Below, one piece after another: positions 1 through 64,000 of a stretch of DNA of 64,000 bases (positions within the stretch are counted from its first letter, which is position 1; each line of letters starts with the position of its first letter). The stretch is from the NCBI GenBank assembly GCA_963969395.1, contig OZ017796.1, positions 16,866,501 through 16,930,500 of the forward strand. Reading direction: 5' to 3'. The stretch comes from Pseudoscleropodium purum. Lineage: Eukaryota; Streptophyta; Bryopsida; Hypnales; Brachytheciaceae. A program made the translations under genes and the position numbers. The notes below the pieces were generated by a model, which was not told the DNA's origin, did not search any database, and worked only from the letters and a program-made list of their open reading frames with translations.

Positions 1-688
1 GGGCGGCGTGATGACGAAGCTGATCCCCCGGAACACCGTGATTCCGACGAAGAAGTCTCAGGTGTTCACGACGTACCAGGACCAGCAGACGACGGTTTCG
101 ATTCAGGTGTTCGAGGGCGAGCGCAGTTTGACGAAGGACTGCCACGAGCTGGGCAAGTTCGACCTGACGGGCATCCCTGCGGCGCCTCGCGGCGTGCCTC
201 AGATCGAGGTGACGTTCGAGATCGACGCGAACGGCATTTTGAACGTGAAGGCGGAGGACAAGGGTACGGGCAAGTCGGAGAAGATCGTGATCACGAACGA
301 CAAGGGTCGTCTGAGCCAGGAAGACATCGACCGTATGGTGCAGGAGGCGGAGGAGTTCGCGGAGGAGGACAAGAAGGTGAAGGAGAGGATCGACGCGCGG
401 AACAGCTTGGAGACGTACGTGTACAACATGAAGAACCAGCTGGCGGACAAGCTGGGCGAGAAGATCGAGGCGGAGGACAAGGAGACCATCGAGACGGCGA
501 TGAAGGAGGCTTTGGAGTGGCTGGACGACAACCAGAGCGCGGAGAAGGACGACTTCGTGGAGAAGTTGAAGGAGGTGGAGGGTATCTGTAACCCGATCGT
601 GACGAAGTTGTACCAGGCCGCGGGAGGAGCCGGTGGTGCCGCAGGTGAGGACGTCGACAGTGACGACGAGGGCCACGAGGAGCTGTAG
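1..688 (+). CDS. BiP: BiP (ER-lumenal Hsp70) copy 1, C-terminal part cut by the window edge
   Basis: This is the 3' end of an ER Hsp70 chaperone gene, read in frame from base 2 to a TAG at 686-688. The ~228 residues cover the substrate-binding domain (beta sandwich, then the helical lid) and end in an acidic tail and HEEL, a variant of the HDEL/KDEL retrieval signal. BiP binds unfolded proteins in the ER lumen in an ATP-dependent cycle; the ATPase domain lies outside the window. No intron interrupts the visible part. At every segment I compared, the sequence is base-identical to the complete minus-strand copy at 29171-31198. The two genes point toward each other, about 28 kb apart. The copy is almost certainly a real gene because its frame is fully open, but its upstream half cannot be seen. 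Confidence 0.93.
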
Positions 689-857
689 GCGCTTCGGAGT
701 GTGAGGATTCTTTTTAGGTCGAGTCGCCCACCTTGTTTTCGAGGGAATTGGACCTGTTGGTGGAAGGCTGTGGGAGGACTGAAGGCAGGTGGTGTTCCTG
801 GGCATTTGGATTAGTTAGGCAATTGCTCTTGGATTGATTGCATCCCTTGGATCCGGA
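1..857 (+). repeat. Identical inverted-repeat arm (left), paired with 29002-29858
   Basis: Position n here pairs with position 29859-n on the opposite strand. I compared most of the first 360 bases and the region after the stop codon by eye and found no mismatch up to about 857, where similarity breaks abruptly. The arm reaches the left window edge, so its full length is unknown. Identity that covers gene and proximal UTR but not the older diverged flank suggests gene conversion; a recent duplication or an assembly artefact would be alternatives. Confidence 0.85.
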
Positions 858-1060
858 AAGGGTTTCGGTGGACGACCCTGTAGTTGATGTGAGGCGAACA
901 AGGGTAATGAGCGATAGATGAGCACAGGTTGTGGGAATTTTTTCTCCATGTTTCCCACCTCTTTATTGAGTAGGTTTTTGGCAGATTCAGAATTGCCGAC
1001 TCGAGTTGTTGGCGATTCATGTATATTTCGTATTCTTTGAATGATATTACCACAGTTTCA
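689..1060 (+). other. 3' UTR and downstream flank of BiP copy 1
   Basis: Bases 689-857 match the corresponding flank of the second BiP gene (29002-29170, minus strand). From about 858 the two flanks diverge strongly. A block at about 968-1030 is again clearly homologous to about 28808-28870, with only a few mismatches. The flanks are therefore old paralogues, while the coding part is identical. The transcript end was not determined. Confidence 0.7.
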
Positions 1061-1494
1061 TATCAGAAGTTGTGACATGCTTTTTGGGGTGGGGGTGGGG
1101 TGTCGGGCTTTGTTTGAATATTTCTGTGGGGATTTATGGTTTGGATAGTCCTTTGAAGGATAGGCCAGTACCAGTGGCTTTCTTAGAGCTCAGTCACAGT
1201 GTGCCTAGATGTTATCTGAAATTAGATCTTTCTTGGTTATATGGTTTCCAATGTACAGATCTACCCATGGTTTGTACGCACGATACGATAGACTTTGATC
1301 AGGGTACATAACCATTAGAAGTTGGGAACTGGGGATTTACTACATGTACGTCTGCATAGAATATGCTCTCCTCCATTGAATTGAAAATGAAGATACCAGT
1401 AACTTAATAGAATGAGAACTGGTGAGGTTAGTGATGGAGTTCGTGAATATGGTCTTTTGTTTCTACTGTCTCAGGGAACATGGATTTCTCAATC
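1061..1494. other. Intergenic, no gene recognised
   Basis: This stretch is moderately AT-rich and follows the BiP 3' flank. A 79-codon plus-strand ORF at 1072-1311 has no recognisable domain and no paralogous counterpart near the other BiP copy. I see no RNA gene or repeat here. Confidence 0.4.
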
Positions 1495-1512
1495 ACTAGT
1501 TAGAGCGGCCGC
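1495..1512. other. Cloning-polylinker-like string with a NotI site
   Basis: The bases ACTAGTTAGAGCGGCCGC contain SpeI (ACTAGT) and NotI (GCGGCCGC) sites. They differ from the common pBluescript SpeI-XbaI-NotI polylinker only by a missing CT in the XbaI site. The preceding AATC also matches the T-vector side of a SpeI site. An 8-bp GC-only site is unexpected in this AT-rich stretch. It could be a coincidence or a vector/adapter remnant at an assembly join. Confidence 0.4.
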
Positions 1513-1558
1513 CCTTCGTGATGGGGTAGGAATTTGAGCAAATTTTTGCAATTTTTTC

Positions 1559-1705
1559 TTAACCATACAAGGATACGGCCCCCAAGGACCATGACAGTCA
1601 CAAAAAGACTCTGATTATTGGGTCAATAGGTGCATTTTTTGTTTCTTCACTTTGTATGAAATCCATTTTTTGAAATGTTCTTCAAAACATTGTTTTCTTT
1701 TGGAG
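1559..1705 (+). repeat. Degenerate TTAA-flanked miniature element
   Basis: The segment begins TTAACC and aligns over more than 100 bases to the miniature element at 49014-49168. Shared blocks include ACGGCCCCC near the start and TCAATAGGTGCATT in the middle. The right terminus (CAAGGGTTAA in the relative) has decayed, so the end is approximate. Confidence 0.55.
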
Positions 1706-4700
1706 ACATAGATGAATAAACATAGATTTCAACAAAAGAGTGGAAGAGCACTTGGTGCTGTGGTAAGGTAGAATCTAATATTGTCACCTTCCATTTGCTA
1801 CCACAGTTTGGAAGGAATGGAAAAGGGTTGAAAAAATGCCATTATGTCATCCAATTCTACCACAAGCTTTCATGAACAATTAATGGGTTGTTGAAGCATT
1901 TTGTGCTTTAATCCCTAAATGTCCTAAGCCTTTTTTGAGCTTTTAAAAATTTGCTCTAAATTGAACAAAATGCCAACATTTTGATAAGTTGTATCATTTT
2001 TTTTGAATGTAACCACACAAATTCAAGCTAGATATGTTAAAGATCACATAGGAAAAGAAAACACAACAATACAACTTATGGATTAAAAGATTATAATGTT
2101 TAATAACAAGGGTGTTAAAGTGCAAAAGTGATTTGAAGTCTTTCAATCTTCTTTTCACATTTCAAGTCTAGAAAATTAGTGATAAAAAAAATATAATATT
2201 CAAGGACATAATATGCACAACCCCAATCAATTTATAGCTTTTCAAAATTTCTTGTACAATTTTTCTAACCTATAAAGGACCAAGGCCATTTTTCTATCAA
2301 AAACTAGTCAAAACTGCCATTTTTATTGCAGTCATCTAAGGAAACAAAACAAATACAGTTCTTAAAATCTAGTTGTAGACCATCTTGTACTTTATTTGTT
2401 TGAGATTATGTGGTAAAAGCTTCATAAAATTTGACTATACAGATTGGAAGATATTAGCATTCAAAGTTGCAAAACAAAGTTTTTAGGAATGTTGGCTTGC
2501 AATTTTAGATGACTTTGACCACATTTTTTATAAATAATTTGCACTACAAACTTTAAATGTAAATTTTTTTGTGTTGAAGAATTGTGTTGAAAATCTAGGA
2601 AAAAAATTTCAAAAAATATACATTTAATTATCATCCTTTAAAAAATTATTAAGTATAAATAGGTTGAAGATTGAAAAATAAATGAATCATTAATAGCTGT
2701 AAGAAAGGATTGAAACACAATAATCTCAATGGTGAGATTTTTTTAACAAGCAAATTGAAGCTAGTCAAAAAAAAATTTGAAAAATTGTGAAAATTGCATT
2801 TAGAAATGAATCCTATATAGTATATACCTATAGGTTATTTTTTCAAAAATGCTTAGATTGCCCCCAAAACAAGATTATTCATAACTTTCACATCACTAAT
2901 CAAAATGAAATGAATCAAGCTTCACATGTAGACAATAATAATATCTATTAGAGAGAAAAATATTCAATTTCAAGTTTTTGTGGATTTTTTTCTACTTGGC
3001 AATATGAAAATTATGTTTAAGATGGCATAACTTTTGCTCCTAGACACTGAAAATAAAAATAATATTTCCATGAAGCTAATAAATTTTTCTATCTCACGAG
3101 AAAGTTTTCACTAAAAATTGAGGTCATAGGAATGAACCTGAACTACTAAGAGTTTCCTAAGGGGACTCTTAATGAATTTCTAGTGTGAATTTTTTTCTAA
3201 GATTTAGTATATTTGAGGCTCATTTCCAAGAGCTCTCAACACTACACAAAGTCAAGATTGCAATGAACACCCTTATACAAAATCTTGAATAGAAAAATCA
3301 TAATCAATCATTTTGAAAATCATTTTTTTGATGCTAAGTCTAGACTTCAAAAAGAATTATTCAAATATAGAAACTATGAAAAACAAAATTTGAATTAGCT
3401 TTTATTTAGTTTCAAAGTATTGTTGAAACTAGAATTTTGTGCCTTGGGCATTTAGGGATTAGGGGTGTTTGTATAAGTGAAGTGTAATGGCATGTCTCCT
3501 ATGTTTTCAACTTCAACAATTTGTAGAATGTGAAGTGAGTATTAGAAAACAATGTAACAAATTGGGTTGGATTATTCTTGAACTATTGCTTACAATCTAG
3601 TCAAAGTTTTTCTCATTTGCACTTGAAGATGAGAACACACAAAAAAAGCTCTTTTTAGTGCTCCTACCTTATATCAAATTTGATAAGCAACCAATAATTT
3701 TTGTAATTTTTGTAATTTTAGTGCACTTTGCAACAAATTTTGTATATAGCAAGGCATAAGGTTGGCAAGTTTATGCATTACCTAGAGACCTCTTCATATT
3801 CATAGCTAAGATAGACCCATCCTCATTTCTTTAAGGAATTCTTTTCTAGAATGTGTTCTATTGGTGCATGAAGACAAAATTGGATATAAGGGATAAAATA
3901 GATAAATTTACCTTATATGATTAAAAAAATCTCTAATAGTGAAGCAAATCTAGGCATTGTTTGCTTTCCAACAACACATTATAAAAATACATAAAAAAAT
4001 TCTTAAATTTATGTTGAATTTCAAAGCTAATCATTATTATTTATATATAATGCAAAGTGTAGGCCTATACACACATTTAGCATTAACCTCTAAATACCTA
4101 AACTGCATTTTTTGGCAACATAGGAATTTTAGGCAGCTTACTATCAATGGAGTTTTTATTTTTACTTTTTGAAATTTTAATACAACACGTGCCTAAGGAG
4201 TAGCTTTAAGGCCCAATAATTTTCATAACTTTTGACTACACAGTTAGAAAGTTATTGTATAATATGTACTTTTCATTACTTAATGGACAACCCAAGTAGC
4301 ACATAGAAATTCTTTAAGAGTCATTTTTTTAATAAATTAAAGTTTGAAATTGGCTCTCTAGATTTATATATATTTGGAAAGATTTGAATCATTCCATTTT
4401 GATCAATGAGTCAAAAATTAGGAGTATTAGTTTGTGAAAGTTTGTGGGTCATTATTGAATGTCTACTCTAATACAAATTTCAAAGCCCTTTCTTTACATC
4501 AATTTTAAATATTTTTGGAAAAAAAATAAAAACATTAGGTATGAATTTTTTATTACAACATCACAACCATTGGATTGGCATTTTTCAATTCCATAAATAA
4601 ATTGTTAACAATTTAGTATTTTGAATCATTTTCTACTTCTTTCTACTTACTATTTTTTTCCTACATGTTGCACAATTCTAAATGATTTGAAAAATTTCAA

Positions 4701-5090
4701 GCATATAGCCAACTTGACTTGAAGAATGAATTCAAAGAATAACCACCATTTTGGATATTTTTCCATACAAATGCATTAGATGACACTTGAGGCCTTCAGA
4801 AGACTACAAGTTCTCAACTATGGAAACATTGTAGGAAAATTGTGCATAGTCTAAAATCTATCTACTAAATGTGGCTAAGACCTTGTCACATCAAATTCTG
4901 ATACTTTTTTAATTCAAATTTTTTTATTAAATAATTTGACTACGTTTTTGTTGTTTCCAAGAATGGGAACAACAATGAAATAGTCTTTTGGAAGCCTCAA
5001 ATGTCATCTAATGTGACCTTAAGAAGTACAATTGCCCTTTCTTTTGCAAGGCCAAAAAAAGTACTTTTGCCACTTCAAATGTTGATATCT
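1706..5090. other. AT-rich intergenic DNA, no gene seen
   Basis: About 3.4 kb of AT-rich sequence has only very short ORFs of biased composition. I recognise no protein domain, RNA gene or clear repeat unit. It is probably decayed transposon DNA, but nothing in it identifies a family. Confidence 0.5.
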
Positions 5091-5336
5091 TGCGATCTAT
5101 ATGGTGGAAATTTCTAAATTCTTTTGCACATCTTTTCAAACCAACATACCACACACTAGAAGAAAAAAAATGTTTGATGCAACTTACTACTATGCAACCA
5201 ATATTTTATACAATTATCATGCAACTAGTTTCTTCTTCATTAGCACCAAATCTAATGTAATTGTTTTATGTTGTTGTTTTACAACATTCATAGATTGTTT
5301 TAGTTGCAAAACAGTTATTCGATAGTTGCAAAAAGC

Positions 5337-5406
5337 AACTAGGAAACAACTAGAGTCCTATATAACTATCATGCAACTATAAAACAACCATAGTTGTTTC
5401 CTAGTT
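5337..5406. repeat. Short hairpin with 16-bp perfect inverted arms
   Basis: AACTAGGAAACAACTA at 5337-5352 is exactly complementary to TAGTTGTTTCCTAGTT at 5391-5406, leaving a 38-base loop. The surrounding 200 bases are crowded with CAACTA/TAGTTG motifs, so this is probably the core of a decayed foldback element. I saw no clear target-site duplication. Confidence 0.55.
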
Positions 5407-5654
5407 TTTTCTAGTTGTATACTAGTTGTTTCTTGGTTACACACTAGTTGTTTTGTAGTTGCTTTCAAAGTTCATTTCCATTTGTTTTATATCAATTATC
5501 CCATATCAATTGTAAAGAGTACCATTAGATTGAACATATAAGACTCGTAAGTTGTTGTAGTCTTATACAAAGAATTTTTTTGATAGAATTCCAAGACTAC
5601 TACAATCTATAAAAATAATTAAAATTCAAGAAATTTGAAAATGAATGAAATTGA

Positions 5655-5790
5655 GTTTTTGAAATCTAGAAAGAAGGTAGATCTAAAATTTTGAAATCTA
5701 GAAAAAAGGTAGATTTGATTTTCAAAAATCTAAAAGAAAGGTAGTTCTAAAATTCAAAAATCTAGAAAGGAGGTAGATATGAAATTTTAA
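5655..5790. repeat. Imperfect tandem repeat, ~33-36 bp unit, four copies
   Basis: Four consecutive copies share the core AATCTAGAAAGAAGGTAGAT with substitutions and small indels. No coding or regulatory role is apparent. Confidence 0.65.
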
Positions 5791-7810
5791 TATTTATAGA
5801 TCATTAAGGATTAATATTTGAATATCTACAAATTTATAAGTTCCAAACGTTGATGAAGTTCTTCGCATGCTATTGGATGACAAAAAAACTTGCCACTATA
5901 AGAATCCCACATTTTTTGTTACATCAAACTTTAAATGCAACATGTTTTTGTGAATAAAGGGACGTCAAAGAATGAAAGGCAATGGACGGCAGAATTAGAG
6001 TGGACACCACAATGAACATGTGCATATTAGTGGAAAACAATGTTATGTTAAGAAAAACAAATATGTTTTGTGAGACATTCAAAAAAACATTAGCATATTT
6101 CTTGTGACATCCAAAAAGACATAATAATGCCACGTTAGCAAGGATTTATAGTTTGACTATAGGTAAGTTTGTAAAAGTTATTTGGGAATGAGATAAAACA
6201 CTAACTAAAGTTGAAAAAAACAATGTAAGGGTAGCTATATGGTAGTTTTTTGCAAAAAATAAAATAAAAATAGTACTTGATATAATGATATGGCATTCAA
6301 AGAAGATGATATCAACATACTTTGACACCATTTGATAATTTTTATTATTTTGTGACGTTGACTAAAACATCAAGTGGAACGTCAAGATGTTTTTAAGATG
6401 TCAATTAAGACATTAATTGAAATGTCAAGATGTTTTTTGAAACATTAACCAAGACGTCAACTAAGACATTCAAATGTTTTTTTAGACATCAACTAAGATA
6501 AAGTCATGTTCATGAGGATGCTAATGCCTAAAATTATATTTTTCATACAACTCCAAAGTTGTATATATCCTATATGGTTTGTCTACCTTCCTATCACCCA
6601 TTTGTATAAATAGACTTGTTTTCTCTTATTAATATATTCACAATAATTGACTTTTCAAGCCCAATATGATATAGTGTGTATGGCATATATATTATGTATG
6701 GCATACAATGTTTGGTGTAATTTGTATGGCATAATTATTGTGTTTGATGTATTATATATTTTGTATGGTACATTGTATATAATGTATGTTGTATAGTGTA
6801 ATTTGTATGGCTTATTATATATGGTACTATGTCTAGGTTGATGTCGCAAAGTGTTTGGATGTCTAAGTTGACATCTTATAAAACATCTAAATGGATGTCT
6901 CAAATAATTGAGACATTTTCATCAAGCATGTCCAAGAAGATATCATTCATGATGTTTTCATGTCTGTAGACATGCCACAACACATGACAAATGCTACATG
7001 ATATTCAAATAAATTATTTTCATGTTACTATTGACATTTGAAAAAACATATGCACTTTACAATAGATGTCCAAATTCACAAGTTTGAGGACCCAATGCAC
7101 AAATGACATCAGCAAAGCCCGGATGGAAATTTTGTTGATGTGGCATTGCCCGCCCTGTTGGCATTGATGTGGAGGCCAAGTAGCAACCACATAGCAACTT
7201 TTCATGGCCTTCAAAGACCATATTTTTTGTGATGTCCTCTAAAATTTTCTTGAAATCAAACCATGTTTTTTGGCATGTTCAATTTGACACATTTTTTTAA
7301 CTTCTTTATTAACATGGTTGATGTCCAAATTAACGTATTTACTATGTTTTTCTGCTTCTTACAAAAAATACAAGTTTTTTATAGTGTGCAATTAGATTAC
7401 AACTAATGCAACTTGACCATTACAAGTACAAGCATTAAATTGTTACCTGGTTGAAAATGTCCTATGTAACTACAAAATGAGTTGCACATTAAAGTTGCAA
7501 AATCCTTCATTCTTTTTTAGTGTGAGATTAGGAAATTATAATAGTACTTACTATTTTGAATTGTTTAATGTGGATTCAAATTATAAAAAGCCATTAGAAA
7601 TGGAATTGATGCACGAGCAAGTTTAAATTGTTTACTTTGGCTCTTTTTTTAACGTACTTAATCAAGGTCTCATGGTACACAATATACAAAAGGTTAGCAC
7701 AATCATAATTCAATACAAGGTAGTCAACAAAAAAACATATAAAACAATTGGAGAAATAGTTTATTAGTTCGAAGGTTGTCAAAAACTAATATATATAACT
7801 ATTCTAACAT
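5791..7810. other. AT-rich intergenic DNA with imperfect internal repetition
   Basis: The stretch at about 6360-6500 repeats variants of GACATCAACTAAGACATT. At about 6660-6830 TATGGCATA/TGTATGGT motifs recur. Minus-strand ORFs of 60-80 codons here have low-complexity composition and no recognisable domain. A few GC-richer bases at about 7110-7210 do not form a gene that I can identify. Confidence 0.4.
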
Positions 7811-8070
7811 CAACGATCTTTCTTCTCCAACATCTTGATCTCCCCTTTGATCTCAAAGAATAGAGCCTTGATCTCCATGAAGTTAGTCTTGCCATCTTTA
7901 TTTAGCTCATCCACAACCTGCCTAATATCCAATAGCAGGAATTCATGCACTACTACCTTGGATCCTAAGCCCTAGACTTTCTTGTCTAGGGCTTGGATTT
8001 GCCCTTGGAGCTTCCCCTTGACACCTGAAAGTTGTTTCTCAAAAAGCCACTAGTTCACATCCATGGAACC
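7811..8070 (-). pseudogene. Degraded coding remnant with coiled-coil character
   Basis: Reading the minus strand from about 8070 down to 7811 gives about 85 codons in one frame with only two in-frame stops. The translation is rich in Lys, Glu, Leu and Asp with heptad-like spacing, including VVDELNKDGKTNFMEIKALF. Its composition is unlike the surrounding AT-rich noise, so it is probably a piece of a once-coding sequence, possibly from a transposon. I do not recognise the family. No start or splice structure could be defined. Confidence 0.35.
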
Positions 8071-9049
8071 TATTGTAAAGACAAATAATCCAAAAAACAC
8101 CTTGAACTAGTCTTTGTGGTACATTTGTACAACAAAATAAAAACATTCAAAACCAAAAAAATTTGTAGAAGATTTGGTTATTTCATGACTAATGGCTACC
8201 GCTCTATTATCAACTCCTATTCATACTATTGTTGTGGGCACAACTACAAAAAAATCAATTTAAAAAAAAAAATAGATATATTTGATAGCAAACATAACAC
8301 TCTACAACTTGCATCTTTTCTACTATAGCACAAAAAGAATTTGAAGAACCAAGACTAGCTTAATTGTAATGCAATTGTTCTAGTGTATGTATGCAATTGC
8401 TATCACGTGTACAAAAATAACATGAGTTGAAGATTGAGTAGATATACAATTTGGATTCTTTTTCTTGGCTTGTTGTTCATCAACTATAAGAGTCTCTAGG
8501 TGGGTCAATGAATATAGCTATGAGACTATAACCCTAATTTTTGGAATATGCTCTAGCAAAGAGAGATAATGAATACAAACAAGAACTTAAATTGCATTGC
8601 CTAATACATTAACATTTTCCACTCTTCGACTATGTTCTTAATTCCTAAACCCTCGACTGCATGATTATAAAGGTTTTAGAAGAGTGAATATTAGGATCTT
8701 CCTTCATACCTCTATAATACAAATAGCACACCTCTTCATTTGACATGGCATATAGGAATTGTAATTGAAACTAAAAACCCTTGGCTCATGCAACTGCATG
8801 AAATGATTCATTCCAATCAATTAGTGTAAAAGACACTACACTAGGTTTCAAGGACTCTTCTATAGGGATTAATTTTACAACCTAATCAAAAACCCAAATC
8901 CCTTGAATACTCCTCGACTACTTCTAATCTAATTTGTAATAGTTGTTTTCTCTAGGTTTCTTTTTCTTTTTTGTTTGATTAATAGACAATAGTCTTGAAT
9001 AGCTATAGTCTCTTGTGTGAGATTACTCATTCCACTAAGCCTATACTCA
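8071..9049. other. AT-rich intergenic DNA, no gene seen
   Basis: Nearly 1 kb without a convincing ORF, repeat or RNA gene. Confidence 0.4.
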
Positions 9050-9240
9050 CACTAAAAGGAACTTGTGTTTAAGTTGACAAATTTTTCTAGACATTCAATG
9101 TAACAAACTGTGTTTTTATGTCAACAATTACGTCCATTATAACATGAAGATGTTAAAGTGTATGTAATTGTTGACAAAAACATGGCTTGTTACATTAGAT
9201 ATTTAGAAAAATCCATCAACTTAGACGTGGGAAAATCCAA
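9050..9240. repeat. Foldback miniature element, copy A
   Basis: The left half is roughly complementary to the right half: CATTCAATGTAAC on the left pairs with GTTACATTAGATAT on the right, and ATGTCAACAATTACGTCC pairs with GTATGTAATTGTTGACA-like sequence. It starts with CACTAAAAGGAAC. Its central part is clearly homologous to the element at 9765-9960. The transcript would fold into a long hairpin. The right terminus is decayed. Confidence 0.6.
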
Positions 9241-9764
9241 AATAACACAAGCTCCTTCTAGTATCAGTTCTAAAAAGTTTTTAAATCATGAAACCAAATG
9301 CACATCATACCAAATTCAATCCATTTATGAAAACCCTAACAATCCAAAGCTCAAAATCTAACATGGTCAAGTAGAACTAACCTCCACGGTCAAATAGCCA
9401 GTGTCGATCTTGGAGATTGGAATTGTTGGTACTTCGGCTCCTTTGGTAGCCACAAAGATAAAGAACTTGTAGACGCATCTGCAACAACAAACAAAAGTTA
9501 ATGGCAGTTCAAATTAAGCAAGAAACAACGAAGAACGAACTTAAACAAAGAACAATGCTTGCCTAAAGAAAGCAGTTCTAGTACAATAAGCTATCGTGTT
9601 GAGCAGCAAACAACGCAAATTTGAGTTAACTTATAAGCTCAATGCTATATTTACAACAAGACTACATACATGGATTACCATGAGGGCTGATGAGGGAAGG
9701 TGGATCCCTACCTTGGTCCTCTACATCAACTTGTTGTGAAGTTGCCTTGTAGTAGGTGCCTTGA

Positions 9765-9960
9765 CACTATAAGAAACATGTATTTTAGGTGATAGGTTTT
9801 GGGTGACATTCAATGTAACAATCTATATTTTTATGTCAACAATAACGTCCACTATAACCTCAAGAGGTTATGGTAGATGTCATTGTTGACATAAAAACAT
9901 GGATTGTTACATTGGATATCACCTAAAATTTGTCAAATAAAACATGGATTTTTTATAGTG
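9765..9960. repeat. Foldback miniature element, copy B (196 bp, CACTAT ends)
   Basis: The element begins CACTATAAGAAACATG and ends CATGGATTTTTTATAGTG, which are imperfect inverted repeats. Almost the whole length forms two arms: TATTTTTATGTCAACAATAA pairs with a TTGTTGACATAAAAAC stretch. It is related to copy A 0.7 kb upstream. The CACTA-like terminus suggests a MITE of the CACTA superfamily. I found no certain 3-bp target duplication. Confidence 0.65.
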
Positions 9961-10859
9961 CAATAATTTGTTTCTTACACATGCACTAGCCAAACGACTT
10001 TGGATCAGTCCTTTCAATTTTTAAAAAATTTTTTATCTTCAACTACCAAGAACATGGCTTGTAGGTTGAAAATATTGTGACCTAGTTTGTATTTTGTAGT
10101 GGGCAAGTTGCAATACTTTTTCTTTTAGTATAGTACTTTGCCTAAATTTTTTCTTAGATAGAAACTTTCAGCTACTTGAGTGGTAGCTTACTCGAATATA
10201 AATGGCAAAGCTTTTTTAATATACTTTCCAACTATGTGAATTGGTGAGGTCCAAAATTAATCTTCAATAGATGTTTTATTTTGTTAGTTATCATGCTAAT
10301 TTTGAAAATGTGCAAAATGTAAACTATCAATGGTTCCATAGTGACAAGAAAATATAGAGAGCTCTATAGTGACAATAAAACAAAATTGGAAACAAGTGAA
10401 AAATTGTAATGCAAATGAGAGCTTTTAGCACTAATAGGAAGACAAATTTATGAAACAAGCAAGCCTATTAAAATGCAAGAAAAAGGGTATTTCACATTAC
10501 ATTGAAGCTTTAAAAAAATGTTAATAAAATTCTAAGTCATTCAATGGAGAATTGAATCCACAAGCTGCCCATTGTAGATTGAGTGTTTTGCACAAAATGT
10601 ACAAGGTTAGTATAAAAACACCCTCCAAGTGTTGGCACTGAAGTCGTTGCTTCCTTTTGTCTTGACATTCAATCTCCAATTGATGAATGAGCTCCCCCTT
10701 TGTATTGGTCAAGGTTTTAAATACCATCCTAGAATTAACAAATCAATTTAGGACTATCAAAACTAAGGACATGAAAATAGACAATATTCCCATTAGACCC
10801 ATAAACAAATGAAATTGGGGATATTGAAGCTTTAGTAACTAAACATCTCCATATTGCCT

Positions 10860-11320
10860 GTGTGCTCAACCATTTTTTTATGTTTGAAAAGCCTTATTGT
10901 AGGAAAAAGTTTCAAGTATAAAGTATTTTTGTCCATACATCCGAACCACCATTGGCAAGTTCTTGCCACGGCTATTTCTTAGACTTGACTTCAAGAACTT
11001 CAAGCTTGAAAAGTAACTCTCATCTTCAATTGAGCCCAATATAAAGTAGGTCTCCATCTCAACTTGTAAAATGTACTCTGAAATTAGATCCTTGAGAAGT
11101 TGTGATGAAGAAATAATCCTCCACAACTTTGTCAATGGATTGACATCTAAAGGAGGAGCACATGTAGTAGTTGTGTTGCTCCACATTTATAATTTTGAAA
11201 AAGGCTTGATGATGATCTAAGTTTTTGCTACTTAAGAGATTGGTGGCAAGCAAACCACCTTCACCTTTGTGCCCAAATATTGTTCGAGAATGTATGTAGT
11301 GCCTATCTAACATTGCAAGA
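10860..11320 (-). pseudogene. hAT-type transposase remnant, C-terminal dimerisation domain
   Basis: Minus-strand translation at 11186-10878 contains LDVNPLTKLWRII and then GSIEDESYFSSLKFLKSSLR followed by LPMVVRMYGQ. This is the pattern of the hAT C-terminal dimerisation region found in DUF4371/ZNF862-like transposase-derived proteins. The frame just upstream (11313-11190) is open in a different phase, so at least one frameshift is present. More N-terminal parts of the same gene lie at 11826-12145 and 14480-14865. The sequence is clearly degraded and not expected to be functional. Confidence 0.65.
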
Positions 11321-11825
11321 TGGTATGGAAAGCTATCTCATGCCCCAACTTGATTCCAATATTAGGGATACAAAATGCCCAAAGCATCTAGTATCTCATG
11401 AGAAGGGAAGCGGGTGTTGAACTCATCAATGAGAGACTATACAATCTCTACAAGAATAGAAAAACATCATTTTAGTGACTAATTCAAGCAACTTCAGTAA
11501 GTTCATTAGAGCAATTCTTCAATTCAATAATTTCATGAAATAATAGTGCAAAAATTCATCAATTCAATAGTACAACAATTAATCAATTAGAAGTGCAAAA
11601 ATTCATCAATTCAATAATGCAACAATTCATTAATTCAATAGTGCAAAAATTTAGCAGTACAACAATTCATCTATGCTCTAATTGTGTCCTTATATTGGTT
11701 CATCACCTCACGAGTAGCAAGAACCATCTTCCCTGTGACATTATTTTGGCATTGAACAAATATAGTATGAACTCTGATCCTATTTGGAAAACAAAATGGG
11801 CAATTGATGTCCTCCCTTCTTTTAG
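11321..11825. other. Gap within the hAT remnant, with short AT-rich repeats
   Basis: Bases about 11515-11670 repeat variants of GCAAAAATTCATCAATTCAATA, written here as overlapping short motifs (AATTCATCAATTCAATA and CAACAATT). No coding homology to the hAT gene was seen in this part, so it is either an insertion or too decayed to recognise. Confidence 0.4.
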
Positions 11826-12145
11826 CTACCGCATGGTTATAGATTCATGATTGCACTCCAACAATGAGTAGAATTCTATAAAAAAATATTTGCTAATTTG
11901 TATTGCAGGATCAATAAAGTTAGTAGCCAATTGGGATTGGCAAACTTTTATAGCAACAAGAAAATCATTCACACATACACACACATATTTATGTACATTT
12001 CTATTTTGAAAAAATTTAATGAAACCATGCACAATGTACAAGAGAGGGAGAATACAAGATAGGGGTAGCAAATTCTTCAAATTATAAAGCATGTCAAAAT
12101 TGCACTTGGCAGCATCAATGCACTATTAGGATTTGAATGTTTTAT
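11826..12145 (-). pseudogene. hAT-type transposase remnant, central part
   Basis: Minus-strand translation includes MLYNLKNLLPLSCILPLL, then HGFIKFFQNRNV and DFLVAIKVCQSQL, ending near SLLECNHESITMR. This matches the middle of DUF4371/hAT-derived proteins as I know the family: hydrophobic helix, conserved IKFAQ-like motif, then the F-x-AxKVCQ-like segment. The fragment stops at the left end of the CACTA-like element at 12146 and its upstream neighbour resumes at 14480. Confidence 0.6.
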
Positions 12146-12419
12146 TACTACAAAAATATGACTAAATATGACTAGCAACTGCTCGTAGTCATATTTTGGG
12201 ATTCCAAAATGTTTGAAAAAAACATGACTGCAAATATGACTGGCAATCATATTTTGCCTTTGTACTTCATAGGTGTATAGTATACATGCATGTAGGATGG
12301 CAAAACATTTCTTAGGGAACTGTAGGGAACATATTACGGGTACACTAGTCATATTTGTCAATCATATTTTTGCATATATGACTACATGCAGTCATATTCT
12401 ATAGTCACATTTTTGTAGG

Positions 12420-12775
12420 TTTACATTTTTTTTGAAGTTTTTTTTTGGGCAACCTCCTAAAAATCATGGTTGTCATAATGGGCGAGTTAGGGTCATTGGA
12501 CGGGACGGACGGACAGTCCGGACAGCTTTAATTTTGTAACTTGTGCAATTTTGAAGAATGACATGTCACCTTGTCCACGCCTTGACGATCTCATCCACGC
12601 CTAGCATGTTCCTTAATCCACATGGCATCCACGTAGCCTATTTTTCCGTTATCAGAAAGTCAACTATGTGTTGATTGTATCGGATGGGCGAGACCTCTAA
12701 CAGATGGGTGAACTGGACGTCCGTCCACTATGACAACCATGCTAAAAATTTGGGCAACTGAAAAAAAAATGTAAA
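12420..12775. repeat. Inverted-repeat block nested in the CACTA-like element
   Basis: The left arm (TTTACATTTTTTTT, then GGGCAACC and CATGGTTGTCATA) is the reverse complement of the right arm (TATGACAACCATG, GGGCAACT, AAAAAATGTAAA). The arms are about 55-60 bp long and enclose about 240 bp with a GACGG-rich GC-richer core. This looks like a MITE with long terminal inverted repeats, or like internal structure of the host element. Confidence 0.55.
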
Positions 12776-12900
12776 TAAATTATTGCTCAAAATTATAAAA
12801 TTTTACCCATTGTTTTTTGGGGAACTTGAAATCCTAGCTGTCATTTTTTAGGGTTTTAAAATCCTAGCCGCCACTTCATTTGCTTCATCTTCTTTGTTTT

Positions 12901-13170
12901 TTGTTGCTTTTTAACTCTTGTTTATTCTTCCTCCTTTTGTTTTTTGAAGTTCTAATTGTTGTGTTGTTGTGTTTTAGTTGTTGTTGTTTAGTTGTTGCTT
13001 TTTAACTCTTGTTTCATCTTCTTTCTTTTGATTTTTGAAGTTTTAATTGTTGTGTTGTTGTGTATTTGTTGTTGTTTAGTTGTTGCTTTTTAACTCTTTT
13101 TTCTTCTTTTTTCTTTTGATTTTTGAAGTTCTAGTTGTTGTATCGTGTTTTAGTTGTTATTTAGTTATTG
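12901..13170. repeat. Three ~90-bp tandem copies, followed by GTT-rich low-complexity DNA to ~13600
   Basis: Copies begin at about 12901, 12992 and 13081 with TTGTTGCTTTTTAACTCTT and each includes TTTTTGAAGTT. The region after it is dominated by TTGTTGTT and TTAGTTGTTG strings. Plus-strand ORFs here are compositional artefacts. Confidence 0.65.
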
Positions 13171-13789
13171 AGGTTTTAGTGGTGTTTCTTAGTTGTTACT
13201 AATATGTTGTTGCTTCTTACATCTTAGTTGTTTTTAGTTTGTTATTGTTTCATTGTTGTTACTAGTTTGTTGTTGCTTTATAGTTGTTAGTTTGTTGTTG
13301 TTTTATAGTTGTTGCTTTGTAGTTGTTGCTAATTTGTTAATGTTAGTTACTTGTTGCTAAGTAATTTGTTGTTGTTTCTTAATTGATGTTAGTTTATTGT
13401 TGCTTCTTTGTTGTTGTTTCTTAGTTTTTTATTTTAGTTGTTGTTGGTTTGTTGTTGCTTCTTAGTTGTTGTTAGCTTGTTGTTGCTTCAAAGTTGTTGC
13501 TAGTTTGTTATTGTTTTTTAGTTGTTATCTCTTAATTATTGCTTCAAAATTGTTACTTTAAGGTTGTTTCAAGATTGTTGCCTCAAGTTGGATCTTAACT
13601 CTTGCTTAATTGTTGTCTTTTAGACACTATTCCTATTGTTTGTTAGTTCTTGCCTCTTATTATCTTTTATTGCACCTTAACTTGTCTTATTCTTGCTTCT
13701 TATTGGTTTTTAGTTTTAGTTTTTGTTGCCTTTTGTTATATCTTAGCTTTTACTTTTTACTATTTTTTAGTACTAACTTTAACAAAAAA

Positions 13790-14170
13790 TTGACTCACTA
13801 TAGTCATATACTACATCAACCGAAATATGACTCGTTGTAGTCATATTTCATATCACTCAAAATATGACTCACTATAGTCATATTCCATATCACTTAAAAT
13901 ATGATTCACTGTAGTTATATTCCATATCACTTAAAATAAGACTCACTGCAATCATATTCCAAATCACTTAAAATATGACTCACTATAGTCATATTCCAAA
14001 TCACTTAAAATATAACTCACTACAATCATATTCCAAATCACTTAAAATATAACTCACTACAATCATATTCCATACTACTTAAAATATAACTCACTACAAT
14101 CATATTCCATACTACTCAAAATATGACTCATTGTAGTCATATTCTACGTCACCCAAAATATGATTGAGGT
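13790..14170. repeat. Subterminal repeat array of the CACTA-like element
   Basis: At least eight copies of an approximately 40-45 bp unit follow each other, each containing AATATGACTCACTATAGTC or a close variant followed by ATATTCCATATCACTT. CACTA elements typically carry such subterminal motifs for transposase binding. The array here is unusually regular. Confidence 0.65.
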
Positions 14171-14479
14171 GAGTTACATTCCACGTAGGATTTTTTTATT
14201 TTGCCCAAGCAGCTCATGAAAAAGTCAAGCCTTCAAGGATAGTCAACATATACTCTATGTTGGAAAAATACATCTATAAATGGTTTAATATACTTCCAAA
14301 TCCATAAGACTACAAATATGACTCACTAGTCATATGACTGAAAGTGAATGACTCATGAATGACTCAGCCTAGTCATATTGCAACCATCTACAGTGATTTC
14401 TACTTGAGTTACATTTCTTGATTTTGTGACTCACTGCAATTATATTTCGTAGTCATGAAACAATCATTTTCTTGTAGTG

Positions 14480-14865
14480 ATGGTCAACATATTTAGCTTC
14501 ATCTTCAACAGTTGCATGTGGTATTCAACCATCACCCTCTTTGTAGAATTTAGCATAGATATTCATCTAGTCTTTGCATTCTACAACATCTTGTTGCCTT
14601 TGGTTTCCATGATGCTAGCAAGCTTAACCAACTAAATATGTTGCTTGGGATTCTTTGAAAAGTACTTGTGTAGGGTTTGCATCAAAACCTCTAACTTCAA
14701 GACCAAGGGGTATGTTGAAAAGATTTGAATTGCCAAGTTGGTGCAATGACTATAGCAATGCATTCCAAGGGGGAAACTAAGGAGCCTATACAATATCCTA
14801 AGGTTATACATATCAAAAACTGTTTTTTTTTTCCCAAATTTTGGTACTACTACTAGAAATGGCAA
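14480..14865 (-). pseudogene. hAT-type transposase remnant, upstream part
   Basis: The minus-strand reading contains GMHCYSHCTNLAIQIFSTYP, then a LEVLMQTLHKYFSKNPKQH segment. After an in-frame stop it continues LVKLASIMETKGNKML and SMLNSTKRVMVEYH. This is the H-C-x-H-x-TNLA... region of DUF4371/hAT-derived transposases. Three in-frame stops are visible. It ends exactly where the CACTA-like element begins (14479). The upstream BED-finger part is not recognisable. Confidence 0.65.
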
Positions 14866-17800
14866 TTTTGGACCAGTTTTGGTGAAAATATAATCAAAAT
14901 CAATTAGAGGTTAACTTATGATATTTATTTCAAGATCTAATAGCTAGTATCAATTTTATGGTCTTCAAAAAACAAAAGATTCATCTCTAACATTTGCATA
15001 TTGTATTAATACATAATAGAGTACTATTATATTTTAGTATGCATGCAATATGTTTATATATTATTTGGACATTACTAGTATATATTAATATATTTGAAGA
15101 ACTTTTATAACTTCAATTGCAACAATTTTTTACCATTGATGTAGAACAAGATCTCTAATAATTTTCCAATGTGGACAAAGTATTTGATTTAGACCTATTT
15201 CAAGTTATTGTAAACCACATCCTTAAAGTGGCCACTCTTAGTTCATTTAGGATCTCAAATGTTAATTAGTCACAATATTGAAGACTAAAAGTGTTAAATG
15301 AAAGACTTTTTTAGGTTTTAAATTATAGAAACAAAGCATGTACATATTCATCCAAGAATCTAATCATTTGAGGTCGACTACTTAAGCGATAGGACAAAAT
15401 TACTCCAAGGTTAAAAGTAAAAATCTTAATAAACACTTTATTTGACAATACATCTTAGGAAAGAGTTGAATTTGAAGTTGTACTTGGACTTTGAACCAAT
15501 AGAAAATATTGGGAATTCTCTAGAGAGAACTGTATCATAGGATGAATGCATGGTTTAGTATCTCAATATTGTCACTAGTTGATTCACTAAAGAGAGTTTT
15601 CATAATACTAAATCAATCTTCTAAAGAAATCTTTTTTAACAATTATAAGTAATTGAGCCTTCAAAAGTTTTTTGTTTTTTTTAGAAAATATTCTTTCTAA
15701 AAACTTCAAATATACTATATAAAGGAAAAAATAATTAAATCCATAAAAAAACGACTTCCAAAGATTGGACCTAATTTTCACTTTATAAGAGCCTATAACT
15801 ATATGAAATATAATGATGTTGACACCAAACAATTCATTTTTAGATAAATAATGTTTTCGTTTACTCTTATATTAGTCACTATAAACCATTTTTATGTTTT
15901 AAAAAAAGTCTGTATAAAATCAACTATTGTGACAATCCATATATTTATCTTCAAGAGTCCATGAATCAATGTTTCTAGACGTTGGTTGTCAAAAAAAATA
16001 TAGAGATGTCTTCTTAATCAAGTCTATATGTTTTTAATCCAAAATTAGCATTAAAACCTATGATATTTTGTGTGATATTTACTTTGAAATACATACCCCT
16101 CCTTGAAATCAACATTGTAATATAATTATTAAGCCACCAAACCATGCATCCACCCCATACTAAAAAAATTGTGAGATGAAGGTTTTTTACCCTAAGAAGG
16201 ATAAAATAGTTGAAAAAATTCCTCCCAAGTTTCACAACAATTTTGTTGTTTATGAAGCATCGGTTGAATTTGCAATCTACAGCGGTTACTAAATAAAAGG
16301 GAAACACCACAATGAACAAATTTTCTTGCCCTTTCCTTAATCACTTTTGATAAAAATTCCTTTGAAATAGCAATAATCCCATTGGTTCATTGAATTTTTA
16401 AGTCATATCCAAACTAAAAAAGAAATAACTAGGGCTCTACTATTCTTCTTACTACTAGTATCAATAGATTGGAGGTTTAGGATATGGCAAGGTTGAAGAC
16501 ATAAATCTTCAAGACATCGTACAAAAATCAAAGTCTAAAAGGAAACATTATTGGAATTAATTTGGCTAAATTTGGCAACAAGCTAGTTTAATTTAACCTC
16601 CAAGGGTTATTAACTTGTACAAGGAAATAACATTTTCATAGAAAAATTTGCAAACCCAATTTGTTTGAGGTTGAATGTCACAAGTCTCCACAAGTCTCCA
16701 CAAAAGAATGGTTCTTTGTTGACTTCTATAAGATCAAAAAGATAAATAGTGGGCAAGTAGTTGTTTTTTAGAACAAAGATTTGAAGATGACAAAGCAAGG
16801 GCTTGAGTTCCTTATATACAATTAGAAATACAATTTGGGACTACATTAACAATGTAGCAATTCCATTCACTTAAAGGATAATTTAACAATAAGACAATTA
16901 TTCTTATTCACTTATTATCACCCTTCTTACATGGAAGTGATTCATTGATGAACTTTTTGTTTGCCAATATGAAAAAATTCATTTTCAACCTCAAAATACT
17001 TGAACCTTAGCCAATTTTTTTGGCACATAGAAATGTCCCCTATGCACAAACAACATAGTGTTACTATCACGACCCTCACTTTGAGGCGCTCCCATGCCAC
17101 CTTGGTAAACAAGGAAGATATTGAAGGTGACTTTCCCAGCCTTGCAAGAGGTGAAGTTAGAGGGATTAGAATTTTTGAATGATTAAAACATTGTAGCACT
17201 TTGATCAAGACAAATTGGATAGTGTACTACACATTCTTAGAAAGCTAGTGAAAAGATGCATCCATAGGTTTAAAGAACATAAAGATCAAGTTAGAAGTAA
17301 AAAATTATGGCCCCTCAAAGTTGGCTATGTTTTGGCCACATTCGAAGGTGTGGGACGTAAGATTAGAGGTTTTAGAATGATTCTTTTGGTCAAATAAGGC
17401 ATGCCACATATTGTTGAAAAGATAATGAGATCATCCTTCTAGAATGCTATGGATCAGAAAGAAATCATTTGTGAGCTAAAAATTATAGGCATCCAAAGAG
17501 GGTGAACTCTCAGAGAAGTACATTCTCACGAGATTTGGATCTTTGGAGGGCTATAACTTCATCAATACATATTGGAATTAGGGGAATGAGTAGTTTACGG
17601 TGTTGTGTAGGGAGAGTTTGCTTTGGAAAATCACGAGGATTTTGGCTGTGTTTAGAAATAGTTTGCTAAAGAATTTAGTCAAACCTTCTAGTCTTCAATC
17701 TTTGGTCTTCATTCTTCAATCTTCAATCTTCATTCTTTAAACTCTTTTCCATTGACTTATCCAATAGTGGCTCTATAAGGGTCAAAATAAGAATAGGTAA

Positions 17801-18230
17801 AAAGAACCTATGGCCTCAAATGGGTAAAACGGGATAGCCAAACCATGAGTTGACCATTCCAAAATTGGATCCTAAACCTCAAACCTATGATGACCAACAA
17901 TCATGCCTTATTAGAGAGAACTGCATAAAAATATGACCATATGGATGATCAATCCCACTTTGTCACCACAAACACAAAACATGACTATTATTGGATATTC
18001 ACATAACCTATAACAGTGTTTACAAAGCAACAATGGAAACAACAAGCCTCCAAAATCGACTAGGAATAACAATAAAAAGATAATAAGTCTCCAAATCAAG
18101 CTAAGAATAACAAGCTACAAGCTACAATACACAAATCTTCAATCTTCTTGTCTTCAAAGTTTTTTTCAATTCTTCTTCAATTCTTCTAATTCCAACTCCA
18201 AATTCCAAATTCCAACTCCAAATTCCAAAT
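14866..18230. other. AT-rich intergenic DNA, no gene recognised
   Basis: Most of this 3.4 kb is AT-rich with short ORFs only. At about 16940-17210 a slightly GC-richer stretch holds overlapping ORFs on both strands (88 codons minus, 60 codons plus). They show no domain that I recognise and look like a transposon remnant. Otherwise I see nothing to annotate. Confidence 0.4.
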
Positions 18231-18438
18231 TTCAACTTCAATCACCAAACTTCAACTTCAATCACCAAGCTTCAACTCTAATCACCAAGCTTCAACTCTA
18301 ATCACTAAGCTTCAACTCTAATCACCAAGCTTCAACTCTAATCACCAAGCTTCAACTCTAATCACCAAACTTCAACTCCAATCATCAAACTTCAACTCCA
18401 ATCATCAAACTTCAACTCTGAATACCAAACTTCAACTC
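18231..18438. repeat. 20-bp tandem minisatellite, about ten copies
   Basis: The unit CTTCAACTCTAATCACCAAG is repeated about ten times without interruption, with more variation in the outer copies. Shorter AACTCCAAATTCC repeats precede it from about 18187. No function is suggested. Confidence 0.85.
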
Positions 18439-21135
18439 CTACTTTATTGCTGAACTTTGAATTAATGTTGTTGTTTTGTTCAAAATCCAAATGAGATGCA
18501 CAATGATTTTTTAGAAAGCTTGTACAATTTTCTATTTCTCCTCCAAATTTCAACTCATTCTAAAACTCTATTCAACTTTCATTAGAAAAATCTAAGCCCT
18601 ATGGAAGGCCATTAAAGATTTAGTTTTTGGCGCTCCACAATGCAATTACAGGAAAATAAAAAAATAAAAAATTTGAAAAAAAAAATTTGAAAAGTATGAA
18701 AACTTGACGTGGCACTAATATGGTACAAATAGTGTCACATCAATAGCTTTCATTAAAAAATAAAAAACAATAGAATTCCTCTTTAATTAGACCGGGATAG
18801 TTGTGGGTAGTTTAAAATTTGAAGCTTTTCCGAAGCTTGAATTTTTTTGTAATGTATGACCATTCAAAGTTTCAGCTTTGAAAAAAAGAGGGACAATAAA
18901 TTCTTCTTTACTCCATCACTCACAACTTACTCATAAAAATTCCAAATACAATGAGTGATAATTTTATGAAAATTCAACACAATTTCTTACACTTTCTCCA
19001 AAATTCATTTCAAACAAAATACCTGTCTGTCTTTTATGGTTGGTCAAAATTTTTGTTCTTTTACAAAAAAAAGGCAATAGACCTTCCTCCTTCAAACTAG
19101 CACAACTTTTCATTCACACTTTCAAATCAAACAAGTGAGATTAATTTCAAAACTTCACACCAAGATACACAACTCTTCTAAATTTCATTTCCAAAATTTC
19201 AAAATACAACACAAAACGGCTTCTCAAACTTTTGGGCCTTATCAACAACAACAAGAAAGACGATCCAAAATGCCCCCTTTTCCCTCCATCTTATCTTCTA
19301 TTTAAAACACACAAGTTAAGTGAGAGTTCAACCTACACCTTAACTATGTGACTTTTCTAACATCCATTGGTTATAAAAATTGACCATAAGACTACTTTTA
19401 TACTTCTATGGATAAGATAAATCATCCCAATGTTACTAGAAGGCAAACTACTTGAATATTTACCTTGTATTATTTTACAAAGGCAAAATTATTTTACAAA
19501 AAAACACAAAAACACTCCAAGTATAGAATGAATATCTAAAAACTAACATATGATTAATAGAGGTAGAAAATAGAGTTTCAATTAAAATATTACTCCATCA
19601 CGGTCTGTTTGAGATTGTTTATCTTAAAACTAAGAAAAAACCCTCGAATTCAGCATAGTATAATCTAAATGAAAAAATAATAATATCAAATATGATGAAG
19701 CTTTCAAATGAACCCTTCTCTTTATAGTTGTCTATAACGATAGAGAAAAGGTGTCATTATGAAGCCATTTTAAATGACATCATTTCTTTTACTATGCTAC
19801 AAATATTGAAACCCATTTAAACAATATAATTATACATATTTTTACATAATGTCTACATTTGTAGTAGAACATAGTGATTTGTGAAAAAAGTAAATCACAA
19901 AATAAACTTTTACTCTAGATTTGGATTCCAAAGCTAAAGTTATCTTGATTAGAAGATCAAGAGTCTATTGGGGTTCAATTTTGAAAAAAAGACTTGGAAA
20001 CTAGGAGTGTTTTGGATATTCCTAAAGACCTCTAGGATGGAGGGGACTATCAAATTCCATAGAAAGTACTATGAAGAGAGGTGGTCTCCTTCCTCATTTC
20101 CGAATAGTACCATAATAAGCCAAAGTAGCTATAAATGATGAGGTTGGTGTTGGAGCCTCACCACCACTTGAAAGTGACCATGGACTGCTTATATACTCCT
20201 TGATACTAGTTGAATGTGTTTAGCTCCATACTAAATCACGGTATGAATCTTAATTGATGAGTCTTGGTGAATGAGTCCTGAAATAAAGTGGATTGGGCCT
20301 AGTAGAAAATTGGGTCTCATTCAAAGATGGTTAGCACCGGTGGGGAATAGTGCTACCATTAAGTGCTTAGACATCAATGGAAGTTCTATCCTATATCATC
20401 AAATGACATGCTCAATGTCTTGAGGGAGTTAAGTGTTGGAACTAAGCTGTTGGAAGTTACAGTGGAATGGAAAACCTAATATTGTATGTACGTCGCATGT
20501 ATAGTTTTGAACATCATAATCCTTGGTGTCACTAGAAGTTTACTGCTACAAAAGCACTTGGAGGTAAGTTTAAGGTGGTAAGGGGCACTAGGAGGAATGA
20601 CAACTACAACATTGGAGTTACCTCGAGGGAAAGGTATCCTTTGCCTAGAGTAATTCTACGTTGTAGTGGGTTTTTTTCCCCCAAACTTCATCACATAGGC
20701 AAGAGATGTACTTTTCGTAAGTATAAATCCTTTTTTTTTTGTCCATAAACAACTAAAGTAATCAAAATTTATCAATAATATATATTTGAAGTAAGAAGAT
20801 TAAACATTGGATTTCAAATATATTTATTTCCCATAACTTTATAACTACAATGTGGTGTCTATATAGGGACCTATAAATATAGGAATAGCCTAGTTACAAA
20901 TCCTAAAATGCTGGATTCTATGACTATGAGTCAAACATCAAAAGCTTCTCTCTTGGATGCTTGATTTTGCCATTGAAAAATGAATGAAATTTTTACAATC
21001 ACAAATCTTCAATGAAGCTTAAAAATTACAAATTTTTCAAAGAAGCTGAAATTATTATGAATTTTTGACTAAAAATTGAAAAAAAATAATGTCTATAAAT
21101 ACAATATATGCTTAAAAATCTGAAGCTTTTTCCAT
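18439..21135. other. AT-rich intergenic DNA up to the copia insertion
   Basis: No gene, RNA or clear repeat was identified. The part at about 20040-20690 is slightly GC-richer but has no long ORF. The sequence at 21136-21140 is the target duplication of the copia element. Confidence 0.4.
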
Positions 21136-21140
21136 AGGTA
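21136..21140. repeat. Copia target-site duplication, left copy
   Basis: AGGTA here matches AGGTA at 25966-25970, immediately outside both LTRs: a normal 5-bp integrase-generated duplication. Confidence 0.85.
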
Positions 21141-21395
21141 TATTGAGATTACAAAGTTATGTTTTGAGAGAAAGGCTTCACTTAGATGGTAGAATGATAC
21201 AAAGCCACATAAGTGGGCTCAACTTAAGCTAGAAGCCTTTCCTAGTTATCCACAAACCATGTGGGATAACTAACTACATTGGGCTGCCTTTGACTACGAG
21301 CAATACCCATGGACTCTAACACTAACTAAGTGTCTAAAGCTACTCCTAAGGCTAACTGTACATGGTCAACACTAGTATGTACATAATCTCTAACA
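21141..21395 (-). repeat. Copia 3' LTR
   Basis: On the coding strand it starts TGTTAGAGATTATG and ends CTCAATA. It matches the 5' LTR except at four positions. The element ends TG...TA rather than TG...CA if the 5-bp duplication is taken at face value. Confidence 0.92.
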
Positions 21396-21405
21396 CTCCC
21401 ACTTT
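21396..21405 (-). other. Polypurine tract of the copia element
   Basis: The coding strand reads AAAGTGGGAG directly before the 3' LTR. This is the expected position and composition of the plus-strand primer. Confidence 0.7.
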
Positions 21406-22512
21406 GAGAGTGGTCAAAGGCGCAAAGCCCCATCTTCTCAATGAAGCTTTGGTGTTGTGGCTTCCCAAGGGCCTTGGTCAGCACATCAGCAACCATAGCT
21501 TTGGTAGGTACATACTTGAGCTCAATCACCTCATCCTCCACTCATTTACGAATGAAATGGTGGCGCACATCAATGTGCTTCGTCCGAGAGTGATGGGTGG
21601 GATTCTTGGCCAAAGCAATGGCCCCTTGGTTGTCACACCAGATGGGTGTGCTCCCCTCTTGCGCAAGACCAACATCAGCCAAGAGCTGCCTTAGCCAAAT
21701 GGCCTCCTTCGAAACCCCTTCCTCACAAACATGCCATCAATATCTCGATCCCAAACTCTCCCCGATTGCTTCAACCCGGGGAGTGCCTTCTTCAACTTGC
21801 ACTTCAAATGCTTTTGGCCTTCTTGCACAAAGCCTTGGAGCTGATCCATGTAGATGACCTCCTCCCCTTCCACTTGGGAAAACCCCCTAGCAACCAACCT
21901 TGCCTTGTACCTTACAATGTGACCCAAAGCATCCCTTTTGGTAGAGAAAACCCACTTACAACTCACACTTGATCTCTTGGGAGGGAGGGCTGCAAGCTCC
22001 CATGTCCCTTTGTCAATGAGGGCCTTGTACTCCTCTTGCATGGCCACCTCCCACTTGCTTGCATCTTCGCAACGCAACACCTCTCCAAGCGTGGATGGAT
22101 CTCCAAGGAAAGCCACATTGGCTTGTTCTTCTTGTTGTTGGGGAAGAATGTGATTCAGCCACCAATCTCCAGGGGGCTTGTGGGTCCTCGTTGGATAACG
22201 TGGCTCCTCCGTGCCTTGATCTTCCTCACCAATAGGCTGATCTTGCTCCTCCAAGGGCTGATCATGCTCTTGCTCCCTTGGTGAAGTGCTTGGAGAAGCC
22301 GCCGCTGATCTCTTCACTTGAGGTGTGGTCACCTTCTTCTTGGGCTCCACAAAGTCCTCATCTTCAGCACCTTGCTCTTCATCTTCATCTCCATCTTCTA
22401 TGTGCACTCTTGGAGTTGTGCCCATCTTTTCGGCTGGTCCTCCACTTCTCCCACTTGGGCTCATCTCCAAGAGCTTGGGATCAGCTCCTCCATCCTCCCA
22501 AAAGGTCACATC
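21406..22512 (-). pseudogene. Copia pol 3' part: linker, deleted RT and RNase H end
   Basis: After an in-frame TGA at 22513-22515 the frame continues with an acidic linker and then the start of the reverse transcriptase (WEVAMQEEYKALIDKGTWEL, KARLVARGFSQ). It then jumps to a late RT segment (YMDQLQGFVQEGQKHL) and again to the RNase H end (PIWCDNQGAIALAKNP, KHIDVRHHFIRK). The block with the catalytic YVDD is missing, so at least two internal deletions have occurred. A TGA follows HFIRK where the family usually has Trp. The final codons (KYVPTKAMVADVLTKAL) are the normal copia pol C-terminus. Confidence 0.9.
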
Positions 22513-24603
22513 TCAGCACTTGATGATGGCCTTGGTCTCCACATTCATCAGCCTATAAGCCTTGGTTCCCTCACAATAACCAAGGAAAAGGCACTTGATG
22601 CCCTTGGGATCCAATTTCGTCCTCTTGGCACTTGAGACCAATGCATAGGCAATGCACCCAAAGGTGCGCATGTGAGACATGTGGGGCCTTGTCCCACTCC
22701 AAGCTTCTTGCGGTGTCTTGCTTGTCAACGCGTGGGTGGGGCACCGGTTCCTCGTGTAAACCGCAGTGGACACCGCCTCCCCCCAAAGCTCAAGCTTCAA
22801 ACCTTGGCCATAAATCATGGCCCTTGCCATCTCCATAATGGTACGATTCGCACGCTCCGCTACGCCGTTTTGTTGAGGGGTGTAGGGTGCAGAAGTGTGG
22901 TGCTCAATGCCATGGGCCTTCAAGTACGCCTCAAAGGCCTTGGACACATATTCCCCTCTATTATCCGACCGCAGCACCTTCACCTTGCAATCCGATTGAG
23001 CCTCCACGAGGGCCTTCCAAGTCTCAAAACGCCCAAACACCTCACTCTTGCACTTCAACATATACACCCAAATCTTGTGAGAGAAATCATCAATGAAGGT
23101 CACAAAATACCTTGCTCCTCCTATGGACGTGGTCTTCATCGGCCCGCACACATCCGAATGCACAAGCTGCAATGGCTTGGTGGCGCGCATTGCCCCATCC
23201 TTGGGGAAGGGTTGCCTCGCATGTTTGCCCTCAATGCACCCCTTGCACACCATAGAACTCCAATCATGCGTGCAAGAAGAGAGGTTCAGACCCTTCACCA
23301 TGTGTTGGAGGCTCTTCATGCTCTTCACATTCAAGTGCCCAAGCCTCCTATGCCAAAGCTCCACAAGGTCTTCATGGGCTGATCCTTGGGCAACACACGC
23401 CAAGGAAGTGCCATTCACCTTGGTGAAATGGAGGTGGTACAAGTTGCCCTCACGAGGGACTGATGCAATCAAAACGTCACTTGGTGAACGCACCACACAC
23501 CTCACCATGTTGAAATGCACTTTCAAACCTCCCAAAGACAATTTGCTCACCGAAAGCAAGTTGGCATGCAACTTGGGGACATGGAGCACCTCTTGGATTT
23601 GGATCCTCCTGGTCTTCCCCTTCACTTGTACCTCCACAAGGATCTCCCCCATACCAAGGGCCTCCACCATGCCATTGTCTCCCAAATAAATCTTCTTCCC
23701 CGAAATGGGCTGATACGTATGGAAGGCATCTCGATGGCTGGTCATATGTTGCATGGCCCCCGAGTCTACAATCCAAGTGAACATATTGGCCTTCTCCCCT
23801 CCTCCATTGGCTGCAAAGGCGAAACCCTCTTCTTCCTCCTCTTTGGAAGTTGGGTGTGCACTCTCCTTGTCCTTGCCTTGGTTGATCTTGCAATGCCTAG
23901 TAACGTGGCCCGGTTTGCCACACTTGAAGCACGTCCTTGTCTCCTTGAACGCCTTGGTGTTGCCACCTTTTCCATGTCTTGAGACAAGCGCTGATCCCTC
24001 CCCTTGGGCCTCATTCTCCTTGCGCTTGGTCACTTCATGCATCAAGCATGCGGTCACAAACTCCATGGTCAGCTCCTTAGTGGGCCTCGTCTCCAATGCG
24101 GTGATGAGGAACTCATAAGACGATGGCAAGCTTGCCAACAAGGTCATCACCACATCTCCCTCGGTCATGGGCGCCTCCAAACAAGCCAACTCATCCGCAA
24201 GAGCCTTGACCTTGTTGACGTGATCCAACAAATCATCCTCTTCTTGCATCTTGCTAGTGAAGAACTTGCGGCGAAGAAATAGGAGGTTGGAGAGGCTCTT
24301 GGTCTCATGGATGTTGCAAAGGGTGGTCCACGCTTGGGCTGGTCCCTTGCAATGGCGAATGTGTGCAATTTGGCGATCCACAAGGTTGATGGCAATGAGC
24401 GCAAAGGCCTTCTTCTCCTTCCTCTCCCATGCCTTCTTGATCTTTGGATCCGCATCTTCACTTGGAGGCTCCTCACTCCCATCCACCACGTCCCACAAGT
24501 CCTTCTCCGCAAGGATCATCTCCATCTTGAACTTCCACATGCCAAAGTTCTCTCCATCAAACTTGTCGATGATGCGCACGCCCTCTCCTCCACTGGATGC
24601 CAT
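22513..24603 (-). pseudogene. Copia Gag - protease - integrase
   Basis: Reading from the ATG at 24601-24603 (MASSGGEGVRIIDKFDGENF) gives about 696 codons. An upstream in-frame ATG at 24685-24687 exists, but the internal one fits the usual Gag start. In order: a Gag capsid-like domain; a CCHC knuckle (CFKCGKPGHVTRHC); aspartic protease (WIVDSGA); the GAG-pre-integrase zinc motif (LWHRRLGHLN...C..C); and the integrase core with D (VHSDVCGP), D (RSDNRGEY) and E (NGVAERANR). The frame closes at a TGA (22513-22515) just before VTFWED, most simply a CGA-to-TGA change. It is listed as a pseudogene because the polyprotein is cut off from RT. Confidence 0.92.
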
Positions 24604-24688
24604 GGTGACGCAGCTCCCACTGTGTTGGATTTCACTGGAAGGGTCTTCTTCTGCTGGTGTCGGCTGGCAGCCGATACAAGTGGTCACA

Positions 24689-24717
24689 GAAAAAAAAAAA
24701 AAAAAAAAATTTTTTTA
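24689..24717. repeat. Poly(A)/poly(T) tract upstream of copia gag
   Basis: A run of about 22 A followed by 7 T on the plus strand lies in the copia leader just before gag. It is probably slippage-prone and its length may be uncertain. Confidence 0.8.
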
Positions 24718-25697
24718 AAGTCGGCGCTGAATGCAGCGTTCAAATGAGTGAAAACAATTCCGATTATTTACACTTGCACTTCTGTGCACAATACAAAACT
24801 ACATGGCCTTAAGTACCAAAAAGTCCGCTATAGTAAGAGGTACTTCGTCCGAGCAGCCCAAGCGTTCTACATTCATGTTAGCTGCCCGCACAGGCATACA
24901 AATCCAATCGCAGTCCACAGGCATGGCTCATCACCTGGACTTGACCGTCATCCTCTACCATACCTTGGTCCTGTAATCAATAAACCATTCTCTACCTTCT
25001 TGAAACCAAGCCATGGCCAACTCACCCGTCCGAAAACAGTAAACCCGGCTGAGGCCTCCCAAACATCTTCTCCACCTCCAATTCAGACCCTAATGAAGCT
25101 CCAAACTTCCAATCAGCCCTAAATGGAGGCTACTACTCACAATCAGCACCTCAAGGGCATTAATGGCCTCCAACACCCCTAGTTGGATCACCCAAACTCC
25201 AAAGTAGCCTACTTGCCTCTCAATGGCTCCACAAGGCTCACAAGGACACAACTCAGCCCTCAATGGATGGCAAATTCCACTCCTTTGCCTCACTCACTCA
25301 CAAGGGCACAAATCAGCCCTCAATGGATTAGCAAATACCTCAAGCAACCCAAAGGTGCTTCCAAGCCTCACAAAAGACTCTCACTAGATTGCAATTGCCA
25401 TAATCACAATCAACAATGCACCCAAATGCATAATCAGCCCTCAATGGGCTCTCAATGTACTCTTCTAAACACAAACTCAAACTAGGAGCATGCAACCAGC
25501 CCTCACAAGGTGTGATTACTACCATAAGCAATCTCTCACCCAAAATGCACTCAAAACCTCACAAACCAAAAAGCCCCAAATAACTCACACCATATGGTTT
25601 GTAGGTGAATAAGACACAAAACACTGATTGCTCCTCTAAGCTCCAAGATCGTCTCCAAATGATATGAAATTCTCCCTCAAGCGCAACTCCAAGTGCG
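24718..25697 (-). other. Copia 5' untranslated leader with a repeated motif
   Basis: About 1 kb separates the primer-binding site from gag. On the coding strand the motif CCATTGAGGGCTGATT or close variants occurs about five times (near 25115, 25255, 25315, 25435 and 25495), spaced unevenly. No long minus-strand ORF is present. The leader of LTR elements usually holds packaging and dimerisation signals; that role for this repeat is inference. Confidence 0.6.
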
Positions 25698-25710
25698 TGG
25701 GCCCATAACC
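25698..25710 (-). other. Copia primer-binding site matching the anticodon arm of initiator tRNA-Met
   Basis: The plus strand reads TGGGCCCATAACC directly inside the 5' LTR. This is identical to the anticodon-stem and loop sequence of eukaryotic initiator tRNA-Met (anticodon CAT). The usual plant primer-binding site pairs with the tRNA 3' end instead. Priming by a 5' half of initiator tRNA, cut in the anticodon loop, is known for Drosophila copia. The match is exact over 13 bases; its use here is inferred. Confidence 0.75.
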
Positions 25711-25965
25711 TATTGAAATTACAAAGTTATGTTTTGAGAGAAAGGCTTCACTTAGATGGTAGAACGATACAAAGCCACATAAGTGGGCTCAACTTAAGCT
25801 AGAAGCCTTTCCTAGTTATCCACAAACCATGTGGGATAACTAACTACATTGGGCTGCCTTTGACTACGAGCAATACCCATGGACTCTAACACTAACTAAG
25901 TGTCTAAAGCTACTCCTAAGGCTAACTGTACATGGTCAACGCTAGTATGTACAGAATCTCTAACA
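25711..25965 (-). repeat. Copia 5' LTR
   Basis: 255 bp, same length as the 3' LTR, with four substitutions between them. It is followed on the plus strand by the target duplication AGGTA (25966-25970). Confidence 0.92.
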
Positions 25966-27251
25966 AGGTATACATGATATTTTAAAACATTATGGTGCAA
26001 AAAAATGTACTCTATCATTCTAAAATTAGAAAATGAATATTCCATACTTATAGGCCCAAAGTTCAAATTCCATTAAAACATTGAATATCAAAAATTTATA
26101 AAAAAATTTAGATTGGAATAGAAACTAGATTTGATAAGCTTTATTTCAATAGTAGGGCTCATATTCAAAAAAGATCACTTCAATGGCTTAATGCTTAAAG
26201 TCCCATTATCCCTACAAAAACAATATAGAATTCTGATAAATTCCTGCGAGCTCAATTTTTGGAAAATTTTTTAAGTAAGAAAAGCAAAAAGTTATTAGCT
26301 TTCTTAGAATATAAACTTTATTTCAATCAATGCTTGGGAGCCAAAGTTATATTACAATAATTTTAACTCAATGGACAACAAAAGAAATCAACATAAATTG
26401 AAATAAATGTTTGTGAAAATTGTTTCTCATAGATTGTATTTTTGTCTACATGAAAAGCTTTGATTCATCCCATTTGGATTTTTAATGTAATAGTTATGGA
26501 GCATCTTATTTTGTAGGCAATTAAAGCATCTTCATGAAAAATTAATGTATAGGATTCATTTTGAGCTCAATTTTTATACTTTTTCAAAACAAAAAGTTTT
26601 GTAGAGTTAACTCTATTTATTAGAACAATCTCACTATTGGGATTAATATATTCTAATTCCATCTTAGGACTATAAATGATTTAGTTTTTACATCTATCTC
26701 ATACCTATTTCTAATCAACAATTTTTAAAGAAAGAAATTTTGTTAATTTTCTTGCTATTTTTTTCCTTGACCTTCAACTTAATTTTTCAACATAATTTTT
26801 TTATTCAAAATATTTAGTGCAAAATTTAATTTAAGAGCATTTAAATTTCATAAACTAATTTGCCATTGTGCCAAAAAAAAAACATTTTTTTCACTTTGAA
26901 CACATTTATCTTGCAATCTATGCAATCAAAGTTTTTAAAATTTCTTCCACATATTCTCATATTACTTCTATTGCAAGATCCTAACTAAAGTTAGATTTGC
27001 AGTAAAATGACATTTTTAATTCTTTTGCTCTTTGCACTAGAAATAGTACTTTTGAGTGTTTTTTGATGAAGAAAAGGCCTTGGGACTTGAGGGGCTAAAT
27101 TTATATCAAAAGAAAGGAATGGAAATTGCCCCAAACACTATATGGTGATTCATATTTTGGGAATCAATATATCTTTAGAAATATTGCTTCTAGAAATATT
27201 GCCATCATTATTCAAAGAGTTTTGGGTGCCCACACATACATACCACTTCTA
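25966..27251. other. Copia target duplication (first 5 bp) and AT-rich flank
   Basis: AGGTA at 25966-25970 is the right target-site duplication. The rest is AT-rich and shows no gene or repeat that I can define. Confidence 0.5.
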
Positions 27252-27483
27252 TTAACCCTTGAACGCCAAGGCGGACGTTTTGTGTCTGATGCATGATAGG
27301 GAATCAACCATATATAGGACAAAAGTGCAACTCTTCACCTTCAAAATTTATTTTGGAAAGGGAAGATCTTCTACAATAGTTTGACTTGCAATGACTACTT
27401 TTGCAATTTTGGAGGCTAGTGATTCATATGGTAATAGAAAATGATGATTTCGAGGGTCACTCCTTCAGCGTTTTAAGGGTTAA
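27252..27483. repeat. TTAA-flanked miniature element, 232 bp
   Basis: The element lies between TTAA at 27252-27255 and TTAA at 27480-27483. Inside these, the left end reads CCCTTGAACGCC and the right end, on the opposite strand, CCCTTAAAACGCTG. These are inverted with one inserted base. No ORF of note is inside. TTAA target duplication and CCC-starting termini are piggyBac characteristics. Confidence 0.6.
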
Positions 27484-29001
27484 TGAATTCAGAAAAACTT
27501 TGGAAGAAAAACAGTTCTCTTTTCCCTGCAAAGCTTTCCATTTGTCAAAAGGACATTTTTGGTCATTTTTGGTCCTCATTTTTGTCCTTGTCGGCGATAT
27601 AGGCTCATGGAAATTCTGGAATCTGATAGCACCTATTCCTCTTCATCCAGTCATTCTGAAATCTGAGTATGTGGCTGACTATGTTGGGGACTCAAAACCA
27701 TGGTGCCAAACTCCAGTGTCGTGGCACAGTCACAGTGGTTTAAATTTGTTAAATTTGGAGGGACCATCCTCCATTTCCTGCATGGTGTATTGCTACAGTG
27801 CAAAAAAAACTGTTGGGGAGAGGCCCGCATTCTTCCAGGTTCACGGACAACTCGTGGAAATGTGGAAATGTGGAATGGCACGTCTAATCTTCCAGCATAA
27901 TGTTTGGTGTCATTAAGATGTCCCATGGCTGAACCTCACCGGAATCACCTGACTGCATACAATTTGCTCGTCTTCTCAAGAAATGGTGCCCAACCGCCTC
28001 AAAACGACGGCAAACGCCAAGTAATTCAAGCACCCTAACATTCATACAACTTATCGGTAGTGATCAACTGTATCCATACCCTCAATAATGCAAAATCCAG
28101 AACATAGCATCAACCTTCCAAGTCTGCACATGTAACTGAAACCGCAGGGTGCACGCCGTGAAAATGAAGGACAAGCCTGGCCGGATTCAAAATTGCTTAG
28201 CATCCTACACTTGGCTCCAAAAATTTCATGTAAGCTGGAGTATGTATGAATGCATAAACACGCAGCTGTCACTCAGAGCTGTACTATACAGAGGACTAAC
28301 ATGCGCACAGACTGACAGAGCCTAATAACCCAACCTCATGCACAATGCCAGTTACCAAATAAGTGTGCAATTACTGCTTACTTGCCACAGAGCTCGTTTA
28401 CCAGCGGCCGGATACCGTCAAAATGAAATGAACATACACAGAAGCCTCACAATTCCACAACTTTTTTGGCCATAACTTATCCTTGCTCAGACCTGAAAAA
28501 CACCAGTGTGCAACCAATAACGCAGGGCCGCAAAATGAGTTATTCTATACAAGTATCAAACCACAATTGAGCAAAAATCATAATGCAAAATTCAAAACTT
28601 TTGAGGGACCCGACAGAGTGGATGAAAACCAACCCAAAAAGTCCATATACCGTCTACACCAACATCAACGTATTACAATGAATCTCTTTATATAAAATGC
28701 GGATATCCTAATGACATCCAAACAATTCCTCGATGAGATCTCCCAACCTCCGGTAACCTTTCCGGTGAGGTTGCATTGCAACAGGGTTCATTCAAATGTG
28801 AAATGTACATGAATCGCCAACAACTAGAGTCGGCAATTCTGAATCTGCCAAAAGCCTACTCATTAAAAAGGTAAGAAGCGTGGAGACCAATGAACCCACA
28901 ATCTCACTTCCGCGTCTGCTCAACAATCGCTCAACCACAATTTGCGTCACCTCCACCTGAAGTGCCTGCTGTCCACCTTAAAAACATCCACCGAACCTCC
29001 T
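27484..29001. other. Downstream flank of BiP copy 2
   Basis: Composition becomes less AT-rich toward the gene. A 171-codon plus-strand ORF at 27401-27916 overlaps the miniature element and has no recognisable domain. About 28808-28870 is homologous to the downstream flank of BiP copy 1 (about 968-1030), which shows that the two loci share an old common origin beyond the identical arm. Confidence 0.45.
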
Positions 29002-29858
29002 TCCGGATCCAAGGGATGCAATCAATCCAAGAGCAATTGCCTAACTAATCCAAATGCCCAGGAACACCACCTGCCTTCAGTCCTCCCACAGCCTTCCACC
29101 AACAGGTCCAATTCCCTCGAAAACAAGGTGGGCGACTCGACCTAAAAAGAATCCTCACACTCCGAAGCGCCTACAGCTCCTCGTGGCCCTCGTCGTCACT
29201 GTCGACGTCCTCACCTGCGGCACCACCGGCTCCTCCCGCGGCCTGGTACAACTTCGTCACGATCGGGTTACAGATACCCTCCACCTCCTTCAACTTCTCC
29301 ACGAAGTCGTCCTTCTCCGCGCTCTGGTTGTCGTCCAGCCACTCCAAAGCCTCCTTCATCGCCGTCTCGATGGTCTCCTTGTCCTCCGCCTCGATCTTCT
29401 CGCCCAGCTTGTCCGCCAGCTGGTTCTTCATGTTGTACACGTACGTCTCCAAGCTGTTCCGCGCGTCGATCCTCTCCTTCACCTTCTTGTCCTCCTCCGC
29501 GAACTCCTCCGCCTCCTGCACCATACGGTCGATGTCTTCCTGGCTCAGACGACCCTTGTCGTTCGTGATCACGATCTTCTCCGACTTGCCCGTACCCTTG
29601 TCCTCCGCCTTCACGTTCAAAATGCCGTTCGCGTCGATCTCGAACGTCACCTCGATCTGAGGCACGCCGCGAGGCGCCGCAGGGATGCCCGTCAGGTCGA
29701 ACTTGCCCAGCTCGTGGCAGTCCTTCGTCAAACTGCGCTCGCCCTCGAACACCTGAATCGAAACCGTCGTCTGCTGGTCCTGGTACGTCGTGAACACCTG
29801 AGACTTCTTCGTCGGAATCACGGTGTTCCGGGGGATCAGCTTCGTCATCACGCCGCCC
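29002..29858 (-). repeat. Identical inverted-repeat arm (right), paired with 1-857
   Basis: This covers the 3' third of BiP copy 2 and the first ~169 bases past its stop codon. It is base-identical to the left arm wherever compared. Beyond 29002 the flank aligns only in patches. Identity may continue past 29858 into the part of copy 1 outside the window. Confidence 0.85.
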
Positions 29859-31198
29859 ACGGTCTCGATGCCCAGCGTCAGAGGCGCCACGTCCAACAAC
29901 AGAATGTCCTTCGTCTCCTCGCCGCCCTCGCCGCTCAAAATACCGCCCTGCACAGCCGCCCCGTAAGCCACCGCCTCGTCCGGATTCACGCCCTTGTTCG
30001 GCTCCTTCCCGTCGAAGTAGTCGCGCAAAAGCTGCTGCACCTTCGGAATGCGGGTGCTCCCCCCCACCAGCACGATCTCGTGGATCTCGCTCTTCTGCAG
30101 ACCCGCGTCGTCCATCGCCTTCTTCACCGGACCCATCGTCTTCCGGAACAGGTCGTTGTTCAGCTCCTCGAAACGGGCGCGCGTCAGCGGCTCGGAGAAG
30201 TCCACGCCGTCGAACAGAGACTCGATCTCCACACGGATCTGGTGCTGGTTGCTCAGAGCGCGCTTCGCCCTCTCCGCCTCGCGCCTCAGCTTCTGGATCG
30301 CCTTCTTGTCCTTCCCGATGTCGCGGTTGTACTTCTTCTTGATCAGCTTGATGAAGTACTCCATGATGCGCTGGTCGAAGTCCTCGCCGCCCAGATGCGT
30401 GTCGCCGTTCGTCGACAAAACCTCGAACACGCCATTGTCGATCGTCAGCACGCTCACGTCGAACGTGCCACCGCCCAAGTCGAACACCAAGATGTTCTTC
30501 TCGCCGCCCTTCTTGTCCAAACCGTACGCGATCGCGGCCGCCGTCGGCTCGTTGATGATGCGGGCCACGTTCAGACCCGCGATCACGCCCGCGTCCTTCG
30601 TCGCCTGCCGCTGCGCGTCGTTGAAGTACGCAGGCACCGTCACCACGGCGTCCTTGATCTTCTTCCCCAAATACGCCTCCGCGGTCTCCTTCATCTTCAG
30701 CAGCACCATCGCGCTGATCTCCTCGGGAGTGAACACCTTCACCTCGCCATCCTTCACCTTCACCTGGATGTTCGGCTTGCCGTCCTTGTTCACGATCTTG
30801 AACGGGAAAAGCTTCAGGTCCTTCTGGACCTCCTTGTCCTCGAACTTGCGACCGATCAGACGCTTCACGTCGAACACCGTGCGCTCCGGGTTCACGGCGG
30901 CCTGATTCTTCGCCGCCTCACCAATCAGCCTCTCGTTGTCCGTGAACGCCACCCACGACGGCGTGATGCGGTTGCCCTGGTCGTTGGCGATGATCTCCAC
31001 ATGCCCGTTCTTGTACACGCCCACGCACGAGTACGTGGTGCCGAGGTCGATTCCGATCACCGTGCCCAGCTTCGCCGCCTCCTCCGCAGCGCCGTAGCAT
31101 CCCGACACTCCGACCGCGAACAGCACGCCCAGCACCAATAACACCTGCGTGTGGCGCCCCATGCTGGCTGCCCACTCCGCTGCCAATCCCGCACTCAA
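29171..31198 (-). CDS. BiP: BiP (ER-lumenal Hsp70 chaperone), complete, intronless
   Basis: A 675-codon uninterrupted frame encodes an ER Hsp70. It shows a hydrophobic signal peptide ([13 protein letters not shown]), the three Hsp70 signatures (GIDLGTTYS near residue 49, [28 protein letters not shown]), the substrate-binding domain with [19 protein letters not shown], an EEVD-less acidic tail and a C-terminal HEEL retrieval signal. BiP folds secretory proteins, gates the translocon and controls unfolded-protein sensors in the ER lumen. The Met at codon 13 (31160-31162, MGRHTQ) puts the signal peptide right at the N-terminus and gives 663 aa, the family's usual size, so it may be the true start. 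Absence of introns differs from seed-plant BiP genes as I know them; it could be lineage-typical or reflect retroposition. The promoter region carries CCAAT boxes and a UPR-like element. Confidence 0.96.
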
Positions 31199-31501
31199 AC
31201 CCTAACCTCAAACAGACCTCCGGAGGACGAATCAAAACAACCCAACACTCTAACCGCCGCAGCAGTAATGACAAACTCAGAAAATCTTCAACGAAAGAAT
31301 TGTGACTGCCTAAAACAAAGCACTAAAGAAGTTGGAGTGAGCCGGCTATGGAGTTCCAGCCGCGCACAGAATGCAAGAGGACACGGATTTCCAAGGGAGC
31401 CGGTTGAAGAATGGTGTTGAAGACGCTGCTTGTGCATATTTCTGGTGTCAGCTGGCGAAGTCAGTTGGTATCGCCTGTTACTGCCTGTGTGAACCCCCTC
31501 A

Positions 31502-31613
31502 CGTGGCTAAGCGCTCTGATTGGCGCAGGGATCTACATTCCCTGGCGGGCGAGGCGCTGATTGGTCGAGACTGGTTTTGATCGCGTCATCCCGCCGCGGA
31601 GGCATGGTATTGG
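31502..31613 (-). promoter_or_regulatory. Putative UPR-responsive promoter region of BiP copy 2
   Basis: On the minus strand, upstream of BiP, there are three CCAAT boxes (31609-31613, 31560-31564, 31519-31523), GATGACGCGATC (31579-31590) and CCACG within a G-box-like CCACGT (about 31501-31506). The first CCAAT is followed after nine bases by CCGCG, one base from the ERSE consensus. GATGACGCG resembles plant and animal UPR/XBP1-type sites. Such a cluster is typical of BiP promoters that respond to ER stress through NF-Y and bZIP factors. Function here is inferred from motif matching by eye. Confidence 0.55.
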
Positions 31614-31749
31614 TGCACACTCGTCAACAATCGACGCGGCACGTGCCAGCATGGCGTCGGGATTGCCACGATGTCGATTTGATTATTTTTGGATGGGGGG
31701 CTTTTCTTCCCATTGGTGTGGTCTCCAGTAGTTTTCTGGGCTAAGTTAA

Positions 31750-33254
31750 GTTACTGCAAGTCTGGTGGTCCCAGAATTTTTGAAGTTGTTTAGCACATCG
31801 AATAAGTTATAGTACATCAAAATGGTTATTTAGTTAGGTCCATTTTACAAGCACATATTATTAACCATCAGTATCCAAAATTTTGGACATTCCAATTATT
31901 CATCAAGTTTAATTGGCATTAATGCTAATTTTTGTAGGGAATATTATTTGACATTTTGATAATTAGATTTATCCACTTCGTTTAAAAATGACATCACTGG
32001 AAAATTGAATCCCACCCTATCAAGAAGCCTCTTTCCTTTCTTCTTTCAAATTGAATCATACCCTATCAAGAAGCCTCTTTTGATCCACTAACTTGAAACC
32101 TCTTCACAACAATGAAGAAGTTGTACACACTTCAAGGTACAATTCTTTGCAATAAATAGCAAATGCTAAATGCTATTAAATATCCCTTAATTATCTACTA
32201 TGTGAATTTTAATGTGGACCATACTAATTTATTGGATAACCAATTTTTCACACATACTAAATGACTATTTCAATACATAATATTAGATTTGCTATTTAGA
32301 TTGTTTCTTTTTTGTTTTTTCCTAATAGCAACTTCAGTTTGATCTTTACAACCTTGAGCCTATGGGATCATAATTAGTATTGTTGAAGAGCACTTGGCAA
32401 GGTGTGTGTAGGGTGCAAGATTTGCGATATTTAGACTAGTGAAGAAGAAGAATTCTCACCCAAACAAGTCAAATTTAATTGGAATTTAGAATTTTAAAAT
32501 ATAAATGATTTTTAAAAAGGATGTTTTTCTTAAAAACTTCATAGAGGAGGGACTTGGAGCAACTACAAGATATACTTTCTCGACATCCTTGAGGTACTTT
32601 ATCGCCCATGTGGGAAGCAACACAACTAGCTTGCATGTACCTACAGTACTCGTTTTCACAACTACATCAACTTCAATCTAACTTCTTGGCTACGTAAATC
32701 GTTTGTTGGCACTGACCACAAATTTTTCATTCATAGACATATGTTGTAGCTTCAATTGGGAGTGCTTATATCATAGTGAGCTTCAAAATATGCATCTATC
32801 TTGATTATATGAATTTCCAATCTAATTGTTTATGAAGTCTTTTGAAGAAGTTTACCGATTGTTTTTTGTCTAAGTGTGCAAATTTGTAGCATTGTACACA
32901 ATTGCATTGAATTGCCTACAAGCCTAAATCTTCCCTTTTCATATATTAACTAGTCATTAGTATCCTCAAAGGAAAGAATCCACATTAGAAAGTCAATGGA
33001 AGAAAGGAAAGTGAAGACGATGAATATGAACTAAGTTGGATATTGAAGCAACAACATCAAGTACAATTTTGCATGAAATTTTTGGCCAAGTGTGGTTACC
33101 ACATCAAAAATTGTGATGTCACAAATTTGCAATGTACTCAAAAAGTGTGATCCAAAAACAACAACTTCCATCTAAGTCCACACAAAAAAATGCTCACCTT
33201 CCAAGAATAAACCTCATGAAATTTTTTTCTTGCAAGCCCATTACTATCAAATAA
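31750..33254. other. AT-rich intergenic DNA
   Basis: No gene seen. A short direct repeat, ACCCTATCAAGAAGCCTCTT, occurs twice at about 32013 and 32060 with related flanking bases. Nothing else stands out. Confidence 0.45.
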
Positions 33255-34219
33255 TTAACCCCTCATTGCCGCAGTGGACCAAAAGTATCCTCACACAGTT
33301 TTCAAAGTTCTATAACTTTTGCATTCAATGTCCGAATTCAATAAAACTTGTTGGAAAATTTGCACTCTCTTCTAGTTTGTATGGTAGAATTTACAAATCA
33401 ATTCAAGATGTACACAGAAATTGGAAGCCAATCAAAGTTCAAAGGTTCAATTTGAGTCCACCAAACTACATTTGATGGTTGCAACTTAGGGGGATTGTAT
33501 CTCCTTCATCCAATGTTTGTTTTCAATAAAAAATTTGTTGTGATATATTTCCCTTTCAGTCTAGTTATTGTGGTAAGATTTTCATGTCAATCCAAAGTTT
33601 CTTTGAATGTTTGGGAGCAATTCGAAGTTCAAAATCCCAACATTTTTGGATTACAGTGAACCTTGGTGACTTATTTCTTCTCCATACAAAGTTTGTTTCC
33701 AATAAATTTTTTTGAAAAAGATGTGCATATTAGTCAAGTTTATGTGGCTAAATTTCATATCAATGCAAGTTATGAGTGACTAAGAAGCATTTTACTAGAA
33801 GGAGGTTCAGCCTCATGCGTGTTTTCTGCAACTTTTCTGACCTATTTTTTGACATTTGCAAGCCATTTGCAAACACATTGAGTCAATTTATTGATATTTT
33901 TTTTCAAGAATGTGTTTATATATCAGTTTTGAATAAATTTCTAGTTTTAAATTTTTTCATTTAAGTAAGCTTAGAAATCGAATTTCACCTCCAAGTGTGT
34001 TGCTAGGAGAATTTTAGCATCTTTTTTCAGCACTAAAACATTATAATCTTTCAATCTATATGGTCAAATGACTCCAAATTTGTACCACATCATCTACAAC
34101 ATGTTCACTACAATATTGTACGGTTAAGATCTTTATAACTTAGTGAAATTTACATCTATTTCAATTCAAAAGCAATGATGTTTTTGAACCCAAGTGAGAC
34201 TTTGGCAATGAGGGGTTAA
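33255..34219. mobile_element. 965-bp TTAA-type non-autonomous DNA transposon, copy A
   Basis: TTAA (33255-33258) is followed by CCCCTCATTGCC. At the right end GGCAATGAGGGG precedes TTAA (34216-34219), giving perfect 12-bp terminal inverted repeats. Internal ORFs are short (81 and 62 codons) and show no transposase. A second copy of exactly the same length lies at 61836-62800 and aligns along its whole length with scattered substitutions. TTAA duplication with C-rich ends is the hallmark of the piggyBac superfamily; assignment without a transposase is inference. Confidence 0.8.
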
Positions 34220-37096
34220 ACCTCATTTGAAGGAGCCCACAAGCCACATCCTTGTCAAACATCTACTTAGTGCTAATTATGACCTCTAACACTATGTGCC
34301 AATCCAACAAATAATAGGATTCTCTTACAAAGTTGGTGGTGTTCACTTTTGTGCTCTAGCTAGTTCTTTAGGAACCCCTTGATTAGTGTGTTCTTTTTTA
34401 CTTTATAAATTTGATATATTGTAAAATCAACCAATTAAACATTGAAATGTGGCATTGCAAATCAAAAGGTATTTGTCACTAGCTACAATATAGGGTTTTG
34501 GGTAGATAAAAAATAAAGATAATTTTGAATCAACTATAAAATAAGTTGTCCAAAATACAACAAAGAGATTAAAGGTTTTAGATTATATTGAAAGAATTGT
34601 AGTGACAATATAGGAGAGACTAGTATTTTATAAAGTCTCAATGGATTGAATAGAGTAGGAAGTGATTTCTTCAATATTAATATTGAATATTCTAAGTGTA
34701 ATTTTTGATGAGATGGAACATAAGAACATTACCATCCGGACCACAAATAAATACTAAATGGGAGCTTTTGAATGGAACTTCTACAATTATAATACCTAGA
34801 TTGTCCATCTAAAATTTTTCTTTTGGATGTTACAAATTGCTTATTTATTGGGGTTGCCAATGCTTCTCAATAATACATTTTTTTTACATTATTAGAGTAC
34901 CTTAGCATAATAAATGATGAAGATTTTTTGTCTTTCTACACTCGGAGATCTTAAATTTGTTGGTTAAAAACACAACAAGTTCCTTGTGCAAAATAGATCA
35001 ATGATCTACTTTTTAAAACAATAATGGAAAAAATGAAATATTGCCATGATGATTGCTTTACATGTGGTGATGCTCTAACTTTGTAGAGTAAAAAATGAAG
35101 AAAGTTTATTTGGTATCATAATATCCTACCCTCAATTATTGCTTTAGAGAGTCTTCAAGTGACTTTGTGTTTTTTATCTTTTTGAGTGAGGTTGGGCACA
35201 ATAACTCATGAGATGTTTTTGGAGGGCACTTGAGGGCCATTTCAAGCCCATTCCCCATGTTGTAAAATTTGCCATTATTAAAAAAATAATTAAAATAATT
35301 AAAAATTAATGAATTGATTTTTTTTCTACAAGATTTTCTATGATTACACATACACTTTGTAAACTCCACCAACTAATACATGGCTAAATGTTTTCTATGG
35401 TGCACAAAACATAATATTTACTAGTAGAATATTGGATTGCCAAGATTAGAGGTCACTATAACTACAAATTTGATGGTAGTCATTTTATGGAAGCAAAAAT
35501 CCATTCATAGCATTTTTTAGCAAAGTGAACTCTAACTTGATCTTCCTTACCAAAACTTGATGGAATAATTTATTTATTGTCTATTGTTAGAATATTTGCC
35601 TTTCTCATCTACTATACAACACCCAAGAAAGTAACCATTACAAATTAGTTGCAAATTACATCTTCTTGAGTTTAAACATAGGCACTTCTAAAGGTGGTCC
35701 CCCTATCCTTAAGTTTGAGGTTGGTTTCAAGACTAGTTTCATTGCCTTTAAACTTGTCTTGAATTTCGATTGTTAATACTTTTGGAAATAGAATGTTGAC
35801 ATTTTTTCAAGCCTTATTGAAATTTTGGAACTAGATCATTACTAATACAAATTCATACTGAAAAAACCACTTAAAACTATGGTTTGGTATTAAATCTATA
35901 TTTATAAAAATGCACTTGTATTATAGTTTCAATCCTAATTTAATACAAAATTATGATTTGAAATATTTTTTTCAACCTAGATTTACATTAATGCATTAAG
36001 ATATTGATGCTATGACTTCAGATTTTTTGCTATCATTCAATGTTTGTGTGAAGTTGATGCCGATTACAAACATTCAATTGTTGTTTATAGATTGATATCT
36101 TTTCTTATTGTCAATATGTTGCAAGTTTGTTTTGGGATAAGTGAAGTGCTATTGAGGAGTTTGTGTGAAGGAGGTTGAGGTCCAAGTAAGCTACAATGGA
36201 GTAAGCATGAAACAATGCACACTTTGAATATTGCTTTATATATTATTCTTAGTTTGCACTCATTTTGTGTTATCTATTGGAATCAATGTGAGTCAATTGA
36301 GGGCTAGTTGTTCCATACTTGAATCTTAAGCATCTTGAAGACCTCTAAGAAGTATTTCAAGCATCTAAAGTATCTCATTCACATTGAAAATTTGTTGAAC
36401 GTGTAAAAAATTGGTGTTTCCTTGCAATTTTAGGAACCACACCTAAAAGACCTTGCTTAAATCTTTGTTGTTATAAATTAAATGAATGATAATCTCCATG
36501 AATTAGATGAATGACAATATTTTGATCAATATTGTAGTGGTAAAAAATAAGCAACACTGCAAAATAAGAAATAGATTTGAGTAGTCAATGACAAAAATAA
36601 GGCTTTGACTTCTCAATGATTGTTAATTAATATTCAATATTCTACTATGGGAAGATGTCCAAGTCAACACAATGATTGGCTTTCCATAAGAAATACTCTA
36701 AATATACACTACACCATTTTGTCACCCACTTATTATTATACCATTAAAACAATATAATCTCTATTATGCACAAATACATTGTGCCAAGATCATATTGAGT
36801 CAACATGAGAGAAAGTGTACAATAAGTAAGCACTAGACCCTATAATTGGCTAGCAATCTAACCACACCAAGGTTCAATAGCTCATGACTAATGATGGACA
36901 CTATGGTCATAGGGAAAACGCCTCATGACTTGTAATGTGAGTCACAATCACAGTAATAGCTTGCAAACAATAATAACAATGCAAAAAACATCCTATGACT
37001 ATAAGCACTAAACATCGCCGATGTCCATAGCAGAGCAAAGAAATTAAACAACCATGATACACGAGTACACCAATTGTAATAAGTGGTTTTACAACC
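34220..37096. other. AT-rich intergenic DNA, possibly including the gypsy 3' LTR
   Basis: No gene seen. Sequence just below 37097 may be the 3' LTR of the gypsy element: on the minus strand a purine tract AAAGGGGGCAAGTAAAGGGA is followed by TGGTTGTAAAACC. I could not find a matching 5' LTR, so the LTR is not delimited. Confidence 0.35.
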
Positions 37097-37239
37097 ATCC
37101 CTTTACTTGCCCCCTTTGTCGATGTTGAAGCCTCATTCACACTAGCAAATTCAATGATCTTTTCCAAAGAATCAACAAATGTCCAATAGAAAACCCTACA
37201 AAGATGAAGATGTGTGTCTATGTCTCGATACACTTTTAG

Positions 37240-37372
37240 GATTAACCCACCAGTTCACCGGAATTTCTTATAACAATAGACTCAAACAATTTGTGTGCCA
37301 CCCTATGGAAGAAATATTGCACAACATCATAGTAGCAATGCGCTTGGCACTTCCACATAATACACATTTCAG
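37240..37372 (-). pseudogene. PHD-finger-like module after the gypsy integrase (degraded)
   Basis: The minus strand reads CVLCGSAKRIATMMLC, then GWHTNCLSLLL, an in-frame stop, and EIPVNWWVNP. This matches the PHD spacing C-x2-C ... C-x2-[C] ... G-W-H-x2-C-L ... IP-x-x-W. The fourth Cys is Ser and the last Cys pair is not visible. It is in the same frame as the upstream integrase tail (37732-37460), joined through one stop where the surrounding pattern suggests Trp. PHD fingers read histone H3 tails. In gypsy chromoviruses a chromodomain sits at this position. Confidence 0.65.
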
Positions 37373-37908
37373 TTCAGCAGAAATCTGAGAATTGCTTGTA
37401 TCAATCCTTCCATCAATGTGAGGCAAATGACATGGTACACAATTGTGGGTGTGATCTTTCTAGAGTTTGCCATCACGACCTTTCAAGAGCAATACGCTTG
37501 ACTTGAGAACTGCATGCACTCGTAGAATAATACGCCATGTAGTCTTATTGAGTATAGTTGGCGTTGTTTGTTGCAAATAAATATAGTCTCCAGATAGAAA
37601 ACATTGGACTTGAGGTCGATAACCTCCTCCTCGTATCGAGGCATAATACAAAGTGTCTCTATGCTGCGCAATAGAAAGGTTCTCCAAAGCATGGGCATTA
37701 CCCTCTTGTATAGTTTCGCACGTTGCTTGCATATTCTTACCTATGTGTCCGGATCATCTATGTTATCCAATATTTTGTTTGCATCTTGTTTGATTGCCAT
37801 TAGTAATATTGGATGACACCCAAACAATAAATAATAAGGTGAAAAAAAAGCCAGAGACGTTTGCTTACTAAATCAATAGCCCATTGCTATTCATGGAAGC
37901 TGCAAGTT
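37373..37908 (-). pseudogene. Gypsy integrase C-terminal region
   Basis: This links the integrase core to the PHD module. The frame at 37732-37460 contains YRPQVQCFLSGDYIYLQQT and IILRVHAVL, like the GPY/F-type C-terminal domain of gypsy integrases, then KDHTHNCVPCHLP. A frameshift separates it from the core. Confidence 0.6.
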
Positions 37909-38565
37909 TCAATCTCCATATTGCCCCTTCTTCAAACTATATTTCCAAAGCGCCCTCTTGATGGTTTGTATCATATGCTCTGCCAATCCATCTACTTCGG
38001 GATGATCCGGACAAGTAGTGTAGTGATCAATCATCGCTTGTACACACAAGGCTTGAAACTCTCTAAGAAACTCATGTCCTTGATCGGTCAACACCTCTGT
38101 TGGAACTTCAAAGCATCTCAACATATGGTTTAAAAAGGAATAAGCTGCCCCTTTGTTGAACTTGTTAGGCAATGCCACCAACTCAATCCATTTAGAAAAA
38201 TGCTCAATCATCACCAACACGTACTTATTGTGTCGTTGTGTCACTAGCAATGACCTTGTAAAGTCCAAACTCCATCTATAACCCAATCTCATGATTGGCA
38301 ACAATTGTAATTGAAGTATTTGAGCATTAAAAGATGCCCACACTCTATTATACACCGTGTATTTGGCTACCAATTGTTGGACTTGCATTTGCGTACCCCA
38401 CCACCAATAGTGAATTTGTAGCAAACTATGAGTCCTTTGCACTCCAAAGTGTTCTAAGTCCTCATGCGCATGCATAATTAATTTCACTCTCTCTCTCGGC
38501 TCTAGTACCACCTTTTTTTTATTGCCATTTGGCCAAACTTGAAGCAAATGAACCCCCTTCCACAT
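37909..38565 (-). pseudogene. Gypsy integrase, zinc-binding and catalytic core
   Basis: 218 open codons. The N-terminal HHCC domain keeps its His pair (HEDLEHFGVQRTH), but both Cys positions are Tyr (KYTVYNRV). The DDE core is visible: D in SLDFTRS, D in VLTDQGHEF and E in DGLAEHMIQT. Loss of the zinc Cys pair makes this copy non-functional although the frame is open. Confidence 0.85.
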
Positions 38566-38844
38566 GAATCGCTTGGCTTGCTATAGAATCCGATCTCTCT
38601 CCGTAACTGACATTGTCGTCACCAATTCGCCATACTTCATAACCTCCACATCCTCAAAAATATCCTTGGTGCCCCAAGACTCTTCACCTCCATCCCCATC
38701 CATCGTGGGCACGATGGCTTCTTTTGTAGTGTCTCTAGTCATCGCCATAATACTCAAATAAGTGGTAGAATGCCACCCTGGTAACGAATCTTTTCCCTCT
38801 TTTACGTGCCATCGAGCCCTTGTAGAGTCCACTTGGTTAAGACT

Positions 38845-39227
38845 TCAATTGCAGCTTAAGCCATCATCATTAATATTCACCAAACTGGCACGGTGTACAA
38901 CTTTAAAGTCATATTCCATTAGCATTAGGCCCATCGTGCAAGCTTCCATGTAAGCTTGTCGGACTCCATTAGCCATTTCAATGGTTGATGGTTTGTTACC
39001 AATAGAAATTAATTGCCATATAAATAGCAATGAAAATGAGCAATAGTCCAGATTGTTGCTAAGCACTCTCCCTTGTATGAGCTATATTGTGCCTTCGCAT
39101 TGTTATTGGAACGACTGGCATAGGCTACTACAATTTCTTTGCCATCATCATCTATTTGAGTCAACACTGCGCCAATCCCTAGTGAGCTCCAATGTATTTG
39201 TAATTGATATGATCTACCAAAAATCAA
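38845..39227 (-). pseudogene. Gypsy RNase H
   Basis: The translation includes LGIGAVLTQIDDDGKEIVVA, YASRSN and YKGECLATIW, which are typical gypsy RNase H segments. It continues in another frame with YDFKVVHRASLVNINDDGLS. The first catalytic Asp is replaced (IHWSS where DWS is expected). One frameshift lies near 39060. Confidence 0.8.
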
Positions 39228-39302
39228 CCTTCATAATATTAGTGCCGATACTTAACGTTCCTTCAATTGTTTAAAAGTTGCCTCTTATTCATCTCCCGAC
39301 AT

Positions 39303-40300
39303 TCAAGGTTGATCATTCCTTGTCAACATAGTCAATGGCTTTGCAATAGCACTAAACATCTTCACAAATTTTCTATAGTAATTACAAAATCTCCAAATTG
39401 CTCGTAAATAGCTCACATCTTTTAGCCTTGGAATAGAAAGTATCACCTCCACTTTGCTAGCCACCACTCCCAATTCACCAGGATATATCATGTGGCCTAA
39501 GTATTGTACACGGTCATAATAAAACTTACATTTATTTGGATGTAATTTTAACCCCTGAAGCTTCAATCTAGCAAACACCTCCATTAGATGAGCTTTATGT
39601 TGTTTTTGGTTAACACTATAGACAATAACATCATCTATATAGCATTTAACAAACTCCAAACCGGAGAATATGCGATCCATCACTCATTGGAACTCTAGTG
39701 GTGCATTCTTCAACCCAAATGGAAGGAACAACCATTGATATAATTGGTCCTTCCTATCTTCATCAATTCCCTAGAATGTTGTTTTTTCCTTGTCTCTTTC
39801 TAGAAATACCGAGGTGGTGATAATCCAATTGAAAATTTAAGGTACTAAATACCTTGGCATGGTCAATGGCATCAAAATTCTCTTCCGGTGTTGGCATAGC
39901 ATAGTGGTCGAACTTCGCAAACTTATTAATTCTCTGATAATCCCCACACATCCTTTTCTCATTCCAATTACTATAAATGTCTCTCTTGGATGGCATGACC
40001 GTTGCCAATACATATTCACAATCTAGTGAAGTTAACTCCACCAATCCCACCTCCAATAACTTCTTGGTCCAAGCTTGGATCATCTTGTATTTTACTTTGC
40101 TATATTTGTACAGCTTGTGATAAATTGACGCAACATTTTGTCAAATTAATTCGTACCTCTTGCCCTTCTAATACCCCCAAATCCTTGAGACTAAAGGCAA
40201 AACAATCCATGTACTTTTTGAAAAACTCTTCTCTCTCCTTCATCTTTGCTTCATCTTCTAAGCCTATTAACAGTTGCCAAGTTTTCTTAGTCATTGCCTC
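39303..40300 (-). pseudogene. Gypsy reverse transcriptase
   Basis: The pre-RT segment (EEFFKKYMDCFAFSLKDLG) is followed, after a frameshift near 40090, by the RT fingers (RMCGDYQRINKF, YAMPTPEENFDAI, KVFSTLN). After another frameshift come LPFGLKNAPLEFQ, a stop, and the palm with YIDD at 39630-39641. The connection region follows (LHPNKCKF, YLGHMI). At least two frameshifts and one stop are visible. Confidence 0.88.
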
Positions 40301-40695
40301 CTTCCTTTCTTCTTTTGAAGCAGGTTTTTCAACTTTTAGTTGCTATTGCACTCCATCTGAAGTAGAGTCCTCTTGCTCTACCCCAACCATACCATATTGT
40401 TCTTCAACTTGGATCAAGTGTCATAGTTCTTCAATTTGGCCCTCTATATACTCTTCAAAAAATAACTTCTCCATGTGCTCCTCCAATTCAATTTTATATT
40501 TAGCCAATTGATCCCAACTAGGCCAACTCATTCGTGGAGTCGAGAAAAATGAGTATCCTTCCATAAGTCCCATGGGTGAGTTGTGAAGGCTTCTTCGCCC
40601 CAAACCACCAAATCTAAGCTACCAGAACTTGATGGTTTCATAGCCACTTGTAGCTCGTAAAAATCCAAGTGGCCCATGAGTGTTGAAGCTATGCA
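40301..40695 (-). pseudogene. Gypsy pol spacer between methyltransferase and RT
   Basis: The frame of the methyltransferase continues to a stop at 40528. From about 40560 the coding signal moves to another frame (acidic, KIELEEHMEKLFFEEYIEG) with further stops. No domain recognised. Confidence 0.5.
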
Positions 40696-41655
40696 CTTTT
40701 GTTTAGCTACAATAAGTGAAAACACCGAAGAAAGACAATTTAAATCCATGGCTTGGCCAATGAGATATCGCTTTAGAAACTCTGTGATGTTGGGAACATT
40801 GGTAACTCCAGTTTGAAATTCTATAGTGCGTTCCTACTCATTAGCATTGGGCTCAACCATCTCTTCAATGCGAGAATCCCACACTAAACCCGGTCTGTTG
40901 TCTTTAAAGGCATAAGACCGTGAGAAACTCACAAAAATTGGCAAATCCCTTCATGGTTCACCCTTGTGATTGCCAATTGCCAATGGTTCTTGATTGTTGT
41001 GATAAACTTGCCTTGAAGAATGGTGAGGATCCAAAATATCCTTCACATAAATGTCAAATCGTTGAATATGTTTAATTGTTGCATTTAATAACTTTGGTGG
41101 TGCCATATTTGTCCACCAAAGCCTTGGTCTATGAGCTCGTGATCCCACTACAGCAACATCTAATAATATTGGAATTCCAAGAATCCCATGGATGTAGTGT
41201 ATACTTTCAAGTGTGCATGTACGTGAAGTACTTACCACGGGCATGTTTTCAATATTGTACTTCGGTGGACGTCATTGAGATGTTTGAATAGACTGTATCA
41301 CCCGCACCATGTCATAAAACCGTGAAAAACAATGGTCCTTCAAGCCATTTTGCTCACTTGCCATAGACATACCTTGACATGGCCACCCTATAATTACCAA
41401 AATCATAGTTCCCATTCGTACAATGTCATCATGTGAAATCAAAGAAATGTCACTCAATAGTGCAGAAAATGTAGTCTTGATAGCATTGGTGCTCAATAAT
41501 AATAAAAAAGAAGTTTGGTGCAACCGTCGAGCATGACGCTTAGCTACTTGCCATGCCATGTCGTCATTGTCCACATAAATATAACGTTTCACCTTCATAT
41601 CTGCTTGCAACACAGTAGCCAATCCAATGCCAATACCATCAAACAACTCCTTAAG
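40696..41655 (-). pseudogene. Cytosine-C5 DNA methyltransferase domain (DNMT3-like) inside the gypsy pol
   Basis: About 320 codons in one frame, interrupted by three in-frame stops (TGA 41272-41274, TGA 40951-40953, TAG 40834-40836). Motif I LFDGIGIG (41623-41646, SAM binding), motif II-like YVDND (41563-41577), motif IV GWPCQGMS with the catalytic Cys (41365-41388), motif VI IENM (41242-41253) and motif VIII SRAHRPRLWW (41113-41142). A C-terminal end like the DNMT3 terminus follows (ERTIEFQTGVTNV..., then FLKRYLIGQ...FSLI). The order is canonical, so it is not a rearranged DRM enzyme. Motif VIII and the C-terminus look DNMT3-like, while PCQG in motif IV is more DNMT1/bacterial-like than the PCN of DNMT3. 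The enzyme transfers a methyl group from SAM to cytosine C5 in DNA. Frame continuity with the upstream protease argues that it belonged to the polyprotein. Confidence 0.85.
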
Positions 41656-42400
41656 TGTAATACCTTCGTTTGGCAACTTCCAATGGATTGTGGAAGTACC
41701 TAGAGATGGGCCGGCATACTCCTCACCTCCATCTTCATCTTGTGGCAACAAAGATTGTTGCCACGCCTCTCAAATTATAGTCTCTGCAGCATGTTGTAGC
41801 ATGGTGGTATTCTCCTATACTGATTCCACCCCTAGTTGATATAATATTTTGCCCCCAACTTCCAAAACATTGATATATTCTTCTTCCTTGACGTTGGCAA
41901 CTGCGGAAATAATAGAAAGATTTTCAAAATCCTCTTCAAACCAAAGTTGACCTTCTGCTACAAGTCCAAAGAAGCAATAGAAATGGGCCAAATTATTGAT
42001 AAGAACTTGAATGAAATAAGTTGGCAACTGAGCCTTTCGCCCATCACCTGCTTGTCATCCTGGTTTATATGATGTTGTCTCCTTCCAAAAATCTAAGGTG
42101 AAACCCATGGGATATAATACCATAGTCCTTACCAATACGTCATACAATTTGGCTTTTGTGATGATGGCTTTCACCTTTATGAAACTAGCATCTTCAACAT
42201 CATTATAATGGGATCGTAGTGTCAACTTGCTCCTTGTGATGCCATTTATTTGCTTTGTCCCTCCCATAGAAATATTAATTGTCCACAGACATGTTTCCAA
42301 CATATCTTTGGTCAAACCCAAGCCTTCAATTGTTGATTCACCTAGCATCAAGGATTGTGCACCAGAGTCCAATAGTACCGGTTGAGGCACAAAAACTCTT
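41656..42400 (-). pseudogene. Gypsy aspartic protease and linker to the methyltransferase
   Basis: VPQPVLLDSGAQSLMLGE contains the retropepsin DSGA motif (42358-42369). The same frame continues through several stops (42052 region, about 41812, 41770) into the methyltransferase. The linker has no recognised domain. Confidence 0.75.
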
Positions 42401-43420
42401 CATTTGGGCCCAACTAGTTGAAAAATGCCCTGAGAGTTGTTAAGAATCACTACTCCTAGAGTGATGGATAACCGCTCTATTGCCGGATATGTTGGCATGG
42501 TCTTCAACTAAGCGGCTATTCATAAAAGGCCCTCCAACTGAGTCCAATCCCTACTAGTCACCATATTCGATTCAAGCACAATTTCCATGGAGCCAATCGA
42601 TGTTGAGGTGCCACTTTCACACATGGTGGCCGCCAATTGGAACATTGTAGCTGCACTAAATTGCGAGTGCGAAATCATGAATGCAAAAAATAATGGAGCT
42701 TCACAAATTACAGTGGCTACATCAAATAGTGTACCTGTACCTTGGCCACCCACATTGTTAACCGGAGTAGCACGACAACTACTAGAGTTTTGAACTGGTA
42801 AAACCATAGATGAAGTAGACACCACATCTGCTAATATAAATGATTCTGGCAACCGTGCTTGATGGTTGGTCTCTCCTTGTTGTAGATCCTATCCCAAACT
42901 CACCCCTTGTGGTGCATCATGCACCATGGTCTTACTCCATGTTAGTGCATAAGCATCCATTGGTGTTCCATGGGGTTTCGCCATGCCGCACAACATGTGG
43001 TCACCTTCTTCAGCATAAAAAAACATCATAGTCTTTTGTGAAGAGGACCTCTTTGCCTTAGTGGTGGCACTCATTGCCGCCATTTTGGCTTCTAACTCCT
43101 TGAATTGTGCCTTCCATGATATCTTCTCTCCTCCCGTAGGTTTGGCTTCCCTTGATTTATTTTCCTTGGTATTTTTGGTCCTCTTGGGCTTAAATTTTGG
43201 ATGTATTTTCCAGCAACTAGCCTCTCCATGACCTTTGATGCCACAACCAAAGCAGAACCCACCAACCTTAGCCGGTTCTTTCTTGACTGTCTTCTTACAA
43301 TCTTGGTAATGATGACTAACACCTCTACAATTAAAACATGTAATATCTACATCTCTCGTATTAGTTGGAATGCTAGCCTTAGCGGCTTTGGTCTTCTCCA
43401 ACGGTTTTTCTTTTTTTGCA
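42401..43420 (-). pseudogene. Gypsy Gag C-terminus with two zinc knuckles
   Basis: Two CCHC knuckles (C-x2-C-x4-H-x4-C) lie in about 43216-43338: CFNCRGVSHHYQDC and CFGCGIKGHGEASC. They are followed by basic and then low-complexity sequence leading to the protease. Zinc knuckles bind the element's RNA in the particle. Confidence 0.8.
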
Positions 43421-45117
43421 AGAACCTCATGGCGACCTTTTGCTCCAAGAGATTGATCTCAATTCTCTTGGAGGTCTCAAAAACATACCTTAAGGTTGGA
43501 GGTACACCTAACCTTAATGCTTCACTACAGACAAAAGTTTTCAATTCTTTGTCCAAAATATTATACTAGAGTTAAATAGCTTGTTGCTCAATCACTCCAT
43601 GCGTAGCAGAAATTAACCGCCTTAGTCTCAAATGTGCCTCTCGCAATGACTCTTCACTTCCACGTGCAAACACACAAAGTGACTTCATTTTGTCCGCCCA
43701 TTAGTCATGATAGTCTCATTGCAACTGCATGAAAAATCATATAGTAGGGTTGAAAGGTGGTAGTTTTGCCACTTGTATAGTGGTCATGGTCACTATGGCC
43801 TCAAAGCCTTCCGTGCTTGCGCCCCCTTCTTCTTTCTTCCCCTTGCTAGCTAGTACCACAACGCTAGGCCCCCCTCCCTATACATTGGCATAGTTTGGAG
43901 TATAATAATTCCACCATGCTTGAATCTTCGTAGAATAAGCAAGCTCAAATTCCCCATAATTTGAAAGTGGTGCCCTTTCAAGGCATCCAAATAATGCCTT
44001 CCATACTATGTATGGATTAAAACTCGTATTGTATGATTTCTAGAGTTCACACCACATGGTGAATTCTCTCTGAAAATCATCAAACTCCATGGTTCCAGTG
44101 GCACCAAAAAATCGTCGTATCCCATGATTTGCACCTCCATAAGGTAAAGCCATCTCGTTCCAAGTGAAAATTGATTCAAAGTAAGGAAGCCTTACCTCGT
44201 GGTTTACCGCATTGACATGAAAATCTTCATTGTCGTCACTTGCGGTCTCTTCTACCCAATCTGCTTGCTCTTCACTTGATTTCGATATTAATTCACTAGA
44301 GTTTCGTGTGCCAATGAAAGGCCACTGGCTCCAAGGTCGAATTGGCACAATCTTGCCAATCTCCACTAGTTGTGGAATAGTATCACTTGCAAACGGTAGA
44401 CCACTCCTAGTATGCCCTGTTTGTCGAGGTGAATCTAGATTTGGATTTATGAATAATATTGCCACGCCTCATGCTTATCCGTAATGGCATTAGAGTAAAT
44501 GGTGCGTGGTACTTTGTAATCAATGAAGGCAAGAGTTAATGCATCCCAAATACTAGATACCCTCTCCAACCATCAACCTTGTTCTCACTGCCAAGTAGTA
44601 TGAAATAAATACCCTTGGGCTTGAAACTCTGTAAAGATCAATGAAAAGGTTGGTAGGTCAACGTGCCTAAAGAAGATGTGCTTAACGACCCCTCGTTCCT
44701 CAATATCACGGTGACACAAAAAATGACCAAGTCAATTGCCTCCACTCTCTTTTTAGCTCGGCACAATGGAGCCTCAATCATAGGTCTCTAAAGACGTTGC
44801 TCATGAATAATGTGAACACCGCTTTATTGAGTCCAAAACTTCACAACTTTGGCACTTAATATCTTTGTACCTAGAGCTCTTTGTGGTTGAACTCCAATGC
44901 GGTCTCAAGCCAAAGGTGATAATAGAAAAGGTGTAAGAAGCTCTTGGACTTAGTCTTGTCTTGGTGGTCTATTAGGTGATCCCACCTTCAAGCTTTGAAA
45001 AGAATGAAAAACACGTTGTAGGTCCTCCCTATTCACATTGGTTTGAATGCTTTCGCCTTCCATTTCATCAAGTGGTAATAGTGTAAAGGGCTTAGCTACG
45101 CCCTTGCCTTTGTCCAT
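43421..45117 (-). pseudogene. Gypsy Gag N-terminal and capsid region
   Basis: The probable start is the ATG at 45115-45117 (MDKGKGVAKPFTLLPLDEME). The frame breaks several times; coding signal resumes at 44465-44040 (141 codons with an acidic segment and FDDFQREFTMWCEL) and at 43556-43430 (DKELKTFVCSEALRLGVPPT). Capsid homology is recognisable only by position and composition. Confidence 0.6.
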
Positions 45118-48100
45118 GGCAATACCACATGGTCCAAACCACCATCGCAAACAAAAACAAAAAACCACATAAAAGCCAACAACATGTCATACTAAAACAA
45201 CTGAGCTGAATTAGGACATCAACACTCCACTTGCATATATAGATGGTGACTAGCACACACTCTGCCAAATACACCCCATACAAAACCTTGCTTATAACTG
45301 CTATGTAACTCCACTCCCTCACTATCAAACTAAGAGCAAAGTGTAGAATTCGTCATACAATCGCGGTCGAGATACATACAACCAACTAGGATACTCTCAT
45401 CCTCAACCTATTTCTACCACTAATGCTTTTAGTCTTAGCTCAATCTTCTAATAAGTGGAATTTGTTGATGTAATGCCTTTCTACCTTGAGCCGAACTAAG
45501 TCCTCGAGCCATCAACTCCATTGCTCTTTGCCATAATGCTGCAACCCTTGAACCGGCATATGCTCATGAAAAAATTGAAGTAAAGTGGCTGCGAAATGTG
45601 CCCTCTTAAGCAACTCTACATGGATCTGAACTCAACGTTGCTCTCTCAGGTGGGCATAAAGATCACCATGATCACACTGAGTAGTTGCCTATGTTCTAGA
45701 AGTAACTATAAGTAGGCCCATGCTATAGTCACTCATGAGTAATTGAAGTCCAAAGGTGCTCCAAAAACCTTCTGTAATAATAATATAAGAGGCCCTAAAC
45801 TATCCCTAGGCCTCTTAACATCTCTAATCAACACTCAAACTTCTCAATTGAACTCCTAAGGAAGTTGAAATTTTGGTTGTCGTTTTGTTTTTTTTACAAA
45901 AAATAGGGTTTAAAACTTCCTACAATGCACCCAACTGCTCACAGTGCCACTTCAACACCTCCACATCAGCAACATGCCACTTCAACGCCCTTGTTACCTT
46001 AGCATTGTGCCACGTCAATACCCCAAGTTGCAGCCGCTCGTCTCAGCTCCTTCAGTATCATGTAGTGTCATCGATGTTGTTTGGGTCTTATCGATACATG
46101 CTTAGTTTGACAAAGCTAGATGTAGGTTTCCCTTCTCCATACTTTGGTGATCTAAATTTTGAATAAGGAGTTTCAAAATGGAATCTATTGGCAAAAACAA
46201 GAGCCACCTAAAAACTGTATCTTTTCTGCATTACATTTGCTATTGTGCACACACAATCTTCATCTACTCAACTACCTCATCCTAAGGTATTGTAGCTCTT
46301 ACCACACTTGAAATTGGCAAAACTTTATCAACAACAAGATCCTCAACTTCTACTTCTTTGGAAAATCCACTGTGGATGGCAACAAAGTCCAAGCTGCAAT
46401 AGTAGATACCTTCACTAGACTGGAGTTGATTCCAGTTTTCTGATCTTTTGAGGCAATGCTTTGCTAAAAATGAAAGGCTTAATGTATCACAAATGCTAGT
46501 GTATCCACATTTATCTAAATAAATGCTATAGTGTCACAATTCCACATATCCAGATTTGCACAAACCAGGAAACGTACTACTCTCCACAATTGTCATAATG
46601 CTGGAAATTATAGAACCAAGCACCAACTTTACAATGTAGCTACTTGAAAACATTTCATTTGCACCCTAACCTCGGCATGATTTTTCAAAGTATGGTCGCT
46701 TCCTTGGAGTTCAATAGAGCTAATGCATCTTCTCTAACATTCATTCCCTACCTACTCACCCTAAATTGATCATTCAAACCGTTTTGAGTATCCTAATGCC
46801 AATTCATCTCGAGCTTGTGAACCATGTCTAAACTCACACCGTTGTACTCCAACCTCAAACCAGACATCAAGATCCGCAACCACAAATAGACTTTCCAAAT
46901 CCAAGCTCCAACACTACTACTTGCCACTTGCAAAAGATCCCTTGCCTCAAAGAATGTTCAATTCAAAAGAACGATTCTACTGTATCTACAGCAAGCTAGC
47001 CTTGAAGCACAACAACACTGCATCAATCTATAATAGTAGTAAGGGCGTAGTTGCCGAAGTTGCCAATTTCAAATTACATTCTGAAGCCAAACACAAGATT
47101 ATCTAGGGATGCCACACTTTGTATAACTTGGTCAACTTTTCCAATAGTAAGTCCAATGTTATCAATCTCCTATATCAATCAAACTCCCATAAAATCTAGC
47201 AACACATACATTCCAATGCTATACATTGCAAGGGCAAGCTTCCCAAAACAACCCATTCACCACACTCTTCCCAAGCTTCTCCTTCCTTGCCACACACCAT
47301 TCCAACAAAACCTTTGCTCCTCCTTTCCAAGGAGAGGGATGGTACTATTCATCTTAAAGTTTAGAGAGGAGATATTCAATGGCAAGCCCCTATTGGCCCC
47401 TTTCCTTCCTCCATGAACTCTTATCTCCTAAACCAAGGCCAATAATGCACTAGTCTTATTAGTAAGAGTTTGGGACCTATTTCCAAGGCCTAGTGACCCT
47501 AAAACCATGGCTATGGGATTCAAACTTGAGCTCCTCTTGCAATTCCAGCACACAAGAAACTCCTCAAAACACTCTAGAAAATATGTTTGCACTAATTTAG
47601 GTGTAGAAATTCACTACGTATACACCCATAAACATAATGACATCTTTTTCAAGTAATAAGTGGTGAGGAAAAGCTCCTAAAGAAGCTAGAAAAACCTCAC
47701 AAATACCACAAAGTCAAGTCTACATCATTCTTGAAGAATGTATACATGCTAGGATGGAAATCTGAGGCAAATGCCTCTCATTTTGTCACGTGGGAGACTC
47801 AACTTGAAAAAGATGAGTCTCCAAAACACCTACATAGAGGTCAAAGGGTTTGAGGTTCCCAAATGAGGTGCCATGACTTCATGGCTGTCCCAAGTGCTCC
47901 AAACTTCCTTTGACACCTCCATGACTTCACAAACACCACCCAATGCGGAATCCAAGCCCAAACATCTTGTATGACATTTCCAATTTATAGAATTCACATT
48001 TTGTAATGACCAATTTTTTAAAGCATGTTGAGAATCTAAAAAAATAGAAAAGAAAACTCCCTCATATACAATCTCGAAGATGGAACACACTTCTACTTCT

Positions 48101-48665
48101 AGTATTTTTTTATTGGAGTAGGGAGAGCTACATATGCTTCAATATTACACACTATTAAGCGTCATTGGCATCCAAAAATCACTAATCAAAACAATTTTCT
48201 TTAATATAAATCAAATAGCTATAAAATGTTCTACATGTATTATATTTAACAAATGTAAACATGAAAACAATAAGCCCCTTCTCATTATTACATATCTCCT
48301 ATAACTAATATTGCTTTTGAGTTCCATTATAAATACATTCTATATCTTATTAACCAATTTATAAACCAAAAGATCTACAATACACCAACATTAATTTCAT
48401 AATTCACCTCTATGGAATAGTTCATCAGTATACTTTTGGCCTTAGTTATAAGGGTGCAAGGTTATGTTTGGTCATAAGTCTTTGCTCTTATAATGAGAAG
48501 GCTTGATATAATTTGTCACCATCTTTGCAAAGTACAAAGGTTGGTAAGAAATTTTAAGGACTGCATTACAAAATCACAAAAAACATAGTGCAACTCGTAT
48601 ACCATCATGGTAGATGTTGAACAATAGTTCATTAAGTTTTTGAGGAAAAAAAATCCCAATTGCCC
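45118..48665. other. Flank upstream of the gypsy element; no gene recognised
   Basis: The first part should hold the gypsy leader and 5' LTR, but I could not find a repeat of the 37097 region or a tRNA-complementary site. Several ORFs of 60-120 codons (for example 46921-47416 plus, 47830-48090 minus) show no domain. The stretch at about 45930-46010 repeats TGCCACTTCAAC-like phrases three to four times. Confidence 0.35.
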
Positions 48666-48815
48666 TTAACCCTCAAAGGACATTGAAGTTGAAAATTCGT
48701 TGATGGATGACTTCATTGTTCATTGTAGAAACAAATAATGCAACTATTGGTTCAATAAATAAAGCAGTTTTGGTGACTACTTTGGTGATGGGTAGCTATG
48801 CCCTTTAAAGGTTAA
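48666..48815. repeat. TTAA-flanked miniature element, 150 bp
   Basis: TTAA at 48666-48669 is followed by CCCTCAAAGGACA. The right end reads TGCCCTTTAAAGG before TTAA at 48812-48815. The termini are imperfect inverted repeats (10 of 13 positions). Its body is homologous, in opposite orientation, to the element at 49014-49168. Confidence 0.65.
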
Positions 48816-49013
48816 AGTTCATCACCTCTACTCTTACAACAAACACACCAAACAAGACCTTTTTGACATCTATAGGAAATAATCATATTTGCCTTAGCAA
48901 GGTAATATGTAGATTCAAGGTGCATGTGAATAAGAGATTGACTATCAAATTAAAATTACAAACTTCTCTCACATATGTCTAATGTCTTGCTTGCAACATG
49001 GCCAAACTCTTCT

Positions 49014-49168
49014 TTAACATTTAAAGGACACGGCCCCCTATGACCAAGGTAGTCACTAAAACTGCTCCAATTATTGAACCAATAGGTGCATTCTTTGTTT
49101 CAACAATGAACAATGAAGTCATTCATCAAGTCAACTACTTTTTAGCCTCAACATCCTTCAAGGGTTAA
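49014..49168. repeat. TTAA-flanked miniature element, 155 bp, opposite orientation
   Basis: TTAA at 49014-49017 and 49165-49168 bound the element. Its right end, read on the opposite strand, is CCCTTGAAGGAT and the left end CATTTAAAGGACA. It aligns to the reverse complement of 48666-48815 over nearly its full length. It is also related to 1559-1705. Confidence 0.65.
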
Positions 49169-51111
49169 GATTGATTGTAAATATGCCAACTTGGAGTATG
49201 GGGTTTGATTCTTGAAGCATGGTGCCTACATAGTTACTGAGATAGTATGTAAGATAATATGCTTTTAAAATCACTATTTAAGCCTACCTAACTCATCATT
49301 TTTCAAGGAACATGTCACTCATTCTAAAATAGGGGGTGTATTTAGAATATGGGTGCTTTTAGACTAGACTACCTTACATATGGAACTCAATCTAAACATG
49401 CCCTTAATTTTTTACGCCACCACCACCACAAAATTAAAAGGTGTTGGAGGTACCTCTGTTTTGCTTTTTGGCGATGCAAAAACTCGGTGCAGAGTTATGA
49501 TCGAAGGTAGGACATCATTACGAACAGGCACTTTATTCACGCCAGCCTTCTTTGAAGACCGGAGTTTTTATCTATCTATTCATGATCGAAGTCGGCGATC
49601 CTGAACCGTCGATCTGGTCTGCCGAATCCGACGGTTCACATCGTCTCGCCTATCTGTCCATTCGTTCGGGAGTCAGTGAGAAACTACTGAAGCGCACTCA
49701 TTCCCTTGCTCCGAACTTCGTTCTCGCACTCCGACGAACTGAATGCACTCTCCGCAAGTCACGTTTTTATTTCCCAATGTCGCGAAGCTGCGTCAGTCGA
49801 TCGCGAACATTTCCTGAGCTTGCTGTGCGGATTTCACAGCAGTTTCGAGCTTCTTGAGGGCGTCTCGGGGCCAATGCGGGCATCTGGGAATCCGTTTCAG
49901 GGGGTTTCCGTGGAGTACAGCGCAGGGGTGCGGGATCTTTGAGAGGAGCCATTTTCAGCGTTGTGGCGTTCCTTTTCAGTTGAAACGAAGCTCGGATGGG
50001 AGTTCTTTGGATGTGATCCGCAGGGTTGCTGATCTAGGTCAATTGGATTCCGGGGCATTTGGAAGCCGAAAAGGTGTTTAGGTCGTCGCATTGGAAGGGG
50101 GGATTGGATGTGCAGGATCTGTTGTGGATTTTAGATTTCTGGTTTGGCATTTTCTCGGGAATAAACTGTATGGAGTCGCGTTTACGCGGGTCTACAGGCA
50201 CCCTGTAGCGGGAGATGCGATGGAATCCTGAGTCGTGGTGGGGTGGATTGAGATCAGATTGGTATACAACCTCGCACTGGCTATAGAGAACGGGCGCTGA
50301 TTGCTAACTCTAGTTCCGTCTTGTTTGGATTGGAGTACGTTTCGATCCGAGTTCGAGGTGTTTAGGGTTTGAGGTGAATCGGAGGTTTGTGGATGACGAG
50401 TGACAGGTACTTGGCATATGTATCTCTCATTTCGCTATGGTACTCAAATGGAATGTATTTGAAAAAATGATAAAAACTCGTCTATTTGCAAGCATTCAGG
50501 ATGTGAGCTGGTAAGCTTACTAGTTTTTGTAGGATACTATCTAGGCACCAAACTGACTCATAAGAAATTGTCAAGGAAGACATGGTAAAGTAAAAAACTA
50601 ATGCCATCTCCTTCAAATTAAGTGAAAATGCTTCTTGTTTCTAATTGTTTTTTTGGTTTTCAAGCAAGCGAGAGGCCATAGTTGGCCCTCCAGTGCGCAC
50701 CATAGCAGATGCGTACTGATTGTCAGGCACCTTAGGATAGTGTTACAAGATTGGACTCAGATGTGACCCTAAAACCCTATGTTGTTTTTGTATATAATTC
50801 TTCAGACATGGAAGGGCTACATTTCTGAGGAATGGATCTTCACAATCTTGGCAGGAGGACAGTGAAGCCCATGTAGTGCACTAGCTTTGTGAAGAGAAAG
50901 CTGATCTTCAGACAAGTAATATATCATCCAAGGATGCCTGGCGTGCCAGTTGAATCTCGTAATGTCTAGACGGTGTTCATCGGCAACTGTTAATTAGCTG
51001 CTGAAAGGATGCTGGAGATGATGAGAATAGCAGATCATGGTATCGCTCAATTAGCAGAAGATTGAGATGGAACAGGAGCAGACTCTTGTTGAAAAGTAGT
51101 ACGTAGCGAGG
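49169..51111 (+). other. Upstream region and probable 5' leader of the DENND6-like gene
   Basis: From about 49480 to 50400 the sequence is clearly GC-richer than the repeats to its left, as for a promoter or 5' UTR of a host gene. AT-rich sequence from about 50407 (after GACAGGTACTTG, a possible donor) suggests a 5' UTR intron, but I cannot place its acceptor. Overlapping ORFs on both strands at 49380-50091 have no domain. Confidence 0.4.
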
Positions 51112-54100
51112 ATGAATCGGAGTGTTACCTTGTCGGTTCCTCGCCCCGACCCCATTGGAAAGCCCGATGTTTCTGCCCTACAGCGATGGATAGTGGCAAT
51201 TTGTGCCATTCGTTTTGATCTTCAACAGGGACAGGTAACTTACCTCCTCATGGACCAGTGTGTCCTTTGAAGGAACTCACAAGCGTTCGTAGCTCAACTG
51301 TCTGAAGCGGAAGGTTGTCTTCAAATATTAGGTGGACATGGATACATGTCCAGAAGAATCTATATGAATGTCTTACGAAACGAATTTGGAGAGTATCTAG
51401 TAGATTAGGTCTTGAGATGCTATTCTTGATAAGTGTAGTACACTGTCGTCAAGCGGCTGCTTGCATCATCAATACAGTTGTCTTGGGGACTTCCGCATAT
51501 GCTTTTATTGTAATCTATATAAAGTGTTAGTGCTAGTAAATCTTATCAGCTTGTTTGCATGTTGGCAGCTGGTTGAAGAGTGCTATCCTGAAAATGCCCT
51601 CTCCCCAGAGGAAGAGCTTGATGTGGCCTTCAGTTCATTTCCAGACTCAATGTCTCAAGGAAGCACGCATGCTAGTGTGCATGACTGCGCATTCTTCTTC
51701 CGGATACGCAGGCGTGGGTCGATTCCTACTGCTGCTATTCTAGCTCCACCTCGTAGAACTGTTTCCCATCCCGTGGACCAATATGTTGATGTCGGGGCTG
51801 TAGATCACACAGGTGAGCATTATATGATTAACTTAACCTTTCAATTTCGTCTCGTCTCCGTGATGGCCTCCTGTGACGTCTGCTGCTTTTGAACTTCGTC
51901 CGATATTTTCGCTCAAAGGCTTTTGACGTCTAAAATGTATACGAATCTGTAGAGTATGTATTGGTCAGACTTTGGATACTCATTTACTTCATAACTGTTT
52001 TCATATCTACCTGAAGTTCTTGGTATTGATGTATTATTTGATCTTGCACTTATTAGTTGCTATATTGATGTCACTATCCAACCTTTTCGCAGTACGACAA
52101 CTGACTTTTGAAGAGCCTCAAGTACCGCAAAGATCATGGAGCGAGGGTTCAGCGGTCCTTGAGAACTCTCCAAATGATAAGGAAATTAGCACTGGGGGTG
52201 GATGGGGTAGTTTGCCTCTGCCTAGCATTCTTGCGAATGTGATATCTCCAAAGCCTGCAACGAGGGAGACCAGCAATCATATACCTCCCTCTAATGATCT
52301 TCCAAGCAGCATCCCCAGTCCTGGTGAAGCAAACACTGATCTGCCCGCTTACTCACCGGAAACAGTGAATGGAAGTTCTCGTGGTGGCCCTGGCAGTGGA
52401 GGTCCTCGGTACCTATATGGCTTTGTTTTCAATAGGTATCGCAGCTTAGCATCAACCCAACTTCTTTTGTGCACTATTTATTATTGTTCCCGTTCTGAAC
52501 ATGGTATTATACAGAGTCTTTCCCTGGTTGTAAATCCCTCGTTATTCTCAAAATCCTGTAAGGATACTATCTATTGGACTCACTGGTGTATGTTGTCCAC
52601 AGGCAAAGGCAGGATGAGAGACTCAGGCGTGGGGGTGAACAAAAATCTGTAGTCATCCTTTCTGAGCGTCCTTATTCGTGTGTGTTCAAGCCCTTGGTTC
52701 AAATTGCAGGGCCTTTGTATTTTGATATTGGTGTGCGAGCTTTAGAACAGGTGGCATCTCATGTGTCCCATTGGGCACCTCCTCTTCACGGGCAGTTGAT
52801 GGAATTGCTGGTCGGCAACATCAGCATCCGTGCCCATCTCCCACCAGCTCATACTCTTCCCCCTGGTTGTGGAACTCCAATGGATGATTTCACCTCGGCA
52901 ATGGCACCAGTGCCCCCCTTAAACAGATCCATTCCTCAGGGTGTCTTCCACGACGTTGATCTGTTTGGTTCCTTTCGAGGAGTCCTCATGAATCTGTGGG
53001 TTCTTTGGGAGCTTCTTTTAGTTGGTGAACCTTTGATGGTGATAGCTCCCACTCCTTCACAGGTTTGTGAGGCAGTAGCTGCCCTAGTTAGCCTGGTTGC
53101 ACCACTGCCATGTAGCGTAGACTTTCGACCTTACTTTACAATCCATGACCCAGACTTCAGTGGACTGAATTCTGTGAAAGAAGGGGAAAGGGGTCCCCAA
53201 ATGGTTCTGGGAGTAACCAATCTTTTCTTCCTCAAGGCCCTGAAGAACGTTCCCCATGTAATTTCAGTTGGAACCCCAAACTCAACTCCCAGTCGTTTGA
53301 AATTGTCTCCTTTGAATAGGAGTAGTCCACAAACTGGGAATCGGCGGTTATCACTGCAACTACAGCTATCTCCATTGACCAGATTTTCTCCAGCGAATCT
53401 GCTCAAAGTTGCTAGAGTGCGGAAAGATGGACCCCTTTCTTTGATGTCAGAGCATCGGGAATGTTTGTGGACAAGCTATGCGGCAGCAACGAAACCGGAT
53501 ACCTCAGTTCTCAACCGTTTAGTTGATGCAGGAGTTTCCCCCCGAACGGAAGAATCCATGTCTATGGTGAACAACGAGGTTTTGAGGCGCCACTTTCTAG
53601 AATTGACCACTAATTTTTTGGCACCATTTGGGCCCTACCTACGTGCAACTACCCCACAGGAGGGATCATCACCCTTCCGGGATCCGCCTCCTCTACCTCC
53701 TTTTCATGCACATGATTTTCTTGAGGGCCTGGCTGCTCGCGGAGCCGGCAAGTTTCTTGCAAAGCGATTGCGTGCCAACTGGCTTGACCTCTATAGGTAT
53801 CAGATCTCGAATTTTTTTGTGTAGTGTAAGCTTTTGTTGTAGCGTGCATCTTGTGCATCATGCAATTTTCAGAGTTGCCCGAGTGTGAATGTATAAACTG
53901 AGCTGAATTGTCTTTTTGGTGTTCCAAAACTTGGTTATGCTCATGAGGCTTGATGGTGGACTTGCTTTATATGTTTCGTTGAGAGCATGAAATTGGTGGA
54001 TTAGATTGTGATACTTGTGTGTCATTGCAGGCGTTTTTTAGAGGGACCAAATTTCATGCCATGGTTCCAGCGTAGACGAGCTGTAGCTGAGCAAGAACAA

Positions 54101-54787
54101 CATCGTATTTGGAGGCAAGCTCGTTGTAAGGCTGATGTGGAGACCTTTTTGACTTCAATGACGGAAGTTGAGGTGTTGGATTCATTTTCTGCTGTTGAAC
54201 GCCACTTGATCATTGAATCGCAGGTACAGATTATTAACTCTATGCATTTTTAGAGAGTAACGAGCCCTTCAGTTATCAGTTCCCTTTCTTTCAGTTCAAA
54301 ACTACAACGTGTTTAGTCTATAATACTTGCCTCACTATTTTCTGTCTTGCTCCCGTGGATCTTTCACTAGGGTTTAACAGTTGATGTCATTTTAGGTAGG
54401 TCAATGGACATGATCATCGATCTTGTGCAACCTGGGTCGAGAATCTGATCTGCACAAGTTCTCTTCATTTTCTTCCAGATGTTGCAACGAGCGGGGCTTG
54501 CGAATACCGAAACAGAGGTAATCAAGAAGCTAAGAAGCGATTTGCGCACAATCTTCAACTTACTGCCGAGCGACCTGCAGCAGATGCTACTAACCAATCC
54601 GCAGCGAGCAGGTCATCTGCAAGCCACTGTAACACGTGAAATCCCCAAGGTTCCTGCGAAATCACCCTCCAGGTTTGGATTATTTTGGCCAACATTTGAA
54701 TCCTCGCAATCAGACGGGAAGGCCCCTGAAGGATCAAGCAGACAACTGGAGCTGCTACAAGATCCCTTAGATTTGAACAGAACTTGA
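51112..54787 (+). CDS. DENND6/AFI1-like DENN-domain protein, six exons
   Basis: Proposed exons are 51112-51234, 51569-51812, 52093-52435, 52603-53796, 54031-54223 and 54479-54787, all with GT/AG borders and consistent phases. They give 802 codons including the stop (801 aa). An in-frame TAG at 51097-51099 supports the first ATG. The start has RWIVAICAIRFDLQQGQ and then LVEECYPENALSPEEE with SFPDS, the uDENN-type opening of DENND6. Exons 3-4 give YLYGFVFNRQRQDERLRRGG, SVVILSERPY and PLYFDIG, then the cDENN segment (FDVDLFGSF-like, WELLLVGEPLMVIAPTPSQV). DENN proteins act as GDP/GTP exchange factors for Rab GTPases; DENND6 proteins act on Rab14-type traffic in animals. The role in plants is inferred. 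A proline/serine-rich insert of about 100 residues (encoded by exon 3) is longer than I expect for the family. Confidence 0.88.
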
Positions 54788-57687
54788 TTGCTATCGTCTG
54801 TTGTTGGTATCAAATTGAGTAATGCCATATCCTTGGAACCTGAAGTTAGCTTCTTGTACACAATTGTTCCTCTTTTGCATGTCGGTGATGTATTGTATTG
54901 TATTGTCGAGGTTATTTCAAGAGCGACTTTCTAAGTGATATTTCGTGAAATGTTGCATGGAAGAGTGAAGGCAACATCTGCACTATGGCACAAGGAGTCA
55001 TGGGAGTCGTATCAGATTTTGAAAAACTGTTTGAATTCAAAAAATGATAAATTACCGTAAGATGTATGTTTGCAAGGTAGAAAACACAACTAACTGTTAC
55101 AGAAATGATTATAGTTGCATTTCGTTTATATTGGGGGTTTCGTACCCCGTCCTTGTATGTCTTCATCCGTCCTCCGTCTTTCTTCGACCTTCATCTCAAG
55201 ACACTGATTTATCCTATTAGTGTCACAATTACCGGATTTATGTATTGTGGAAATCAGTACATTACCGTAATGTTTCTGCCTTTGCCAATGTCCGGGGAGA
55301 ACTGCCGGTTAGTTCATTGTGAGCTGTTGCCTACGGAAAATAACCGGTTGGAGTGTGAAATGGAGGATCTAAGACTTGACAAAAGAAATTGGTAGGATTG
55401 GCAACCAATTTGTGTGCAAATATAAGAGGTGAATATGTAGTTGCTTTCATGAAATTGTCAAATTTTAGTTGCTTGCCATTTCACCAATATCTAGAAGTGG
55501 TTATGTTCTTGGACAAGGTGGATATTGTTTTAGGATTGATTGTGGTAGTTAGCCCATGTTGTCATCCATGTAATGAAATTTGGAGTTTAGATTTGAAATT
55601 GGCATAATTTTGAAAGAAAAGGATTGTAGCCTTTGCAAATTTGAAGTTGATGGAAAGTGACCAATGAAAATTTAAAACTAAAAGAAATGAATTGAGAGAT
55701 TTTGATAAGAAGAGGATACAACCAATGCTTGTGAAAAATAAAATGTAGTTCTTTTTATAAAGAAAAGGAAAATTATTGAGGCAACCTAGAGAACTTTTTG
55801 AACCCTAGTCTACACTAATTTGACATAATATGGCTTTGATATTTTATTGTTATCCACAAATAGAATAAATTATTATACTCAAATTGAGAATGCTAATCTA
55901 CACTAATTTAAAATAGTATGACTTTGGTATAGTATTGTCACTCACTAATAGAATAAATTCTTATACTCAAATTGCAATATTGTTAAATTAATGTATCCTA
56001 AGTGAAGGTGCAAACTTTGTATCACTAAGTCACTTTATAACTTTGCAAAGTCAAATTTCATTTTTAACATGGCACTCTTATTAGTTTAATAGGATTCTAT
56101 TTAACTAGAAAGTCAAAGTTTTATAGGAAAATATGTTCCTATAAAAGATGACATGGCCTGACTCTTCTAGCTCAAAAAATAATGATTCTTTGTTGTGAGC
56201 TTATATTTCTTCACCATATAATTCTATTTTGGAAACTAAAGTAGGAGGTTCATAAAACAATCAAGCTCTAAAAGTGTTCTTTAACATAAAGGTATATATT
56301 TCTTTTATCAATGTACTACCAATGAACATATTTAGAGATGGATACTATTAGTGCCCTATGTGATTCTAACTTCAAAATTCATAACTAATTCAATGAAGGT
56401 GACAGAAAAATTGAATGACTTTTGTTAAATGCCAATTTCATTTATCTTTCAAAGAAAATTTATTGAAAAATATTTAAAGAACTTTAACTCTTCATAATTA
56501 CAAATCAACTAATAAATGACGAATTTATGAATCTCCTACTTATTTACGTTGGTTTAGAATTTTATGAGATTTTAATTTTGTAGAAGGTAGTACAATAAAA
56601 TCATATCTCATCTTGCACTCATTTTAATTGATAGTGTGACATTGATAAATTAGTGTCACAAGCATAAGTAGGATGAATTGATGTACATAAGCAAGAAAAA
56701 CCTCGAAAATAGAACAACAAATTTTCAAATCATCAGTTCACTTCTCCAACAACACATTCTAGTGTTTTCCTGGTCCGCCTCCGTTGGTGCGGTCCTCGCT
56801 CCAGCCGTTTCGCACGGAGCCCAGCCACAACTAAGTTTTGAATTTGAACTCCACGTCCGAAAGCAACGGAACCACCGAAACGGACTCACGTCCTTCACTT
56901 CCTAATCAAAGCCTACATCGAGCCCCCACAGAAGCTCCTGAAAGAAGCCTTTCAGTGAATTTTAATACTGTGTATGAATCCCATCCAAAGGCAACAAATT
57001 CACGTCTTTCATTTTAAAAAATTTGGGTTCATTTGTGCGCAGGTTTGGAAAGAACTGTGCACTTGGCCGTCTCCCATTCCCAGCAAAGATTCAGGTCAAT
57101 TCTGGAAAGAGGTTCCATTTTTAGGCTCATACTATTTCCATGCTGCCTACTGATACTGTTTGTGAGGCTAGCTAGACGCCTGCTCGCTGCGTGTTGCAGT
57201 TACAGATCGAGTTCTCTGATAGATTTTCACCCCACGACTTGTCACATCTGTTTTTTTGAAACTTGCACGTTTCAGTTGCTCGAGCTTTGTGCTAGCTGGG
57301 ACAGGATTTGCCATGTGACCGTGGAAATCTATTTTCATGTGGAGATGAGTTTTTTGACTTTTGTCTCTTCTTAGGAGCGGCGTGAGTGCGTGTGTGTCTG
57401 CATTACTGACAAAAGAATGTGAGTTGGATAGCTTGACTTGCGCATCAGGCCAGGTGAGCATTAGGAGACACTCTGAGCGCTTTGGTGCATTCTGAGTGAG
57501 ATCTGGGTGCAAGTACTACTGACTCAGATCGTTATTGGCATATGTGTCAAACAATTGGATCTGTTGGAAATGCAGGGTGAAAACTATGGAGTCTCTTACG
57601 CACGTAGCAAGAGCGATTCAGTGAAGATCGTGGGAACAAGGGTTTAAGGAGAGGTTTAGCAGCAGGGTTGAGTTTGTAACGGTAGCC
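54788..57687. other. Intergenic region between the DENND6-like and DOMON-b561 genes
   Basis: The first ~600 bases hold the 3' flank of the DENND6-like gene. From about 55400 to 56700 the DNA is AT-rich; a phrase of about 60 bases around CTACACTAATTTGACATAAT/TAGAATAAATTCTTATACTC recurs at about 55810 and 55890. From about 56750 the composition becomes GC-richer and probably includes the promoter and 5' UTR of the next gene. ORFs at 57033-57512 on both strands show no domain. Confidence 0.4.
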
Positions 57688-60600
57688 ATGTCGTCGACAT
57701 GGACATGGATTCTTGTGACACTCATCTTTCAATGCCTCTTCAACACACGAGGAGCTTTGGCTACCTACGTATGCGGCAAAGGGATCACGACGAAGATCTA
57801 CACTGAGTGCAAGCTCCTGCCGGTTTTGGATGCCTCTCTCGCTTGGACTCTCGACCCGTCTACGAACTCCATCGACTTTGCGTTCACAGGTACTGTTTTC
57901 AGATCCCTGCTTCTAAGTCAATATTGCGATCTACAGAGTCTCGATGACGTTTTTGTAATGTTAGAACAGTGGTGACCTTACCCTAGATCTGCGTGCATCT
58001 CTTCTTCTCCATTGCATCATGTATATTGCATAAAAACGGCATTTTACCCTCTGAGACGTCGTACTAGATTTTCTTTTTGATATTTTCGAGGAATCGCATC
58101 ACAATGACGCAGAATTTCCAGGAATATCAGAATCGTTCCCTTGATTTATGGAAGTTCTCCCTATGGTTACCCTTATCACGGAGCCCTTTCCATGATACGT
58201 AGGGAAGCCACCAGACAGATAGTGTAACTTCAGAGTAATCACAGGAAGATCCTTCATCTAGCTAGCTGATGTTGTTCCTGAAAGTCTAATTTCACCGAAA
58301 ACCCTGTTTGTATCACATCCCAGAAAATACTAGCAAACGGTCTCTTTCAACCATTTTAAAGACCTGCTTTTTAGTAGTCTGCGGTTACCATGTGATGTAT
58401 TCTTACCAGAGAGATGGTAAATCGATCCACACGGTGCCGTCACGATGCAAGCTGCTTGAGAACTCATAGATTTTTGTATCCCTTGATCCCAAGCAGAGGA
58501 TTTGTCAAGTTCTGTACGAATAGTGTTAGCTCGTGAATCACAGAGAGACTCTCTATCTAGATGATGCTGTTCCTGAAAGTCAAATTTTACTGAAACCCCT
58601 GTTTGCGTCACACCCTACATTAACACAATGTTACCAGACGATCTCTTCCAACTGCTTGAGAAATGCATTGTCGGGATAGAAAGTCGTTGAAAATTCATTG
58701 TTGGCATTCAAGCTGCTCGAAAATTCATTGTAGGCATTCAAACTCCTAGAAAATTCATTGCTGGCAGTCAAACTGCTTGAAAACTCATTGCTGGCAATCA
58801 ATCTGCTTGAAACGTAACTGTTTTTTGTTTCCCCTGAGCCCAACCAAGCAGAGGACTTGCCCAGCTCGACCGGGTGGGTAGCCTGGGGCATCAACCCCTC
58901 TGGTCCTCAAATGGTGGGCACCCAAGCGCTGGGCGCCTTTCGGAACAGCACAGGCGTGACAGTGCGAACTTACGACGTGACTGCGGCGGTGAAGAACTCT
59001 GGACGGAGCCTGGTGCCGGGTTCCGTGACGGTCGCCTTCTCCAACTACTCCGCCAGCGTGACGGCCGCGGGCACCGTCACGATCTCGGGCACGGTGATGT
59101 TGCAGCCCGGGCAGTCGACGGCGCTGAATTTAGTGTGGAACCGAGGCCCCGCCGTGGTGGCCATGACGGCGGCACTCAGCAGCCACCTGTTAGTGAATGA
59201 CAACCTCGCCAGCACGGCCGTGGTGGACATGGCCTCGGGAGTGCAAACCGGGGGCGGACAAGTTCCCAACAAACGGCTGAAAGATGTGAGTCTTCCGGCG
59301 CCATGAATTCGGACATTCATTCATTTGCCCAAAGCTCTAAAAACTTGGATTGCTTTAGACTGACGTGATTCAAGTTGTGGAATACCGTTGGATTAACAAA
59401 ACCAACATCAATTGCTTCGAGTATTAGGAACATCAAGGAATTGCACCTGAAGTCGACCAAGTATTGAGCATTTGATCATGGTTGCTATAATCACTCTATC
59501 TAAGTTTTTTGTTGGGTCTTGTCTGGAGTCAAGGGGCTTTCAGATTCTCTTAGCATGCATTTTGTTGGACTATGTATGAGTCAAATGTGAGTTCTCAATG
59601 TGTTGGAAGTAGACCCTATGACCTCATGATTTGAGGTTGTCTATTTTAAACAAGACGCTCTATGGGTTGATTTTAGAAATGGGCCACAATTAGATGTTCT
59701 CTTAATTTCCTATCTAAGCAAAAATAGGAGTTCTTTGAAAATAAGTGCTTCCAAGATGAAATGGGAATTGTTGGAATGGGAGTTTTTTTCATTCATGAGC
59801 AGGTAGAATTAATATTTTTTGAGAGATTCAGCTGTATTTTTTGTGGTTGCATTGAGGTGTCTGGTGTGTACTATGAACTCAATGTGATGGAAGTACAGTC
59901 TCATTATGAGTGAGAGCTAAGACTTAAAGGCACAGGATTGGTTAATTATCAAGGTTAATTATCACATTACCAGACATAATTTCAATGGTTACATCTTGTT
60001 CAGGCCTGCGTAATCAAGAGTCTTAAATGGAGAGCAGTGTAATGCTATGGATGAACAAGTTTTGGGAGATATAATTGTATGATCATGATTGTTAAAATGA
60101 AAAACTTTCAAGATGTTTGCAGATTTAGATGCCTCAGATTACAGTGATTTGATTTCTTTGTCTCTCAGATTTTTGGGCCGGCTGTTAATACAGATTCACA
60201 TCAAGAGTCTTAAAGGGAGAGCAGTGTGACACCAAGGATGAACAAGTTTTGGGGGATACAAGTTAAGCGTACAATAAGTTACTGATTGTTAAAATGAAAG
60301 ACTTTCAAGATGTTTGCAGATTCATATGCCTTGATTACTTCATGATTTGATTTCTTTGTCTCTCAGATTTTTGGGCTGGCTGTTATTACAGATTCATGGG
60401 ATCATCAATGCTGTTTCGTGGGGAATTTTACTTCCAATTGGAGTAATGGCAGCTAGGTACTTGCGCCCCTTTGAGTTTGCTGATCCAGCTTGGTTTTACT
60501 TGCATGTGTTCTGCCAAATTACTGCGTATGCTGGGGGTACAGCAGGCTGGGTTTTAGGCTTGAAGCTCCAGCAAGTTGCGCATCCCATCAAGTACAAGCA

Positions 60601-61441
60601 TAGGAACCTTGGGATTGCAATCTGGGCCTTGGCCACTTTCCAGGTACAAATTATTGAGTCTTTCTTCTGTACTGTACAATACAATACAATACAGTATTAA
60701 CCAGACTTCTTCATTTTGATGTAAATCTATTTCGAATTTCGTGATATTTAACATAATGTTCTCATCAGCTTGAGAGCCTAGAAGAAAATCAACTGATTTT
60801 ACAGCAATTAACATATGCTGTCATGGACACAAGTCTCACTGTTGAAAAATAATGCAATCTACAGAAAATTATCTTCACCACTGTGACTCAATCAAACATA
60901 TGGTAGAATGCTTAACATTGTTGGAAATATGTCCTATATCTTATGCTGTCATGGACACCACCATGGCTCAACCAAACACATGCTAAAACGCCAAACATTG
61001 TTGAAAACAGGTCATATACCTTACGATGATGATGTCATGGACACAGATCTCTCTGCTGCAAAAGATTTATTTGTCTTTTGTTGGTTTCCTAACATTTTGT
61101 AAACCCTATCTCTCTCATTTTGCGTGTTGCAGATTCTGGGTGCTATTCTTCTGAGGCCCAAGAAGAAACATGAGAGACGCATTTTCTGGGACGTGATGCA
61201 CCACACCATTGGTTACGCAGTGATCATCTTGGCCATCGTTAATATTTTTGAAGGCATCCACCTCCTCCGTGAACACAAGTGGAAACGGGTTTACATTGTT
61301 GTCCTTGTCGTCCTTGGTGTCGTTGCCGTGGTGCTGGAGCTCATCACCTGGTTTCACTGGATTCAAAAGAGGAGTCAGAAGAAACATCACACACACAGTC
61401 AGCTGGTTGGGGATAATGAGGATAAGGTAGGAATATCATAA
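57688..61441 (+). CDS. DOMON domain plus cytochrome b561 membrane protein, four exons
   Basis: Proposed exons are 57688-57889, 58852-59285, 60392-60643 and 61133-61441, with GT/AG introns and matching phases, giving 398 aa. Residues 1-26 form a signal peptide. The DOMON (DUF568, AIR12-like) domain follows, with [16 protein letters not shown] and [20 protein letters not shown]. The b561 core has the four expected haem His sites: [27 protein letters not shown] and MHHTIGY, spread over five to six membrane helices, then a basic tail ([12 protein letters not shown]). Such proteins move electrons across the plasma membrane, typically from cytosolic ascorbate to apoplastic acceptors. Length fits the plant family (about 390-400). 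Introns are about 0.5-1.1 kb; introns 1 and 2 carry repeat structures listed separately. Confidence 0.93.
58689..58808 (+). repeat. 30-bp minisatellite, four copies, in intron 1 of the DOMON-b561 gene
   Basis: Four contiguous copies start at 58689, 58719, 58749 and 58779, each beginning GAAAATTCATTG or GAAAACTCATTG and ending near CTGCTT. Partial copies lie on both sides. The array ends only about 45 bases before the exon 2 acceptor. It stays open on the minus strand (repeating [12 protein letters not shown] units), but this looks like a by-product of the 30-bp period. Confidence 0.85.
60015..60400 (+). repeat. Tandem duplication (~187 bp) of the intron 2 acceptor region
   Basis: Unit 1 (60015-60201) and unit 2 (60202 to about 60400) both start CAAGAGTCTTAAA. 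They share GAGAGCAGTG, GATGAACAAGTTTTGGG, CTTTCAAGATGTTTGCAGAT and TTGATTTCTTTGTCTCTCAG. Each ends in a splice-acceptor-like GCTGTTA[AT]TACAGATTCA. Unit 2 contains the acceptor used in the gene model (60390-60391). Unit 1 contains a near-identical acceptor at 60192-60193. Confidence 0.85.
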
Positions 61442-61639
61442 ATGGAGAAGCCCCTTCTAATGGCACAGTCGGATGTCCTGAAATATATGGTAGAAGTATC
61501 TATTTTGAACAAGTTCCCTGTAATTGCTTTAGAGGCTAACCTATTATGGACAACAATTGGATGCAGTGGTCATTGAAAAAGATTCTTGGTTTGTACCTTC
61601 TCATTTTGTCATCTCTCTTTCTTCTTGGCCAAGGGAGAA

Positions 61640-61835
61640 TGCCAAAGCTAACCACAATAGGTGAGTGTATGAAACTGAAATGGGTGTGGGTGCAAAATTC
61701 GCTTTTATATTCAATAAAATATTCATTTTTGGAGAAAAAATTTCGTTTTCTTTTTTTTATTCTTCCACAACCTTATTTTTTGCACACATTGAATTCAAGC
61801 CCCATGACTTTTCCACATCATCCAGTCTGAAATGC
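61640..61835 (+). repeat. Direct repeat, copy 1, interrupted by the TTAA element at its right end
   Basis: This matches about 62890-63090 with substitutions: ATTCAATAAAATATTCATT near the middle, CACATTGAATTCAA, then TGAAATGC. In copy 1 the next bases are the TTAA and the transposon. In copy 2 the sequence continues TGAAATGTTTAAGTTATCC uninterrupted. Confidence 0.75.
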
Positions 61836-62800
61836 TTAACCCCTCATCACCGCAGGGGACCAAAAGTGTCCTCACACAGTTTTCAAAGTCCAATAACTTT
61901 TGCATCCAATGTCCAAATTCAATAAAACTTGTTGGAAAATTTGTGCTCTCTTTTAGTTTGTGTAGTAAGATTTTCAAATCAATTCAAGATGTACAAAGTA
62001 ATTGGAAGCCAATCAAAGTTCATAGGTTCAATTTGAGTCCACCAAATTGCATTTGATGGTTGCAACTTCAAGGGGTTGTATCTCCTTCATCCAATGTTTG
62101 TTTTCAATAAAAATTTATTGTGTTATGTTCCCCTTTCAGTCTAGTTATTGTGGTAGAATTTTCATGTCAATCCAAGTTTCTTTGAATGTTTGTGAACAAT
62201 TCAAAGTTCAAAATCCCGACATTTTTGGATTAAAGAGAACTTTGGCAGTTTGTTTCTTCTCCATACAATGTCTGTTTCCAATAAATAAAAAGTTGTAAAA
62301 GTTGCACATACTAGTATAGTTTGTGTGGCTAAAATTTCATATCAATCCAAAAAGTTATGAGTGATTGAGGAGCATTTTAGTAAGAGGTTCAACCTCATAT
62401 GTGTTTTCTGCAACTTTTCTTACCTATTTTATGACATTTGCAAGCCATTTGAAAACAAATTGAGTCAATTTATTGAAATTTTTTCACTAATGTGTTTGTA
62501 TGTTGGTTTTGAATAACTTTCTAGTTTTAAATTTTTTTCATTTGAGTAAGTTTAGAAATTGAATTTCACTTCCCAGTGTGTTGCTAGGAAAATTTCAGCA
62601 TCTTTTTTCAACACTAAAACATTATAATCTTCCAATCTATAAAGTCAAATGACTCCAAATTTGATTCACATCATCTACCACATGTTCAATACAAGATTGT
62701 ACAATTAAGATCTTTATAACTTAGTGAAATTTACATCTATATCAATTCAAAAGCAATGATGTTTTTGAACCCAAATGAGACTTTGGCAATGAGGGATTAA
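61836..62800. mobile_element. 965-bp TTAA-type non-autonomous DNA transposon, copy B
   Basis: TTAA at 61836-61839 and 62797-62800 flank the element. The ends are CCCCTCATCACC and, at the right, GGCAATGAGGGA. It has the same length as copy A (33255-34219) and aligns along its whole length. It lies about 400 bp past the stop codon of the DOMON-b561 gene. The tandem repeat downstream (to about 63100) preserves the uninterrupted site, confirming the insertion and the TTAA duplication. Confidence 0.85.
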
Positions 62801-62889
62801 GTTATCCAAAATAGGTACTTCTACCTTACCAACAATTGGCACAATTGTTAATTGAGGAAAATTTGATTGCCTCACACTTGATTAGGAAT

Positions 62890-63100
62890 AAGTTCCAAAG
62901 TTAGTTGTTTTAGGTGAAGCTATGAAACACGGATGGGTTCAGATGAAAAATTCACACTTACATTGAATAAAATATTCATTCTTGAAAAAAGAAAATTCCC
63001 CTTTTTTTGAATTCTTTTTCATCCTTATTTTCATACATATTGAGCTCAATTTCTCAATGAATTTTTCATATCCTACAAGCTGAAATGTTTAAGTTATCCA
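62890..63100 (+). repeat. Direct repeat, copy 2, with the empty insertion site
   Basis: This is homologous to 61640-61835 and runs through TGAAATGTTTAAGTTATCCA at about 63081-63100. The left part matches the flank before the transposon, and TTAAGTTATCC matches the flank after it (62797 onward). Confidence 0.75.
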
Positions 63101-63654
63101 TTTATGGTATTCCTATCTAGAAGAATAATTGCTATTATGGTACATGATTATTATGTAGGTGAGAGAGAGAAAAACTTTGGGGTGAAGTGGTTCAACATTG
63201 TTGAATATGAGTCATTAGAAGAAAACTTTTAACTTATTATTAGTTGCAATCTCTCTAAGAGTTGATATGCATTTGAGCATTGTGAAACATGCAAATTCAA
63301 GATGTAAACAAATATTTGACCTACTCCAATGACTTGAAATCGTGATCATGCTACTATTTTCCTATTGTAAGCCAAATTGGCTATCACAATTGCACACATT
63401 GGAAACAAGCACTCTCATTGCATGTTTGGTTTTCATACATTCACTAATCACTAAATGCACTATCTTTGTAGTGGTTCCAATAAATTTCTTTGCTTATATT
63501 GTAACAATTTAATGATTTCAAGAAGACAAGGCAACCTCTTTGTCTTTGCGTCATACAAGTGAAAATGAAAACCAAAATTTTCCAACAAAAGTCAAGCTTG
63601 AATGTTTTTGGCATATAATTCTTCAAAATTTAGAACAAGTTTAATTTCATTCTT
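63101..63654. other. AT-rich intergenic DNA
   Basis: No gene, repeat or RNA recognised. Confidence 0.4.
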
Positions 63655-64000
63655 TTATGTGTAAATCCTCTTGATTGCAAATGCTACCAAGACAATCTTG
63701 GTGCAACAAGATAATTTAAAGCTATAGAAACCTTCTTCTTCTTCTTCATAGTAATGAACTTGAGTCTTATCAAGGCTAAAGTGAACACGCTTCGCAACAA
63801 TCTTTCTATTCTTTTTATACTTTGCCAATGCAAATTTCAAAGGAGTTGTTGAATTGCAAGTCATTGGTGAGGCTTTTTCAAATGATGAAACAATGTGTAA
63901 GTCTTTGTCTTCACTTTCTCCAACTACTCTTGACTCTTCATACAAGGTAACATTTTTTCCTGGTTCATTTATAGCTTTCAAAGAAAGATTAAAAAATTCA
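63655..64000 (-). CDS. Hypothetical open frame running off the window edge
   Basis: The minus-strand frame is open from the window edge to a stop at 63655, about 115 codons. No ATG near 63981 is certain, so it may be the last exon of a gene beyond the window. It has a Lys/Arg-rich segment (KYKKNRKIVAKRVHFSLDK), an acidic run (YYEEEEEGFYSF) and a short hydrophobic stretch near its end. I do not recognise the family. It stands out from nearby ORFs by its length and composition, but could still be chance. Confidence 0.3.
   Translation of the reverse strand, partial: EFFNLSLKAINEPGKNVTLYEESRVVGESEDKDLHIVSSFEKASPMTCNSTTPLKFALAKYKKNRKIVAKRVHFSLDKTQVHYYEEEEEGFYSFKLSCCTKIVLVAFAIKRIYT

Follow-up and report, generated by a model that had tools for sequence, protein, structure and literature searches.

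The kind of element reported here is already known from one precedent, KnitGypsy-Dnmt3 of the charophyte alga Klebsormidium nitens (de Mendoza et al. 2018). The available excerpts of that paper describe an intronless domain of DNMT3 type within an LTR Gypsy pol; with Ka/Ks below 0.2, it is reported to be under purifying selection. In yeast it gave no methylation, which the authors regard as inconclusive (PMC5890265). The main text makes no mention of PHD, of readthrough, or of Marchantia or moss. In the same excerpts, the SymbioDIRS-Dnmt3 enzymes of dinoflagellates methylate CG de novo in yeast. A later paper states, in the part available, that land plants lack methyltransferase-bearing transposons (PMC6338049). 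Excerpts of two further papers concern other features of the element. Chromoviruses are Ty3/gypsy elements with a chromodomain at the integrase C-terminus (PMC3605345). MuLV, SIRE1 and Tca2 have an in-frame stop between reading frames, with a programmed readthrough of about 5% in MuLV (PMC2194720).

The window is the whole stretch of DNA analysed here, 64,000 nucleotides from Pseudoscleropodium purum. On its minus strand, positions 44243-37208 are the internal region of a Ty3/gypsy element, with gag, protease (PR), methyltransferase (MT), reverse transcriptase (RT), RNase H, integrase (IN) and a decayed PHD finger. The window's lineage shares with KnitGypsy-Dnmt3 a Gypsy polyprotein with a DNMT3-type domain. 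A retrotransposon-borne cytosine methyltransferase is also present in SymbioDIRS-Dnmt3 and SymbioLINE-Dnmt (PMC5890265, excerpts). However, these are DIRS and LINE elements, not Ty3/gypsy, and their domain order differs. Chromoviruses likewise carry a domain of chromatin-reading type at the C-terminal end of the integrase; here a PHD finger replaces the chromodomain, and a methyltransferase is added. An in-frame stop is common to MuLV, SIRE1, Tca2 and this lineage, although theirs lies at the gag/pol or pol/env boundary and this one after PR-MT.

The literature listings and excerpts searched, mostly outside subscription journals, showed no land-plant, other algal or PHD case of such elements. 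It also held no paper joining UAG, CARYYA, readthrough and retrotransposon. As far as these searches show, the land-plant members, the leaky-type stop after the methyltransferase, the integrase PHD finger beside it and its two positions are new. So are two copia-type proteins with a diverged methyltransferase (P0172 and P0174). DNA methylation is a main means of silencing such elements in plants; one that retains a methyltransferase over long spans is therefore a paradox. The explanation that we consider best as a whole, with moderate confidence, is a Ty3/gypsy lineage with a leaky stop. Its main product would be Gag-PR-MT, and the methyltransferase would modify the cDNA of the element.

We made three protein searches with the methyltransferase as query. 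They gave 79, at least 67 and at least 59 rows, with about 7990 candidates scored in each of the latter two; the pooled rows are the relatives P0001-P0174. The named sources among the matches listed are Marchantia polymorpha, Calypogeia fissa, three Sphagnum species and Closterium, and no row listed is named Klebsormidium. The Marchantia, Calypogeia and Sphagnum rows go against the statement on land plants (PMC6338049), for bryophytes. Among the matches listed, Marchantia is named in 21 of the 174 rows, some of them possibly one locus in two assemblies. It is a laboratory plant, so the role of the enzyme is directly testable.

A scan of GTDB genomes found L008, a contig of 9285 bases that is filed under a cyanobacterial MAG. 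An overlap of 127 bases between its ends closes it into a circle, about 2 kb of which is non-coding; a multi-copy element with one LTR would assemble in this way. Its cyanobacterial assignment most likely reflects misbinning. Another relative, P0092, is filed under a Candidatus Obscuribacterales MAG, and both are probably eukaryotic elements binned with bacteria. L008 has one ORF for Gag-PR-MT and one for RT-RNaseH-IN-PHD, and aligns collinearly with window positions 44243-37208. The features of the window copy are as follows.

43515..44243, minus strand: Gag (capsid part), degenerate, with 7 in-frame stops (tblastn: L008 ORF1, 23% identity, 1.7e-8; Marchantia P0080, 40% identity over 254 columns)
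42889..43458, minus strand: C-terminal part of Gag, in which two CCHC zinc knuckles were identified by eye (ORF of 189 aa, collinear with L008 ORF1 and P0080; Pfam zf-CCHC_4, E 0.17)
42055..42399, minus strand: aspartic protease, LLDSGAQSLML with the DSGAQ motif (Pfam Asp_protease_2, E 0.0035, under the cut-off)
40687..41691, minus strand: predicted DNMT3-type cytosine-5 methyltransferase of 335 residues, retaining the catalytic motifs but broken by 3 in-frame stops (PF00145, E 1.2e-6; relatives' profile positions 2-336 of 339, 386 bits; 58% identity to P0001)
40346..40513, minus strand: ORF1 C-terminal tail ending ..GVQ, in a frame different from that of the methyltransferase, one decay stop (P0031 residues 272-327, to its C-terminus, align to 40513-40346; P0067 aligns too)
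40337..40345, minus strand: ORF1 stop in the leaky-type context TAG CAA CTA, TAG at 40345-40343 (matching site in L008 TAG CAA TCA; P0067 in frame across)
38928..40318, minus strand: reverse transcriptase and RNase H in three frames (tblastn: L008 ORF2 11-472, 33-61% identity; RVT_1 2.1e-13, YIDD; RT_RNaseH_2 1.1e-18)
37690..38580, minus strand: integrase, H2C2 zinc finger and rve core (rve 7.3e-15 and Integrase_H2C2 4.1e-8 on ORF 38580-37909; tblastn to 37690)
37208..37390, minus strand: decayed PHD finger at the integrase C-terminus (L008 ORF2 869-1042 against 37732-37208, 45%, 5.5e-42)

The order gag-PR-RT-RNaseH-IN, with rve downstream of RT (Pfam, tblastn), is that of Ty3/gypsy. The window copy is dead, an old fossil of its lineage. 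It has frame changes and 34 in-frame stops over the aligned segments, excluding the ORF1 stop and one further stop in the ORF1 tail. PR and MT lie in a common frame, and the RT-integrase part is spread over several. No LTR pair of this copy was found in the 64-kb window; it has decayed too far for that to show absence. In this heavily decayed copy, the flanks had a local score of 30, and 20 shuffles had a mean of 31.5 and reached 38. There were no tRNA or Rfam matches at gathering level in the window. The CpG ratio is 0.46 in the element and 0.38 in a neighbouring copia element, so the depletion is not stronger in the former.

The initial annotation had named five methyltransferase motif regions in a single minus-strand frame, and all were recovered at 41646-40738. 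LFDGIGIG (motif I) is at 41646-41623, GWPCQGMS (IV) at 41388-41365, IENM (VI) at 41253-41242 and SRAHRPRLWW (VIII) at 41142-41113. The C-terminus, ..LIGQAMDLN, follows in the same frame at 40791-40738. This frame (41769-40528) has in-frame stops with first bases at 41274, 40953 and 40836, and a terminal stop at 40530. A search with the Pfam profile DNA_methylase (PF00145), which the annotation had proposed, matched the stop-free piece 41769-41272 above the cut-off (28.6 bits, cut-off 22). The following piece, 41271-40951, had no Pfam match. The profile made from the relatives covers the domain in a single stretch, 41691-40687. A chance origin of the motifs was ruled out by the Pfam match and the protein relatives. 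The domain had been placed between a retropepsin and a YIDD reverse transcriptase. This was borne out, with DSGAQ on the 42399-42055 side and RVT_1 on the other. PR motif and methyltransferase also lie within one ORF in P0037, P0057, P0094 and P0131-P0144.

A profile of ten relatives was compared with solved structures. DNMT3A had the highest score (88.5 bits), compared with 51.3 for 4onj, 39.8 for DRM2, 38.5 for DNMT2 and 37.2 for HaeIII. The chain 4onj is listed as 'DNA methyltransferase', and we take it to be a DRM. No chain named DNMT1 appears among the 57 chains listed at E up to 10. The fold predicted for the relative P0001, not for the window copy, is nearest to DNMT3. On Pfam, the PDB profile and this predicted fold, we class the window methyltransferase as DNMT3-type. 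Membership of the DRM family was rejected: motifs I, IV, VI and VIII and the C-terminus are in linear order, without the rearrangement. The annotation had also suggested a mixed DNMT1 and DNMT3 origin. Such a chimera found no support, as DNMT3A is top by bits and the PCQ of motif IV is found in bacterial enzymes also.

The catalytic residues are well preserved in the 91 aligned domains: the catalytic Cys in 88, the motif VI Glu in 90 and the two motif VIII Arg in 88 each. In seven of the 91, Glu replaces the Pro before the catalytic Cys. P0113, P0118, P0126 and P0152 read WECQ or PECQ at this site.

Selective constraint was estimated by comparing pairs within a clade at columns conserved in other clades. 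Some rows recur in several pairs, and the pairs are not independent. Of the 15 pairs chosen in clades III, IV and V, 14 differ less at the conserved columns (ratio 0.08-0.41, p below 0.05); the exception is P0080/P0144 (ratio 0.51, p 0.26). Differences in these three other clades avoid the conserved columns, and the methyltransferase was therefore kept functional there. The window's own clade gave ratios of 0.54-0.63 for three pairs (p 0.003-0.009). As single copies, the window had 0.55 (p 0.0015) and P0004 had 0.56 (p 0.02). Twelve JGI copies of this clade, compared with their own consensus, showed no constraint (pooled ratio 0.91, p 0.44), and their substitutions are of the kinds made by C-to-T decay. 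We read this pattern as an enzyme that would be kept while the elements are active, in copies that decay after insertion.

The RT-RNaseH part is separated from the methyltransferase by a stop. L008 ORF1 ends at 3489-3491 with TAG CAA TCA, and ORF2 continues in the same frame. In the window, the stop TAG CAA CTA at 40345-40337 is placed by the C-terminus of P0031, and the frame is open afterwards to 40142. In both copies it divides Gag-PR-MT from RT-RNaseH-integrase-PHD. The annotation had put the enzyme in the element polyprotein. This stands, but PR-MT and RT are not one open frame here, and a conserved stop follows the methyltransferase. Both DNA copies (2/2) fit UAG CARYYA, and the stop is conserved between them. 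This motif marks type I readthrough in tobamoviruses and others, according to excerpts of PMC5382211. L008 has the motif once on the coding strand, at the ORF1 stop, and once on the other strand. The minus strand of the window has seven per 64 kb, one of them inside the aligned coding part of the element. None of the 34 decay stops of the window copy has this context.

In thirteen proteins closely related to the window copy, the C-terminus lies at the stop site and reads GIQ or SIQ, and eleven rows of the L008 kind (L008 included) share a C-terminal end at their own site. Shared ends alone say little, because six relatives end alike where a decay stop would act. P0003, P0005, P0007, P0040, P0053 and P0056 end together 81 residues after the methyltransferase, and longer tails have Gln next. 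P0067 (source 'lgn') crosses the stop site in one frame over 124 columns at 53%, with ..PSPGIQ-Y-QSK.. where the window has ..DGVQ-stop-QLK... In tobacco mosaic virus, plant tRNAs insert Tyr at the leaky UAG. P0067 may have arisen by mutation of a copy; the frame across the stop is fixed by it all the same. With a conserved stop of leaky type after it, the methyltransferase was probably made at Gag level in the window's lineage. Readthrough of this stop in cells is very likely. The leaky stop thus gives a concrete prediction, the enzyme at Gag level.

At the integrase end, L008 ORF2 has a PHD finger at 990-1034 (PF00628, 4.3e-10), inside the region 45% identical to the window integrase end; the annotation had not noted this region. 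The C4HC3 zinc ligands are present in L008 and relatives (PF00628, alignment). The window finger has lost several ligands (by eye), with no Pfam match on ORF 37459-37268. A custom PHD model was found in 17 methyltransferase-bearing rows. PF00628 matches the seven scanned, most of which are also seeds of the model. By analogy with its family, the finger may well read histones.

We scanned 177 sequences for domains with custom HMMs and Pfam checks (174 P rows, the two L008 ORFs and the window methyltransferase). The relatives present two architectures, with MT before RT or between RNase H and integrase. In thirteen proteins RT-RNaseH is ahead of MT, and seven more have MT and then integrase-PHD without an RT part. 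MT is ahead of RT in fifteen, six of which are Marchantia or Sphagnum gene models, maybe intron-joined predictions. MT and RT share a single ORF in nine proteins of metagenomic origin, so the Gag-level dosage is not needed in all relatives. P0146 and P0148 are ORF1-like (1734 and 1775 aa), with MT from 1238 and 1280, which is about 240 to 380 residues further along than the MT of P0131-P0143.

The methyltransferase tree has no outgroup and includes 65 of the 91 rows; 26 close rows were dropped by eye. Of the rows labelled MT-before-integrase, 18 form one clade (SH-aLRT 98), and P0160 is outside; P0115 received this label by its place in a first tree and P0117 by eye. The window is within a clade of 34 (98), which holds the Gag-PR-MT stop-type rows, and the MT-before-RT rows group with this clade at a support of only 87. 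Its nearest rows are JGI proteins, then other rows, then bryophytes. Outside the clade of 34, P0111 ends 94 residues after MT, and its sisters P0116 and P0114 continue. An RT tree of 19 rows, also without outgroup, splits the same two types at 100/99. In it the window pairs with Marchantia P0084 (98/95), and L008 joins them next (100/98). MT and RT distances correlate (r 0.82, as high in 0 of 5000 permutations), with much of r being the split of the two types itself. Trees and distances agree; MT and RT have therefore long travelled together. The two positions may reflect one move of the methyltransferase, or two captures.

A virus or phage source of the methyltransferase was rejected, with no related match in these searches. 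P0002 had no match in IMG/VR, and the 165-aa window piece had none in phage records. Alignment A2 gave 8 pattern matches, none a relative, and alignment A3 gave 65 and seven loci (L001-L007). The GTDB scan with A2 gave 53 pattern matches in five loci, four Streptomyces and L008. By a loose pattern, 11 of the 12 loci, all but L008, had no DNMT3-like motif VIII.

In the mechanism that we propose, ORF1 would encode Gag, protease and the DNMT3-type methyltransferase, and end at a leaky UAG CARYYA stop. Most ribosomes would halt there and give Gag-PR-MT. A minority would read through and give Gag-PR-MT-RT-RNaseH-integrase-PHD. With Gag-PR-MT as the main product, the methyltransferase would be abundant in the particle, packed beside the new cDNA. 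It would most likely methylate this cDNA de novo, before or at integration. The PHD finger of the integrase would read the histone H3 tail, and so choose the target chromatin. Several observations weigh against this mechanism. KnitGypsy-Dnmt3, its closest tested precedent, gave no methylation in yeast. The DNA of the stop comes from two copies, and shared protein ends can arise by decay. Relatives with a single ORF exist, the twelve JGI copies show no constraint against their consensus, and CpG is depleted no more strongly than in the copia neighbour. The parts differ in strength. The enzyme is likely to be active on DNA. That cDNA is its main substrate seems to us evenly balanced. More tentatively, we suggest an old chromatin-reading Ty3/gypsy lineage of streptophytes, persisting in land plants, that would pack the enzyme at Gag dosage via programmed UAG readthrough and methylate particle cDNA, new copies thus landing with the silencing mark of the host on them.

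The same enzyme and PHD evidence would also fit self-restraint, where the methyltransferase makes new copies arrive silent and so limits copy number and host harm, or a PHD-guided action on the chromatin of the landing site and not on cDNA. Restraint is one suggestion made for the known cases, in the excerpts of that paper (PMC5890265). We consider this pair of roles rather unlikely. For the landing site in particular, the methyltransferase is on the Gag-PR side of the stop and would be mostly unfused to integrase-PHD, an argument that depends on the readthrough reading.

It is improbable that the domain is no longer a DNA methylase and serves particle assembly as a nucleic-acid chaperone or RNA methylase. 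The Glu for Pro in seven of 91 domains and the altered motif VIII of two copia-type proteins point that way, and RNA methylation was raised for the LINE forms (PMC5890265, excerpts). However, the catalytic Cys, motif VI Glu and motif VIII Arg are conserved at the counts given above, and the predicted fold of P0001 is nearest to DNMT3.

About equally improbable is that the conserved stop is an ordinary terminator, with ORF2 obtained by splicing, reinitiation or a subgenomic RNA. The Marchantia and Sphagnum gene models P0084, P0150 and P0107 go from MT to RT and lack the greater part of the ORF1 tail, which is what an intron prediction would produce. Against it, both DNA copies have the type I leaky context, the frame just past the stop is open and in phase in L008 and the window, and P0067 is in frame across it.

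A host DNMT gene or retrocopy nested in one decayed element, the refuting case named by the annotation, has a negligible probability and only the heavy decay of the window copy to suggest it, because L008 and proteins of Marchantia, Calypogeia and Sphagnum carry the methyltransferase at this very site, with PR on one side and RT on the other, and align collinearly along the full element. The same relatives uphold its claim that the Ty3/gypsy element itself encodes the DNMT3-like enzyme.

P0172 and P0174 are polyproteins of copia type; in each, a diverged MT-like domain is flanked by the Gag zinc knuckle and the Pol_BBD region. They have no PF00145 match at E up to 0.01; their protein-search matches were 8.7e-23 and 4.8e-17.

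The window contains other features. A young copia element at 21141-25965 has 255-base direct repeats at both ends, 98.4% identical, and two long minus-strand ORFs of 733 and 273 aa (gag, integrase, RVT_2). At 29171-31201 is a BiP-like HSP70 ORF of 676 aa, intronless and ending in HEEL, which together with the DUF568 domain described below indicates a plant host. This region has a partial inverted copy (28788-29858 against 1-1044, 93.6%). A direct repeat of about 970 bases joins 33249-34219 and 61830-62800 (88% identical). Finally, a DUF568 domain (PF04526, 3.3e-16), to our knowledge plant-specific, is present at 58818-59306.
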